From Physcia stellaris (Eukaryota > Ascomycota > Lecanoromycetes > Caliciales > Physciaceae): a DNA stretch of 64,000 bases. The position numbers and the translations under genes are program-made. The notes beneath the pieces were generated by a model. The model was given only the letters and a program-made list of their open reading frames with translations, was not told the origin of the DNA and searched no databases. Positions 1 to 64,000 of the stretch are shown piece after piece. How positions within the stretch are numbered: the stretch's first letter is position 1; each line of letters starts with the position of its first letter. The stretch is taken from contig JABSSW010000056.1 of assembly GCA_018902385.1 (NCBI GenBank), forward strand, positions 222,386-286,385. Direction: 5' to 3'.

Positions 1-836
1 GAATTATTAAACGTTAATTTATTTATTTCGAAAAAACATTAATACGACGTTCGATTGTTTTTACGAATATTGATTTTACGAATGTTTTTACGAATAAAAT
101 TGTTGATTTGAATTCATTAATAAAACATAAACAAATCAAAATTTTGTAAATTTACGCAATTTTTCGAAATTAAATTATAAAATATTAAATGAAAATTTAA
201 ATTTTGCAAATTTAAACAATTTTTTTTTTTGCAAATTCAAACAATTTTTAAAAATTGATTTGTGAAATATAAAATGAAAAAATCAAAATTTTGCAAATTT
301 GAACAATTTTGAAAATTGATTTGTAAAATATTTTGAAATTTGAAAATTGCATTTATAATTTAAAAAATCAAATTCGAAAAATGAAACAAACAATGAAATT
401 ATTAAAAAAAAATTTGCATGTCGATTATTAATTTAAATCAAATAAATTTTCACGATCGTTGTTTTTTATTTTTTGACACGTAATTGTTAATATTTATTGT
501 TTTTATTTCATTTGATATTTTACGAACACGTTATTGAAAAAATGTTTGTTTTGATTTTTAAACAAAAACAAATTTTCAAAATTACGAATTGAAATATTTT
601 GTTTTGTTTTTAAACAATTCAATTTAAATGCAATTTTTTTTTTGTAAATTACACATTTATTTGTTGAATTTTGATCGTATTTTGAAAATTCAATCGACGT
701 AATAATATTTTCAAAATATAACGATTTTTAAAATCGAATTTGTGTATTAACGCGATTTTTTTGCAATAGAATTTTTCTTAATTGATGTGTATTACGAAAC
801 AGATTTTTATTATTTTTTTGACGTTTTAAACGTGAC
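1..836. repeat. Left arm of large inverted duplication, segment 1
   Basis: This AT-rich stretch without a credible gene matches the reverse complement of about 40375-41220. The bases at 1 correspond to about 41220, and the end at 832-836 (GTGAC) corresponds to about 40380. It is cut at 836 by the LTR of element G1 and resumes at 22432. The right arm shows the uninterrupted site with a single GTGAC. CC, GG, CT and AG dinucleotides are nearly absent while CG and CA/TG persist. The arm may continue left of the window. Confidence 0.8.
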
Positions 837-1014
837 TGTTGATGTATTGAATGTAAAAAGTTTGATTAGCTATCTAGAAATCAAATGATCAGATATATAT
901 CATAGTAATTACATAAAAAATCACTCAATGACTGAGTGTCAATTGATTGATTGAATGTTAAATACAGAAAGTCTGTCTATTTTGTTTTCAAAAGTCACAT
1001 GTCAATTCATAACA
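837..1014 (-). repeat. G1 3' LTR (178 bp)
   Basis: It begins TGTTGATG and ends CATAACA, and pairs with 22244-22426. The copies differ by a few short indels and substitutions. All the substitutions I counted are AG/AA or CT/TT pairs, that is CpT-context transitions. The direction is set by the minus-strand coding order. Confidence 0.9.
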
Positions 1015-2284
1015 ATCTGTTTCAATAGAAAGAAACTGTAAAGACATTCGTCTCGACGTTATTCGTATCAATATCATTTCACATATCAATATTAATCACG
1101 TATCTAATCATACAGCTATTTGAGTCGAGAGACTCGACGAATCAGAACGTTAAAAGAAGCATCAACGATCGAAATCTTAAATGAAATGATAATGACAAAT
1201 CTTTGTTCAGAGAAAATCTCGACAAATGAAATGTTAAAAGCTTTCGAATTAAAGTTTTGAAAATTTGAAAATTTTTCGAATTAAAACTAGTTTGAAAGAT
1301 CTTTTCAGTATTTTCGTTTTTGATAGTCGATTTAACTAGTTTTGACGATGATGTGAAAAACGAACTCGCAAACTCATCAAATGAAACTAATCGATTTGAC
1401 AAAATGCACTTTTTGACTCATAGTTGTTTCATATTTTTCACGAAATTCATAACATTTTCAAATTTCGAAAAATTTCGTCAAACATCATGCTCTGACTCGT
1501 AGTTTTTTCATTCAACAAAATATTCAACGTTTCGCTTTTTGATCATGCGCTTGTTGATAATGCGTGACAACTCAAAAATTTGACGTTAATTGTATCGTCG
1601 TTCACAAAGACGAAATCAAAATGATTTGATTTAAAACGCTTGAAAAAAATCAGTCGATGACGACGAGCATCTTTTCAGTCAATTACGTTGAAAATCGTTT
1701 TGAATAAATCAGTTGCTAAAAATATTCAATCGATAAATCAGACGATCAATCTTCTCGATAATAGTAAAAAAATTCAACGAATTGTTGATCATATTTTTGC
1801 TGATAGTCGAAAGTATATTATAGTCTTTGTGTAATTTGACGAGCGCGACATTTTTTTGTTTCATAAACATCGATTGATGTTTTCTGTCATAATGAAACTT
1901 AGCATTTATTTGATCAAAAAGCATGATATCACTAGCATTTTGACGAGTGATAAAACGACGCTTCTTTATTGATTATCAGAGATATCGACGTCGATAAATT
2001 TAGTCAAATCGATGATTTTGAACTGAAATAAAATCATAGACGATCTCATTTGAAAAGTTGTCAATGTTAATTGAATTGTTGAAATCTCGTTGCATTTGCG
2101 ACAGAACGTCAAATCAAAAATCAGAATATTTCAGAATAGAAATCAGAAAGCGAAAAACGATTTCAACGATTTGATTAATTCGTTTCGACAAGTCGTTCGT
2201 TTGAAAATGATAAACAATTGAATACAAAAATTTAACTTCTAGTCTGATAAACATAGAATTTTCACATATTTGATAAAAACTTTC
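1015..2284 (-). pseudogene. G1 integrase C-terminal half and chromodomain remnant
   Basis: On the minus strand, 2114-2407 (its upstream part lies in the G2 LTR) contains the end of the DDE integrase core, recognisable as YHFQTNDLSKRINQ. This matches the family pattern YHPQTDGxSERTNQ, with the catalytic-region Glu changed to Lys. At 1709-1924 the frame carries the conserved post-core segment (QINAKFHYDR, VALVKLHKDYNI). Near 1540-1690 a segment resembles the start of a chromodomain (FVNDD...VKF). Frameshifts and stops separate the pieces. The upstream part of the integrase is at 8999-9389, across the G2 insertion. Interruption in the DRDRKF motif with a 5-bp duplication confirms G2 inserted here. 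Confidence 0.8.
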
Positions 2285-2508
2285 TGTTACGAGCATGCCT
2301 GACAGATAGATTTGACAAATAGATAGTTGATATGATATATGATCGAACAGCGAACTATGCTTTAATTCTACGTTGAAATTAACGTGATTTGAAATTTGAC
2401 GTCGCACATTGTTTGCAATTTCAACATTTTGTATTTATTTGTTTTTGCAAATTTATTGTTTTCGTCTAGCTAATCAATAATACGTCTATTCAAACACGAC
2501 TCATGATA
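2285..2508 (+). repeat. G2 5' LTR (224 bp)
   Basis: It starts TGTTACGAGC and ends CATGATA, and is equal in length to 8770-8993. A hand comparison gives about 15 transitions at CpC/CpT, two at CpA and none at CpG. Confidence 0.92.
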
Positions 2509-2719
2509 TTACAATAAATTTTCAATTTTATCGCTCGTCGTGATACGCGAGCGCGTTCAAAAATAAAATTTCAAATCGATTAAATTCTTTTGACGAAACA
2601 AACGACGAAAAGTTTTGTTGATCAAACAAACGATTCAAAAATTCTTTTGACGAGACAATTGACGAAAGTCGTGAAATAACAAGTCGAATTTTCACGCAAT
2701 CGACGATAAAAAACGAAAA

Positions 2720-4195
2720 TTGACACGATTAATTTTTTTCTCTTTTATCATTTTCAATTTTTCATTTTCAGTTATGACTCGAAGTCATCACGAAACAACT
2801 TTTCTCGAATTTTTTATTTCGATGAAACAACGTTTCAAAACGTTACGCGTCAACGTGAATCGTATGCTGCATGAAATTAACGACAATTTTTTTGACGAAA
2901 GTTTCGTTAATCAGTTCAAACGTCGTCGATTTATATCAACGATCGAATTCATAAAAATGAAAAATGACGAAATCATTCATTTTTTTGAATATCGTCATCA
3001 TCGATCAGTTGAAATGATGAATCAATCATAAAATCGTCGACTTTTTAAAGAAATTTGATCGATTACGCATCGATCGTGACAATTATTTGAATGTTTTGAT
3101 TCAATATCAGAATTTGTACAATATTGTCAACGTCGATCGTGACGAGCTGATCGATATGAATGTCGAATTAAATGAAATTCGTCGAAAATTGAATACTGAA
3201 AAAGCGAATACGAAAAACAACGTGATTTACTTTTGATCAAACAAAAAAATTACATTTTTTTGAAAAAAGATCACGACGTTTTGCTGATCAAAATTCGCGA
3301 TCGTGCACGAGATTTTGACGTCGACGATGAAAAAGCGACGATGAAATCAACGTAATTAATTTTTTCAAAAGAACAAACGACGTTTCAAAACACATTCAGA
3401 TTCTTTTAAATTCATCGATGAAATAAAATTATTTGACGTGTTTGAAAAACAAAAATACACGATAAAATGACGATCAACGTTGATCATTACGACACGAACA
3501 TGATCGCGATCATTATTGTAATTGATTGAATTGAAAATGATGTCGATGATCACATACAATCGATTCGTGATATTGATATGAATCATTTCAAAATTTGACA
3601 TATAATGTTGAAATTCTTGAACATTATTTACGAAAATTCTGATTTTAAACGCAATATGCGTAATCAATTCGAGCATTGATCATGAATATTCAGAATTTTC
3701 AATTTTTTTATTTCATCTTTTTCGTTTTAGCAATTCAATTGACTATAGCGAAATCATCAAAATCGAAAAATTGATGAACAAAATTTTCTGAAATTTGAAA
3801 AAAGCGATGAATGTATATTCACGTGAATTCATCACGCTCGATGAGACTCGAATCATTTTGCAACAAATATACAATCGACAATCGAATTTTCGAAAAAAAA
3901 AAATCGCGACACGTCAACAACGTTCTGAATTGTCTCAGTTCAAATCAATTTTTGTCGTTTCGATTTCGATATTTTTTACGAAATTTGCTATTTCGACTTT
4001 TTTTCGTGAAATTTGTCGCTTATTTTCATTTCAACGTTGAAATCAAAATTCGTGATTCGATGACAAACAAATTGATCGTCACGAACAAATGTTTCACATG
4101 CGATGAAATCGATCACGTATGAAAAAATGCTCGAACGTTCACAAACATCAAAAACGTCATTGACACAAAATGCAAATGTTTTACATGAACATGAT
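2720..4195 (+). pseudogene. G2 gag remnant
   Basis: The best open piece is 2720-3031, with a coiled-coil-like segment (SMKQRFKTLRVNVNRMLHEIN). A second conserved stretch at about 3795-3900 carries KAMNVYSREFITLDETRI and QQIYNRQSNFRKKK, typical of the C-terminal capsid region of fungal chromovirus Gag. At about 4090-4180 CFTCDEIDHV resembles a decayed CCHC zinc knuckle. Frames shift between pieces and TGA or TAA stops interrupt, so no intact Gag remains. Minus-strand open frames here are shadows. Confidence 0.7.
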
Positions 4196-4225
4196 CAACG
4201 AATCGAGCGAATTTGATTCGAAAAA

Positions 4226-4860
4226 TTGATAATTCACATCAAAGACGCGATTGATGAAGTGTTTAAAAATTTTTTTACTCATCATGACGAATTGTTTGAT
4301 TTTTTTGTCAAACGATTTTTAGTTATCAGTTGTACGTTGTCATTCAACGATAATAAACATAAATTAGAAATTTTAATAAACATTGATGCAATTGATTATG
4401 TTTTCATTGATAAAGAAATTGCGCAATTTGTATGCAACATGCTGAATATGAATTTCGTATTTTTATTAAAATCGAAATTCATTATCGAATTCGACGATCG
4501 TCAAATTTTTCAATAATTCATGTCATTTATTTCAAGTTGACAATTGATTTGCATTTCGAATTGACAATTTTTTTGTTCATCATCGATTTGAACAATCATT
4601 CGATAATTTTAGAAAAATCGTGAATAAACAAACATGAAATTATTTTGAATATGATTTACGATAAACTGATTTTCAAATCGTTCAAATGTAATTATCATGA
4701 CAGCATACTCATCAAAACAATGCAAATTCGACGTTTGAAAGTTTTTAATTCAAATCGTCGATGAAACGTATTTAATTGACGTCGCGATGCTTTTTTATCG
4801 AAAACAAATAACGCGAAACATATTGTTGCAATAAAATTTCGATATACGATTTTATCTCGT
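4226..4860 (+). pseudogene. G2 aspartic protease remnant
   Basis: The frame 4226-4516 contains LINIDAIDYVFIDKEIAQFV, matching the retropepsin region of Gypsy elements (active-site D-S/T/A-G followed by the hydrophobic, Asp-Glu-rich helix). Here the catalytic triad reads D-A-I, so the Gly is lost. A second piece at about 4510-4700 resembles the flap and C-terminal part, continuing into MIYDKLIFKSN. Stops are frequent after 4516. It sits between gag and reverse transcriptase, as expected. Confidence 0.65.
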
Positions 4861-5128
4861 TCGCAATTTAGTTTTTCAGCGTTTTATGTACAGAACGAAT
4901 CAGACGTATTCGATTCAAAATGTTTCGATTGCTTTATTCATTCGAAAATCGATCAAAATGACGAATCGTTCGTCGTTGAATCAAATCATTCAAAAATTGA
5001 TATCACAACGATTACGAAAGCGACATTCGTCAAAAAAAAATTTGAAAAAACAACGCAACAAACGTTGAAAAATCAAAAAACAACAATTCGAAATTTCTTC
5101 ATTTTCGAGACTGAATTCAGACGATTCG

Positions 5129-8100
5129 ATGAATATCGCGATAATTGATGCGATTTTTTTTTGTTTATTCGTCGATTTCAAAAATCGAAAACAAGAAATG
5201 CAATGTTTTTTTATTACGATTAATCAAATCGATTTCGCACTCAAAACATTGCGAACAAATTTTGAATCGTTGAAAATTGTCATCATGATCAAAGAGATTT
5301 TGAAACACGAACAAATCAAATCGATTCTTGAACGTATAATGAAAAAAATATCGAAATATTTCAGACATTTGTCAAAAATATTCGATTTTCAAAAAGCAAT
5401 TGAATTGTCGTCGCATCGAATTTACGATCACAAAATCGAATTTCTAAACGATAACAATACATTGTTTCGAAGTCGAATATATTCTTTGTTCGAATTCAAA
5501 TTTCAAAAACTCAAAAAGTATTTGAAAAATAATTTTCAAAAAAATTTCATCGTATTCAGTCAAACAACATACGTTTCGTTCGTTTTATTTGCAATCAAAT
5601 CAAATGATCAATTACGTTTGTGTGTGAATTATCGACGATTTAATCACATCACGAAACGCAATCGATATTTCATTTCTTTGATCGAAGAAATTTTAGCTAA
5701 AATGCAAGAATGCAAATATTTGATCAAATTAAATATCATTTCGATTTTCAACAAGTTTCGAATGAATGAGAAAAGTGAAAAATTCATCACGTTCGTTATT
5801 TTCATGAAATCGTACAAATATCGAGTATTATTTTTCGAATTGATCAACGAATTCGCGAGTTGACAATATTACATGAACGATTTGTTGTTCAGTTTTTTGA
5901 ACGATTTTTGTCAAATCTATTTAAATGATATTCTCATTTACAACAAATTCAAAAAGAAACACATCGTTCACGTTCGTAAAATGTTGAAAAAACTCAAAAA
6001 AGTCGAATTACAGATGAATATTGAAAAGTGCGAATTCTTCAAAAAAAAAATGACATTTTTGAGCGTCATATTATCGATGAATGATCTTCGCATGAATTCG
6101 AAAAAAATAAAAATCATTGTCAATTGAAAACGTTTTACAAATTTGAAGAAAATGCAAATTTTCGTGAATTTCGTCAATTTTTACAGACGATTCATTCGTG
6201 ATTTTTCGAAAAAGATTCGAATTTTCACTCGAATGATCAAAAAATTCGTGAATTTCGAATGAATTGCTGAAATCGAAAAGATTTTCAATTTTCTCAAAAA
6301 AACGATGATCGAGATTTTCATATTACGACATTACGATCGAATCAAACAAATCATTTTGAAAATTGATTTTTTTGATTACGTCAATGCGAAAATATTATCT
6401 CAATACGACGACGAAGAAGTTTTGCATTTCGTTGTTTTTTATAATCGCAACATGATTTCAATCGAATGCAATTACGAAATTTATAACAAAAAATTGCTGA
6501 TCATTATTCGTTGTTTAAAACATTGACGTTTTGAATTTGAAAACATTGAAAAATCGATCAAAATTTTCATCGATCACAAAGATTTGAAAATTTTCATGAC
6601 GTCAAAAAAATTAATTTCTCGTCAAACTCGTTGAGCAAAAACTTTTTCGAAATTCAATATTGTCATTCAATTTCAATTCGAAATTCAGAACGTTAAAACA
6701 AATGTTTTGATTCGTATGTTTGATTCACGATCAAAAAACGATATTGACGAACGACATCAATATCGAAAGCAAATATTGTTTATTTCGAAACGACTCGAAA
6801 TTCACGCGATGAAAATTGACGAATCTATTTATGAACGAATTTTTGTTGTCAATCGAATTGACGATGATTGCACGATTTATCGTGAAATCATCGAGCAAAA
6901 TTTCATTTCAATGAATGAAATTGATTTACGAGATTGCATTGAAAAAAACGACGTTCTGTATCGAAAAAATCGATTTTGAATGTTCGTCGATGTTTTTTTA
7001 CTCGTTGATTTTTTCAGAAAAATTCATGAACTTTCTGTTTCGAAACATTCAGATTTTAATCGCATGAAAAATTTTATACGTCGTGATTATTATTGATTCA
7101 ACATGCGTAAAGCGATTCGTCGATACGTGCGTAATTGTCATGAATGTCAACGCACGAAAATTTTCAAAAATCGCAAAAACGATTTATTTATTTTTTTGAT
7201 TATATTTTTGCAACGTTGAATCGACATATCAATGAATTTCATCATCGAATTGTTCGACGTTCACGATCATAATGTCATATGCACGATAATTGACAAATTT
7301 AACAAAAAACGTCATTACGTGTTTTGTATCGTCGACGACGAGAATATCAATGCTGAAATCACGATCAAAATATTCATCAATTACGTATTTCGTACACATG
7401 AGCTATTTTTTTCGATAACGTTTGATCGAGATTTTCAGTTCATATCGTTCGTTTGACAGACATTTTGTCGAATTTTCGACATCAAATGTAAATTTTTCAT
7501 CGTTTTTCATTCAGAAATCGATGAAGCAAATCGAGAAAATCAATCAGAATATCGAAAGACAATTGCGACAATATTGCAATTACATGCAAAACGATTGAAA
7601 CGTTTGATTGTTCATGATCGAATTTGCAAACAACAACGCAATATTTGCAACAACAAAATTATTTTCATTTTTCATCAATAAAGATTTTCACTTTCGTATG
7701 AAGTTTTTCATCAGATTTTATTTCGTATGTTACAACGAGAAAGCGATTTCTGATCGTCAAAACAAAAAATATTATCGACACAATGCAAAATATTCTCAAT
7801 TACGTACGAAATCATGCAAAGATGACTCAAAAGCGTATGACAATTTAAATCAACAAACATCGAAAAATCGTAAAATACGTCGAAAAAAATTTCGTTTTTT
7901 TCGATCGACGAAACATCAAAACGATCAAATCGTCTGACAAATTCGATGACAAAAAATTAAATTTCTACAAAATATTACAACGTATGAACAACTCATATCG
8001 ATTCGAGTTGTTTGAAATCATGCATATTTACGATGTGTTTCATTGTTGATTTTTTGCGCAAAAATTTTCGTGATTCATTCGAAAATCAAATCAATAAATT

Positions 8101-8330
8101 TTTGATTTTGTCATAATCAACGAAAATTTCGAGTGAAAAATAAACGATATTTTGAAATTTCGATATCATTACAATCGTTTTCAGTATCGTGTCAATTGAT
8201 CGAGTTGATCGCATGATCGAACATGATATTATGTCGACAACGAAAAATTTGATAATGTTCGCGACGTGATGAACGATTTTCATCGTATTCATTTCACGAT
8301 TGCAAACTCAAAATCGTTCAAAACGTTGAT
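5129..8330 (+). pseudogene. G2 pol: reverse transcriptase, RNase H, integrase, chromodomain
   Basis: The span 5129-7456 is one reading frame of 776 codons interrupted only by nine TGA codons (starts 5861, 6125, 6260, 6524, 6632, 6977, 7094, 7217, 7454), which lie where related elements have Trp. RT motifs: KLNIISIFNKFRM at about 5725 and YLNDIL at about 5920, each with catalytic Asp changed to Asn. RNase H: KIDFFDYVNAKILSQYDD, NYEIYNKKLL and IDHKDLK. Integrase: HHCC zinc site ending NCHECQ (about 7137), then ISMNFI and TFDRDFQF. A frameshift lies between about 7500 and 7610, and frames alternate to 8060. A chromodomain (about 8125-8290; ILKFRYHYNRFQYRVN) is clear. Once a replicase and targeting integrase, now dead. 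Confidence 0.92.
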
Positions 8331-8769
8331 TTCAATATTTCAAAACGTCGTCAACGAATCAAATTTCTCGATGAATCGTCGTCGTTTTCGAAAAAAAATC
8401 GTCATGCTGACATTAATCGAGACTACATTCAATTAAAATTTGAAAATCTCGAATTCAGTACATTCATCTCGATTTCACTCTCGCAACGTTTTCGCAATTT
8501 TTAGTTTTCGTTATCGTTTCGATGTTATTTACAATCAAAATTTACGTCGCATGAAAAATTGAATCGTGTCAAAAATATTTTCAAAAATTGTTGTCAAATT
8601 TTATCGAACTTTGAAACAATAACGAAACATCTGAAAATGAAAAATGATGATCGTGAAACTTCTGAATTTTGCAAACATTCAAATCAGTCGACAAAGTTTT
8701 CAACAAGATTTTTCAATTTCGAAATAACAACGAATCGTCGAGACGACGTTCGCGAAAAAAAAGAAATAG
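8331..8769 (+). other. G2 3' untranslated region
   Basis: No credible gene is present; the frame at 8559-8807 is composition-driven. The segment with ATTTACAATCAAAATTTACG (about 8529) has a close relative inside element N at about 32653 and in the minus-strand copy at about 60970, so the 3' region is shared between elements. The purine-rich stretch just before the LTR at 8770 is a candidate polypurine tract. Confidence 0.55.
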
Positions 8770-8993
8770 TGTTACGAACATGTCTGACAAATAAGTTTGA
8801 CAAATAAATAATTGATATGATATGTGATCGAGCAACGAATTATGCTCTAATTCTACGTTGAAATTAGCGTGATTTGAAATTTGACGTCGCACATTGTTTG
8901 CAATTTCAATATTTTGTATTTATTTGTTTCTGCAAACTTATTGTTTTCGTCTAGCTAGTCAATAATACGTCTATTCAAGCACGATTCATGATA
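8770..8993 (+). repeat. G2 3' LTR (224 bp)
   Basis: It matches 2285-2508 over its full length and starts TGTTACGAAC. The TTTTC that follows is the mutated target duplication. A third, inverted copy is 53478-53702. Confidence 0.92.
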
Positions 8994-8998
8994 TTTTC

Positions 8999-9389
8999 TA
9001 TCACGATCGAAAATAATAGTTTTTGATAGTTCTCAATCAGTCGTATTCAGACGATTCAGCAAAACATGCTTTCATTGAACAATTGTTCATGTGTTTTTGT
9101 TTGAAATTAGCACTATACGTTTGAAATATTTACAGTTAATCGACATCACGCAATCGAATTGATCGACTCGTGACTTTGATAGAATCAAAATGAAATCGAT
9201 AATGATAATGTGAAAAAGAATATTCGAAGTGAATATAGATTGCAGTGAGTCATAGAGTTTGTGTCGACGTGTTTGATATGTTTGACATTTCGAACAATGC
9301 TTAAAAAAATCTTTGAAATATTTGAACAAATCACGAATGTAATAGAAAGCTGCTATTTTCTCATAGCAGCGAGCGAAATTTGAATGATT
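8999..9389 (-). pseudogene. G1 integrase, zinc-binding end and core start
   Basis: On the minus strand, about 9390-9087 reads FARCYEKIAAFYYIRDL then HCSKCQTYQTRRH, the second half of the integrase HHCC zinc site, followed by a core start (ILFHIIIIDFILIL, family pattern FHTIAIDFIL). The segment next to G2 encodes a DRDRKF-like motif, the second catalytic Asp region. Its upstream part lies at 16453-16655 and its downstream part at 1015-2284. Dropping K and one TGATT copy restores the reading frame exactly across 9389/16453. Confidence 0.88.
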
Positions 9390-9605
9390 TGTGAAATGTC
9401 ATGCATTGATATGATATTAATACATAATTACACGAGAATATCGAAGTGAAAAACAAATACATGAAAGTTCGACAAAACATATGTAAAAGATTTGATCATA
9501 GACGAGATTCGATTCTGTCACTCGATGTGATAAAATAAAAGTGTTAATTCTAATGATTGATCAAATATTGATTTCAAATGTTGAAATCGATGCACGCTCG
9601 TCACA
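9390..9605 (-). repeat. KA 3' LTR (216 bp, diverged subfamily)
   Basis: It starts TGTGAAATGTCATGC and ends GCACGCTCGTCACA. It aligns to the reverse complement of the 182-bp KB LTR at both ends and in the middle (ACATATGTAAA, GATTTGATCATAG), with indels between. TGATT precedes it. Confidence 0.8.
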
Positions 9606-9664
9606 TTACTTTTCGTTTTTTCTCAGCTTCGTCTCGAAGCGATAACTCATTGTTTTTTTCTCTT

Positions 9665-12319
9665 TCATCGATCGACAAAATACGTAATCTTGATGATTTG
9701 ATTTTTAGAAATGTACAGTTCATAGCGAATGCGACAGTCGTGAAGACGTACAGAAATCTGAAATGAAAACGACGAAAACGACGAAAACGACGAAAACGAC
9801 GAAAAAAACTTTTGCAAACTATTTGATTTTGTATTGCGAAAATCGTTGAATGTCAAAGAAATTTCGCAAATATGAAATTTTTGATGTTTTCGAACTGAGC
9901 TATGCGATGAAATAGATGAAAAAATGAACGAGCAAACGACGATTGCGCTTTTCATCGACTTTGAGCTAATTTTGTATGTCGCAATCGAAAAATTCGAGCA
10001 TTTCGATGATAGAAATTGCGAAGCAATTTTCGTCGAAAATATTTGACTTCGTGATGTTGCAAAAGAAATAAACGAAACGAGCGAAACAAAAAAATCATTG
10101 ATTGATGCAATCTTCACGAATTTTGATGTGATTTTGTGTGTCGCAATCGAAAAACTTGAATTATTTGATGAAACAAATCGCGAAACAATTTTCGTTGAAA
10201 ATATTTGATTTCGTGATGTTGCAAAAATAAATCGAACGAGCGAATCAGATGAGCAAATAAATGTTGATTTCTTCTTGATTTTACATGTAGATTCTGATGC
10301 GAAAATTTGAAAAATCAAGTTTTTGACAAACTTTCGAGCATGATGCTCGCGAATATGCTCGTGAAATTTGTTATTGAAATTGAAATTCTGTTTGCAACGT
10401 TTGCAAATTCGAATGCAAACGATCTGTGAAATCGAAAATCGTTCAATTTTTGTTTTTACGCGAATGCGAGCAATTTGAATTCGAAATGCTGTGAGTCATT
10501 TTGCGATGAATTTCGCATCTTTTGCGAATAATGTAATTGTTGATCTCTCTGCGATTTCGCACGTTGAATTGACTGTATCATTCGAGAGAAATGAACAGAT
10601 TATTGAAAACATCTGATCAAAAGTTTTTGAAAATTCAAGTACGTGCTCGAAAGATGTTGCGAACGAAACAACACGTGATGAAACAATGATTGATTTTTTC
10701 ATTTTTTCGCATATTGATTTGAGTGTACAGTTTTTGAAAGACGAATCGCTTTTTGAAGACTTCTGTACATCGATTTTTAAATCGATTTGAATCGAATTTT
10801 TAAATGAAATAGTAAAGCATTGAAGTGATTCGCTCTCTGTTCGAATAGATACAATTTCGAATGTGAAAAGTAGAAAATTCGAATTCTTTAGTGAGTTGAC
10901 TGTTTCGAAAGATATTGTCGATTCGAATATTTGTTTCTGTGATGTTGCAAATGCAACAAACGTTTTCAACGAAATCAACGAATTGACAATTGTTGATTTT
11001 TTTTTCGTCTCGCATACTGAATTGACTGTATCGATCGAGAAATGAAAACTGACGATTGAATGTCTTCGAATATCGATTTTGTGAAATTTTTGAGTCGAAA
11101 TATGCAGTTCTTGCGAAGCAAACAAAGTCGTCACATTTTTGACTGTTGATTTCTTCTCTGCTTTGCATACTGATTTGAGTGAATGAAATCGAAAAGACGA
11201 ATTGATGACAGTCTTTTTTGCATGCTGCTCGCGTTTATGTTGACGAAACATTTTTTTGAAATTGAATGTCTGTTTGCAATGTCGACACGCTGATAATCTC
11301 TTCGTCGATTCTGATGTAATTTCGAATGCAAAAAATTGAAAAATCGAGTGTTTCAATAGAATGACTGTTTCGAGTGTTGCAAATGAAACAAAAAGCTCAA
11401 GCGAAACGAATGACGTTTTTTCGATTTCGCATACTAAATTGATTGCATTGATCGAGAGATGAGAATTCTTGACGAATTTCTGAATAGAAATTTTTTGATG
11501 TTTTGATTCGAGCGTTTGAAAAGATGTTGATTTCAACGAAATAACAAAACATCGAGTTGAAATATTTTTCATCGACTCTGATACAGTTTCTGATGTAAAA
11601 AATGAAAGATGTGAGTTTTTCAATAAAATGACTGTTTCGAAAATCATTGTTGAATTAAATATCTGCTTTAATGTTGCAATAGAAATGTCAGATTTTTGCG
11701 ATGCAAACGCAAAGAGCGAATCATTAACTGTTGACTTTTCGTCGTTCTTGCACATTAATTTGGCTGTATTGATATCGAAACAGAAATTTTTGACGAATTT
11801 CTTCGCGTGTTGCTTGCGCACGTGCTCGTGAAACGTTTCTTTGATGTTGAAGTTCTGATCGCAACGCATGCAAAACATTGTTGAAATTGATTTTGCAAAT
11901 ATGACGAATTCGATTCGTAAAGTTTCTATTCACTCGTTCAACGATGCTGACGTCAAAACGTTTTGTTTATTGTATCAGATATCGAACGCAGCGTCATCAA
12001 GACAAGTAAATAACAAAATGAGCAGATTTGACTCTCGATATAAATGTTGACAGTGTTGAAGATGTTGCAGAAAATTCGCGAAATCGCTAAATTGTCGATC
12101 TTCACGTGTGAGAATTGAATCGAAAATATCGACATCTTGAATAATTGATGTTGATTTTGCAACTTTTTGAGTTTTCAATGTTTTTGATTTGATTCGTTTA
12201 ACATTTTTGACAACATTAGCTTTCGTTTTCTTGATCGCTTTCAGATTTTCGAATGAAATGTTCGATTCTTGTTGTTTCTGCGAAGCAGACGAAGAAATTG
12301 AAACAATTGAAACTATCAA
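9665..12319 (-). pseudogene. KA C2H2 zinc-finger protein remnant (three fingers)
   Basis: Minus-strand pieces run from 12319 to 9665. Piece 11975-12319 has KSTSIIQDVDIFDS and FLQHLQHCQHLYRESNLL, matching KB at 14867-15109. Piece 10496-11878 begins with finger CMRCDQNFNIKETFHEHVRK...H (about 11807-11872, C-x2-C-x12-H-x4-H). A second finger is at about 11219-11288 (CRHCKQTFNFKKMFRQH), and a third at about 10337-10405, between open pieces. The rest is Ser/Thr-rich and imperfectly repeated (SLETFVAFATSQ-like blocks), suggesting internal duplication of finger plus linker. KB and Z have one finger each. Function is unknown; it may be a nucleic-acid-binding protein of a non-autonomous element. Confidence 0.7.
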
Positions 12320-12459
12320 AGTAAAAATTGTCGAGTTCTCGAAGATTTCGCATACTGATTCTGATGCGAAAATTGAAAAAGACGAGTTATTGATTTGCTT
12401 GAGAGAAAATGCATTCGTTAAAGCTATATCAAATTCACGCAGAGAGATGAAATTCGATT

Positions 12460-13560
12460 GATTTTTGAATCAATCGAGAACAGAATTTTCGAGACATGTT
12501 GATAATCATTCGAGCATGTCTGATTTCGAATATTGATTTCGACATTGCTGAAAATGTTGCAAGAAATTCACGACTTCATTGAACAATCTAACATTCAAGT
12601 TTTCAAGAGTGAATTCTGAATAGAAAATATCGATATGTTGAAACATTAAAATCATCGCAGAAATTGAAAATCAAAATCGATTTGCTAGACAAACAAATGT
12701 GATTTTGGAATGTTCTCAAGCAACTCAAATGATGTTGATATCGATTGTTGAAAAAAAAACGTTTTAAAAGATTTTTGATATTTCTGATGCAATGATCTTT
12801 GATGCAAGATTTCGAAAATCTGATATTGAATTCAACATCGAGACAGAGAACAAATGCTGATTTGTTAGATAAATAGATAGAATATTGAAAGAATCTCGAA
12901 TGAGAAAAATGATTGCAATATCAGATGTTGATGATGATTCGAACAATTTTTGAAATCGATACTGAAACTATCGCTGAAATCAGAAAATATGATCGATCAA
13001 TAAAAAAGACAAATATGTTTTGACAATATTCTCGAAAAACATAAATGATTTCGATATTGAAATAACGTGAATATTAAAAATTTTTAATTAGAAATGATAT
13101 TGACTTTCTGACTGAATACAGAATCTATCATCAAAACAAAAGAGAATAGATCTTTTGCTAGATAAACGAAAATGATTTCGTAAAATTCTCATCAAAAATA
13201 AATGATTTTTGTATCAGATTTCTTGATTGAATGTTGTTGATTTCTGACTAAATATCGAGTTCATCGAGTGAATAGAAAAGAAACACTGATTTGATAAATC
13301 GATGAGTATGTTTTCGAATTAATTCTCAAACAAAGAAAATAGTTTCGATGTTGATGTGTTGATGAAATGTTGAATCGAAATATGTGAATTTTTTGACTCG
13401 ATATCACAGTCATTTCCGTACAGTTTTTTGATTGAAGTATTAAAGCAATCGAAAGAATAAAGAAAAACGATCGAGTTGCTAGTAAAATAAATCTGATTTT
13501 GAAGAATTCTCGAAGAAGATAAATGATTCGAGTTCGATCGAAAAGATGAAAACGATATTT
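12460..13560 (-). repeat. KA degenerate tandem repeat, about 150-180 bp unit
   Basis: About six diverged units recur near 12676, 12850, 12990, 13148, 13285 and 13466, each with a motif like TTGCTAGATAAAC...GATT...ATTCTC. On the minus strand one unit (12764-12946) reads IIFLIRDSFNILSIYLTNQHLFSVS, which aligns with the single N-terminal segment of KB (IILFIREFFDILSNHLANRLFFSVF at about 14566). The array therefore looks like multiplied copies of an N-terminal coding module, now decayed. Confidence 0.55.
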
Positions 13561-14096
13561 CGAATATTGATGATCAAGAATTTGATTTTCGACTCAACGA
13601 CGAAATTACTGATTTGATCACTGTTCAGACAGTTGATATGATGTTTTCGTGATGTAGAAAAATTCGTTGACTTGATGATTTAAATTTGATTTTTGATAAT
13701 TTGCTTTGACGATTGCTTTTGCAACTCGTTTTTCGATTTTACATCGATTATTGAATTCGCGAATTTTGAAAATTATTGACGTACACTTTGTGTCTGATCA
13801 CTGATACTGATTTGACGACTATTTTTGCAATTCGTTCTTCGATGAGTTTTGCTTGATACATCGACTTTCGCGATAGATATTTTCTTGAAAATTCTGCACA
13901 ACACTAGAGCGAGCTATGTTTTCTGTTTTTTTTTTGCTGATTCGTTGAATAGAATCGAGTCTCGTTGTTCAGTCTGACTTTGAAGAAGTGACGTCTTAGA
14001 TCTTCGCATTGAGTTTGAAAACTTGTTTATTGAATAAACTGTCGTATTTCGAGCAGCTTGAAAAAATGTAAAGTGATTTCGATATAATGTGAAAAA
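13561..14096. other. KA leader region, no gene seen
   Basis: There is no open frame or recognisable protein. This is where the KA 5' LTR should lie. I see no sequence ending in CGCTCGTCACA, so it is missing, truncated or too diverged. The left flank of KB (AAAAA at 14092-14096) does not match its right flank. Confidence 0.5.
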
Positions 14097-14278
14097 TGTG
14101 ACGAGCGTACTATGTGTTGATTTCTAATAAATGTTTGAATCTTTATCTTATCATATCGAAATTCGAATTCGAATTTCGCTATGATCAAATCATTTACATA
14201 TGATTTGTCAGATTTTCATAGTTAATTCTGCAGTCTAGAATTTTGTTGTTTATTCATATCATTGCATGACATTTTACA
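14097..14278 (+). repeat. KB 5' LTR (182 bp)
   Basis: It starts TGTGACGAGCG and ends CATTTTACA, equal in length to 16271-16452. Differences are about 12 CpC/CpT-context and three CpA-context transitions. Confidence 0.88.
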
Positions 14279-14550
14279 TTATTCTAGATTCTCAAACTCA
14301 ATCGGGATATGTTTTCGTACATGTCTCAATCATAGTTTGAAGCAAACAGTTGAATTGAGCATTGCGAATTTCATTTCGCAGCAGAGTTTCGTCGATCAGA
14401 TTTCAAATATTTGAATCATTAACGAACTCGATTTCTTCATTTTACACGTCTATTCAGATTCATACAACAATTTAATTACATTCTCGTCGAGATACGCGAG
14501 TTCAAAATAAGATTTCATTACATCATTCAAGAACGATTGTATCAGAAACT

Positions 14551-16015
14551 TTGTTACAACACGAAATCATTCTTTTTATTCGAGAATTTTTCGATATTTT
14601 ATCTAATCATCTAGCGAATCGATTATTTTTTTCTGTTTTCAGAATGCATTGTCAACATTGTAACGACGAGTTTTCAGAAACGTTTACAATTCGCGAGCAT
14701 TATCAACAATCTGACATTTGTTTTGAGACTATTCGACATCGAATTGCACAATACGATGCTATTCATCATCATCGTTTTCTAGAAGTCAGATTGATCAGAC
14801 AAAAAGAGCAAAAGAAAGTCGCAATGATCAGACCAAAAAAAACAAAAAAAACAAAAGAAAATCGAATTGATCGAGCAAAAAGCTGCAAAGCGAACAGAAA
14901 TTGAAATCATTGAAATTGTCAAATCAACATCAACATTTTGTGATATCGATATATTCGATTCAACACTCATATTTGATATTTTGAAATTTGATTTATACAG
15001 CAAAATGATAGATTTTCTGCAATATTTTCAGCAAATTCAACATCAATATCGAAAATCAGATGTGCTCGATTTATTGTTCAAATGCGTTCGAGATTTCGTT
15101 TATGCATGATTCAATAATCAATCAAGTTTCATCATTATACAGAATTTCGACAAAGATTTGATTTGCGCATTTTCTACTATTTCGTTCGAATTCACATCGA
15201 AATCATTTATTTCATCACATGCTTCGCATATTTCATCTCAGTATCATTCGTGCGTTGAATGTTTCGCTCAATTCTCGTCAATGACTCGATTTCTAGAATA
15301 TACGAAACAAATCAATTGTTTGAAAATGATTTGCAAACATTGCGAACAGAATTTCAATTTCAAAAACAAATTTCACGAGCATATTCGCGAGCAGCATATT
15401 CAGAAATCGAATATCAACTCGAATTTTCGATTTTCTACATCAGAATTCATTTACAACATCAAGAAGAAATCAATTTCGTTCATTTCGTCTGTTTCGTCGA
15501 TTTTTTTTGCAACATTTACATCGATATTTGAATCAATATCATCAAAATGTTCGCATTTTTCTATTGCGACATTCAATATCACATCAAAATCGATGAAAAA
15601 ACTATCAATCAATTGTTCATTTACATTTTCGACTTCATTTTCGATTTCATTTTTTCGAACATCTGTATCAAAACATCAAAAATTTTATTTCATTATCGAT
15701 GATTTGATTCGCATGTTTCGTGAAAAGTCTAAATCATTTGATTTACATTCGCATCAAAAAGATTTTGTTTTTTCGCAACGTTTCGACGATAATTCATTTC
15801 GTCGATCACGTTTTTTCATGTATCAATCACGAATAATTTTTTATTTCATGTTTGCAGTCAATCAGAAAACATCGATTAGTCAAAGTTTGAAAAACTCGAA
15901 TTCGAAGAATTTTCAACAGCATACGTTCGCGAAATCGATATCGTTTTGTCGTTTTGTTCTGTCAAAGAAATCGATCATTTCATCATACAAAAAAACACGT
16001 ATTTTTTACATTTGA
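14551..16015 (+). pseudogene. KB C2H2 zinc-finger protein with PIP-box-like motif
   Basis: Three open pieces (14551-14904, 14867-15109, 15158-16015) come from one gene broken by a frameshift and a stop. The first has a conserved N-terminal helix and CQHCNDEFSETFTIREH, a degenerate finger. The third has finger CKHCEQNFNFKNKFHEHIRE...H at 15332-15397, a Ser/Phe-rich linker (Ser and Pro codons mutated), then DDLIRMF, which aligns with VDDLFHMF in Z. After it QSRIIFYF at 15824-15847 aligns with QSRITSYF in Z and still fits Q-x-x-I-x-x-Y-F. Co-occurrence with Z shows one protein family in several non-autonomous elements. Exact function unknown. Confidence 0.75.
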
Positions 16016-16270
16016 TTGCAATCAAAATTCTCATCAAGATTTTCATTCGCATGATTTTCGTTTACGTTTTCGTTTACGTTTTCGTCATTTTTTCGATTTC
16101 GAATTTCAGATCACGTTTGTTGCATCTGTTTCGATCATTTCAGTTTTCGCAATGACTCGTTCAATTATCGACGTTTTAGTCAATTATATTTTTCGAATCG
16201 CCGGCCGATGAGAGAAATGAAAGAAATGATTAGTCGCTTCGAGACGAAACTGAAAAAAAACGAAAAATAA
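16016..16270 (+). other. KB 3' untranslated region
   Basis: Short repeats (GTTTTCGTTTACGTTTTCGT near 16060-16090) and an A-rich end before the LTR. CGCCGGCCGA at 16199-16208 is a rare surviving CC/GG cluster in this region. No gene is seen. Confidence 0.5.
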
Positions 16271-16452
16271 TGTGACGAACGTACTATGTGTTGATTTCTG
16301 ATAGATGTTTGAATTTTTATTTTATCACATCGAGATTCGAACTCGAATTTCGTTATGATCAAATCATTTACATATGATTTGTCAGATTCTCATAGTTAGT
16401 TTTGCAGTCTAGAATTCTGTTGTTTACTCATATCATTGCATAGCATTTTACA
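16271..16452 (+). repeat. KB 3' LTR (182 bp)
   Basis: It starts TGTGACGAACG and ends GCATTTTACA, followed by TGATT (16453-16457) and the G1 integrase. It marks the right end of composite K. Confidence 0.88.
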
Positions 16453-17403
16453 TGATTATCATCATGAACGACGACTAGAATATTTTGAATAATTGAATGA
16501 AATATGCACAGTCGATGAAATTCGTAAACGTGATTGTCAATGATGAAATCATCAAATCGAAAAATTAGCTCATTAGTCTTTCGATAAAAAGAAAGTTTGA
16601 CGACGTTTTCGTCGTTTTTATTTTGTTGATTTAGCATTGAGCATATCTTTTTCAATTCAAATCGTTGATGTAACTCGCGACAAGCTTTTTGCGAAAATCT
16701 TTCTCAATTTTCATTAAAGTTGTTGTGAAAAAGCATCGAGTTCGTCTTTTTCGAATGCAACGTCAATATTGAAATTGATTAAACGAAAGAAAACGTCAAA
16801 CACAATGTGTTATTTGTTTGACTTGTGACGCAACTCGACGTCGAATCGTTGAATATAGTCGAAAACGCGTACAAATCGAAAATTGAACTTGTCAATGAAA
16901 ATTGTAATCATGTTGATTTGTTTAATTATGTTTAAAGTCGCGTCGTGATTCGTGAAAATGATAATGAAACGTTGTTTCGAGAAATCGATTAAATGTTTTA
17001 TTTTCTTTAACATTCAAACTATATCAACGAACTTTAATTCGATGAGTCAATATTTTGTTTTCGCGTTCGTTAGAAATCGACTAAAAAACAAAATAGATTC
17101 GATAGTTTTTCTAAACGAATATTCTTTATCATTTCATTTGACGCTATTTTTCACGTGATACATCATGTCAATTAGCTCGAATTTCTTGCTAGCATCGAGA
17201 TCGACGTATAGCTTTTTACGAGAGTTCGAATGAACGAGATAGAAAAATTTAATTAGCAAAAATTGTAATGTTTGAAAAAAAACTAGCTTTTCAATAGTAG
17301 AATTCTTAATTCTAGTGTTGCGTGAGTAGATTTTTTTGACATTGTCAATTACAAATTCGTCGTGAAATAGTTCAGTCTTCAACTTTTGAAACGATTTGAA
17401 CAT
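16453..17403 (-). pseudogene. G1 RNase H and integrase N-terminus
   Basis: Minus-strand pieces: 17403-17134 has KKLYVDLDASKKF and YHVKN (RT connection/RNase H start). 17013-16810 has IIIFTNHDATLNIIKQ and FDYIQRFDVELRHKSNK, the RNase H end. 16655-16453 ends with LCIFHSIIQNILVVVHDDNH, the integrase N-terminal region including the first zinc His area, where K begins. Frames are separated by stops. The RNase H Asp in FTNHDA replaces the usual TDH (Asp to Asn). Confidence 0.85.
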
Positions 17404-17433
17404 TTCAGCGTATCAAAACACATAATTTCGTAA

Positions 17434-18034
17434 TCAATTCGTGAAATTTAAATACGTCTTCAGTAATTGCAAAGTAGTAGAAAAGAACAAACGTGAAATA
17501 GTTTTCAGCTTTTTTTCAACGATGACTAGTTCAAAAAAATCAATTTTCTGATCTAGCAAATGAACAGTGAGATAGTCAATGAAAATTTTTTTCGATTTGA
17601 TAGAAATGTTGTTAACTTTGAACATATCGAAAATTTGCTTGAAATGAGTTAGATGTTTCTGTAAAATGTTTGAATGAACAACAATATCGTTTACATATGT
17701 TTTAGCGAAAACTCGAAGCGATCGAAGCAATCGATCGATTTGACGTTGTACGTAAACAAAAGAATTTTTGTAATTCATCACGATTACGTTGAAACTTTTT
17801 TGATTTTTATGTGTGATCACAGTCAATTTATGTTTGTCGTCTGAATGAATTCTTCATTGATAGAAAAAAATTGAGCAATTCAGCACAATAATGTATTGAC
17901 ATTTTAAAACAACTAAAATTATGTCGAATTGAAGAAATAAAAAATACACATTCGATTGAGTGATAACGTTGAAATTTCGAATATTCACAACAGATCGATT
18001 TTTTTTCTTGTCGTTGATCTTTTTTCATACGCAA
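17434..18034 (-). pseudogene. G1 reverse transcriptase
   Basis: On the minus strand, 17826-17434 reads KSFNVIVMNYKNSFVYVQRQ then AKTYVNDIVVHSNILQKHL, the RT palm with the catalytic Y-V-D-D changed to Y-V-N-D, followed by the thumb (IDFFELVIVEKKLKTISRL). The adjoining 18034-17828 carries upstream RT sequence in another frame. The Asp-to-Asn change fits G-to-A after A or G. Confidence 0.88.
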
Positions 18035-18243
18035 AACACAAAATAGTTAAATGAAATAAATTCGTCGATTCAATTAAATCTATTTGATTCATGTAATTTG
18101 TCAAAAGTTTCGTCGACAAACTTTTTATTCTTTTTGTTTAAAAAATATATTTTAATTTTGTCGAATATTCTTTGCTTTCAGTTCGATTTGAGCGAAATTT
18201 TCATTCAGTTTTTTTGAAATAGCTTGACAAAGTCTGTGTTTTT

Positions 18244-18570
18244 TCAAATATCAAAATAGATTGACATCAATTTTGTGATAATTTGCACGACATCGTCGCT
18301 AAATCGATGAATGATGACGTCATTATCGAGAATGATTTTTGTCGAAAATTTCAAATCAAATTTTGACTTTGTATTTTTCAAGTTTGAAATAGTTGAAATT
18401 TCGTTGATGAAAACTAGAAATTGAAAATCGCTATAACAAATCGACGAAAACTGAACATTTAATTTTGAAAAAATTTGACGTTGCGACAAAATCGAATTGT
18501 GAAAAATTTTCGAAATTGCGATTGTGACGACGATAATTTCAAAAATGAAAAAATTATTGTCATTCAACAC
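18244..18570 (-). pseudogene. G1 region between protease and reverse transcriptase
   Basis: The minus-strand open piece (LNDNNFFIFEIIVVTIAISKIFHN and following) lies where Gypsy pol has the protease-RT linker and RT fingers. It has no firm motif. It includes DNDVIIHRFSDDV, which may align to the pre-RT segment. The gap 18035-18243 holds only broken frames. Confidence 0.45.
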
Positions 18571-18609
18571 GTTGATAACGACGTAAATCGCGACGATAAT
18601 TTTTTTGAA

Positions 18610-19345
18610 TCAATTAATTTTATGTTTTTGAATTGAACGTCGTAAAATTAAATCGACGACGTGATTAATCTCGTCGACGTGAATTTGAAAAACATTAATG
18701 TAATTTATTTCGATTATGTGATCGACGCGATAATTTCGAAATATATAAACGAATTGATTGCTTTTATTGCGAACGATAATTTGTTTAGTATTGAAATCTA
18801 CTAAATGAACGTAAAGTGAAAGCTTTAGCTCATTCGATTCGAAGAGATAATTTCGATCGAATGAGACAATCGTATAATGCATTGAAAAAATTAACTCGAA
18901 ACGAAAAAATATTACAGTGATTTTACGAGCATGAATCGAAGTTTGAACAATTATTTTAAACGTTCGAATCTCTAGACTAGTTGTAATTTCACAGCTCTCG
19001 ATGTAAACTGTCTTTTTAGATATGTTAACATCGATTTTTTCTGACTCGATAACGTCATTTTCAAGTAGCATGTTAGTTTTCAAATTATCGATCAAATGAA
19101 TTTTTCTAATGATTTTAACTTTAATCGAGTTATCGTTCTTTTGATCAGAAAAATACATAAACAGAATAACATACTCAGCAATTATATGCTTGTCGACGTC
19201 TAAATCACGTACGAAAATAAAAATAGTCATAGTTTTAATGAATACATTTGAAATTTGTTTTTTGAAAAACTGACGATCGCATAGAACTATGTCAACGTCG
19301 ATGTTTAAGCAAATCGACTCAATTTCAACTATTGATGAAAGAGCT
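18610..19345 (-). pseudogene. G1 aspartic protease
   Basis: On the minus strand the N-terminal piece (about 19345-19250) contains CLNIDVDIVLCDRQFF, aligning with the active-site pattern L-D-T-G-C-x-V-T-L-V-D-R. Catalytic Asp is Asn and Gly is Asp, both G-to-A after A or G. The main open piece 19230-18610 continues with IRKIHLIDNLKTNMLLENDVI, a hallmark of this fungal protease family (IHLVDxLKANMLIGNDI), and YIESCEITT. A second copy of the domain is in G5 at about 46120-46843. Confidence 0.85.
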
Positions 19346-19365
19346 ACGTGAATACGTGCGTAAAT

Positions 19366-20085
19366 TCAGTTTCGAAAATCATGATCAATGTCGACGTCTT
19401 TGTTGAAATCGACGTTTGAAACAATGATGAAAATCGATGCAAATTTAGTTTTCTTAAAGAAATCGAAATGAGCATTTGTGAAAGACTTCGACGTTTTTGA
19501 TACAATAGTTGAGTCAAAATCGATGATTTCGATTTTCGATTGCGTGATAAACGAGCTCGTAAACTCGTCTGACTTTGAAACTGTCAAAAGTTTTTTAGTT
19601 GAACTTCGCGTAATCACACTGATGTTCTGAATAATCATAATAGTAAAAGAAAATTGATTAAATACATTTGCTGAATAAATCAAACTAGTTTTGTCAAAAC
19701 AATCGAAACGAAAATGTTCGTGTAATTTATTGTTGAACGAAAAATCATTGCTACACTTTTTGCAAATAGCTATTTTATTCGATTTTGACGAAAATACTTC
19801 TGACGTGATCAAATAAACAACGTTGTCATTCTCGTCTTCGAAATCGTTGTAGAAATTTGATTGATAATATGAAATATTTTTTGAAACATGATAATCGTCA
19901 GCATTCTTCTCGTCAAAGTAGTCTTTTTCAATTTTTTCAGTTTCGTTATTTTCGTCAACGTTGTAAACTTTAGCTTTGTCAGATTTTTCAAATTTTTTGA
20001 CGTTTGATTTGTTCGATTTTCGATTCGAAACTGAAGCGAACTCGTTTGAAAATTTTAACAAAAGAGATTGTCTTGCAATTGACAA
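19366..20085 (-). pseudogene. G1 Gag C-terminal part with C2HC zinc finger
   Basis: Open minus-strand piece of 239 codons. An acidic, low-complexity N-terminal part (VDENNETEKIEKDYFDEKN) precedes CKKCSNDFSFNNKLHEHFRFDC (19699-19764), a C-x2-C-x12-H-x4-C finger with the F-x5-L-x2-H spacing of classical C2H2 fingers. It lies between the capsid region and the protease, where many elements have a CCHC knuckle. The same finger type is in G5 at 45830-45895 and, with His as last ligand, in the Z/KA/KB proteins. Probably binds element RNA or host DNA (inference). Confidence 0.75.
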
Positions 20086-20461
20086 AACAGTTGAGAATGA
20101 ATCGAAAGATTTTTGTTGATAACTTTTTGTAAATTGACGAGACTGATAGATTGATTGAGTTTGATAAATCGAATTTCTATATTGATAAAAGTTGTAACTC
20201 GATGACGATCACATATACGTTTGACTAAAAAGATTGACGTAGAATTGTTGACTAAAGTCAACATCTTTTGTTCGATTCTGTTTACTAAATCGATTAAATC
20301 GATCAGCATTGTTATTGAAATTTGAGTTGTTAATTTGATCGCGATGACGAGTTGTCATATTCATTTATACACTTTTTTTCGCATTCAACTGATTTAAAAA
20401 TGTAATCAAAATGATGTTTTCAGACGACTCAGAAATTTGCGCTCGAAAATTCAGCTCGAAA

Positions 20462-21541
20462 TTACTTCAAACAGTGATACATTGATGAAATACTGATGAG
20501 AAGTTTGCAATTCTGACATGTCGAAAAATATTTTGCATGTAATTTCGAGATTTGCGTTCTCGACGAACGTCGACATAAATGTAATTTTCGATTTGTAGTT
20601 TTTTCAGAGCAGTCGACGTTCGCTTTTGAATCGTTTGATAAAATGAGTGCATCAACGTTCAATGTTAATTTTTCGAAAAAAATTCTTCTCAATCTCAGTT
20701 AGCTTCGCGTTATATCACGTTAAAACATGATTCTTTAGACAAATAAACATCAGCTTTTTGATTCTAAAATCGAATGAAATTTTTTCAGATTCTTAAAATG
20801 ATCAATGAAGATGAAAACGTTTCGATAAAAATTGTGTCGATCAAAATTGACAATGAACTGATTTGTGTCGATTGAATTTTCATAGTCAGAATCGAAATAG
20901 TTCACGTTTTCAGCAAATTTGACAGCTGATTGAAGAATATTATTGTCAACAAAAAAAAATGTTTCAATAGCAGATCGAGATATTGAAACGAAAACGATAA
21001 CTACGATCATAATGTCATTTCAAAAAATTTGATCGATTTTCGATGATGATTGAATTAAAAACATAATGCGACGAATCTTTTCGATTTGAGTGAAAGAAAA
21101 TGTTTGACTATTGAAAAAAAATGTCTGACTATTGTCAATCTGAATGCTGATTGAGCGACGTTCATTGTTCGTGATATTTGAATCGACAATAAATTGACGA
21201 AAAGCGTTTAAATCAAAATCAGAATTAGTGATGAGCGAGTAGCTAGAAATTAATGACGAGAAAATAGAATCACGAATTTCTGAATTGCTATTTCGTCGAA
21301 ATTTTGAGCTAATAGAAATTTCAGATTGAATAACTGTAAAGACTTCGAATCGAATAAAAATATCGAGTTTGAATACGAAAAACTGTTCATTCGAAAATTG
21401 TACACGAAATATTGAAAATGACGACGAATTGTTAGCAAACGAGTTAGTTACGATTTCGAATTTAACTGAGAAACTTCGAAAGACGTTCGATTGTCGAAAA
21501 TCGACAATGTCGATTCGAAATTGATTCAAAGCGTTTTGCAA
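20462..21541 (-). pseudogene. G1 gag (capsid region)
   Basis: Minus-strand pieces 21541-21020, 21010-20750 and about 20655-20467 together form a capsid-like Gag. Recognisable parts are YFDSDYENSIDTNQFIVN and FYRNVFIFIDHFKNLKKFHS, the start of the retrotransposon capsid fold in this clade, and YIYVDVRRERKSRNYMQNIFRHVR further on. Reading frame changes between pieces. Open frame 21932-22144 upstream is probably leader. Confidence 0.7.
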
Positions 21542-22243
21542 TGATATTACGTCGTCAATTCATTGAGATGAATAAACAACGTCGTGAGCTCGTGTTCTAG
21601 AAAATTTGTAAATTTTAACAATGAAAATCTCAATCGTACGTCTATCTTCGTTGTTGAGCAATGAGTTGAAAAAATGATCAATTTGCAGAAACTCGTGTAT
21701 CGATCACGCAAACTGAGTAGTTTGATTAAAAATTGAAATCAAAATGTCGAAAAGATGCTAGAAAAATGTCTGAGATTGTCTTTCTAGTCAATGATAAAAT
21801 GTAGAAAACTTTCTAGACTAACTGAAAGATTTTTTCAATCATAGAAAATTTGCGACAAAAAGCAGATACAAATCAAAAAAATGTAATAATAGTTTATTGC
21901 AAAAGAAGCAATCTAATATCAAAAAATGATTTCAAAATGAGACAACGAACGTAAATGAAAAAAAGAAAAAAAGTGAAAAAAACTCGAATAAAAGCAGAAA
22001 TTCAATAAAATTTGAATTCATTTTCTTAGACAAATGCGAATAGAATTCGAATATGACGTAATCACTTTGACTCAACGCAACGATGAGACAGCGAAATAAC
22101 GAAACACATCGAGAAAAAGAAAAACTTGTTTGATGAAATAACATTTACAATCAAATAATGATAAATTTCTGATTGCATTGTTAGTCGAATGATTGATGAT
22201 TAACAAATTAATTTTGATGATGTGATAAATGATGCTATCAAAT

Positions 22244-22426
22244 TGTTGATGTATTGAATGTAAAAAGTTTGATTAACTATCTAGAAATCAATGATCAGAT
22301 ATATATCATAGTAATTACATAAACAAGTCACTCAATTGACTGAATGTCAGTTGATTGACTGAATGCTAAATACAGAAAATTTGTCTATTTTGTTTTCAAG
22401 TTCTAGTCACATGTCAATTCATAACA
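22244..22426 (-). repeat. G1 5' LTR (183 bp)
   Basis: It pairs with 837-1014 and ends CATAACA, followed by ATGAC, the mutated copy of the GTGAC target duplication. The uninterrupted right arm keeps GTGAC. Confidence 0.9.
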
Positions 22427-22431
22427 ATGAC

Positions 22432-24134
22432 AAAATCATTACGCAAAATTCATAATTTCAATTAAAATGCAATTTTTTTTTCGTAATTCGAACGATAATA
22501 TCGATATCGTTTGTAAATTTCGACATATTTTTTTCTTGCGTAACGAAACGATATTATCAATATTTATTTGCGACATTTCGACAAAATAATTGTATTAAAC
22601 GATCAAGATTCGCGATATTTATTCGTCGATTTTTGAATAAAACGATTGTATTGAAAAATCAAAATTCGCGATATTTATTCGTCGATCGTTGAATAAAACG
22701 ATTGAATTAAACGATCAAAATTATCAATTTTTATTTTGAATTTGATTCGATATAAATAAAAACGTATTTTTTTGAAAATTTTCGCGAATTCGCGATATTT
22801 TTTTTTCGTCGTATTGTTTTTTGTTTTTTATTCGATGCGTCAATTGTTTTTATAATATAATAAATGTTGTTTTTGATTGTTTTCATTCATTTGTTGTATC
22901 GTTTTATTTTATTTTCAAATATCGATATCGACGATTAAAATTATTTTTTTTGTTTCGTATTCATTTATCAATCGATTTTTTATCGTGAAAAACGTCGTTT
23001 TTCAAAAATTTTATTCATTTGTTGCATCGTTTTATTTCATTTTCAAAAAACAACATTGATAACAATAATTATTTTTTTCGTTTTCGATAAATAACGATTT
23101 TCAAAATCGAATATTCAACAATAAATGTACACATCAATAAAAACGCGAATTTCGAACATTTTCACGTACGCAAATCATTTTACATTTTTTATTATTTTTT
23201 GTTTTCGAATATTTGTTTATTTTCGCGCAATTCAAATCGACAAAATAACGACAAATTTGATTAAATTTTGTGTTATTCGATTCGATTCGAAAAACGCACG
23301 CAAAAAAAAAATTTAATATCAAAATTTAAATTTTTTCATTGTTCAAACGTTTTGATTTTTTATTGATCAAAACAATTTTTATATCAACGTTGATTTGATG
23401 CAAAAATTTTTCATTGACAAAACAATCGCGATTTTTGACACAATTCGAATTTTTGATAAAATTTTCAATTTTTGTATTGATTTTGTTTAACATTAAAATT
23501 TAATTTTTTATTTTTTATTGATTAAACAATTTTTGCATTAACGTTTATTTGATACAAAAATTTGTCATTGATGAAATAATCGCGATTTTTGACATAATTC
23601 AATTTTTGATAAAAAAAAACAACATTGATTACGAATTTACGAATTTTTAACAAAATTTCGACAATGTGACAATTTCGAAAATAACAAAATGACGTTTTTT
23701 TTTAAACGAAAAAACAAATTTGCAATTTTTTTTTATTCGATTGAATTTGTAAAAAATTGAAAAATTCGACGAAAAAAAACAAAACGAATGAATTTTTGAC
23801 AACAATTCGTAAATTATCGAAATTGTTAATCATGACGAATAATTAACGTTTGTAATTTGATAATGACGATATATTTGTTCGCAACGACGACAACAAAAAA
23901 ATAATGTAAAAATAAAATGAAAAATATAAAACGATTTGTTTATTAATTAAATTAATGCGAAATTTAATTACATCAAATTCAACACACGTTAAAATTACGA
24001 ATTATTTTTAATTATATACGCAATTTACATATATTGCGACATTATATTAAAACAACAATCGATAAACTTTTTAATATGTGAATATATTTCAAAAATTTTG
24101 TTTAACAAAATAAACACAAACGCATTTAAAAACG
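22432..24134. repeat. Left arm of large inverted duplication, segment 2
   Basis: It matches the reverse complement of about 37790-40375 once the 0.97-kb insertion at 38005-38975 is removed. No credible gene is present. Internal tandem repeats are shared by both arms: a roughly 53-bp unit near 22580-22730 (CGCGATATTTATTCGTCGAT), a roughly 125-bp duplication near 22886/23011, and a roughly 170-bp duplication near 23340/23510. The segment ends at the AATTT target duplication of Z (24135-24139). Confidence 0.8.
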
Positions 24135-24139
24135 AATTT

Positions 24140-24347
24140 TGTTGAAATATAATTTTCGCAAATGTGTTGTGCAAATGTTGCAATCAAAATTCAATTGATA
24201 TAATTTGACGAAAGAAAAACTAATGCGTTTTTGTTGAAATTAATATTTTAACATTCGCACATTTTTTGTGTTTTCATTTGCATGTAATTTATTAAAACAA
24301 CGAGATTCAAAACAATAGAATGATAGTCATTCATGATTTTTTCAATA
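24140..24347 (+). repeat. Z 5' LTR (208 bp), heavily mutated
   Basis: It starts TGTTGAAATATAA and ends TTTTTTCAATA. It aligns without gaps to 27217-27424. About 45 transitions separate them, nearly all C-to-T at CpC/CpT or G-to-A at GpG/ApG in this copy. Confidence 0.95.
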
Positions 24348-24527
24348 AATTATGAGAATCGAATTAACAGTTTTCGTTATTACATTTAATATCAATTACA
24401 ACAGCATGACAAAACATGTCAACAATAATATCTAGTCGTCGAACAATACAACAAATTTGCAATATTTCAACAATAATCAATTTTCGAAACATTCAATCTT
24501 GTCAAATTCGAAATCGACTCAATTGCA

Positions 24528-25967
24528 TTGACAACATTCAATATTTTGATACAAACGATCAATACATTTAGTATTCTCAGTTACGTCGATAACATTTATC
24601 TATTTACATTTTACGAATTCGTCTATTTATCGAATTTATTTCACGATATCGAAATCTTTCGCGAAATCTATCGCGCAGTCAGAATGACTGTTTTTATTTC
24701 TATTTATGCGAATTTCGCACTCGCATCTATTTTTATTTTCGCGATCACGTTCAAATCGACGTTCGTATTTTTCATTTTCGAATTTGATTTTTTATCTTTT
24801 TCGTCTGCTCTTTGCGATCACGTTTCTGAAGATCATTTCATGACGCAAAATCTGAAAACGCTGTATAACATGCATCTGACAGAGAATGCTAAAATTTTAA
24901 GATGCAGTTGATACGTGCAAATCAAAAAGTCACAAGAAATTTATCATGCTCGAAAGCACGAGTTGATCATGAAAAGCAAAATGAAGCAGAAAACGAAAAA
25001 GTTGTTGAAACAACAGAAAGAAGCTCGTCTGGTCAAGAAACGGGCTGAAGAATATACGTGCAGACGTTGCAAGCATTCGATCAAATTCGATAGCAACACC
25101 AAATTTCACGAGCATATCCGTACCCGTCATGCAAAGAAACCGAAGACAGTTGTTTCACCCTCCTTGCAGGCCTCGAAGTCAATTGCCTCATCTCCTACTC
25201 CTCCTGCTTCGTCACCTCATTCGGTCACCTCGTCACCTGCCACGTCACCGAAACTCCTACCTCTCTCGATTCCTACACCAGAAGTTGTACGCGAGCGTTC
25301 AGAGAGCGTATCACCTTCATCGTCGGCTGCAACACCTGCAACACCAAGAAAGCCGATATCCTGGGCAGAAATTGCCTCACGACCCGTCACTGCACCGAAG
25401 CCCTCTCGTCTCCCGATTGCGACACCCAAATCGGTGTGCAAACCGTTGAAGAATGCAAGCGTTGCTTGCCCGCCTACTCCGCCTCGAACCCCACCATCGA
25501 GGCCCTATCTCACTGTGGACGACCTGTTCCACATGTTCGCTGGGAAGCCGAGTCCGTTTGGCCTGCAGCCAAGTCAGAACAAGCCGTTGTCTCCTCGCAG
25601 CTTCGGCAAATGCAGTCCCGCCAGCAAATGTGGCCCCATACAAAGCCGCATTACGTCATACTTCCATGCGGTGGCCTTACCTGCTTCCAAATCGGCCAAA
25701 TCCGAAGCATTTGCACCAACTCACGTCTCGGTGAAACACTCGGCCCGCACGTCACCTTCGCGGACCTCTCGATTTTCTTCTCCTTCGATGCGCCCCTCTC
25801 TCTCAAGGGTCTCTCGCTCGCCTCCTGTTTGCAGGCATTGCCAAGGGCGTTCCGCCACCTATTGGCCTACTGGTTGGGCCATGCCAAGTGCCTCAAGAGT
25901 TGGGAACAATGGGATACCCATGGGGATACGTTTCGCTCCTCCCCGCCCTACTTTGGGGGAGTATTGA
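24528..25967 (+). pseudogene. Z C2H2 zinc-finger protein with PIP-box-like motif
   Basis: The main open frame is 24915-25967 (350 codons). The same frame continues upstream to 24528 across a single TGA at 24909-24911, likely a mutated Trp codon, so the original start is upstream. Counting from 24915: basic, coiled-coil-prone region (20-46), finger CRRCKHSIKFDSNTKFHEHI...H at residues 49-72 (C-x2-C-x14-H-x4-H; 25059-25130), a long Ser/Pro/Thr-rich region, SWAEIASRP (about 149), DDLFHMFAGKP (about 207), and QSRITSYF (243-250), an exact Q-x-x-I-x-x-[FY]-[FY] match. No transposase, protease or RT motif. Normal codon use after 25030 differs sharply from the AT-only flanks. The finger and the VDDLF and PIP-like motifs recur in KB. 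Confidence 0.8.
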
Positions 25968-26280
25968 CCCTCCTACTCCGGGGGAGTCACTACTTGGGGG
26001 AGTTAGCATGTTGTTTGTTTGTTTGTTTTGCCCGCCCGCCCTCCCTATTAACCGTTGATCGGCCATGGCCTGGGGGAGCATAAAAGTTGTTGTTTTAATG
26101 GATTCGATGTTCCGCCCCTTCCGTCCTTTGAAAGTTGTTGTATGCTTTGTTTTATTGTTTCACTAATGAGTAGGGACTTACCTCTGTTGTGGCTTCGTCT
26201 TGATCTAACACGAAAACTCATCTACTCCCTACACTCTGCGGCTTCGTTATTCGCCCGATAAATACGAGGGGGAGAGAGTG

Positions 26281-26419
26281 ACAGTACAGCTCAGAGAAGC
26301 GTACTGTACGTACAGTTGTTAGAAGAGGAGGAGCAGCCTACTAGACAGTACAACTTCGGGAAAGTGTACTGGCCAAGATGCTCACGTTCAGATAGTACCG
26401 CTTCGGGGGAGCGTACTAT
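26281..26419 (+). repeat. Three consecutive hairpins with GTAC-containing stems
   Basis: Hairpin 1: ACAGTAC (26281-26287) pairs with GTACTGT (26301-26307). Hairpin 2: CAGTACAACTT (26346-26356) pairs with AAAGTGTACTG (26361-26371), with one bulge or mismatch. Hairpin 3: ATAGTACCGCT (26392-26402) pairs with AGCGTACTAT (26410-26419). Loops are purine-rich (CGGGA, CGGGGG type). They may fold in element RNA. Confidence 0.6.
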
Positions 26420-27019
26420 GCAGTCATTACATACTCGGCCTTGCAGAGCAGAAACTCGATCAAGAAGGACAAGTAGTGCTGGAGATATCTGACCTTTTCG
26501 CATACTAATCGACCTGGTTCTCTGGCAGGTCTTAGTCAGGTCAGAAAAGCTCGATTCTGCACCCTTTGCATCGGTGTATGCCCGCAATGCATGCCGCGCA
26601 TTCGATGCATTACCTTCCTTATCGATTTCTCGACCATCTGGCATACCTTATGGACTTCCTACAGCCAAATTGCATAGGTATTCGACCATTGATGCCGCAA
26701 GAAGTACCTGAGAACCCTGAGACATAATGATGCTACCAGATCATGGTGTGACCTGCACTCTCGTTCAATATCGCAGAACTCAGGCACAGGGTACTTACTC
26801 CATGGTGTACCTTCTAGCCAATCCTAGGTACCAGATCCCACATCGATGCGCCACCTCATGGAGAAGCAGATGCAGAACCTCGCAATCCTTCAGATATTCG
26901 GTCGCACGCCTTACGAATCGGCCTTACGTCATACCTGAAGTTATGGACCTCGATTCGTTCGTTTCTGCAGCCTTCGCATCGGTGCATGACCTACCGTATA
27001 GGATCTACGTCATACCACG

Positions 27020-27170
27020 TTGGGGGAGCTTGCTCGGAAGCTCCAGGCAATACACCGTTGGGGAAGCTCTAGGAGCCACATCGCTGGGGGAGCTACATCG
27101 CTGGGGAGCTCGCTCTGGGGAGCTCCAGGACTCGTCGCCGGGGAGCTTGCACGGAAGCTCCAGGCTGGGC
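27020..27170 (+). repeat. GGGGAGCT / GGAAGCTCC repeat cluster
   Basis: Imperfect units built on GGGGAGCT, followed by CGGAAGCTCCAGG or CGCTGGGG, recur about every 15-45 bp. They have partial dyad symmetry (GGAAGCTCC, GGGAGCTCC). Located just upstream of the polypurine tract. Confidence 0.55.
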
Positions 27171-27209
27171 TCGTTAGGATACAGGGCAGGTGGCACAAGC
27201 GGTTGCTGT

Positions 27210-27216
27210 GGGGGAG
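27210..27216 (+). other. Z polypurine tract
   Basis: GGGGGAG lies immediately 5' of the 3' LTR, the usual position of the plus-strand primer of LTR retrotransposons. Confidence 0.75.
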
Positions 27217-27424
27217 TGTTGAAATACAGCCTCCGCAGGTGTGCTGTGCAGGTGCTGCAGTCAGGATCCAGTTGGTATAACCTGACGAAAGAAGAACTAG
27301 TGCGTCCTTGTTGGGACTAGTGTCTTGGCACCCGCACACTTCTTGTGCTCCCATCTGCATGTAACTTACTAAAACAACGAGATTCAGAGCAATAGAATGA
27401 TAATCACTCATGATTTTTTCAATA
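27217..27424 (+). repeat. Z 3' LTR (208 bp), nearly unmutated
   Basis: It starts TGTTGAAATACAG and ends TTTTTTCAATA, and retains CC, GG, CT and AG. One position (about 27402) is A where the 5' LTR keeps G, so it is not wholly untouched. The AATTT that follows opens directly into saturated AT-rich arm sequence. Confidence 0.95.
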
Positions 27425-27429
27425 AATTT

Positions 27430-27910
27430 GAAATTAATTTTAAACAATTTGAAACAAAATATGAATCGTTGTATCGAAATTTAAAATTTCAATTATCGTT
27501 ATTTCAATTATTGTTCATCATCGAATAATTGATTTCAATTGAATATTAAAATTTCGTTTTTCAAATTTTTCATTTTTTTCGTTTTGATTTTCATTGAAAT
27601 TTTCATAATCAAAAACATTATAAATTTTCGAATTCATTTTTTTAATTATCGTATTTTAAAATCAACAAATGAAAATATATTATTGTCGAAATTGTTTTTA
27701 TATCGATAAAAACAATCGCGTTTTTTTCAATTTATTCGCGTAAATATTAAACATTATCAATTTGAATCGCAAATGATAAAACGATAAAAAAATATATATT
27801 TGCAAAATCACGTTTTCGTAAAAAAAATTATCAAAATAAACAAACAAACAAAAAAATTATATCGAAAATCGATGTTAATTATTTCGACAATATCGAATTA
27901 ATCATTAACG
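27430..27910. repeat. Left arm of large inverted duplication, segment 3
   Basis: Reverse complement of about 37320-37790 (for example TATCGTTATTTCAATTATTG near 27496 matches about 37690). No gene is seen. Interrupted at about 27911 by the 0.88-kb repeat. Confidence 0.75.
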
Positions 27911-28790
27911 ACAAGTTTGCTCGTGAATTTTTTCAAAAAAAATTCGTGCAAAGTTTCAGAATTAAATTTGAATTTGATAAAATTGCGAAAATCGATATCT
28001 CGCAATTGCTTTGCGATTTCAACGATTTCGCATTTTAATAGCATTTGCATTCGACAAATAAAACATACAAACAAAAATTCGTTTTGAAGTTCGAAATGAA
28101 TTCTATTCAAATAATTAATAATATCGAAAATCGATCGAGTGCGCATTAAATTATGATCGAAATCGCATCGAAACGTTGCAAACATTTGAAAAAATTGAAT
28201 TTTCAAAAAACGAAACGTTCGACGATGTAATCTTGAAAATTTCAAAACTATTGCGATAACGAATCGATTTTAATGATTTTTGAAACGTTAAAATGCGCTT
28301 ATTTAATTTTACAATTCTGAGTAATTAAATGAAAATCATATGTGATTGTTGATCGAGATGCAAAATGCGAAACAACTGTACAGACAACGAAAAATTGAAC
28401 GAAACTTTTTCGCAAACATCTCAATTGACGATTTGACACAAATTTGACAACGACGAAATCTTGAAAATCTCAAAACTATTGCGATAATGAATCGATTTTC
28501 GTTATTTTTGCAATTTTGAATTGCGTTCTTTTTGCTTTACAATTTTGATTGTATACATGACAAAAACACGCGATTGTCATATACGATGCAAAAGATAAAA
28601 TAATTGTACGAGCGCAAACGATGTTGATGATTGATCGAAAAAAAATTAGTTTATTTTTTCTTTTTGAAAATTTGAATTATGTATTGATTAAATTTATCGA
28701 ATTTAACGAATACGAAATCAAAATTGATTCAAATTTTTCTCGATCGATCATTCGCGTGAAGCGAATTTACAGAATATTTTATTATAAAAA
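27911..28790. repeat. 0.88-kb dispersed repeat, copy 1
   Basis: It shares its start (ACAAGTTTGCTCGTGAATTT) with 29709 and its end (GCGAATTTACAGAATATTTT) with about 30325. A roughly 235-bp module (AAAACTATTGCGATAA... ) is present twice here (about 28215 and 28450) and once in copy 2. It is absent from the right arm, so it is an insertion. No LTR or terminal inverted repeat is clear, and open frames are not conserved between copies. Nature unknown. Confidence 0.6.
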
Positions 28791-29525
28791 AAGTTTATAT
28801 AAATTTTAACAATTTTATCCAAAAAAAAAATTAAAAAAATTGTCGAAAATTCGATTATCAAAATTATAATTTATAAAAACGTAATCGATATCAAAATTAA
28901 AAAATCGTTGAAAATTTATTACAATTCAAACGACAAAAATTCAACAATAAAAAAAATTATATTATTTTTTCGAATTATCGTGCGCATATGCGTTTGTTAA
29001 ATAATTCAATAACAACAAATGCATTAAAAAAACGACAAATCAATTTTATATCGACGAGAAATTGAAATTTATATAAAAACACGCACATATAAAAAATGAT
29101 ATCAATTAATAAAATATGTTGAACATATTAAACAAAAATATTCACAACGATAAATGAATGAAAAAAAATTTTGTCGTGAAATCGATGATTGAAAATATTT
29201 TCGTTAATCGTTATTCGTTGTATTATCGCGATTGTATCAAAATATTGAAATTTTTCATAAAATACAAATTTTTTACGAAAAATTTAATATATGTGTTTAT
29301 TCGTAAATACGAAATTACGACGTCGAACAAATCATATGTGACAAACGATAATATTCGAATATAAACAAAAATGTATACGAAAAATTAATAATAACGCGTG
29401 CAAAAAAAATTGTTTGTCGAAATGATAATAATATCGATCAAATTAATGAATAATCAATTTAAATTGAACGTTATAAATAACGTATCATAATTATAGTCGA
29501 TATATATAATTATAACGAATTTGAA
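28791..29525. repeat. Left arm of large inverted duplication, segment 4
   Basis: Reverse complement of about 36626-37320. Shared signposts include GTGCGCATATGCGTTTGTTAA (28980) and ACATATAAAAAATGATATCA (29086). Similarity stops near 29525. Open frame 29158-29364 is composition-driven. Confidence 0.75.
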
Positions 29526-29708
29526 CGATACAATTATAAAACAACGTTTTCGATCAAACGTTATTTTATTGAATTTAATTTCGCTATTGATTGACAAAAA
29601 CAATATAAAAACGAAATTTTATTATAAATTTATAAAAATCATGTTATGTCGTAAATTAGCAATTTTTTGCGAAAAAATTAATAAATTAATTTTTGTTATT
29701 ATATCAAT

Positions 29709-30350
29709 ACAAGTTTGCTCGTGAATTTTTTCAAAAAAATTCCGCGCGAAGCTTCAAAGTTAGAGCTAAATCTGATAAGATTGCGAAATTCTCTCGCGAC
29801 TTCATCTATTTCGCACGTTAATTGTATTTGCACTCAATGAATAAAACTTACAAACAAAAATTCATTTTGAAGCTTGAAGTGAGCTCTATTCAAAAAATCA
29901 AACAGATTGAAAATCGAGCGAATGCGCATTGAATTATAGTGAAAAGCGCATCGTTGCATTGCAAATACTGCGAGAGTTGAGACGAAACACTTCGCGAACA
30001 GACATCTGACAATGATGTAATCTTCGAAGTCTCAAAACTATTGCGATAATGAATCGATTTCTGTTATTTTTGCAACGTTGAAATGCGCTCAATTTGCTTT
30101 ACAATCTCAATTAGATAGACGAAAGTCATATGTGATTGTTGATTGATGTGCAAACTGCAAAACAATTGTACGAATTCAAATGAATTTTAATGATTGAGCG
30201 AAAAGAATTTGATGATTTATCGCATTGAGAATTTGAATTCTCAATTGATGAAAATTATCGACTTTAAACAATACGAACGCAGAATTGATCAGAATTCTTC
30301 TCGATCGATCACTCGCGTCAAGCGAATTTACAGAATATTTTATTATAGAA
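29709..30350. repeat. 0.88-kb dispersed repeat, copy 2 (642 bp)
   Basis: Same ends as copy 1 but with one internal module. It keeps more CT, AG and some CC (TTCCGCGCGAAGCTTC near 29740), so it is less mutated than copy 1. Open frame 30194-30463 overlaps its end and is not conserved. Confidence 0.6.
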
Positions 30351-30547
30351 AGATAGTATTGAAACAATATACGATTTTTGAAATCTCGATACGATACGCA
30401 AACGACAAATTTAAAAAATATTATTCAATTTTAATGAATATATCGATTGATTATTTCGAATAAATATTAATTATAAATGTTAAAAACAAATTTTATTATT
30501 CGATTTATATAATATCAAACAAAAAATTTAAAAATTTATATTCACAT

Positions 30548-30771
30548 TGTCACGATTTCAGCGCAAACTTTTTGATGATAATTTTACAAATCTGAATTTC
30601 TGTCAAATCTAGTCTAGAACTCAATTCTATACGAGATTTTTATAGACATTCGACATTTTGTATTGCTAAATTTTCTTTTCATAACTAGTATTCTCGTTTG
30701 ATATTTCTAATATTAATTCTGTTTCTAATCATGTGATTTCTATATGATTTAGTCGAGATCAATTCGTGACA
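30548..30771 (+). repeat. N 5' LTR (224 bp)
   Basis: Starts TGTCACGATTTCAGCG and ends AATTCGTGACA. Against the 3' LTR, roughly 19 CpC/CpT-context and five CpA-context transitions. Both LTRs carry mutations the other lacks. Confidence 0.88.
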
Positions 30772-32964
30772 TAATATTAATTATTCATCTTTTTGACGAT
30801 GTGACGATTATTCAAAAAGATGTAACTATTCGTCAAAATCGTATTGACGATGACGAGCGATTTCAATACGTATTATCTACAAAATATCGTCGTTGAAAAA
30901 TCAAATATTTTCGAGAATATTACTTTTCAATTTATTTTTTCGCTGATGATGACGATTATATCAAAAAGATTTCTTTTCGTTTCTGATTGATAGACAACAA
31001 CGTCTCGTCAAATCTCACATCTTTGAAATTGCATAATTTTCGTATAGATTGAATACGAAATGTGAATGCGAAATAGCAATCAATAAATATCGATTATCGA
31101 AACAACATGTCAAAAAAATGTTGCACAAATGTTTTGCAATACGAAAATCATTTGAATCAAATTGAACGAATAAAATCGTTTACAACAACAAAAAAATAAA
31201 AAAATTTTCAATTCGAAACGTGTTGACGTATCGAACGTACACATCAATTGAACGTTGACAAATTAATACGATTGAACGTATTAATGAAATGAATTAAATT
31301 TTCAACAACAATCAAAAATGAATGACGTGATTTTCATCAAATTAGAAAATGATATTGTATTTTGCATTTGTTTGAATTTCATACGATTTTAAAAATTCGA
31401 AATTTTCATTTAATTTTCTATCGAAATTTTTATACAAACAATTTTGATTTTCTATTCGAAATTTTTTGTCGAGATTTTCAAAAAATTCTCGTTTCATTTC
31501 ATCGATTCGTCATCTGATCGAGATCAAAACATCAAATCGATTTTACAAACGAAATCAATTTGCAAAAGTTTGAGAAATTGACAAAAACACACATTCAATT
31601 CGAACATGTATTTGTTTGAACATCTCGCAACTTTTTTGCATCGAGACGATTTCGCAATTACAAAAAAATCGATCAATCAAAAGTTCAAAATTATATACAA
31701 TGCGAAAACGTCGAATTCGAGAAATTTTCAACAACGTATGATGATTTAAACAGAATTCGAAATGTTTCAATGCAAAAATGAAAAATGATGAAAAATATTC
31801 ATACAAATCAAATTTGTTTTCGTTTTGACATTTCAACGTTTTTCGTTTACGAAAAATTTTCATGTTTCGAAGCAAATTCATCATTTTCATTCGAATCGAT
31901 TTTGAAAAATTCGAAAATCAACAAAAAATACACATATAAATGAATCATGTTTTTGTTTTTACATTTTCGCATTTTTCAATTATCGTGAATTTTATTATCA
32001 AACAATTGACGATCGTCGATAAATTCGCGAATTTTTTACGTTTTTTTTTTCGAAATCGAATCAATTAAAATGAATTTGTTGAATGATCAATAGTTTGCAA
32101 TTACATTTGAAATGCATTCGCATGAATCATAAATTAAATTTTTGATTCAAAGATCGTCGCAAAAACTTCGAAATAAAAAAGAAAATATTTCGTCTTTGCA
32201 ATTTATTTTTTCGACATCAGATATTTTTTGTTAATTTGATTCGTCATTAAATCGCAAATATTTCTCGTCATATTTATGTTAATTCGCATGCAATTTGATA
32301 TTTGCATTGATTTATGTCTTTTCGAAATTTTTCGTTTTTCGACGCATGTATGATATTTATTCTTTCGACATCAAATATTTTTCATTAATTTGTTTGATCA
32401 TCAAATCGCAAATGTTTTTTATTATGTTTATGTCGTTTCGCATGCGTTTGAAGATATCAAAAATTTTATCATACAAAACGAATTTGCATTCGTTTAGATT
32501 TTTTCGATTTTTTCGTTTTTCGACGTTTGTATGTTGTTTTTTTCGATTAAATCATATTGCGATGCAAAAAAAAATGAATTCGATATTCATTTACTTCGAT
32601 GCAAAATTTTGACGATTTTGCATTTTTCAATTTTTTGTTTTTCAAATATCGTTTTTGCGTTATTTACAGTCAAAATTTAAATCACATGAAAAGTTGAATC
32701 GTGTCAAAAACATCTTTAGATGTTGTTGTTCGATTTTATTGAATTGAAAAAATAATTGAAAAGATCGAAAAATTGATGATCGTGAAATTTTCAATTCGAA
32801 AACATAATCAAGATTCTCAAATCACGTGTTTTTCAAAATTTTTTAACATTGAAAATCTCATTCAACAAAATCGCATTGTTTGTAAATTCTAATTATTATT
32901 TATTGTTTTGCATCAATTTTGAATGCATCACGTCAAACTTTTTGCACAAATTTAGTCTATTGTA
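30772..32964 (+). other. N leader, no gene; tandem duplication near 32211/32365
   Basis: I see no conserved coding sequence; 31555-31890 and 32295-32612 look compositional. A roughly 154-bp tandem duplication has TCGACATCA...ATCGCAAAT units starting at 32211 and 32365. The first bases after the LTR (ATATTAATTATT...ACGATTATTCAAAAA) recur at about 57755-57800. Confidence 0.5.
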
Positions 32965-34110
32965 ATGACGTCAATCAAGATTTTTAGTTTTCAATTGCAC
33001 GAACAGTTTGTCGATTTTCGATTGAATATCGAGCACGAAATGATCGTCTTTTATAATTCGAATATCGAGATTCACGAAGTTTTCAAAAATCAGTTGAATT
33101 TTCAAACTTTGTACATCAAATTTCGAACTCTGAAGCAAGAAAACGAAATTTTGAAACAGAAAAATGCTCGTTTTCGAATTCGTCGTAACGAATATCGTCA
33201 AAAGTCTCATCAATTGAAAAAAATGATAAATAATTTTCGTTTACAACTTAATAAACGTGAAAATGTATACGATTCGAATGCAAAACATGCAAAACAAATT
33301 CGAAAATCAGACATTTTACGTTTTGATTTTCACTCATTCAATCGATCGAACAATTCGTTTTTTTTCGTCATTTTTACATTTTTTGCTTTCGAACGTTTTT
33401 TATTATTTTATGTTTTCGCATCACATTTTGTCAACATTAAATATTTTGACATCGATGATTTCTACGACGATAAAAAGAAATGAAAACAATGAAAAAAAAA
33501 TTTGTTGACGAAAATTTGAATTTGTTTTTTGCAATTTTCTATCGAACAACATAAAATCAATTACGTTCGTCGTTATACGAAAGAAATTGCATATGACATC
33601 ATCAAAACTCGAACAAATATCGACAACGAGAATTTTTATTCAACAATTGACGAGTTATTGAAAAATTTGAACGTTAATTTCGATCAAAACAAAAATATCA
33701 AGCAACGTAAAATTTACGTCAAAATTTTTGACGATAATTTTCGAATGATCGAAATCGAACAATTCGAAATTTTTATTACTCGTTACATCGTTGTCGTTGC
33801 TGATTTTCAAATTATCGATGAAATTTTGATATATCAATTAAAACTGAAATTGTCATTCGCTTTACGAAATTTCATCGATCATTTGACAAAGACTCACAAA
33901 TATCACGAATTCGTGAACGATTTTAGATATATCGCACAACACGTCGAAGAACTGAAAATCGAACAAAACGAAAATAAAAACAAATCATATTCGAATTTAT
34001 ATTCATTGACAAAAAAAAAACATTTAGATGTAAAGAAAGTCTGTTATAAATGTCATCAATCAAAACATAAAATCAATGATAAAAATGCATTTTGCAAACA
34101 CATTTCATGA
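32965..34110 (+). pseudogene. N Gag with coiled coil and CCHC-like knuckle
   Basis: Two open pieces, 32965-33483 and 33529-34110. The first is coiled-coil (TLYIKFRTLKQENEILKQKN) and ends in hydrophobic, mutated codons. The second starts in MQFSIEQHKINYVRRYTKE, then FEIFITRYIVVVADFQ and LRNFIDHLTKTHKYHEFVND, features of retrotransposon Gag capsids. It ends in CYKCHQSKHKINDKNAFCKH (about 34041), a CCHC-type knuckle with slightly altered spacing. The 46-nt gap between pieces contains stops. It could once have assembled particles and packaged element RNA. A diverged relative lies at 58960-59980. Confidence 0.72.
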
Positions 34111-35442
34111 ATGTTGAAAAAAACGAAACAATAAATCAATCGAAATATTTTTATCAAACATTTTATCAATCATCGAAACAATTCATTTCATCGAATTTTT
34201 CGAAGTTCGCATGCGAAACATTTCAACATCAAATATAATCAATCAATCAAATTGCATGAATTACAAAAAACTCAATTCGTTCAAATTCGAAATTTTTGAA
34301 TCAACATACGTTCGCGAAATCGATGTCGCTTTGTTTGTTTGATTGTTTGTGATTTAATCATTTATTTATTTGTTTGCATAAAATGTTGTTTTGTTCAAGA
34401 AATCGTTGAAGAATTTCATTTACTTTTTATTACTTTACATCTGATTCGATCGTCATTTTCGAATTATTTCACGACTTTGCAAAATTCGCTTTCGAATTAA
34501 CAAAACTAATAAAATTTCATTTATTTACTCGATTATACTTTTCGTTGTCGTTGCATTCGCTATGAATTTCATGAATAATCAATCGTTTTGACATACATTC
34601 AAATCAGATTCACGTTAATTATTCAATTTGTCAATCATTTGAAAAATCGTCGTCGAAATTTCGATTTAAAGAAAAAGATATTTAGATTTTCAATTTCACT
34701 TTTTATTCAGATTTAGATTTTTCATTTTTCGTTTCGATTTCAGATATTTTGCATTAGTTCACATTGTTATCAAATCGCAAATATCTCGAATCATGAATCA
34801 AAAATGAAAAAAATCGACTTTGCAAAAAGATTGAAAATGTTGATCGTTTTTTTCGTTTTTTTTCATTTTGCAATCGTTTAATTTCGAATATTTTTCAATG
34901 ACGTGTCAATACATTTAATTGCAAATATCAATGTTCATGTCTTGTCGTGAAATTTCGAACAAAAATTCGAAAATGATATTTTTTTTTCTTTTTGTTTATT
35001 AACTATTTATTGCATGCATGTTCGAAAATTTGCAAAAAAAACACACGCGTCATCGTCTAAATGAACGCGTCATTTTCGCATTTTCATTGTTTTAATAATT
35101 TTTTTTTTATCGATTTACGATTGTTTCGATTCAAATCGATTTTCTAAATCGTTTCATTTATTTTGTCATTTCGTGAGTCTGTTCGACATATCAATCACTC
35201 ATTTGACATCGATATTAGTGTTTCAAGTCGTATGAATTCGCGAACTCGTTGACATCGAACTGAAAAACGAATTCGCGAAACGAAGAAAATCGAATTGAGA
35301 CAAAAATTCTACAAAACATGAAGTCAAAAAATATCAAAACAAAAAAGTCGCTGACATCTCGTTTTTGATCAAAAAGAACATTGTTTTTCAGAAATTTTCA
35401 AAGTAATCGTCGCAAAAGCTTCGAGTTTAAAAAGAAAAATAA
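34111..35442 (+). other. N 3' non-coding region
   Basis: No gene. Short repeats AAATCGCAAATATC occur near 34770 and 34920, resembling those near 32250. The run ends in an A/G-rich stretch (TTTAAAAAGAAAAATAA) before the 3' LTR. Confidence 0.5.
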
Positions 35443-35666
35443 TGTTACGATTTCAACGCAAACTTTCTGATAATAACTTTACAAATTTGAATTTTTGTCA
35501 AATTTGATTTAGAATTCAATTTTATACGAGATTTTTATAGACATTCGACATTTTGTATTGCTAGATTTTCTTCTTATAGCTAGTATTCTCGTTTGATATT
35601 TCTAATATTAATTTTGTTTCTAGTCATGTGATTTCTATATGATCTAATCGAAGTCAATTCGTAACA
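35443..35666 (+). repeat. N 3' LTR (224 bp)
   Basis: Starts TGTTACGATTTCAACG and ends AATTCGTAACA; same length as 30548-30771. Confidence 0.88.
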
Positions 35667-35679
35667 CACACGAACATTG

Positions 35680-36625
35680 ATTTATGCGTAATTATTAAAT
35701 TACGTGATTAAATTTTATATACACAAATCATTTTTTTACACAATAAAAAATTAATTTATCGTTTTTCAAATTATAAAATTTCAACAAAGTTTTTACGTCG
35801 AATTAAATTTTGATTGAATTACACATCGCAATGATTCGATTTTCGACGAATATTTATAATTCATATATAAAGATTTTTTTTGCGTTTTTTTTTTATCACA
35901 ATTTCAAATTTTACTCGAAATTTCGATTATCGTTTGACAAGACATTTTCAAAATCACAACGTGAATTGTAATATGAATTTTTGTAACATTGTTAATATTT
36001 TTTGATCAAAAAATTCGCAACGATAAATATAATATTTCAACAAACGATCGATGCGTTGTCGTTTTCAATTCAAATTTTGAATTTCGACGCAATGTACAAT
36101 CGAAATCGCGATGTTTACGATCAAATTGTTGTTCGTTGCGAAATGAAACAATTCGTTCAATCAAATTTCAAACAACAATGCAAAATTTTGATTATAATAA
36201 TCATTATTTTGTTTGAATATTCGAAATCGAAACAATCGAAATTGCAACGCGACAAAATCAAACGTTATGAATTGAAACAAACACGAACAATTTTCAAAAT
36301 TTTCGAAAAAACGAATTCGTTGAAAAACGAAAACAAAACGATTTTGAATTTTGATTTTGAATTGCAAAAAACGTAAATAAATGCAATATTTCAAATTGTT
36401 TTATAATTATGTTGTGAGAAAAAATTTGACGAAAAAAATGAATTGAAAATACACGAACGTTGATATAAAATAAAAATTGCAAATTGTAATAATAATAAAA
36501 AAAACAAATATAAAAATTGATCGTCGTTTTGATTTATGAAAATTTTGAATTCGAAAACTGTTTTGCTATAAAATGTATTCGCAATAATTGTTATACACAA
36601 TATAATTATCATTTTTTTTCAAATT
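35680..36625 (+). repeat. 0.97-kb repeat family, copy a, with small open frame
   Basis: It aligns with 54941-55930 and with the reverse complement of 38005-38975. The open frame 36002-36376 (124 codons) has FQQTIDALSFSIQILNF, CEMKQFVQSNFKQQCKIL and LFEYSKSKQSKLQRDKIKR, closely conserved in the copy at 55303-55686. I do not recognise the protein. The end carries ACACAATATAAT...TTCAAATTCGAATC. It abuts the inner end of the right arm. Confidence 0.65.
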
Positions 36626-39600
36626 CGAATCGTTTATAATTATATATATCGATTATAATTGTAACACGTCATTTATAACATTCAATTTAAATTAATCATT
36701 TATCAATTTAATCGATATTATTGTCGTTTCGACAAACAATTTTTTTTGTACGTATTATTATCAATTTGCTGTATATAATTTTGTTTATATTCGAATATCG
36801 TCGTTTGTCGCGTGTATTTTGTTCGACGTCGTAATTTCGTATTTACGAATAAATGCATATATTAAATTGTTCGTAAAAAATTCGTGTTTTATAAAAAATT
36901 TCAATATTTTGATACAATCGCGATAATACAACGAATAACGATTGACGAAAATATTTTCAATCATCGATTTTACGACAATTTTTTTTTTATATTCATTTAT
37001 CGTTATGAATATTTTTGTTTAATGTGTTCAACATATTTCATCAATTGATATCATTTTTTATATGTGCGTGTTTTTATATAAATTTCAATTTTTCGTCGAT
37101 ATAAAATTGATTTATCGTTTTTTTAATACATTTGTTATCGTTAAATTATTTAACAAACGTATATGCGCACGATAATTCGAAAAAATGATATAATTTTTTT
37201 TTATTGTTGAATTTTTGTCGTTTGAATTGTAATCAATTTTTAACGATTTTTCAATTTTGATATCGATTACGTTTTTATAAATTATGATTTTGATAATCGA
37301 ATTTTCGACAAATTTTTTGATTTTTTTTTGATAAAATTGTTGAAATTTGTATCGTTGATGATTGATTCGTTATGATTTTTTTGTTTGTTTGTTCATTTTG
37401 ATAATTTTTTTTACAAAAACGTGATTTTGCAAATGTATATTTTTTTATCGATTTTCGATTCAAATTGATAATGTTTTTTTACGCGAATAAATTGAAAAAA
37501 AAAACGCGATTGTTTTTATCGATATAAAAAAAATTTCGACAATATTATATTTTTTTGTTGATTTTAAAATACGATAATTTGAATTCGAAAATTTATAATG
37601 TTTTTGATTATAAAAATTTCAATGAAAATCAAAACGAAAAAAATGAAAAATTTGAAAAACGAAATTTTGAAATTGAAATCAATTATTCGATAATGAACAA
37701 TAATTGAATAACGATAATTGAAAATTCAAATTTCGATGCAACGATTTATATTTTGTTTCAAATTGATAAAAATAATTTCAAATTCGTTTTCAAATTTCAT
37801 TTTGTTAAACAAAAATTTTGAAATATTCACGTATCAAAAAAATTTATCGATTGTTGTTTGATATAATTTTATGCAAATGCGTATATAATCAAAAATAAAT
37901 CGTAATTTTAACGTAATTGAATTTAATATGATTAAATTTTGCATAAATTTAATTAATAAACAAATCGTTTCATATTTTTTATTTCATTTTTATATTATTT
38001 GTTTGACTCGAATCTGAAAAGAAATGACAATCATATTGTGTATAACAATTATTGAAAATACATTTCATAACAAGACAATTTTCGAGTTCAACGACGATCA
38101 ATTTTTATATTTGTTATTTTTTCTTTTTTATTACAATTTGCAATTTTTATTCTATATCAACGTTTCAATTCATCAAATTCGTATTTCGATAACGTCAATT
38201 TCAAATGTATTTTCAATTCATTTTTTTCGTCAAATTCAATTAAAATTTTTCTCTTTTTCGCAACATAATTACAAAACAATTCGAAACGTTGTTTTTATTT
38301 GCGTCGCGCGCAATTTCAAAACATAATTTAAAAATTTTTTGTTTTTATTTTTCATCGAGTTCGCTTTTTCGAAAATTTTGAAAATTGCTCGTGTTTTTTC
38401 AAATGACGTTTGATTTGATTTCGTTGCAATTTTGATTGTTCAATTTCAACAAAAAATTATTATAATCAATAAATTGTTGTTTAAAATTTAATTGAACGAA
38501 TTGTTTATTTCGCAATGAAAAATTTGTTTGTAAATTTCGTGATTTGAACAATTCGTTTTAAAATTCAACGTTTGAATTGAAAACGACAACGTATCGATCG
38601 TTTGTTGAAACGTCATGTTCATCGTTGCGAATCAATTTTTGATCAAAAAATGTTAACGATGTTACAAAAATTCATATTACAATTCACGTTGTGATTTTGA
38701 AAATGTTTTGTCAAACGATAATCGAAATTTCGAATAAAATTTGAAATTGTAATAAAAAAAAAAAAACGCAAAAAAAATCGTTATATATGAATCATGAATA
38801 TTCGTCGAAAATCGAATCATTGCGATGTGTGATTCAATCAAAATTTAATTCGACGTAAAAATTTTGTTGAAACTTTGTGATTTGAAAAACGATGAATTAA
38901 TTTTTTATTGTAAAAAATTTTATATATAAAAACAAATTTCGTTTTATTATTTTTACGTTTTGATTTTTACATAATATTATTTGTTTGTTGTCGTCGTTGC
39001 GAACAAATTTATATCGTTATTGTTAAATTGCAAACGTCAATTATTCGTTGTAATCGACAATTTCGATAATTCACGAATTATTGTCAAAAATTCATTCGTT
39101 TTGTTTTTTTTCGTTGAATTTTTGAATTTTTTACAAATTCAATCGAATAAAAAAAATTTGCAAATTTGTTTTTTCGTTTAAAAAAAAAACGTCATTTTGT
39201 CATTTTCGAAATTGTCACGTTGTCGAAATTTTGTTAAGAATTCGTGAATTCGCAATTAATATTGTTTTTTTATTAAAAAATCGAATTGTGTCAAAAATCG
39301 CGATTGTTTTATCAATGAAAAATTTTTGCATCAAATAAACGTTGATGCAAAAATTGTTTAATCAATAAAAAATAAAAAATTAAATTTTGATGTTGAAAAA
39401 AATCAACATAAAAATTGAAAACTTCATTAAAAATTTGAATTGTGTTAAAAATCGCGATTGTTTTATCAACGAAAAATTTCTATATCAAATAAACGTTAAT
39501 GTAAAAATTGTTTTAATCAATAAAAAATCAAAACGTTTGAATAATGAAAAAATTTAAATTTTGATGTTGAAATTTTTTTTTCGCGCGCGTTTTTCGAATC

Positions 39601-41220
39601 GAATCGAAAAATACAAAATTTAATCAAATTTGTTGTTATTTTGTCGATTTGAATTGCGCGAAAATAAACAAATATTTAAAAACAAAAAATATAAAAAATG
39701 TAAAATGATTCGCGTGCGTAAAAATGTTCGAAATTCACGTTTTCATTGATGTATATATTTATTGTTGAATATTCGATTTTAAAAATCGTTGTTTATCGAA
39801 AACGAAAAAAATAATTATTATTGTCAATATTGTTTTTTGAAAATGAAATGAAACGATGCAACAAATGAATAAAATTTTTAAAACACGACGTTTTTCACGA
39901 TAAAAAATCGATTGATGAATAAATACAAAAAAAAAAATTAATCGTCGATGTCGATGTTCGAAAATAAAATAAAACAATGCAACAAATGAATGAAAACAAT
40001 TAAAAACAATATTTATTACATTATAAAAACGATTGACGTAATAAAAAAAAACAATACGACGAAAAAAAAATATCGCGAATTCGCGAAAATTTTCAAAAAA
40101 TACGTTTTTATTCATATCGAATCAAATTCAAAATAAATATTAATAATTTTGATCGTTTTATTTAATCGTTTTATTTAACGATCGACGAATAAATATCGCG
40201 AATTTTGATCGTTCAATACAATCATTTTGTCGAAATGTCGCAAATAAATATTGATAACATTGTTTCGTTGCGCAAAAAAAAAATTTGTCGAAATTTACAA
40301 ACGATATCGATATTATCGTTCGAATCACGAAAAAAAAATTACATTTTAATTGAAATTATGAATTTTGCGCAATGATTTCGTCACGTTTAAAACGTCAAAA
40401 AAAATTGTTTCTTAATACACATCAATTAAAAAAAATTTTATTGCAAAAAAAATTATCGCGTTGATACACAAATTCGATTTTAAAAATCGTTATATTTTGA
40501 AAATATAATTACGTCGATTGAATTTTTCAAAATACGATCAAAATTCAACAAATAAATATGTAATTTACAAAAAAAAATTGCGTTTAAATTGAATTGTTTG
40601 AAAACAAAATGAAATATTTCAATTCGTAATTTTTGAAAATTTGTTTTTATTTAAAATCAAAACAAACATTTTTTTCAATAACGTATGTATAAAATATCAA
40701 ATGAAATAAAAACAAAAAACATTAACAATTATGTGTCAAAAAATGAAAAACAACGATCGTGAAAATTCATTTAATTTCAATTAATAATCAATATATAAAT
40801 TCAATTTTTTTTAATGATTGCATTGTTTGTTTCGTTTTTTCGAATTTGATTTTTTGAATTGTGAATGCAATTTTCATTTTAATTGATATTTTACAAATTA
40901 ATTTTCAAAAATTGTTCAAATTTACAAAATTTTGATTTTTTCATTTTATATTTCACAAATCAATTTTCAAAAATTGTTTAAATTTGTAAAAAAAAATTGT
41001 TTAAATTTGCAAAAATTTAATTTTCATTTAATATTTGATAATTCAATTTCGAAAAATTGCGTAAATTTACAAAATTTTGATTTGTTTATATTTTATTAAT
41101 GAATTTCAAATACATTTTATAACGACGATAATATTCGTAAAAACATTCGTAAAATCGACATTCGTATAAACAATGAAACGACGTATTAATATTTTTTTGA
41201 AATAAATAAATTAACGTTTA
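36626..41220. repeat. Right arm of large inverted duplication
   Basis: Inverted counterpart of the left arm (1-836, 22432-24139, 27430-27910, 28791-29525). Removing the 0.97-kb copy at 38005-38975 gives about 3.6 kb. It preserves empty sites for G1 (one GTGAC, about 40380) and Z (one AATTT, about 37790). No credible genes; open frames such as 38981-39181 and 39759-40115 have no counterpart kept open in the other arm. Confidence 0.8.
38005..38975 (-). repeat. 0.97-kb repeat family, copy b, inserted in right arm
   Basis: Flanked by the direct repeat ATTATTTGTTT (37994-38004 and 38976-38986). The left arm at about 23890 has a single, slightly altered version, so this is an insertion. The element reads on the minus strand. 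Its small open frame is disrupted (the plus-strand frame 38024-38326 is antisense). Confidence 0.7.
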
Positions 41221-42881
41221 ATGATTCAATCAAATATTTTCAATAATATCGACGAATTGAAAGTTTTTTTGAAACACAAAACACACGACATATATTTTGA
41301 AAATTTGATACGAAATGTTCGAAATTTTGTTATAATTTTGTTTTATGAAATAAAATGTTTTATAATCGATTTTTATGAATTGATTGAAAAATTATCAATA
41401 AATCGTTCGAAATTGAAAAACGATCGTTGAACAAATATGAAAAAAAAAAAAAAAATTCGTTTTGAAAAAATTCGAAAATATCGAACAAAAAAAAATTAAA
41501 ACAATTTTGAAATTTTGTTTACGTGAAATAAATGATGCATTCGTACGTATTTGTAAAAATTTTAAACGTTTTCAACAATTTCGCAAAAACGTATTCGAAT
41601 GTCGATCGAATACGTTCGATAATAAAAAATGCAATAATAAATCGAATGAATATTTTTAAAAATTTCAAAAAAACGAAAAAATTCAAATATTTCAATTCAA
41701 AATTTAATACAATTTTTAAATAAAAAATACGACAATGCAACATTTTTTACGACGAATTTTTTGTTACAATTGAATTTGATACGAACAAATCGCGAATTAA
41801 AATATAAATTTAACGATTTTTTCATTACAAATCGTGCAAAAACATTGTTCAATATTTTTAACGATTTTTTCGAAATTTTTTTACGTTTTATCGAACGTTT
41901 CGTTTCGATCGTTTGACGAATTAACAATTTCAATATTTTTTTTTCGTTCATAAATTATATTCATTAATGTTTTATTATACGTTGAATTTCGATCGATTAA
42001 CGAATCGACAATTTCAATATTTTTTTTTTCGTTTACAATTTGTATTTATCAACGTTTTTTCGAATATTTCGATTTTATCGATCGAAAATTAAACAATTTC
42101 GACATCTTTTTATTATACACGAATTTCATTTTTTTCAATTTTCGTGTTTTTCGCGATTTTTCGTGTTTTCGTGTTTTTCACGATTTTTCGTGTTTTCGTG
42201 TTTTTCGCGATTTTTCGTGTTTTCGTGTTTTTCGCGATTTTTAATGTTTTCGTACAAACATTAACAACGAAAAATCTAATGAACATCGAAAAAAAAATTC
42301 AATAAATATCGAAAAGATAAAATTTCAAACGAAATTTAAAAAATTTAAACGAAATTTCACGTATAAAACGTTTCACAAATTCAACAAAATTAACATGAAA
42401 AAATCAAAACAATTATCAAAATTTTTAATATCGTTCATATTGATTGTAATATTCAAAATTTCAATTATAAATTCGTCGTTATATGATTTCAAATTTTCGA
42501 TTATGATTTCAATGAAATTTGATATAAATTTCGAAATTATTAAAAAATACGCGAAAACGAATTGAATAAAAAACATGAAAAAATTTTTTGTGAACATAAA
42601 TAACGCATACAATTGATTCATGAACATTTTCGACGTTTGAAACATGTTTTTAAATAAATTAAAAACATATCAATATTATACATTTATCATCAAAAGACAA
42701 TTCGAACGCGAATGATTTGAAAATTTTATATATTCGACATTACAACAAATTGTACGCACGAATTTTTTGTTATACAAAACGATAATATATTTACGATTGA
42801 ATTATAATTATCGTTTAATGTCGTATTCAATAAATATATGTTTCGCGTTGTTCGATAATGCAATTGAATTTCGAAATTTAA
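41221..42881. other. AT-rich stretch, no recognised gene; 27-bp minisatellite
   Basis: Open frames 41221-41430 and 41462-41659 show no family motif. Four 27-bp units occur at 42143-42250. CC and GG are almost absent. It ends at the target duplication of G5 (TTTAA, 42877-42881). Confidence 0.5.
42143..42250. repeat. 27-bp minisatellite, four copies
   Basis: The unit begins CGTGTTTTTCGCGATTTTTC. Four consecutive 27-bp units; unit 2 has CACG for CGCG and unit 4 has AATG for CGTG. The length is a multiple of three, giving a nine-residue repeat in one frame, but no gene is supported. Confidence 0.85.
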
Positions 42882-43034
42882 TGTTATAACATTGACATAT
42901 TGACATAATTAACTAGATGATTAGAAAATGATTGTTCGAAAATCATAATGTTTTGACACATGTATTTAATCAACAATTTTTTTGATAATTACACAATTCA
43001 TTTTTTTTACATTACAAACATTTGTATCATAACA
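42882..43034 (+). repeat. G5 5' LTR (153 bp)
   Basis: Starts TGTTATAACATTG and ends ATCATAACA. Compared with the 3' LTR it shows about eight CpC/CpT-context, five CpA-context and one CpG-context transition, so CpA changes are a larger share here than in Z or G2. Confidence 0.9.
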
Positions 43035-43860
43035 TATAATAATATCATCAAATTTTGTTTTGCATTATTGATTGTTGACAAATCGATTAAATGTTTTTTT
43101 AATATTTGTTTGTTAAAATATCAATATCAAAATCAACATCAAACGATTCGACATATTCGATCAATCAATCATCAATTCGCTCGCTCGTTCGCTCGTTTTG
43201 TTGCATTTTTTTTGTATTTAATTTCGTATTGCAATTTGATTTGCACGATGTTCGTATACAAATGATTTACGAATTATTTACATTGATTAATCAATATCGT
43301 CGTCGTCGTCAACAATATTAACAATTTGTTTTATTTAATCATTTAACATCGAATTCTGCTCAAAAAGTGAATGATTATTCATCAATTAAGTGTTTTTCTA
43401 TTTTGTGAAACGAATACGTCAACAATTTCGTCATTTTGTGTGCGTATTTTTCGATCATTGAACGAAAAATTTCGTATTCGCATTTGCACGCATTTGTCAC
43501 AAATGATGATAAAATAAATTGATCAAAGCATTTTTTTTATTTATTTTTTTCTGTTTTCATTTTATTCGCAATTTTATCATTCGTTATTCTTTGTATTATA
43601 TTCGTTTGTTTCAATTCGTGACTATAATACACTCGTTTGTTTCAATTCATTGATTATTATACGTTACAATTTGTACGTTGATTATCGTACGCATCGTTGA
43701 TTTGCATTTCGTTCGTTTTTGTATCAATTTTTCAAATTGACATTTTCTTTAGTAGAATCGAATATAGTCAATAGAACGTTCAAATTGTACGATTTCAAGA
43801 TTTTTGCAAACGTATCGTGATCATTCGAAATATTCGAAACAGAAATTACTGTTTTAAACA

Positions 43861-45109
43861 TTGTATTCAATTCAACTAAATCAATTGATTTACGATTTCA
43901 ATTTCTTCGATCTAGATTCGATTTCAAGAAATTTATTGATTGATTTTCGAATTGAGAACAATCTCGTGTGTTCGTTAAAATCGTTCGAAATTTTTGCAAC
44001 GTCATTGCAATTTATCGTAACTCGAAATATTTCAAACAACTGATTAAAATTTCACGACAACATTTTTCGATTAACAACTCTGTAACATTTTCGCTCAATA
44101 ATACGTTATTCAAGTCGAAATTGTCTGAATTATCGAATTCGTTTGTTAGAATTTCACGAATATCACGTCGAAACAAATTCATAATTAACATTGAAAACGT
44201 TTTTATTCGTTTAGATTTACGTTCGATTTCGTCACGAGCATCAAACTATTCGTTTGTGACTAATTCATTTTTTCGACGTGCTACAAACGTTACGTTTGTT
44301 CACGAAATTATTTATCACGAGTTCATTGAATCACAGCAACAATCAACACGCAATATAACAAATTTCATTGTAAAATAGCAACGAATCATTGCGATCATTG
44401 TACGAGAAACTATTCAAACGATATTTCGTGAACGTGATGACGATAATGATAACGTTAAATCATTTGATTCGTTTGATTTTTTCGAATCATTCGATCAAAA
44501 TGACAATATTGACAGCAACATTAAATGAAATTCGATTAATTTTGATTTTTTCGACTCATATTACGATGACAAATCACTGACTAGTGAAGCTAATTCTATC
44601 GTTAACATTGACAAAAATACATATTTTCGCGATGTAAATCTGTTTATCGTACGAGCGAAAAAAAAATGATTTTTACGCGAAATGAACAACTAATTAGAAA
44701 CAATTTATGACTTAATTTGAGAAATATTGCGTTGAAATGATGAACAAATGAATTGTTTGACGTCGAACGTCGAATAATTAAAATGATTATAATTGAACAA
44801 AAGAAATTGTTTAAATGAATTAGTTTGTTGCATGATAAATTCAAACAATTTATTAACGTTGCTATGAATAGTTTGATGCAACAACGTTACATTTTGAAAA
44901 ATGTCGTTGTACAGCGTGAATTTCGTGAATACGTACAAAAAATCATTCGACTAATTAAAAATGTTGATATGATCAACGTATTAAATCAATTGAATTTCAT
45001 TTACAATGATATCGATGTCGATGTACGAATTGACACGTTACGTCGTTCAAAAGATAGTATTACTATCAATGAAATGTTTAGCGATATGGACGAATTCAAA
45101 CACGATTGA
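43861..45109 (+). pseudogene. G5 gag
   Basis: Open pieces 43861-44043, 43968-44378 and 44825-45109. A capsid-start segment at about 44540-44660 reads YYDDKSLTSEAN and NTYFRDVNLFIVRAK, equivalent to the G1 capsid start. The last piece reads FREYVQKIIRLIKNVDMIN, LNFIYNDIDVDVRI and EFKHD before a TGA that likely was Trp. The leader 43035-43860 has no gene. Confidence 0.7.
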
Positions 45110-45589
45110 TGAATTAAAATTGTTAAATTACGCAGCAATATCAATACTCAAAATAGTCGCAATCAATTATTTAAACAAAATGTTCGTTTTCAACAATTCG
45201 ATTAATATAACAATAACAATCGTCAATCGCAATCTCAGCGACAATCGTTTCAATTTCAACGTCAATTTTTTCAGTTTTTTCAATTTCGTTATACGAATAA
45301 TGTTTATCAAAATCAATTTTTTCAACAACAGTCTCGTCAAAATTATCAACAAACAAAATATCAAATTTACAAATCAATTGACTATCAAATCGATTATTCA
45401 AACAATTAAGAAAATCAATATTCAAACATTCGCACGTTGTTTATTTCATCGAATCGATTACAAATTACAATCGACTCAACAAACGTCAACGCGTCAAATT
45501 CGAATTAGCAGCAATTTATGTCATTACGACAATTTTTTAAATCATTGAACAACAATCAGCGAAATGATTATGATGATTATGAATATTAA

Positions 45590-45970
45590 TTTCGTTTTCA
45601 AATCGCGTATCAAGTTAACGTGATTGATGAAATAGACGAAAATAATTACATCATTGATGATATCAACGATGTTCATTGATTATCGAAATATCATGATATC
45701 GATGATAACAACGTATTCGTTTACGATGATCAATTTGATTTGCTCGATGATTACAATCAGAACGTTGCGATTGCACAAAATGTCAATTTTTTTTCATTTG
45801 CTACAGAAGTCAACATTGATGCACACAATTGTACTCACTGTAACAGTATTTTTACGTTTAGAAATCAATTTTTCAAACATTTACGCAATGCGTGTTGATT
45901 TTTTGATACGTTTGAGCACGTTAATCACGATAATTTCATTGTATCGAACGTTGATCACGTTGTATCGATA
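45590..45970 (+). pseudogene. G5 Gag C-terminus with C2HC zinc finger
   Basis: The finger CTHCNSIFTFRNQFFKHLRNAC (45830-45895) is C-x2-C-x12-H-x4-C, the type seen in G1. It lies between capsid and protease, followed by a TGA and a short Asp/His-rich tail (FEHVNHDN). Upstream acidic, Asp/Tyr/Asn-rich codons resemble the G1 linker. Confidence 0.72.
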
Positions 45971-46119
45971 ATAAAATTATCTTTTCGCAAAAAGATTTAC
46001 GAGTTTTCACACGTTTCTTTTTCAATCAATCGTCGCGTTATTCAATTTATTGTACGTTTTGATGAAATTAATTTTGATTACGTTTTTCGTGAATATCAAT
46101 ACGATCAAATTACTGTTAA

Positions 46120-46843
46120 ATTAGATAGTAGCATCGAAAATATCAAAATAGACATCGATATTGATTGTTTTGTTATTATGATTGATCGCAAATTTTTCAT
46201 TCAATTGTTATTTGATGTATCTGTTCAAAAATTAGTTTTATCTATATTTGTGCGAGAAATGAGTGACAAAATTGTCAAGTCAAACGAGTTCATGTTTGTT
46301 AACATGACGTTTGATGAAATGCTCAAATCAAAACGCGAAATTATTGACGTTATTGAAATTGAAATGCATTTTATTGACGATTTTGCAATCAACATGTTGT
46401 TTGTTAATGACGTTATTTATTCACAAAACATCAAGATAGATTTCGAGAAACGTCGTTTTATTATAATTAAATGTGAAAATTTTCGTGTATCAATCGAAAT
46501 GTTTAGTCGAACTACTTTGCACGTTAAACGTATCATTCGTTTTCGTCAAACATACATTTTACAATTCGATGATTTTGCGAAGATATTCGTTACGTATCAC
46601 GACTCTTTTTCTGACGATAAAGATTTTTTGTTCGAATTTCATTGTCAGTACGATTCAAAATACGATGACGACGTGTATGTTCACGTTGTAAACAGCAATT
46701 TGTTCAAAATGCTCGTTCGCAACGTCACATTTCAATTTATAACGTTGACAAAACGTGCACGATTAAACATGATTATCGAATACAATCAAATTGAATGTTA
46801 TTTAATCATGTCAAAAGAATCGTACAAAGCAATCAATGACTAA
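46120..46843 (+). pseudogene. G5 aspartic protease
   Basis: The active-site region (about 46150-46190) reads IDIDCFVIMIDRKFF, aligning with L-D-T-G-C-x-V-T-M-I-D-R. The catalytic Asp survives because its G follows C (CG context), while Gly became Asp. The open piece 46178-46843 continues with IEIEMHFIDDFAINMLFVND, the NMLIGND region, and a long C-terminal domain with the family's RHTYxLQxDD-like segment (RFRQTYILQFDDF). Confidence 0.82.
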
Positions 46844-46870
46844 ATGAACGATCGTTTATAAAAGAAACAA

Positions 46871-47161
46871 TTGATTATCAATTTCGTTATTTTTGTTGCA
46901 ACGTACGTTACATTAAATATCGTTTCGCACGTTTCGCACGAATCGATTACATCGTCGAACGAATTTGACGCATCGTTTTCATCGAGCACGCAATTCGTTG
47001 TATTTACTGTGTCACAAATCGATTCTAATTTGAAACATGTGCTATTTAATGACGTTACGATGTACGAAACTGAAATGTTCGAATTAATTAATTTAATGAA
47101 CAATTATCAGAACATATTTCGCGATTCTGACTTTACTGTAAACATTTTTGAAAACGAATGA
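46871..47161 (+). pseudogene. G5 protease-RT linker
   Basis: Ser/Thr-rich open piece followed by LINLMNNYQNIFRDSDFTVNI, the conserved pre-RT segment of Gypsy pol. It ends in TGA at a probable Trp position. The RT fingers between 47162 and 47500 are present but in broken frames. Confidence 0.65.
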
Positions 47162-47506
47162 ATATTTATTAATTTCAAATTTGAAATTGTGTTTAAATTC
47201 AACAAGATATATTTTTTAGAAGTCAAAAATCGCAATTTTATTGACGCTATTTTCGACAAATTACATCAATAAAACAAATTGTATTGAACGATTCAATCTA
47301 TTTCGTTCAGTTATTCAGTTTTCGTTGTTTGACGTGACATTTTCACAAATCAAAAAAAACGTGTAGTGATAAACATAAAAAATTTAAACGACATCATTGA
47401 AAACGACAGTTATTCGTTCTCATTGCAATTTGATATTATAGTTGAAATTGTCGATTCGTTTTACATTTTTACTATTGATGTTGTTGATTGATTTCATCAA
47501 TTCAAC

Positions 47507-48750
47507 GTGCAACGCAAAAATCGTCACAAATTTACTATTGTGATTCATCGTAAACAAGAAAAATTCAATGTAATTTTCATGAATTACAAAAATTCATTTT
47601 TTTATGTGCAACGTCAAACGAACAAATTTTTACGTTCGTACAAAAAATTCGCTAAAATTTACGTGAATGACATTATCGTACATTTCAAAATTTTGCGAAA
47701 ACATTTGAAACATTTACGCACGTTTTTTCAAATGTTTCGTATTAAACGCATTAATTTAGTTGTCACGAAATCGTTTTTAGCGTATTTTTTTGTTATTTTG
47801 TTAAATCAACGAATAAATAGTTTAGACATGTTTATTATTGTCGAAAAGATAATCGTCATTATCTCATTACGTTTTTTTCTCAATTTGCGTGATTTTAAAA
47901 TTTTCATGAAATTTACAAATTGATTACGTTCGTCAATATTTCGTTACGCACAACGCGTACAATCGTTACAAAAACGAAAAATTACGTTTACGAAAAACGT
48001 TATTGTCAATGAGTTTGCACGCAAAAAACAAACAATCAAAATTCAATTGTACAATTTTACGCACGAAAAACGTGTCGTTTTTCGAGATTTACAGATTGCA
48101 TTCGTTTCATCAATTTTTTTGATTCATTTTGATAAAAAACGTCGACTCTACATTGATTTGAATGTTTTCAAACAATTAGATTTTGCAACAATAGTGTATC
48201 ACGTGCTAGATGATTTATTTAGCGATGTCACGTATTCGCGTACAATCATTCAATCAATTATGTTTTTTAATCGATGTTTGAACGACGTCGAAAAAAACTA
48301 TTGATCAACAAAGTTGAAAATAATCGACATTGTGTGAATAATTCGTAAAATCAAACATATAATAAAATCAATTGAAATATTTTCAATTATCATTTACATT
48401 GATTATTTTGTTGTTGTATTCATTAGTCGACAAATCATTTTCATTATTTTCAATAATGATAAATTGAATTTACGATTTGTGCGAGTTTCGCAATATTTAT
48501 TCGATTTTAATTGATTTGTTAGACACAAAGTTGACAAAACGAACGTAATGTCAAATGCTTTATTCAAATTACAAATTGACGTGATTATTACTGACAAAAT
48601 CGACGTATTCGAGTCATTGTACGAACATATTTTGAAATTCACGCAAACAAATTTGATTTTGAAAACATTTTTGTATTTTCATCATGTGATTTTAGTGAAA
48701 ATGTCGAACGATTTCAAAACTCGATTCAAACAAACGTATCAAAATGACGA
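47507..48750 (+). pseudogene. G5 reverse transcriptase and RNase H
   Basis: 47507-47923 has EKFNVIFMNYKNSFFYVQRQ and AKIYVNDIIVHFK (Y-V-D-D changed to Y-V-N-D), then the thumb. 48047-48304 has FDKKRRLYIDLNVFKQLDFATIVYHV, the RNase H start. 48305-48750 continues RNase H in TGA-broken frames (FIVIFNNDK...). Order and spacing match the G1 copy. Confidence 0.85.
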
Positions 48751-48753
48751 ACA

Positions 48754-50245
48754 TTGATTCAAAATATTCGTATTGTACGTTTTGTTGTCGTAATCGCATC
48801 AATTATTTCAGTTATATTTTCGCACGAAATCGTTGTTACGAACGAAACTACATTTATTATCAACGAAATTGTTTTTGTGCACGAAATTGCTTCGACGCAC
48901 GAAATTATTTCTGTAATCACGTTTGTTGTCGTTTCGTTAAAGATTTACGAATTTTTTTATTCTCGTGATGTACGTTTTCGATACAAAAATGACTTATTGT
49001 ATTACATTTTTGATTTCGATTCGAAACGTTTGTGCATATTCGCAATCATGAAAATTGAAATATTTCGACAAATTCACGATTTTATACATCACGACGATTT
49101 CATGCGCACGTACGATAGATTTCGCAATTTTGTTTACGTACATTCAATGATTAAACATTTTAAAATTTACATAATTCATTGTTCAAAATGTCAAATTAAT
49201 CAAATCAAACGTTATTTTGTTTACGACGAATTCACATTCATAATATCATTTGCAATATTTTTTTATATCATAATCATGAATTTCATTGTGAAATTATCGT
49301 TTAATCGTGACATGAACGTATTGTTTACGATTACGTGCAAATTCTCGAAAAAAATTTTATTGATTTCGAATCACGATACATGATTTGCAATTGATTGAAT
49401 TAATGTAATAATTGTAACGTTTATGAAACACGATTGAAATATTTCGCACGTTATTGTATCAAATAAAAATAACAAATTCATGTCAGATTTTTGACAAATT
49501 GTGTTCAATAAATTTAAAACATCTATATTCACGTTCACAATTTATCATTCGCAAACAAATGATCAATCGAAACGAATCAATCAATTCATCGAAATAATTT
49601 TGCGTTTTCACATCATTGCGCATTTCGACGATACATAAATTGACGTGTTATTGTTCATACAAATCGACAACAACAATGTCGTGCACGTTATCATTGAATA
49701 CGTTTCGAACGAATTTGTTTATGAGTTTAAAATCAATGATACATTGAACATGTTAACAGATTTATCATTTGAAAATTATAATCAATTGCGTCAAATCAAG
49801 CGCGAGAACGTCGAAATTGCTATAACATTCGTTAACGTTTTAAGCAAAATTCGTTACGATGCAATACACAAAACGTTAAAATTCAAAGTCGACGACAAAA
49901 TGTATTTACGTTTACATCATGATTATATTATATTCGATTTATTTAATCACAAATTGTCGAAACAACGTGTAAAATTCTTTTTTTGTTATCGAAAAAATCG
50001 ACAATTTCGCTTTTCGATTACAGTTATTCTTTGTCATGAAAATACATTTTGTTGTATCAATTGCACAATTAAAATCAACTACGCGTGACGCGAATTCGTA
50101 TGATAAAATTGTCGATAAAAATTCGTCATCAATTCACGAAAAACAGTCTATTGCATTAATCGAGCAAATTTCGTTGTACGAAATCGAACGTTTGTTGAAT
50201 CGACGTATTATTTTTACAAATCGTATCAATTATTTAATCAAATAA
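48754..50245 (+). pseudogene. G5 integrase and chromodomain
   Basis: 48754-49383 contains IRQIHDFIHHDDF, HCSKCQINQIKR (HHCC second half) and IIIMNFIVKLS (catalytic Asp changed to Asn). From 49381 the same frame continues with stops mostly TGA at Trp positions; the stop at about 49635 is TAA, both Gs having changed. YHSQTNDQSKRINQ marks the core end. 49645-50088 has the C-terminal domain (VDDKMYLRLHHDYII, LSKQRVKFFF). A chromodomain is at about 50170-50290 (YEIERLLNRR, NYLIK then TGA). Confidence 0.85.
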
Positions 50246-50502
50246 AAAAATTACGATTCGAAACACAATGTGTGATATTTTTGCACGTTTTCGATATTTT
50301 CAAAAATCTTGTCGATGTTTACGATTTACAATATTTCATTGAAATTGACGAAACAGACGAAACACGTAAAAAACGCGAAAAACGCGATAAAAATCGTTTT
50401 AAAAATAGATTTCGAAAAATTAAACGCGAATAGATGATTGATATGTAATATAAATTAGATGTATCAATGAAAACATTGAGTTTTTTTTTGTTGTTGTGCA
50501 TC

Positions 50503-50655
50503 TGTTATGACATTAACATATTGACATAGTTAATTAAATGACTAGAAAATGATTGCTCGAGAATTATAATGTTTTGACACATGTATTTAATCAACAATTT
50601 TCTCGATAATTACACAATTCATTTTTTTTACATTACAAATATTTGTATTATAACA
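50503..50655 (+). repeat. G5 3' LTR (153 bp)
   Basis: Starts TGTTATGACATTA, ends TATTATAACA, followed by TTTAA. Preceded by a T-rich stretch rather than a clear polypurine tract. Confidence 0.9.
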
Positions 50656-50660
50656 TTTAA

Positions 50661-52330
50661 ATCGAAATGCGCAATTGTTATTCGATACAAAAATTTTGTA
50701 TTGTTATTCGACATCAATAACATTCATTTAAAAAAACGAAAATAATATTTTTTTTGTTGACAAAAATTCAAAATGATTTTGAAAAATAATGCGATCGATT
50801 GAAAAATCGAAAATTGTTAAAAAAAATTGTATCAACTTTTATAATCGCAAAAGTTTTATTGACGAAAATACGAAAAATTTGAAAATAACGTGAATTTTTT
50901 GTTTTGCAAAAATTGAATTTATTCGATTTTTTTTTTTCAAATTTCATATGAATCAAAAAATTCAACGAATACAAAATTGATGACAATATATTTTATGTTG
51001 ATAACAAAAAATGACAAAAACGAATTCGAAATTTCGAATTGCGACAATGTTACAAAAATCGTTGATTTATCACATGTCGTTAAAAAAATAAATTATTTTT
51101 TTGCAAATATACGCAAAATATATTTATTAATTCACGAAAAATTTTTTGTTGCAATGTCGTTAAACAATGACAACGTTATTAAACAAATTTTGTTCGAACG
51201 CATAAATTAAAACAATGCGAAAACGATGTTTGAATTACGAAAATTATTCAATAAAAATACGTTCGTTTTCGATCATTATATTCAAATTTGAAATTTTTAA
51301 TTTTAATTCGAATGAAAAATTGTTATATTGATATCAAAATCGTCGAAATGAAAATATTCGAAAAAAAAATCGTATTGAAAACAATAATTCAATTAAAAAT
51401 CAAATGTATATGAAATCAAACGTATTTTAAACAAAAATTTACAAATGCGTTTATCAATACGTGCGTGCAATTATATCGATGTTATTTCGTGAATTTTTCA
51501 TAATACATGAAATTGATTTTATTAACGTATTTAAATTTTGTCGTATATTATGTTCATTTGATTTTTAATTGTGTTCGTTATCACGAAAAAAAAATTACAA
51601 TAAACAAATGTTTGAAAAATTAAATCAAAAATTTTTCAATGATTTTAAAAATAAAAATAAAAATAAATTTGTGATTGAAATTAAATCATTTTTGAAATTT
51701 CGTGAAAATTCAAATCACAACGAGTTTAACATGTGATTTATTTAAATATCGATTAATTATTTGTTACAAATTTGATAATGAACGAAAAAATAAAAATTTG
51801 ATATTGTTTTTCGAAATTTTTTTGTTCATTGTTCATTCATTTTCATCAATAATGTCATTTATTTAACATGAATTATTTGATATTCAAAAATTGTTTGCAT
51901 GATTAAACATTGAATGTTTTTTATTTTATTTTTTTTATTACGATTGAAATTAAAATTAATCAACGATATCAATTAAAATGAACGTATTTTTAAAAACAAC
52001 ACGAAAACGAACAAATATGAACGAAATTCAATGCGATATTCAAAATTAATTGTCAATTCAAAAAACGAAAATAAACAAATCATGTTTACATGCGTTTTGA
52101 TAAAAAATTTTGTCGTCGTGACAATTAATGTTTTTAAATGTTTCAAAATTTTATTCGAACATTAAATGTTTGAAATCGATTACAATTTTTTGATATTATG
52201 TTTTATAAATTCAAAATTGATTCGAATATTATGTAAAAAAATCAAAAAACGTTAAAAGTTGATTTCAAACGTTTCAAACGTTTTGATCAAAATCGATTCG
52301 ATTTCGAATCGATAAACAATAAAATATTTT
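50661..52330. other. Saturated AT-rich stretch, nothing recognised
   Basis: No protein motif, LTR or RNA gene. The open frame 50977-51210 is short and unsupported. CC, GG, CT and AG are very rare. Confidence 0.5.
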
Positions 52331-52334
52331 TTTC

Positions 52335-52465
52335 GACGACAATAAAAAATTAATTTATCGTTTTTCAAATTACAAAATTTCAACAGAATTTTTACGTCGA
52401 ATTAAATTTTGATTGAATTACACATCGCAATGATTCGATTTTCGACGAATATTCGTAATTTATTT
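52335..52465 (+). repeat. Fragment of 0.97-kb repeat family
   Basis: About 130 bp match the 5' part of copies a and c (AAAAAATTAATTTATCGTTT ... TTACACATCGCAATGATTCG). The rest of the element is missing. Confidence 0.65.
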
Positions 52466-52639
52466 ATAACGATTTTTTGTCGTGATTATAAATCGAACAA
52501 TTTCGTATCAATCGTTGTTAATCGTGAATTTATCGTAAACGTTGATTTTTCACGTAAATCAATCAAAATTCACATCGTTTGTGAATTTATCGAAATTCGA
52601 ATGTTTGTTCGTGCGTTTTTTTTTCTTTCGAAAATTTGA

Positions 52640-53702
52640 CAAAATTTATAACAATCGAATCGTCATTAACAAATTTTTTTTCGTTATCGTCGATATTGTT
52701 TGAATTTTCATTTGAATCGAAATTAAAAACGCGTTCGAAACGACGAATTTCATTCGATTTTATCAAATCGTTATGTTCGACACGTTTGTCAATAAATTGA
52801 ATTGTGATTCGTTTTTTTTTTTCATTTTTTGACGTTTTAAATTTGTCGCGTATTTTTTCGAAATTGTTGTCGATTTCGAATAAATTTTGTTTTTAAATTT
52901 TGTAAATTTTGACGAATTGATGAATTTTTTTTAAAACGATCAAATATTTGTTTCGATCGAAACGTAAATCGTTAAACACGTTCAAAAAATTGTTGAAATA
53001 TTGTTGAATTCAATATTTCAATTAACAAATGATTTTTATATTAATAAATGTGTGATATCGTCGTTTTGATTCGACACAACGTTTGACGTAAAAAAAATTA
53101 ACGAAATTTGTAACGAATCGTGAATTTTTCGTCGATTTTTTGAAATTTCGTCAACATTTATTTAAAATTTTGTTGCATTTCGTCGATATTCAAATTTTGA
53201 CGTAAAAAATTGAATTGAATTGTATTATGATCATTTCGAATCATTTCGAAAAATAAAAATAAAAAATAAAAAATCGTCGTCGTTTTTGTCGTTTTTTATC
53301 GTCGAAAATTTCGTCGTTTGCGTATAAATTCGATTTGTAATTACACGATTTTCGTCGTTTGTTTCGTCAAAAAAAATTTCGTCGTTTGTTTTTCACGAAA
53401 AATTTGATCGATTTAAAATTTTATTTTTGAACGTTCGCGTATCACGACGAACGATAAAAATTGAAAATATATTGTAATATCATGAATCGTGTTTGTATGA
53501 TTGTATTGATTGATTAATTAAATAAAAACAATAAATTTGCAAAAACAAATAAATACAAAATGTTGAAATTGCAAACAATGTGCGACGTTAAATTTTAAAT
53601 CACGTTAATTTCGACGTAAAATTAAAACATAATTCGTTGTTCGATTACATATTATATTAATTATCTATTTGTCAAACATATTTGTTAAACATGTTCGTAA
53701 CA
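52640..53702 (-). mobile_element. Truncated G2-type element, 5' end on minus strand
   Basis: 53478-53702 is an inverted copy of the G2 LTR. To its left, the reverse complement follows the G2 leader (GATACGCGAACG-type sequence at about 53430-53450, GACGAAACAAACGACGAAA at about 53350). It then becomes a heavily decayed gag region without a usable frame. No pol follows, so the element is truncated. It is more mutated than G2. Confidence 0.7.
53478..53702 (-). repeat. G2-type LTR, inverted third copy (about 225 bp)
   Basis: Starts TATCATGAATCG and ends CATGTTCGTAACA, the reverse complement of the G2 LTR ends. Relative to both G2 LTRs it has extra CpT- and CpA-context changes. Confidence 0.85.
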
Positions 53703-53877
53703 CGTTTCAATTTTTGATTTTTGAAAAACGAATTTTTTGTTCGATTCGAATTTTGAAAACGTAACACGCGTTCAATCGTTGAAAACATTCAATCGCGTAA
53801 TTGATAATTATATACGAATAATATTAATTTAATGATTATTGTAATTATTAAAATGTAAAATGCGCGAAATATGATAT

Positions 53878-53975
53878 CAAAAATGTATAACAAAAAACGA
53901 TATTATAATTAAATTAATAATTGCAAAATTAATTGTTTTGCAAATTTTCAATTATATAATCGTTTTACATGTTGA
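53878..53975. repeat. Direct repeat, partner of about 57110-57205
   Basis: About 95 bp beginning GATATCAAAAATGTATAACA and ending TTCAATTATATAATC recur at 57110. Spacing of 3.2 kb suggests possible LTR remnants, but no TG...CA ends or target duplication are clear. Confidence 0.5.
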
Positions 53976-54157
53976 ATTGTACAAATAATTCGAACAACGT
54001 GTTTCAATTACAAATCATTCGATTTATTGTTTGTTGTGATACAAAAAAATACAAACAATATTTTTTTGATTCGATGTTTCGAAAAACAATGCGATTATAA
54101 TACATATTTCAATTTTGTTGAAATCGAACATATTTTTTGTCGATTTAAATTGACTGT

Positions 54158-54792
54158 CAATATACGAATTTTTCATTTTGATAAATGAATTTTTCGCGTT
54201 CGATAAATGAATTTTTTATCGAAAAGTTTTTTCGAAATCGTTTTCGAAAATCTTTTTCGATTCATATTTTTTGTCGAAATTCGATTTTGTTATACAAAAG
54301 TAATTTTTTTGTTGAAAATATTTCAAAACAATCTATTTATTTGTTTATTTAATTTTTTATCTTTTTATCTTTTTATTTTTTTATTTTTTTATGTTTTTTT
54401 ATCTTTTTGTTTCTTTATTTATTCATTTGTTCAATTATTTTTCTATTTGTTTATTTTGATGAATAAATAAATGAATAAATATGAATAAATAAATAGAAAA
54501 CGTGAAAGATAAATTCATGTTTCGCATTTAATCATGATTTTGTCTTTGCATTTATTTCGAACAATAACATGAATTGTTGAAATGATTGAATGTTTTCAAT
54601 GAAAATGTTCTTTTTGTATGACAAAATCGAACTTTGACAGAAAATGAAAATCGAAAAATTTTCGAATTGAATTTCGCGAAAACGAAAACGATTTCGAAAA
54701 ACGCAAAAACGTTTTCGAAAACGTTTTCGAATAAAAAATTCTTTTATCGAACGCGAAAAATTTATTTATCATAATGAGAAATTCGTATATTG
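54158..54792. mobile_element. Foldback element with long inverted terminal repeats
   Basis: The left end (CAATATACGAATTTTTCATT, 54158 on) is inverted at the right end (..CGTATATTG, to 54792). The complementarity extends about 100 bp or more inward (TTTTTCGCGTTCGATAAA against TTTATCGAACGCGAAAAA). The middle is a T-rich low-complexity stretch (about 54340-54460). No transposase, and no clear target duplication. Likely a miniature inverted-repeat element. Confidence 0.65.
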
Positions 54793-54940
54793 TTAATTTT
54801 TAAATTTTAAATATTTTTCAAATTTTGTTGTTGCAAATTTTAATATTAATTTAAAAAAAATATTGTTTGTTGAAATTACAATTTACAACAATAATAATAT
54901 TAAAATTAAATTTACAAACATTGCGTTAAATTATTCAAAA

Positions 54941-55930
54941 TTATTATGTAAAAATCAAAACGTTTTAAACGCAAATTGCGTAATTAAATTTTATACACAA
55001 ATCATGTTTTTATACAATAAAAAATTAATTTATCGTTTTTCAAATCACAAAATTTCAACAGAATTTTTACGTCGAATTAAATTTTGATTGAATCACACAT
55101 CGCAATGATTCGATTTTCGACAAATATTCGTGATTCATTCATAACGATTTCTTTTGCGTTTTCTTTTTTTTATTACAATTTTAAATTTCGAAATCTCGAT
55201 TATTATTTGACAAAACATTTTCAAAATCACAACGTGAATTGTAATATGAATATATTTTTGTAACATCGTTAACATTTTTTAATCAAAAATTGATTCGTAA
55301 CGATGAACATGACGTTTCAACAAACGATCGATAAATTGTCGTTTTCAATTCAAACGTTGAATTTCAAAACGATGTATCGTCAAAATCACGAAATTTACAC
55401 GCAAATCATTGTTCATTGCGAAATAAAACAATTTGTTCAATTAAATTTCAAACAACAATGCAAAATATTGATTATAATAATCATTATTTTGTTTGAATAT
55501 TCGAAATCAAAACAATCGAAATTGCAACGAAATCAAATCAAACGTCATGAATTGAACAAAACACGAACAATTTTCGAAATTTTCGAAAAAACGAATTCGA
55601 TGAAAAATAAAAACAAAAAAATTTTAAAATATGTTTTGAAATTGCGTGCAACGCAAATAAAAACAACGTTTCGAATTGTTTTGTAATTATGTTGCGAAAA
55701 AAAAATTTTAATTTAACGAAGAAAATGAATTGAAAATACATTTGAAATTGACGTTTTCGAAATATAAATTTTGTAAAAAACGTTAATATAGAATAAAAAC
55801 AAACTGTAATAAAAAAAATGACAAATATAAAAATTGATTGTTGTTGAATTCGAAAATTGTTTTGTTATAAAATGTATTTGCAATAATTGTTATACACAAT
55901 ATAATTGTTATTTTTTTTCAAATTCGAATC
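54941..55930 (+). repeat. 0.97-kb repeat family, copy c, with small open frame
   Basis: Flanked by ATTCAAAA (54933-54940 and 55931-55938), a probable 8-bp target duplication. The open frame 55303-55686 (127 codons) matches copy a: FQQTIDKLSFSIQTLNF, EIKQFVQLNFKQQCKIL, LFEYSKSKQSKLQRNQIKR, TRTIFEIFEKTNS. Because the family survives as an open frame in two diverged copies, it may derive from a real gene. Family unknown. Confidence 0.68.
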
Positions 55931-55938
55931 ATTCAAAA

Positions 55939-56436
55939 CTATAAAACGACAATAAAATTATCGTGCAAATTTCAAAAAATGAATAAATATCAATCGAATT
56001 GAAATTTGACGTCAAAATTGAAACGACAAAAATATATTCGTTAATTTTCGCAAACGAAAAAATTTGTGAAAGAAAATTCAAATTAAATTACATGCACAAA
56101 AACGTATAAAATATATTATTCAATTTACGTCGCACGATTATTTAATATTCGCAATTTAACGAATCGTGTTTGAATCAAATGATTCAAAACGAAAAAAATT
56201 CGTCGTTGTGAACATACGTGATTTAAACAAAATCATTTTTATCGATTTATATTTTATGTTATTTCAATTCGACATTATTTCAATCGTAATTGAATGCAAA
56301 TTCATATTTATTTTTGACGCAACGAATTTTTTTTATTAATAATTATTAAAATTCGTAAATCGATATAAATTTATCGTCGTTTTTTACAAAAAACAAAAAC
56401 AATTTAACGTTACGATAATAAAATTCAAAAATTTAT
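55939..56436. other. AT-rich stretch, no recognised gene
   Basis: Nothing recognisable. It probably contains eroded pol sequence upstream of the RT fragment, but I see no motif. Confidence 0.4.
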
Positions 56437-57130
56437 TTTCGTATGTACAACAACGAATCGATTCGATTTTTCGAAATTTTTACGAATTTATTCGTGTTTA
56501 CGTAAATGACATTGTTTTTTTTTTCAATATTTTTGAAAAATATATAATTTATTTACATTCGATGTTCGAACGATTGAATATTTATGAAATTAATTTATCG
56601 TCGAAATTTCTTTTTCGATTATTTTACGATCGCTTTTTTTAATTAAAAAATTGACGTTTTTGATTTCATTATCACAATCGATAAATTAAAAACAATAATC
56701 AAATTGAATTTTTCACATATTTTAAAAAATTTGAAAAGTAATTAATTTTTACAAAATAATTACGAAATTTCGTCGCGTTTTATGTTTAAAAAACAAACGC
56801 ATTACAAAGTCGTAAAATTTTATTTTTACGACAATCATCGTTTGACAAAAAAATCATTCGCAAAATTTATTCGCAAAAAATTGTAATAAACAATTTTTCA
56901 ATTGAAAAATTAAATTTATATCGATTATTGCAAAAAAATTTTAACAAAATTTTATTTTTAATACATTTTAATTTCGATCGACAATCGTACGTTGACATTA
57001 ACGCATTTAAACGACACGAATTTAACGCGATCGTCGAAAAATTGTTTTATTGTTTATCGATTCGAAATCGAATTAATTTTGATCAAAACGTTTGCAAAAT
57101 TCAAAAATGTGACATCAAAAATGTATAACA
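56437..57130 (+). pseudogene. Reverse transcriptase / RNase H fragment of a third Gypsy lineage
   Basis: In one frame about 56440-56640 reads YVQQRIDSIFRNFYEFIRVY then VNDIVFFFNIFEKYI, the RT palm with Y-V-D-D changed to Y-V-N-D. After a broken thumb, 56928-57060 has FNFDRQSYVDINAFKRHEFN, the RNase H start. Sequence differs from G1, G2 and G5. No LTR confirmed. Confidence 0.75.
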
Positions 57131-57205
57131 AAAACGATTGTACAATTAAATTAATAATTGCAAAATTAATTAATTTACAAATTTTCAATTATATAATCAA
57201 TTAAT
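57110..57205. repeat. Direct repeat, partner of about 53878-53975
   Basis: Begins GACATCAAAAATGTATAACA and ends TTTTCAATTATATAATC. See the partner entry; LTR identity not established. Confidence 0.5.
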
Positions 57206-57629
57206 TTGTTCAATCGTACACACATTTCGAAACATATTCGAAAATATAACTTTGTTGAATTCAATCGAAAATTTGATATTGACGTGATTAAATTGATCGT
57301 TTTCATGATTTATTCGTTTCGATAATCGAATTGTTTAATATAATTTTATCGAAATTCGATTCGCAATGTTTTATTGATTTAAATTTCAAATGTTTTACAT
57401 GTTTTTTTAACATGAATTTTTTTTTTTTGAAATAATTAAATTTTTTTCGTATGTTTTGCAACAAAAATCGTTTTTTTTTTATTTAAAAAATCGTTATAAT
57501 CGCGATTTTCGCATCGAAAATTCTAAAATTTGAAAAAATATTGTAATCGTAATTTTCGCATTCGAAATCATTTTTTTTTCGATTTATAATCAATTTGCAT
57601 TAAAAATTTGAAAATCATTTTCGTAAATG
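57206..57629. other. AT-rich stretch, nothing recognised
   Basis: Long A and T runs, no motif or open frame. Confidence 0.45.
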
Positions 57630-57841
57630 ATTCGTCAAACGAAACAAATTCGTTCAATTTACAAATTTTCTGTTATATAAATAATTTTTTTTCATAATTA
57701 ATACTAAATTTATTTTATTTTCTATTATTTATTTCGTTTCAATTCGTGACACAATATTAATTATTTTTTTAATTGACAACGACGATTATTCAAAAATTGT
57801 AATCACTCGTCGATAGTTTGCGAAAAATTTTCGACGTTATT

Positions 57842-58170
57842 TTCGACATTTTTGAAACAACATTGTTTTCGTATTTGCGCGTGCGAAATGTCGAAAACAA
57901 TGTAACGATCAATACGTGTATGTTACATTCGACGTTTTTGAAACAACATTGTTTTCGTATTTGCGCGTACGAAACGTCGAATAACAACGAAAAAATCGTG
58001 TGTTACAATTCAACATTTTTGAAACAATATTGTTTTCGTTTTTGCGCGCGCGAAATGTTGATGTTTTTAACGAATTAAACGTTAAATAACAACGAAAAAA
58101 TTGTGTGTTACAATTCAACATTTTTGAAATAATATTGTTTTCGTATTTGCGCGTACGAGATGTTTACGTG
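57842..58170 (+). repeat. Four-copy tandem repeat, 81-105 bp spacing
   Basis: The unit TTCGACATTTTTGAAACAAC followed by ATTGTTTTCGTATTTGCGCG starts at 57842, 57928, 58009 and 58114. Spacers vary in length and share TGTTACAATTCAACA and AACAACGAAAAAAT. Confidence 0.8.
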
Positions 58171-58229
58171 AATTTAAAAAAAAATGTTTATTTTTTCAAT
58201 GATAATACATTTTATCAAAAATCAAAACG

Positions 58230-60240
58230 TTGATTCGAATCAATTCAAATTATATCGAAATTTTATTTAATTTTTTCGTTTCGAATTCGATTATTTCTCA
58301 AAAAAATTTGAATTCAAACAGTCTCGAAATGATTGACGAAATTACTCGTCGAAATCGCGAACGTTTTCAAAACATTTTTCGTCGCGAAAACATTTCGCAA
58401 TTCAAATTTCTAAAACGCAACGATAATATATTTATGTTTATAACGTTTTTCAATTTTTTTGCAATTGTCGACAATAAATTCGCGAATTTAAATTCTTTTT
58501 TTCAATCAAAACAATCGAAATTTCAAAATCAATTTGTTGTTGACGACAATAATATTATATTTCAATCGTATGTTGATACGCAATCGTTGAAAAATTATAT
58601 CAATGATTTTGACGTAAAAAAAATTTAAAAATAATATTTAAAGTTTTGACAACGAGCGCAAAATTCGACGAACACGTTTTACAACATTTAATGACGAAAT
58701 TCAGCAATTTACATTTTTTCAATTCAAAATTGTTAAAAAATTCAAACATCGAAATGTTGAACGACGATTCACGTTAAATTGTCAAAATGAAAAAATGAAA
58801 AACGTTGAATCGACAATTATTTTAAAAATAATCAATTAAATTACAGATTTTTTCGTCACGTTACGTTTAAAAACGATTCAAAATTTCATTAAAAACGTCG
58901 CAAAACGTTTCGAAAACTGATAAAAAAATTTTTACGAATTCGATACAACAATTGTTATTATGAGCGAACGTTTTGTCGAACATAAAATTATTATCGATCA
59001 ATTTCAAATTTCACACATCGTTCAAATAAACAAAATGAAAAACGTTGAATTTCAATACAATTTCGTACAAAAACAATTAATGAACGCACAAATTCGATTA
59101 ATTTTTATTGAAAAAGAATTTCGTTTAAAAATCAACAAACAAAAACAAAAAATTTTTAAATTACGTCAATTTAAAAATGAATATCGACAAAAAAACGACA
59201 AATATGTCGAAAAAATTCGCAATTTTCGCGTCGATAAAAATGTTTTTAAAAAAAATACGAAATTTAAAAATTAAACAAAATGATTTTATTGCATTTTCAA
59301 AATTTCGAATTTAATAATAATATACGTTATCGTGAACGTTTTCAAAATTCGTTTTTTATAATTAATCGACATCAAAATTTTGAAAAAATAAAATTTTCAA
59401 AAATCAATCGTTCATTCGAATTTTTTGTTAAACATTTTTCGCGCGATAATAATATCGAACAATGTTTAAAAATTAAAATTTTCGCGAAATTTTTAAATTC
59501 GAAAATCAATGATTATAGAATTTTTTTTCACGAAAAAACAAAAAATATTAAAAATTATTACGACGATCACGTTGAGTGAAAATTTTGAAAAAATAAAATA
59601 TTAATTAAATTTTGAATTAACGCACGTCAATATTCGATCGAACAACACAAAATCAATTATGTTCGCAAACATTTCAAAAACGTAACATATAACGTTGTCG
59701 TTTATTGTATTCAAATTAATAAAATTTATTTTTATGTTTTTTCGATGAAATGTAAAACGAAAGATTTTGAACAAATTTTCGAAAAAAAAAAACGAAATAT
59801 TCAAAAAAACGAACGAATTGTTTAATATTAATTTTTTTCAAAATTTCAAAAACAAAAACGAAATATTTAACGAATTCATGATTCGTTTCAATTTTTTGAT
59901 TGTTTTTCTGAAAATAAACGATAACATTAAAATCAATAAATTCAAAAAAAAATCACGTCGACAATGCGTTATCGAATGAAATATTTCAAAAATGTCAAAA
60001 TTTGACACGAATTCGTAAAACATTGTCGAAACGTTTATTAAAATATCGAAAAAATAAATCAATACAAAATCGACAAAACATTTACTTTTTTCTTTAAAAT
60101 TATTCGAATCAATCGTTTCAATTGCATTAAAAATTCTAAATTCGATCAACAAAACAATATTGATTTTCGTCGTTTTAAAAATCGTAATAATGATCGAATG
60201 ATTCGTTTGTTTACGCACATCGTAAAACGTTTTCGCAAAA
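58230..60240 (+). pseudogene. N-like Gag remnant
   Basis: Pieces: 58230-58628 (MIDEITRRNRERFQNIFRRE and an Asn/Gln-rich tail), 58960-59274 (coiled coil: MKNVEFQYNFVQKQLMNAQI, EKEFRLKINKQKQKIFKLRQ), 59280-59579 (FSKINRSFEFFVKHFSRDNN), then about 59635-59935 with IEQHKINYVRKHFKN, as in N at 33538, and FNEFMIRFNFLIVFLKINDN, the capsid FDEFY...F-like segment. Frames shift between pieces. 59838-60218 minus is a shadow. Confidence 0.6.
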
Positions 60241-60250
60241 AAAATGTTTC

Positions 60251-60789
60251 AAATATTTCAAAAAAGATTATTTTTTCAAAAATAAAAATGTTTTTTGTAA
60301 AAATCAAATTTCAATTACGAAAAATCAATTGTTCGTTGTTCTGATTGTTGTAAATATTGAATGAAATAAAATAAAAACAAATAATTGAAATGATGTAACA
60401 AACGAAAAATATTAAATTCGTTTTTTGAAAACGAATTTCAAACGAAAAATTGAAAATTTTCGACGCAAATCATATTCGAAAATTTCTTAAAAAAACGCGC
60501 AAAAAAATCAAACAATTAAAATAATTTTTCGATTCGCATTTCGTTATCGTCACGTTTTGTTTCGTTAATTTCGACGTTAATTTTTTCAAAATCAAACGAA
60601 ATACAAAATTTTGAACGTTAAAACATATCGTTATAAAAATCAAAACGTTAATTATTCAATCGATAAAATTAAATTTTTGCGTTTGAATTCGTGAATATCA
60701 TATTTTGTTAATTTATTCAAATTATTTAAAACATTTTCGTTAAATTTATAAAATTACGTTTAATCGATAACAAAATTGTTTTCAATATA
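60251..60789. other. AT-rich stretch, no gene seen
   Basis: This is where the left LTR of the following minus-strand element would be expected (CATGTTCGTAACA). I do not see it. Confidence 0.45.
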
Positions 60790-63700
60790 ATTTATATAAC
60801 ATTGATAAAATTTCAATCATTTGCAAAATTCAAAATTTTTTTTCACGATTATCATTTTTTATTTTCAATATGTTTACAATCAAAATTTTTCAAAATTGAA
60901 ATAAAATTGACAACAATTTTTGAAAATTTTTTGACACGATTCAGTTTTTTATCGAACGTAAATTTTGATTGTAAAAAACATCGAAAAAATAAAATGATGA
61001 TTGCGAAATTTTTGCGAAATTTTGCAAAATTCAAATCAATTCAACAAAATTTCAAAATTTCGAAATCGAATGTAATTTCGATTAATGTTCGAAAAATGAA
61101 ATTTTTTTTCGAAAACGACGACGATTTAACAAAAATAATTAATACGACGTTTTGAAATATCGAAATCAACGTTTTGAACGATTTTGAATTTGCAATCGAA
61201 AAATAATTTGATGAAAATCGTTCATCACGTCGCGAATTTTATATTAAATTTTTTGTTGTCGACATAATATCATGTTCGATCATGCAATCAATACGATCAA
61301 AACACGATATTGAAAACGATTGTAATAATATCGAAATTTCAAAATATCGTTCATTTTTCATTCGAAATTTTCGTTGATTATGACAAAATCAAAAAATTTA
61401 TTGATTTGATTTTCGAATGAATCACGAAAATTTTTGCGCAAAAAATCAACAATGAAACACATCGTAAATATGCATGATTTCAAACAATTCGAATCGATAT
61501 AAATTGTTCATACGTTGTAATATTTTGTAAAAATTTAATTTTTTGTCATCGAATTTGTCAAACGATTTGATCGTTTTGATGTTTCGTCGATCGAAAAAAA
61601 CGAAATTTTTTTCGACGTATTTTACGATTTTTCGATGTTTGTTGATTTGAATTGTTATACGTTTTTGAATCATTTTTGCATAATTTCGTACGTAATTGAA
61701 AATATTTTGCATCGTGTCGATAATATTTTTTGTTTTGACGATCAAAAATCGTTTTTTCGTTGTAACATACGAAATAAAATTTGATAAAAAATTTATACGA
61801 AAATGAAAATCTTTATTGATAAAAAATGAAAATAATTTTGTTGTTGCAAATATTGCGTTGTTGTTTGCAAATTCGATTATAAACAATTAAACGTTTCAAT
61901 CGTTTTGCATGTAATTGCAATATTGTCGCAATTGTTTTTCGATATTTTGATTGATTTTTTCGATTTGTTTATCGATTTTTGAATGAAAAACGATGAAAAA
62001 TTTACATTTGATGTCGAAAATTCGACAAAATGTTTGTCAAACGAACGATATAAATTGAAAATTTCGATCAAACGTTATAAAAAAAATAATTCATATGTAC
62101 GAAATACGTAATTGATAAATATTTTAATCGTGATTTTAATATTGATATTTTCGTCGTCGACGATACAAAACACGTAATGACGTTTTTTGTTAAATTTGTC
62201 AATTATCGTGCAAATGACATTATGATCGTGAACGTCGAACAATTCGATAATGAAATTCACGATATATCGATTCAACGTTGCAAAAATATAATCAAAAAAA
62301 TAAACAAATCGTTTTTGCGATTTTTGAAAATTTTCGTGCGTTGACATTTATAACAATTACGTACGTATCGACGAATCGTTTTGCGTATATTGAATCAATA
62401 ATAATCGCGACGTATAAAATTTTTCATGCAATTAAAATTTGAATGTTTCGAAACAAAAATTCATGAATTTTTTTGAAAAAAATCAACGAATAAAAAAATA
62501 TCGACGAACATTCAAAATCGATTTTTTCGATACAAAACGTCGTTTTTTTTGCAATTTCGTAAATCAATTTCATTCATTGAAATAAAATTTTGTTCGATAA
62601 TTTCACGATAAATCGCAATCATCGTCAATTTTGTCGACAACAAAAACTCGTTCGTAAATAAATTCGTCAATTTTATCATGTGAATTTCGAATCGTTTCGA
62701 AATAAACAATATTTGTTTTCGATATTGATGTCGTTCGTCAATATCGTTTTTTGATCGTGAATCAAACATACGAATCAAAACATTTGTTTTAACGTTTTGA
62801 ATTTCGAATTGAAATTGAATGACAATATTGAATTTCGAAAAAAATTGTTCAACGAATTTGACGAAAAATTAATTTTTTGACGTTATAAAAATTTTCAAAT
62901 TTTTTAATCGATGAAAATTTTGATCGATTTTTCAATGTTTTCAAATTTAAAACGTCAATATTTTAAACAACGAATAATGATCAACAATTTTTTGTTATAA
63001 ATTTCGTAATTGTATTCGATTAAAATCATGTTACGATTATAAAAACAACGAAATGTAAAATTTTTTCGTCGTCGTATTGAAATAATATTTTCAATTGACG
63101 TAATCAAAAAAATCAATTTTCAAAATAATTTGTTTGATTCGATCGTAATGTCGTAATATGAAAATTTCGATTATCGTTTTTTTGAAAAATTGAAAATTTT
63201 TCGATTTCAACAATTCATTCGAAATTCACGAATTTTTTGATCATTCGAATGAAAATTCGAATTTTTTCGAAAAATCACGAATGAATCGTTTGTAAAAATT
63301 GACGAAATTCACGAAAATTTGCATTTTTTCAAATTTGTAAAACGTTTTCAATTGACAATAATTTTTATTTTTTCGAATTCATGCGAAAATCATTCATCGA
63401 TAATATGACGTTCAAAAATGTCATTTTTTTAAAAATTTTTCATTTTTCAATATTCATTTGTAATTCGATTTTTTGAATTTTTTCAATATTTTACGAACGT
63501 AAACGATGTGTTTTTTTTTTGAATTTGTTGTAAATAAAAATATCATTTAAATAAATTTGACAAAAATCGTTAAAAAATGAACAACAAATCGTTCATGTAA
63601 TGTTGTCAATTCGCGAATTCGTTGATTAATTCGAAAATTAATATTCGATATTTGTACGATTTCATGAAAATAACGAACGTAATGAATTTTTCATTTTTTT

Positions 63701-64000
63701 CATTCATTCGAAATTTGTTGAAAATCGATATGATATTCAATTTGATCAAATATTTGCAATTTTGCATTTTAATCAAGATTTTTTCGATCAAAAAAATGAA
63801 ATATCGATTACGTTTCGTGATGTGATTAAATCGTCGATAATTTACACACAAACGTAATTGATTATTTAATTTAATTGCAAATAAAACGAACGAAACGTAT
63901 GTTGTTTGATTGAAAACGATGAAATTTTTTGAAAAATTATTTTTCAAATATTTTTGAGTTTTTGAAATTTAAATTCGAACAAAAAATATATTCGATTTCG
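60790..64000 (-). mobile_element. G2-type chromovirus, minus strand, runs off right edge
   Basis: Reverse complement of the G2 pol and 3' region, about 5500 to 8640 in G2 coordinates. The 5' part, gag and LTR lie beyond 64000. No 3' LTR is seen at the left end. Minus-strand order from the right edge is RT, RNase H, integrase, chromodomain. It is more heavily mutated than G2: many CT and AG that survive in G2 are TT and AA here. Confidence 0.85.
61210..63950 (-). pseudogene. G2-type pol: RT, RNase H, integrase, chromodomain remnant
   Basis: Minus-strand pieces: 63947-63606 (RT: LRLCVNYRRFNHITKRNRYF, LIKLNIISIFNKFRMNEKNE), 62778-62512 (RNase H-integrase linker: MIRMFDSRSKNDIDERHQYR), 62347-62075 (integrase core: VHDHNVICTIIDKFNKKRHY), 61886-61446 (MFIIEFANNNAIFATTKLFS through YDVFHC). 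Between pieces stops are mostly TGA, as in G2. The chromodomain region corresponds to about 61240-61400. The plus-strand frame 63622-63825 is a shadow. Confidence 0.85.

What the first reader, a model, noticed from the sequence alone, without database searches (positions are those of the whole stretch)
24140..27424. RIP-like mutation with CpC/CpT preference, read directly from paired LTRs
Seen: the two 208-bp LTRs of Z align without gaps. By hand I count about 45 differences, all transitions: about 42 are C-to-T followed by C or T (G-to-A preceded by G or A), three at CpA, none at CpG. Within runs of C the last C before A or G is kept. Known: RIP in Neurospora strongly prefers CpA, and the basidiomycete form prefers CpG contexts. 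A CpY-directed process sparing CpA and CpG fits neither. Inference: a different enzyme specificity.
Basis: partly seen in the sequence, partly recalled or inferred. Interest (0 to 1): 0.9.

Follow-up and report, generated by a model that had tools for sequence, protein, structure and literature searches.

The report
Transposon mutation that spares CpA and CpG
In a lichen fungus, transposons are riddled with C-to-T changes, as in the known fungal defence called RIP, but they fall almost only where the C is followed by C or T, the opposite of the usual target, so standard RIP measures miss them.

Summary
The two 208-bp LTRs lie between matching 5-bp target duplications and differ by 45 transitions and 0 transversions: 42 at CpC/CpT, 3 at CpA, 0 at CpG. 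It is a genome-wide rule in Physcia stellaris, a lichen fungus. Over 29 other copies of the element, C-to-T rises with mutation load at CpC and CpT and barely at CpA or CpG (rates about 29: 11: 1: 1 in the 14 mutated copies). In the most mutated window DNA, CpC is gone, CpT nearly gone, CpG at genic density, CpA at three quarters of it. Standard RIP indices of 64 window kilobases positive. In-frame stops in reverse-transcriptase matches are mostly TGA (249 of 285); the 13 mutated window ORFs lack Gly and Pro. Mutated tracts tend to reach one element end. Best explanation: a RIP-like process with inverted target choice, CpC > CpT >> CpA, CpG. Three cytosine methyltransferase genes are candidates. 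Which one acts, and when, is not shown.

The parts
24135..24139 (.). target site duplication, 5' copy (AATTT)
24140..24347 (+). 5' LTR, mutated at nearly all CpY sites
   Evidence: CpC 16/16, CpT 25/29 changed
24140..25100 (+). mutated tract: 5' LTR plus about 750 bp of interior, CpY rising gradually to normal by 25100
   Evidence: profile from 24100 (CpY per 100 bp 0, 2, 5, 4, 4, 7, 4, 11, 10, 16, 24)
24912..25967 (+). 351-aa open frame with a C2H2-like zinc finger (motif read by eye), probable gag position
   Evidence: ORF; the motif comes from no call
25100..27424 (+). unmutated GC-rich interior and 3' LTR, used as reference for other copies
   Evidence: CpC 137 per kb
27217..27424 (+). 3' LTR, essentially unmutated (one CpY change)
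27425..27429 (.). target site duplication, 3' copy (AATTT)
1..24139 (.). mutated flank, CpC nearly absent (0.5 per kb in 1-22 kb), CpT partly left
27425..64000 (.). mutated flank, CpC absent or nearly so; CpT near zero in 36-43 kb and 51-64 kb
5069..5863 (+). 264-aa reverse-transcriptase remnant with no Gly, Pro or Trp
10496..11929 (-). 477-aa open frame with no Gly, Pro or Trp

Best explanation
Transposon DNA in Physcia stellaris is attacked by a RIP-like C-to-T process that reads the 3' neighbour of the C but prefers CpC (rate 1), then CpT (about 0.4), and nearly spares CpA and CpG (about 0.035 each). It acts on both strands, in tracts of roughly 0.5-2 kb that tend to reach one end of a newly inserted element, and repeats until CpC is gone and CpT nearly gone. 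Shown: transition bias, context, order, both strands, sparing of the genic DNA sampled, tracts. Inferred: the agent is one of the three cytosine-5 methyltransferases (RID-like, second RID-like, DIM-2-like), because fungal RIP depends on that class and reads the 3' base; the tracts grow inward from already mutated, presumably heterochromatic flanks; the timing is sexual.
For: Window LTR pair: 42 of 45 changes at CpY, 0 transversions. 29 of 29 copies summed: CpC 1606/8584, CpT 926/8426, CpA 308/8556, CpG 404/7108, with transversions .037-.058. The slope against CpC load is .47 for CpT and .04 for CpA and CpG. At sites conserved in clean copies: CpC 754/2659, CpT 306/2347, CpA 40/2695, CpG 23/2000. 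26 other LTR pairs: 327 of 359 transitions at CpY, 50 transversions. The 5' base has little effect, NCC .287-.337. Other repeats, 19 of 144 pairs used: CpC 34/41, CpT 227/355, CpA 207/861, CpG 127/603. Genic loci keep normal CpY. In-frame stops in RT matches: TGA 249, TAA 33, TAG 3. DNMT genes present.
Against: No link between any enzyme and the mutations. Timing and dependence on repetition were not tested. 15 of 29 copies are clean in the part aligned, though L023, L027 and L040 of these have CpY changes in an LTR, so the process is slow or episodic. Mutating one LTR and not its identical partner 3 kb away is not what simple homology-driven RIP predicts. CpG has a small but significant slope with load (.040 +- .009; CpA .042 +- .016). 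CpA is about a quarter lower in the most mutated regions than in genes, and one old repeat pair with no CpY left shows CpA 14/37: sparing is strong, not absolute. Tracts are not always at an end: L033's lies in the centre, L030 peaks inside, L031 is hit throughout.
Confidence: 0.72

Rival explanations
1. A cytidine deaminase of AID/APOBEC type edits transposon DNA or its single-stranded intermediates with a preference for a 3' pyrimidine.
For: All changes in the window pair are C>T or G>A, on both strands. Eight PF00383 matches exist. Of seven scanned, two also match PF18785, named 'Invertebrate-AID/APOBEC-deaminase', and one (L063) weakly matches SNAD4, an AID/APOBEC-like family, below its cut-off.
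Against: Known AID/APOBEC enzymes read the 5' base (recalled); here the 5' base has little effect. The two PF18785 proteins are closest in the PDB to 7dry/7drz, the Aspergillus oryzae Rib2 riboflavin deaminase (PMC8256712, search listing and abstract start). PF08210 found nothing, but its controls were silent too, so that is no proof of absence. One other PF00383 gene reads like dCMP deaminase by eye; the remaining five were not identified.
Confidence: 0.1
2. Two processes: one enzyme removes CpC (throughout the mutated DNA seen), another removes CpT (only some regions).
For: In 1-22 kb CpC is 0.5 per kb while CpT stays at 57 per kb; in 36-43 kb both are near zero.
Against: Across 29 copies CpT rises with CpC (slope .47, Spearman .89), and one process at 2.6: 1 gives most of the same picture.
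Confidence: 0.15
3. The one-LTR pattern comes from gene conversion or ectopic recombination between a mutated and a clean copy, or from misassembly.
For: Strong differences between the two halves of single elements.
Against: Matching 5-bp TSDs on the window element and, as cut, on 15 of 26 other copies. In the window element the decline is gradual over about 1 kb. The nearest of 41 other matches to the mutated 361 bp is only 90% identical (list is a lower bound). Even bins chosen for heavy mutation have CpC .72 and CpT .34 changed, not a copy of a saturated donor. It would in any case not explain the context.
Confidence: 0.05
4. Generic damage: dipyrimidine (UV) mutation or unrepaired deamination under weak selection.
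For: CpC and CpT are dipyrimidines; lichens are sun-exposed.
Against: A C after a pyrimidine but before A or G is spared: TCA 37/832, TCG 53/1214, CCA 25/963, CCG 41/744 in mutated copies. 14 genic loci keep normal CpY. CpG, the usual deamination site (recalled), is spared.
Confidence: 0.02
5. Ordinary CpA RIP misread through saturation.
For: CpT-biased families have been reported in other fungi (PMC4352252, PMC6180176, passages).
Against: CpA is a retained context. In the C. truncatum CpT families the CpA substrate index is .08-.12, so CpA is lost there; here it is 0.99 or more in all 64 window bins.
Confidence: 0.01

Closest known systems
Repeat-induced point mutation of Neurospora crassa (RID, DIM-2)
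   Same: C-to-T on both strands of repeats, genes spared, 3'-base reading, AT-rich compartments, RID and DIM-2 homologues present
   Different: Published order CpA>CpT>CpG>CpC (PMC5496416, passage). Here CpC>CpT>>CpA, CpG: the least favoured context becomes the first and the most favoured is spared
CpT-biased RIP signatures in Magnaporthe, Botrytis, Sclerotinia, Anisogramma, Colletotrichum truncatum
   Same: CpT is a main target
   Different: They come with CpA signatures or CpA loss (PMC4352252, PMC10998396, PMC6180176, passages); no CpC preference is described in those passages
CpG-biased mutation in Microbotryum and Tuber (Masc2/Dnmt1 class IIA in Microbotryum; MIP-like)
   Same: repeat-linked C-to-T
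   Different: CpG is spared here; CpG density equals that of genes
Hypermutation in Rhizoctonia solani AG8 (basidiomycete)
   Same: In its SNP table CpC is the densest raw class: one per 214 bp, against CpG 370, CpA 422, CpT 491 (PMC4014442, passage)
   Different: SNPs of a heterokaryon, described by its authors as CpG-biased; sparser in repeats (CpC 301 bp), so not repeat-directed, and CpA and CpG are not spared
RIP in other lichen fungi (Endocarpon pusillum, Cladonia rangiformis, Cladonia metacorallifera, Gyalolechia flavorubescens)
   Same: mutated transposon or AT-rich compartments in lichen fungi
   Different: Endocarpon has classic CpA-type indices (PMC3897900); C. metacorallifera and G. 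flavorubescens score on CpA-type indices (PMC7882544); the context was not given for C. rangiformis in the passages seen (PMC12542154)

Membership tests
RIP (repeat-induced point mutation), broad sense | C>T and G>A transitions, on both strands | tested here: met
   45 transitions, 0 transversions in the window pair; 359 to 50 in 26 other pairs; both strands within tracts
RIP (repeat-induced point mutation), broad sense | confined to repeats, genes spared | tested here: met
   14 genic loci normal; AT-rich bins (8 of 56 sampled) depleted. Only 14 stretches of 4 kb plus three gene loci were sampled, and the AT-rich bins were not shown one by one to be repeats
RIP (repeat-induced point mutation), broad sense | sequence homology itself triggers mutation over the whole repeat | tested here: inconclusive
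   the two LTRs differ by more than .25 in CpY loss in 10 of 13 mutated elements; no unique insert was tested
RIP (repeat-induced point mutation), broad sense | premeiotic, sexual timing | not testable with these tools
   needs crosses or ascospore sequencing
RIP (repeat-induced point mutation), broad sense | RID and/or DIM-2 homologue in the genome | tested here: met
   four PF00145 matches at three genes, L009, L010, L011/L012; requirement not tested
Canonical CpA RIP | CpA is the preferred site; TpA/ApT high and (CpA+TpG)/(ApC+GpT) low | tested here: not met
   CpA .036 against CpC .187; 0 of 64 bins pass the RIPper thresholds
CpG-type (Microbotryum, Masc2-like) mutation | CpG preferred | tested here: not met
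   CpG 0/10 in the window pair, 9 of 359 in other pairs
RID/Masc1 methyltransferase family (second gene, L009) | C5 methylase domain with PPCQ loop, groups with RID/DmtA and not DIM-2 | tested here: met
   PF00145 E 2.6e-33; PPCQ and EET motifs aligned with the L011 group and Eurotiomycete homologues; own clade of 19 rows, SH-aLRT 99, rooted on DIM-2 (quick tree, very long outgroup branch, warnings of long branches). Neurospora RID itself was not in the tree
RID/Masc1 methyltransferase family (second gene, L009) | required for RIP | not testable with these tools
   needs gene removal
AID/APOBEC hypermutation | AID/APOBEC deaminase with 5'-base preference | tested here: inconclusive
   5' base has little effect; PF18785 matches are Rib2-like; weak SNAD4 match below cut-off; PF08210 search uninformative

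The most novel reading that the evidence does not exclude
A lineage of lichen fungi runs a RIP variant in which a second RID-family methyltransferase, or DIM-2 with changed specificity, targets CpY, spreads edge-inward from mutated heterochromatin into new insertions, and disarms transposons by removing Pro, Gly and Trp codons rather than by making many stops. The same protein signature in other assemblies suggests that it is widespread and unseen by CpA-based RIP tools.
Probability: 0.35. Interest if true: 0.88.

Novelty: new variant of a known kind. Interest (0 to 1): 0.77.

Why it matters
RIP has been described by its CpA preference. A 2025 survey of 1,239 fungi concludes that RIP-like defences share it and lists 130 RIP-active species in four classes, none of them Lecanoromycetes (PMC12543289, section 9 read), although its context-free k-mer screen does name Lecanoromycetes among classes with non-coding enrichment (figure legend). 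Here is a genome whose transposon DNA is saturated with C-to-T change at the other contexts, and a window which standard indices score as free of RIP (0 of 64 bins). It makes the question of what sets RIP target choice testable by comparison: three candidate methyltransferases in one genome, other lichen fungi with CpA-type indices, and a sharp readout. It also shows that a RIP-like process can leave long open frames, which gene callers may take for genes.

Tried and rejected
Rejected: canonical CpA RIP, CpG-type mutation, UV-type damage and recombination as the source of the context (see rivals). The lead 'Inv-AAD deaminase' was dropped as Rib2-like. A search of IMG/VR for the RT remnant gave no related locus. 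The tree does not settle which RID-like gene is the orthologue of Neurospora RID; DIM-2 is a very distant root. The search for homologous proteins names almost no source, so the taxonomic reach of the signature is open.

Literature limits: ten searches in an open-licence library only; 15 papers opened by term search within the text, plus one outline and one named section. Within these I saw no report of a CpC-first, CpA-sparing RIP. Either could bear on novelty. Opened with nothing found for the terms asked: PMC11969663 and PMC2432034.

Rows dropped: one search used one non-overlapping set of alignments of 150 bp or more for 29 of the 30 element loci (L013 is the window's own copy); one search lists 63 matches, of which 30 were cut out as loci. 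One search was a first pass on one strand that gave 11 of 29 copies, with L025 on an unintended short stretch; it was replaced. One search used 26 copies in which two LTRs could be set; L039, L041 and L042 were left out. Its LTR limits were taken from BLAST, and L014, L033, L034 and L036 are partial. Its genic density leaves out L051, L054 and L058, which contain AT-rich DNA. One search used 13 mutated and 11 clean elements; L023, L027 and L040 were in neither group. One search used 19 of 144 pairs (GC difference at least .06, each low region once) and takes the higher-GC copy as the start, which favours C-to-T in every context. One search scored 150 of 527 candidates; one search holds 149 typed entries for its 150 rows. 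One search used 42 chosen homologues plus 3 genes of the genome. One search lists 120 of 223 hits. One search scanned 7 of the 8 deaminase matches.
Full report
WHAT IS THERE. The element at 24140-27424 is one LTR-retrotransposon insertion: two 208-bp LTRs (TGTTGAAATA...TTTTTCAATA) flanked by the duplication AATTT/AATTT. LTRs are alike at insertion (established knowledge of retrotransposition), so their differences arose afterwards. There are 45, all transitions: 16 CpC, 26 CpT, 3 CpA, 0 CpG by the 3' base of the C-bearing copy; 44 of 45 hit the 5' LTR. With the 3' LTR as the start, CpC 16/16, CpT 25/29, CpA 3/38 and CpG 0/10 sites were changed.

THE ORGANISM. The held genome has 44.0 Mb in 147 contigs. 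Its RID-like protein (L011) is 99% identical to a Physcia stellaris protein on a contig of 1,184,035 bases, exactly the length of contig C5. The published assembly is 46.57 Mb in 184 scaffolds, long-read and Illumina-polished, from an ascospore culture, GC 43.3%; the main text has no whole-word 'RIP' and no 'methyltransferase' (PMC7513301, passages). Physcia is a lichen-forming ascomycete.

GENOME-WIDE TEST. 29 other copies aligned to the unmutated part of the window copy give C-to-T at CpC 1606/8584 (.187), CpT 926/8426 (.110), CpA 308/8556 (.036), CpG 404/7108 (.057); transversions at the same sites are .037-.058. 15 copies are clean in the part aligned and 14 mutated. From the clean baseline, mean rates in mutated copies are .310.119.011 and .011: CpC:CpT 2.6, CpC:CpA 29, CpC:CpG 29. 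CpT rises with CpC (slope .47), CpA and CpG hardly (.042 +- .016 and .040 +- .009). At sites where 90% or more of clean copies agree.284.130.015.011. In 150-bp bins chosen for CpC at least half changed.72.34.056.079, the last two near transversion level. Polarity: 1050 of 1286 CpC events and 453 of 662 CpT events lie where at least 80% of clean copies have C, against 84 of 175 CpA and 65 of 211 CpG events, so much of the CpA and CpG signal is older family variation. The preceding base has little effect (NCC .287-.337). 26 other LTR pairs give 183 CpC, 144 CpT, 23 CpA and 9 CpG of 359 transitions, with 50 transversions.

OTHER FAMILIES. With this family masked, 19 of 144 repeat pairs among the held loci (those with a GC difference of at least .06, each low-GC region used once) give CpC 34/41, CpT 227/355, CpA 207/861, CpG 127/603; these are older and noisier, with transversions up to .16. 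Among 150 scored RVT_1 matches (of 527 candidates), in-frame stops are TGA 249, TAA 33 and TAG 3 (149 rows typed, 10 with none). CpC hits turn TGG into TGA, while CpA hits give TAA and TAG; CpG hits would also give TGA, from CGA (enumeration).

COMPARTMENTS. Per kb on both strands, 14 genic loci have CpC 119, CpT 131, CpA 137, CpG 111; window 36-43 kb has 0, 4, 106, 106; window 1-22 kb has 0.5, 57, 128, 112. CpG is unchanged, CpA about a quarter lower in the most mutated part, CpC gone. Of 64 window kilobases, 0 pass the RIPper thresholds (from PMC7882544, passage) and 57 have CpY/CpR under 0.35; of 56 sampled kilobases elsewhere, 8 are AT-rich (GC under 0.40), and those 8 have CpY/CpR 0-.46 against .69-1.68 in the other 48.

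CODING CONSEQUENCE. CpY change makes stops only from TGG: 2.1% of possible hits, against 13% for CpA. The 13 open frames of 150 aa or more in the mutated part of the window hold 3,272 residues with 0 Gly, 0 Pro and 1 Trp; the other 4 of 17 overlap the unmutated island and have all three (summed from its list). A search with one of them gives 223 proteins, 120 listed; of these 34 have no Gly, Pro or Trp and 75 have under 2%; 94 of 120 have Gly+Pro under 1% with Gln+His+Arg over 8%, against a Gly+Pro median of 12% in 158 methyltransferase hits. The query selects for such words and the sources are unnamed; some may be Physcia. One hit (P0292) lies on a contig of 1,140,637 bases, a length not found among contigs C1-C6 here. 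So the signature probably exists elsewhere; its reach is open.

TRACTS. Mutated stretches tend to include one end of the element. In 10 of 13 mutated elements the two LTRs differ by more than .25 in CpY loss; the edge-over-centre excess is .334 against .099 under rotation, p = .012. Exceptions: L033 (central tract), L030 (inner peak), L031 (hit throughout). Flanks are mostly already mutated. This suggests spreading inward from mutated surroundings, reminiscent of the DIM-2 branch of RIP (two pathways are described in PMC12543289, passage), but it rests on 13 elements.

CANDIDATE ENZYMES. PF00145 finds three genes: L010, DIM-2-like (my label; PF00145 plus DUF7893); L011, RID-like; L009, a second RID-like gene. 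In a quick tree the L009 group (19 rows, SH-aLRT 99) and the L011 group (17 rows, 95) are separate, and Heterodermia has one of each (P0007, P0080). Both keep PPCQ; L009 has MEET like the two Eurotiomycete homologues, L011 LEQT. Nothing here shows which acts. Deaminases: eight PF00383 matches; the two with a strong AID/APOBEC-like Pfam match are nearest to Rib2, and a third matches SNAD4 weakly.

COMPARISON. N. crassa: CpA>CpT>CpG>CpC; in T. reesei CpA and CpG lead and CpC is last (PMC5496416, passage). CpT signatures elsewhere come with CpA signatures or loss. R. solani AG8 has CpC as its densest raw SNP class, but sparser in repeats. A 1,239-genome survey concludes that RIP-like defences share CpA preference. 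Two other lichens that I place in Lecanoromycetes score on CpA-type indices, so the Physcia pattern may be lineage-specific. Verdict: works like RIP, fails the canonical context test, and is best called a new variant.

Noticed in passing
window 5069-49383, 13 ORFs: Long open frames in mutated transposons contain no Gly or Pro and almost no Trp; gene callers may annotate them as genes.
   Followed up: yes
window 9665-11929, 15110-16015, 19366-20208, 24912-25967: Several different elements encode proteins with a similar C2H2-like finger (read by eye) at what looks like the gag position.
   Followed up: no
window 1-22000 against 36000-43000 and 51000-64000: Two tiers of mutation: CpC gone but CpT about half left, against both gone; may record age or number of rounds.
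   Followed up: partly
L014-L022, L025, L026: Clean copies with few LTR differences (0-6 transitions, 0-5 transversions) sit mostly in mutated flanks (L017 does not), so the element was active recently and escapes for a time.
   Followed up: partly
G000 C6:765836 (L061) and C6:791557 (L009): A Rib2-like deaminase with an AID/APOBEC-like Pfam label lies about 25 kb from the second RID-like gene; probably coincidence.
   Followed up: partly
P0205, P0211, P0282: Some relatives from other assemblies keep Trp while lacking Gly and Pro; they may have been called with TGA read as Trp, or show extra CpG change.
   Followed up: no
G000 C5:1166521, C12:60312, C39:289506, C52:255340: The four best-scoring RVT_1 matches have no in-frame stop; possibly young elements of other families. 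Three of the four were asked for and not granted.
   Followed up: no
PMC4014442, Table 2: In Rhizoctonia solani AG8 CpC is the densest raw SNP class although the authors stress CpG; the base composition behind it was not checked.
   Followed up: no
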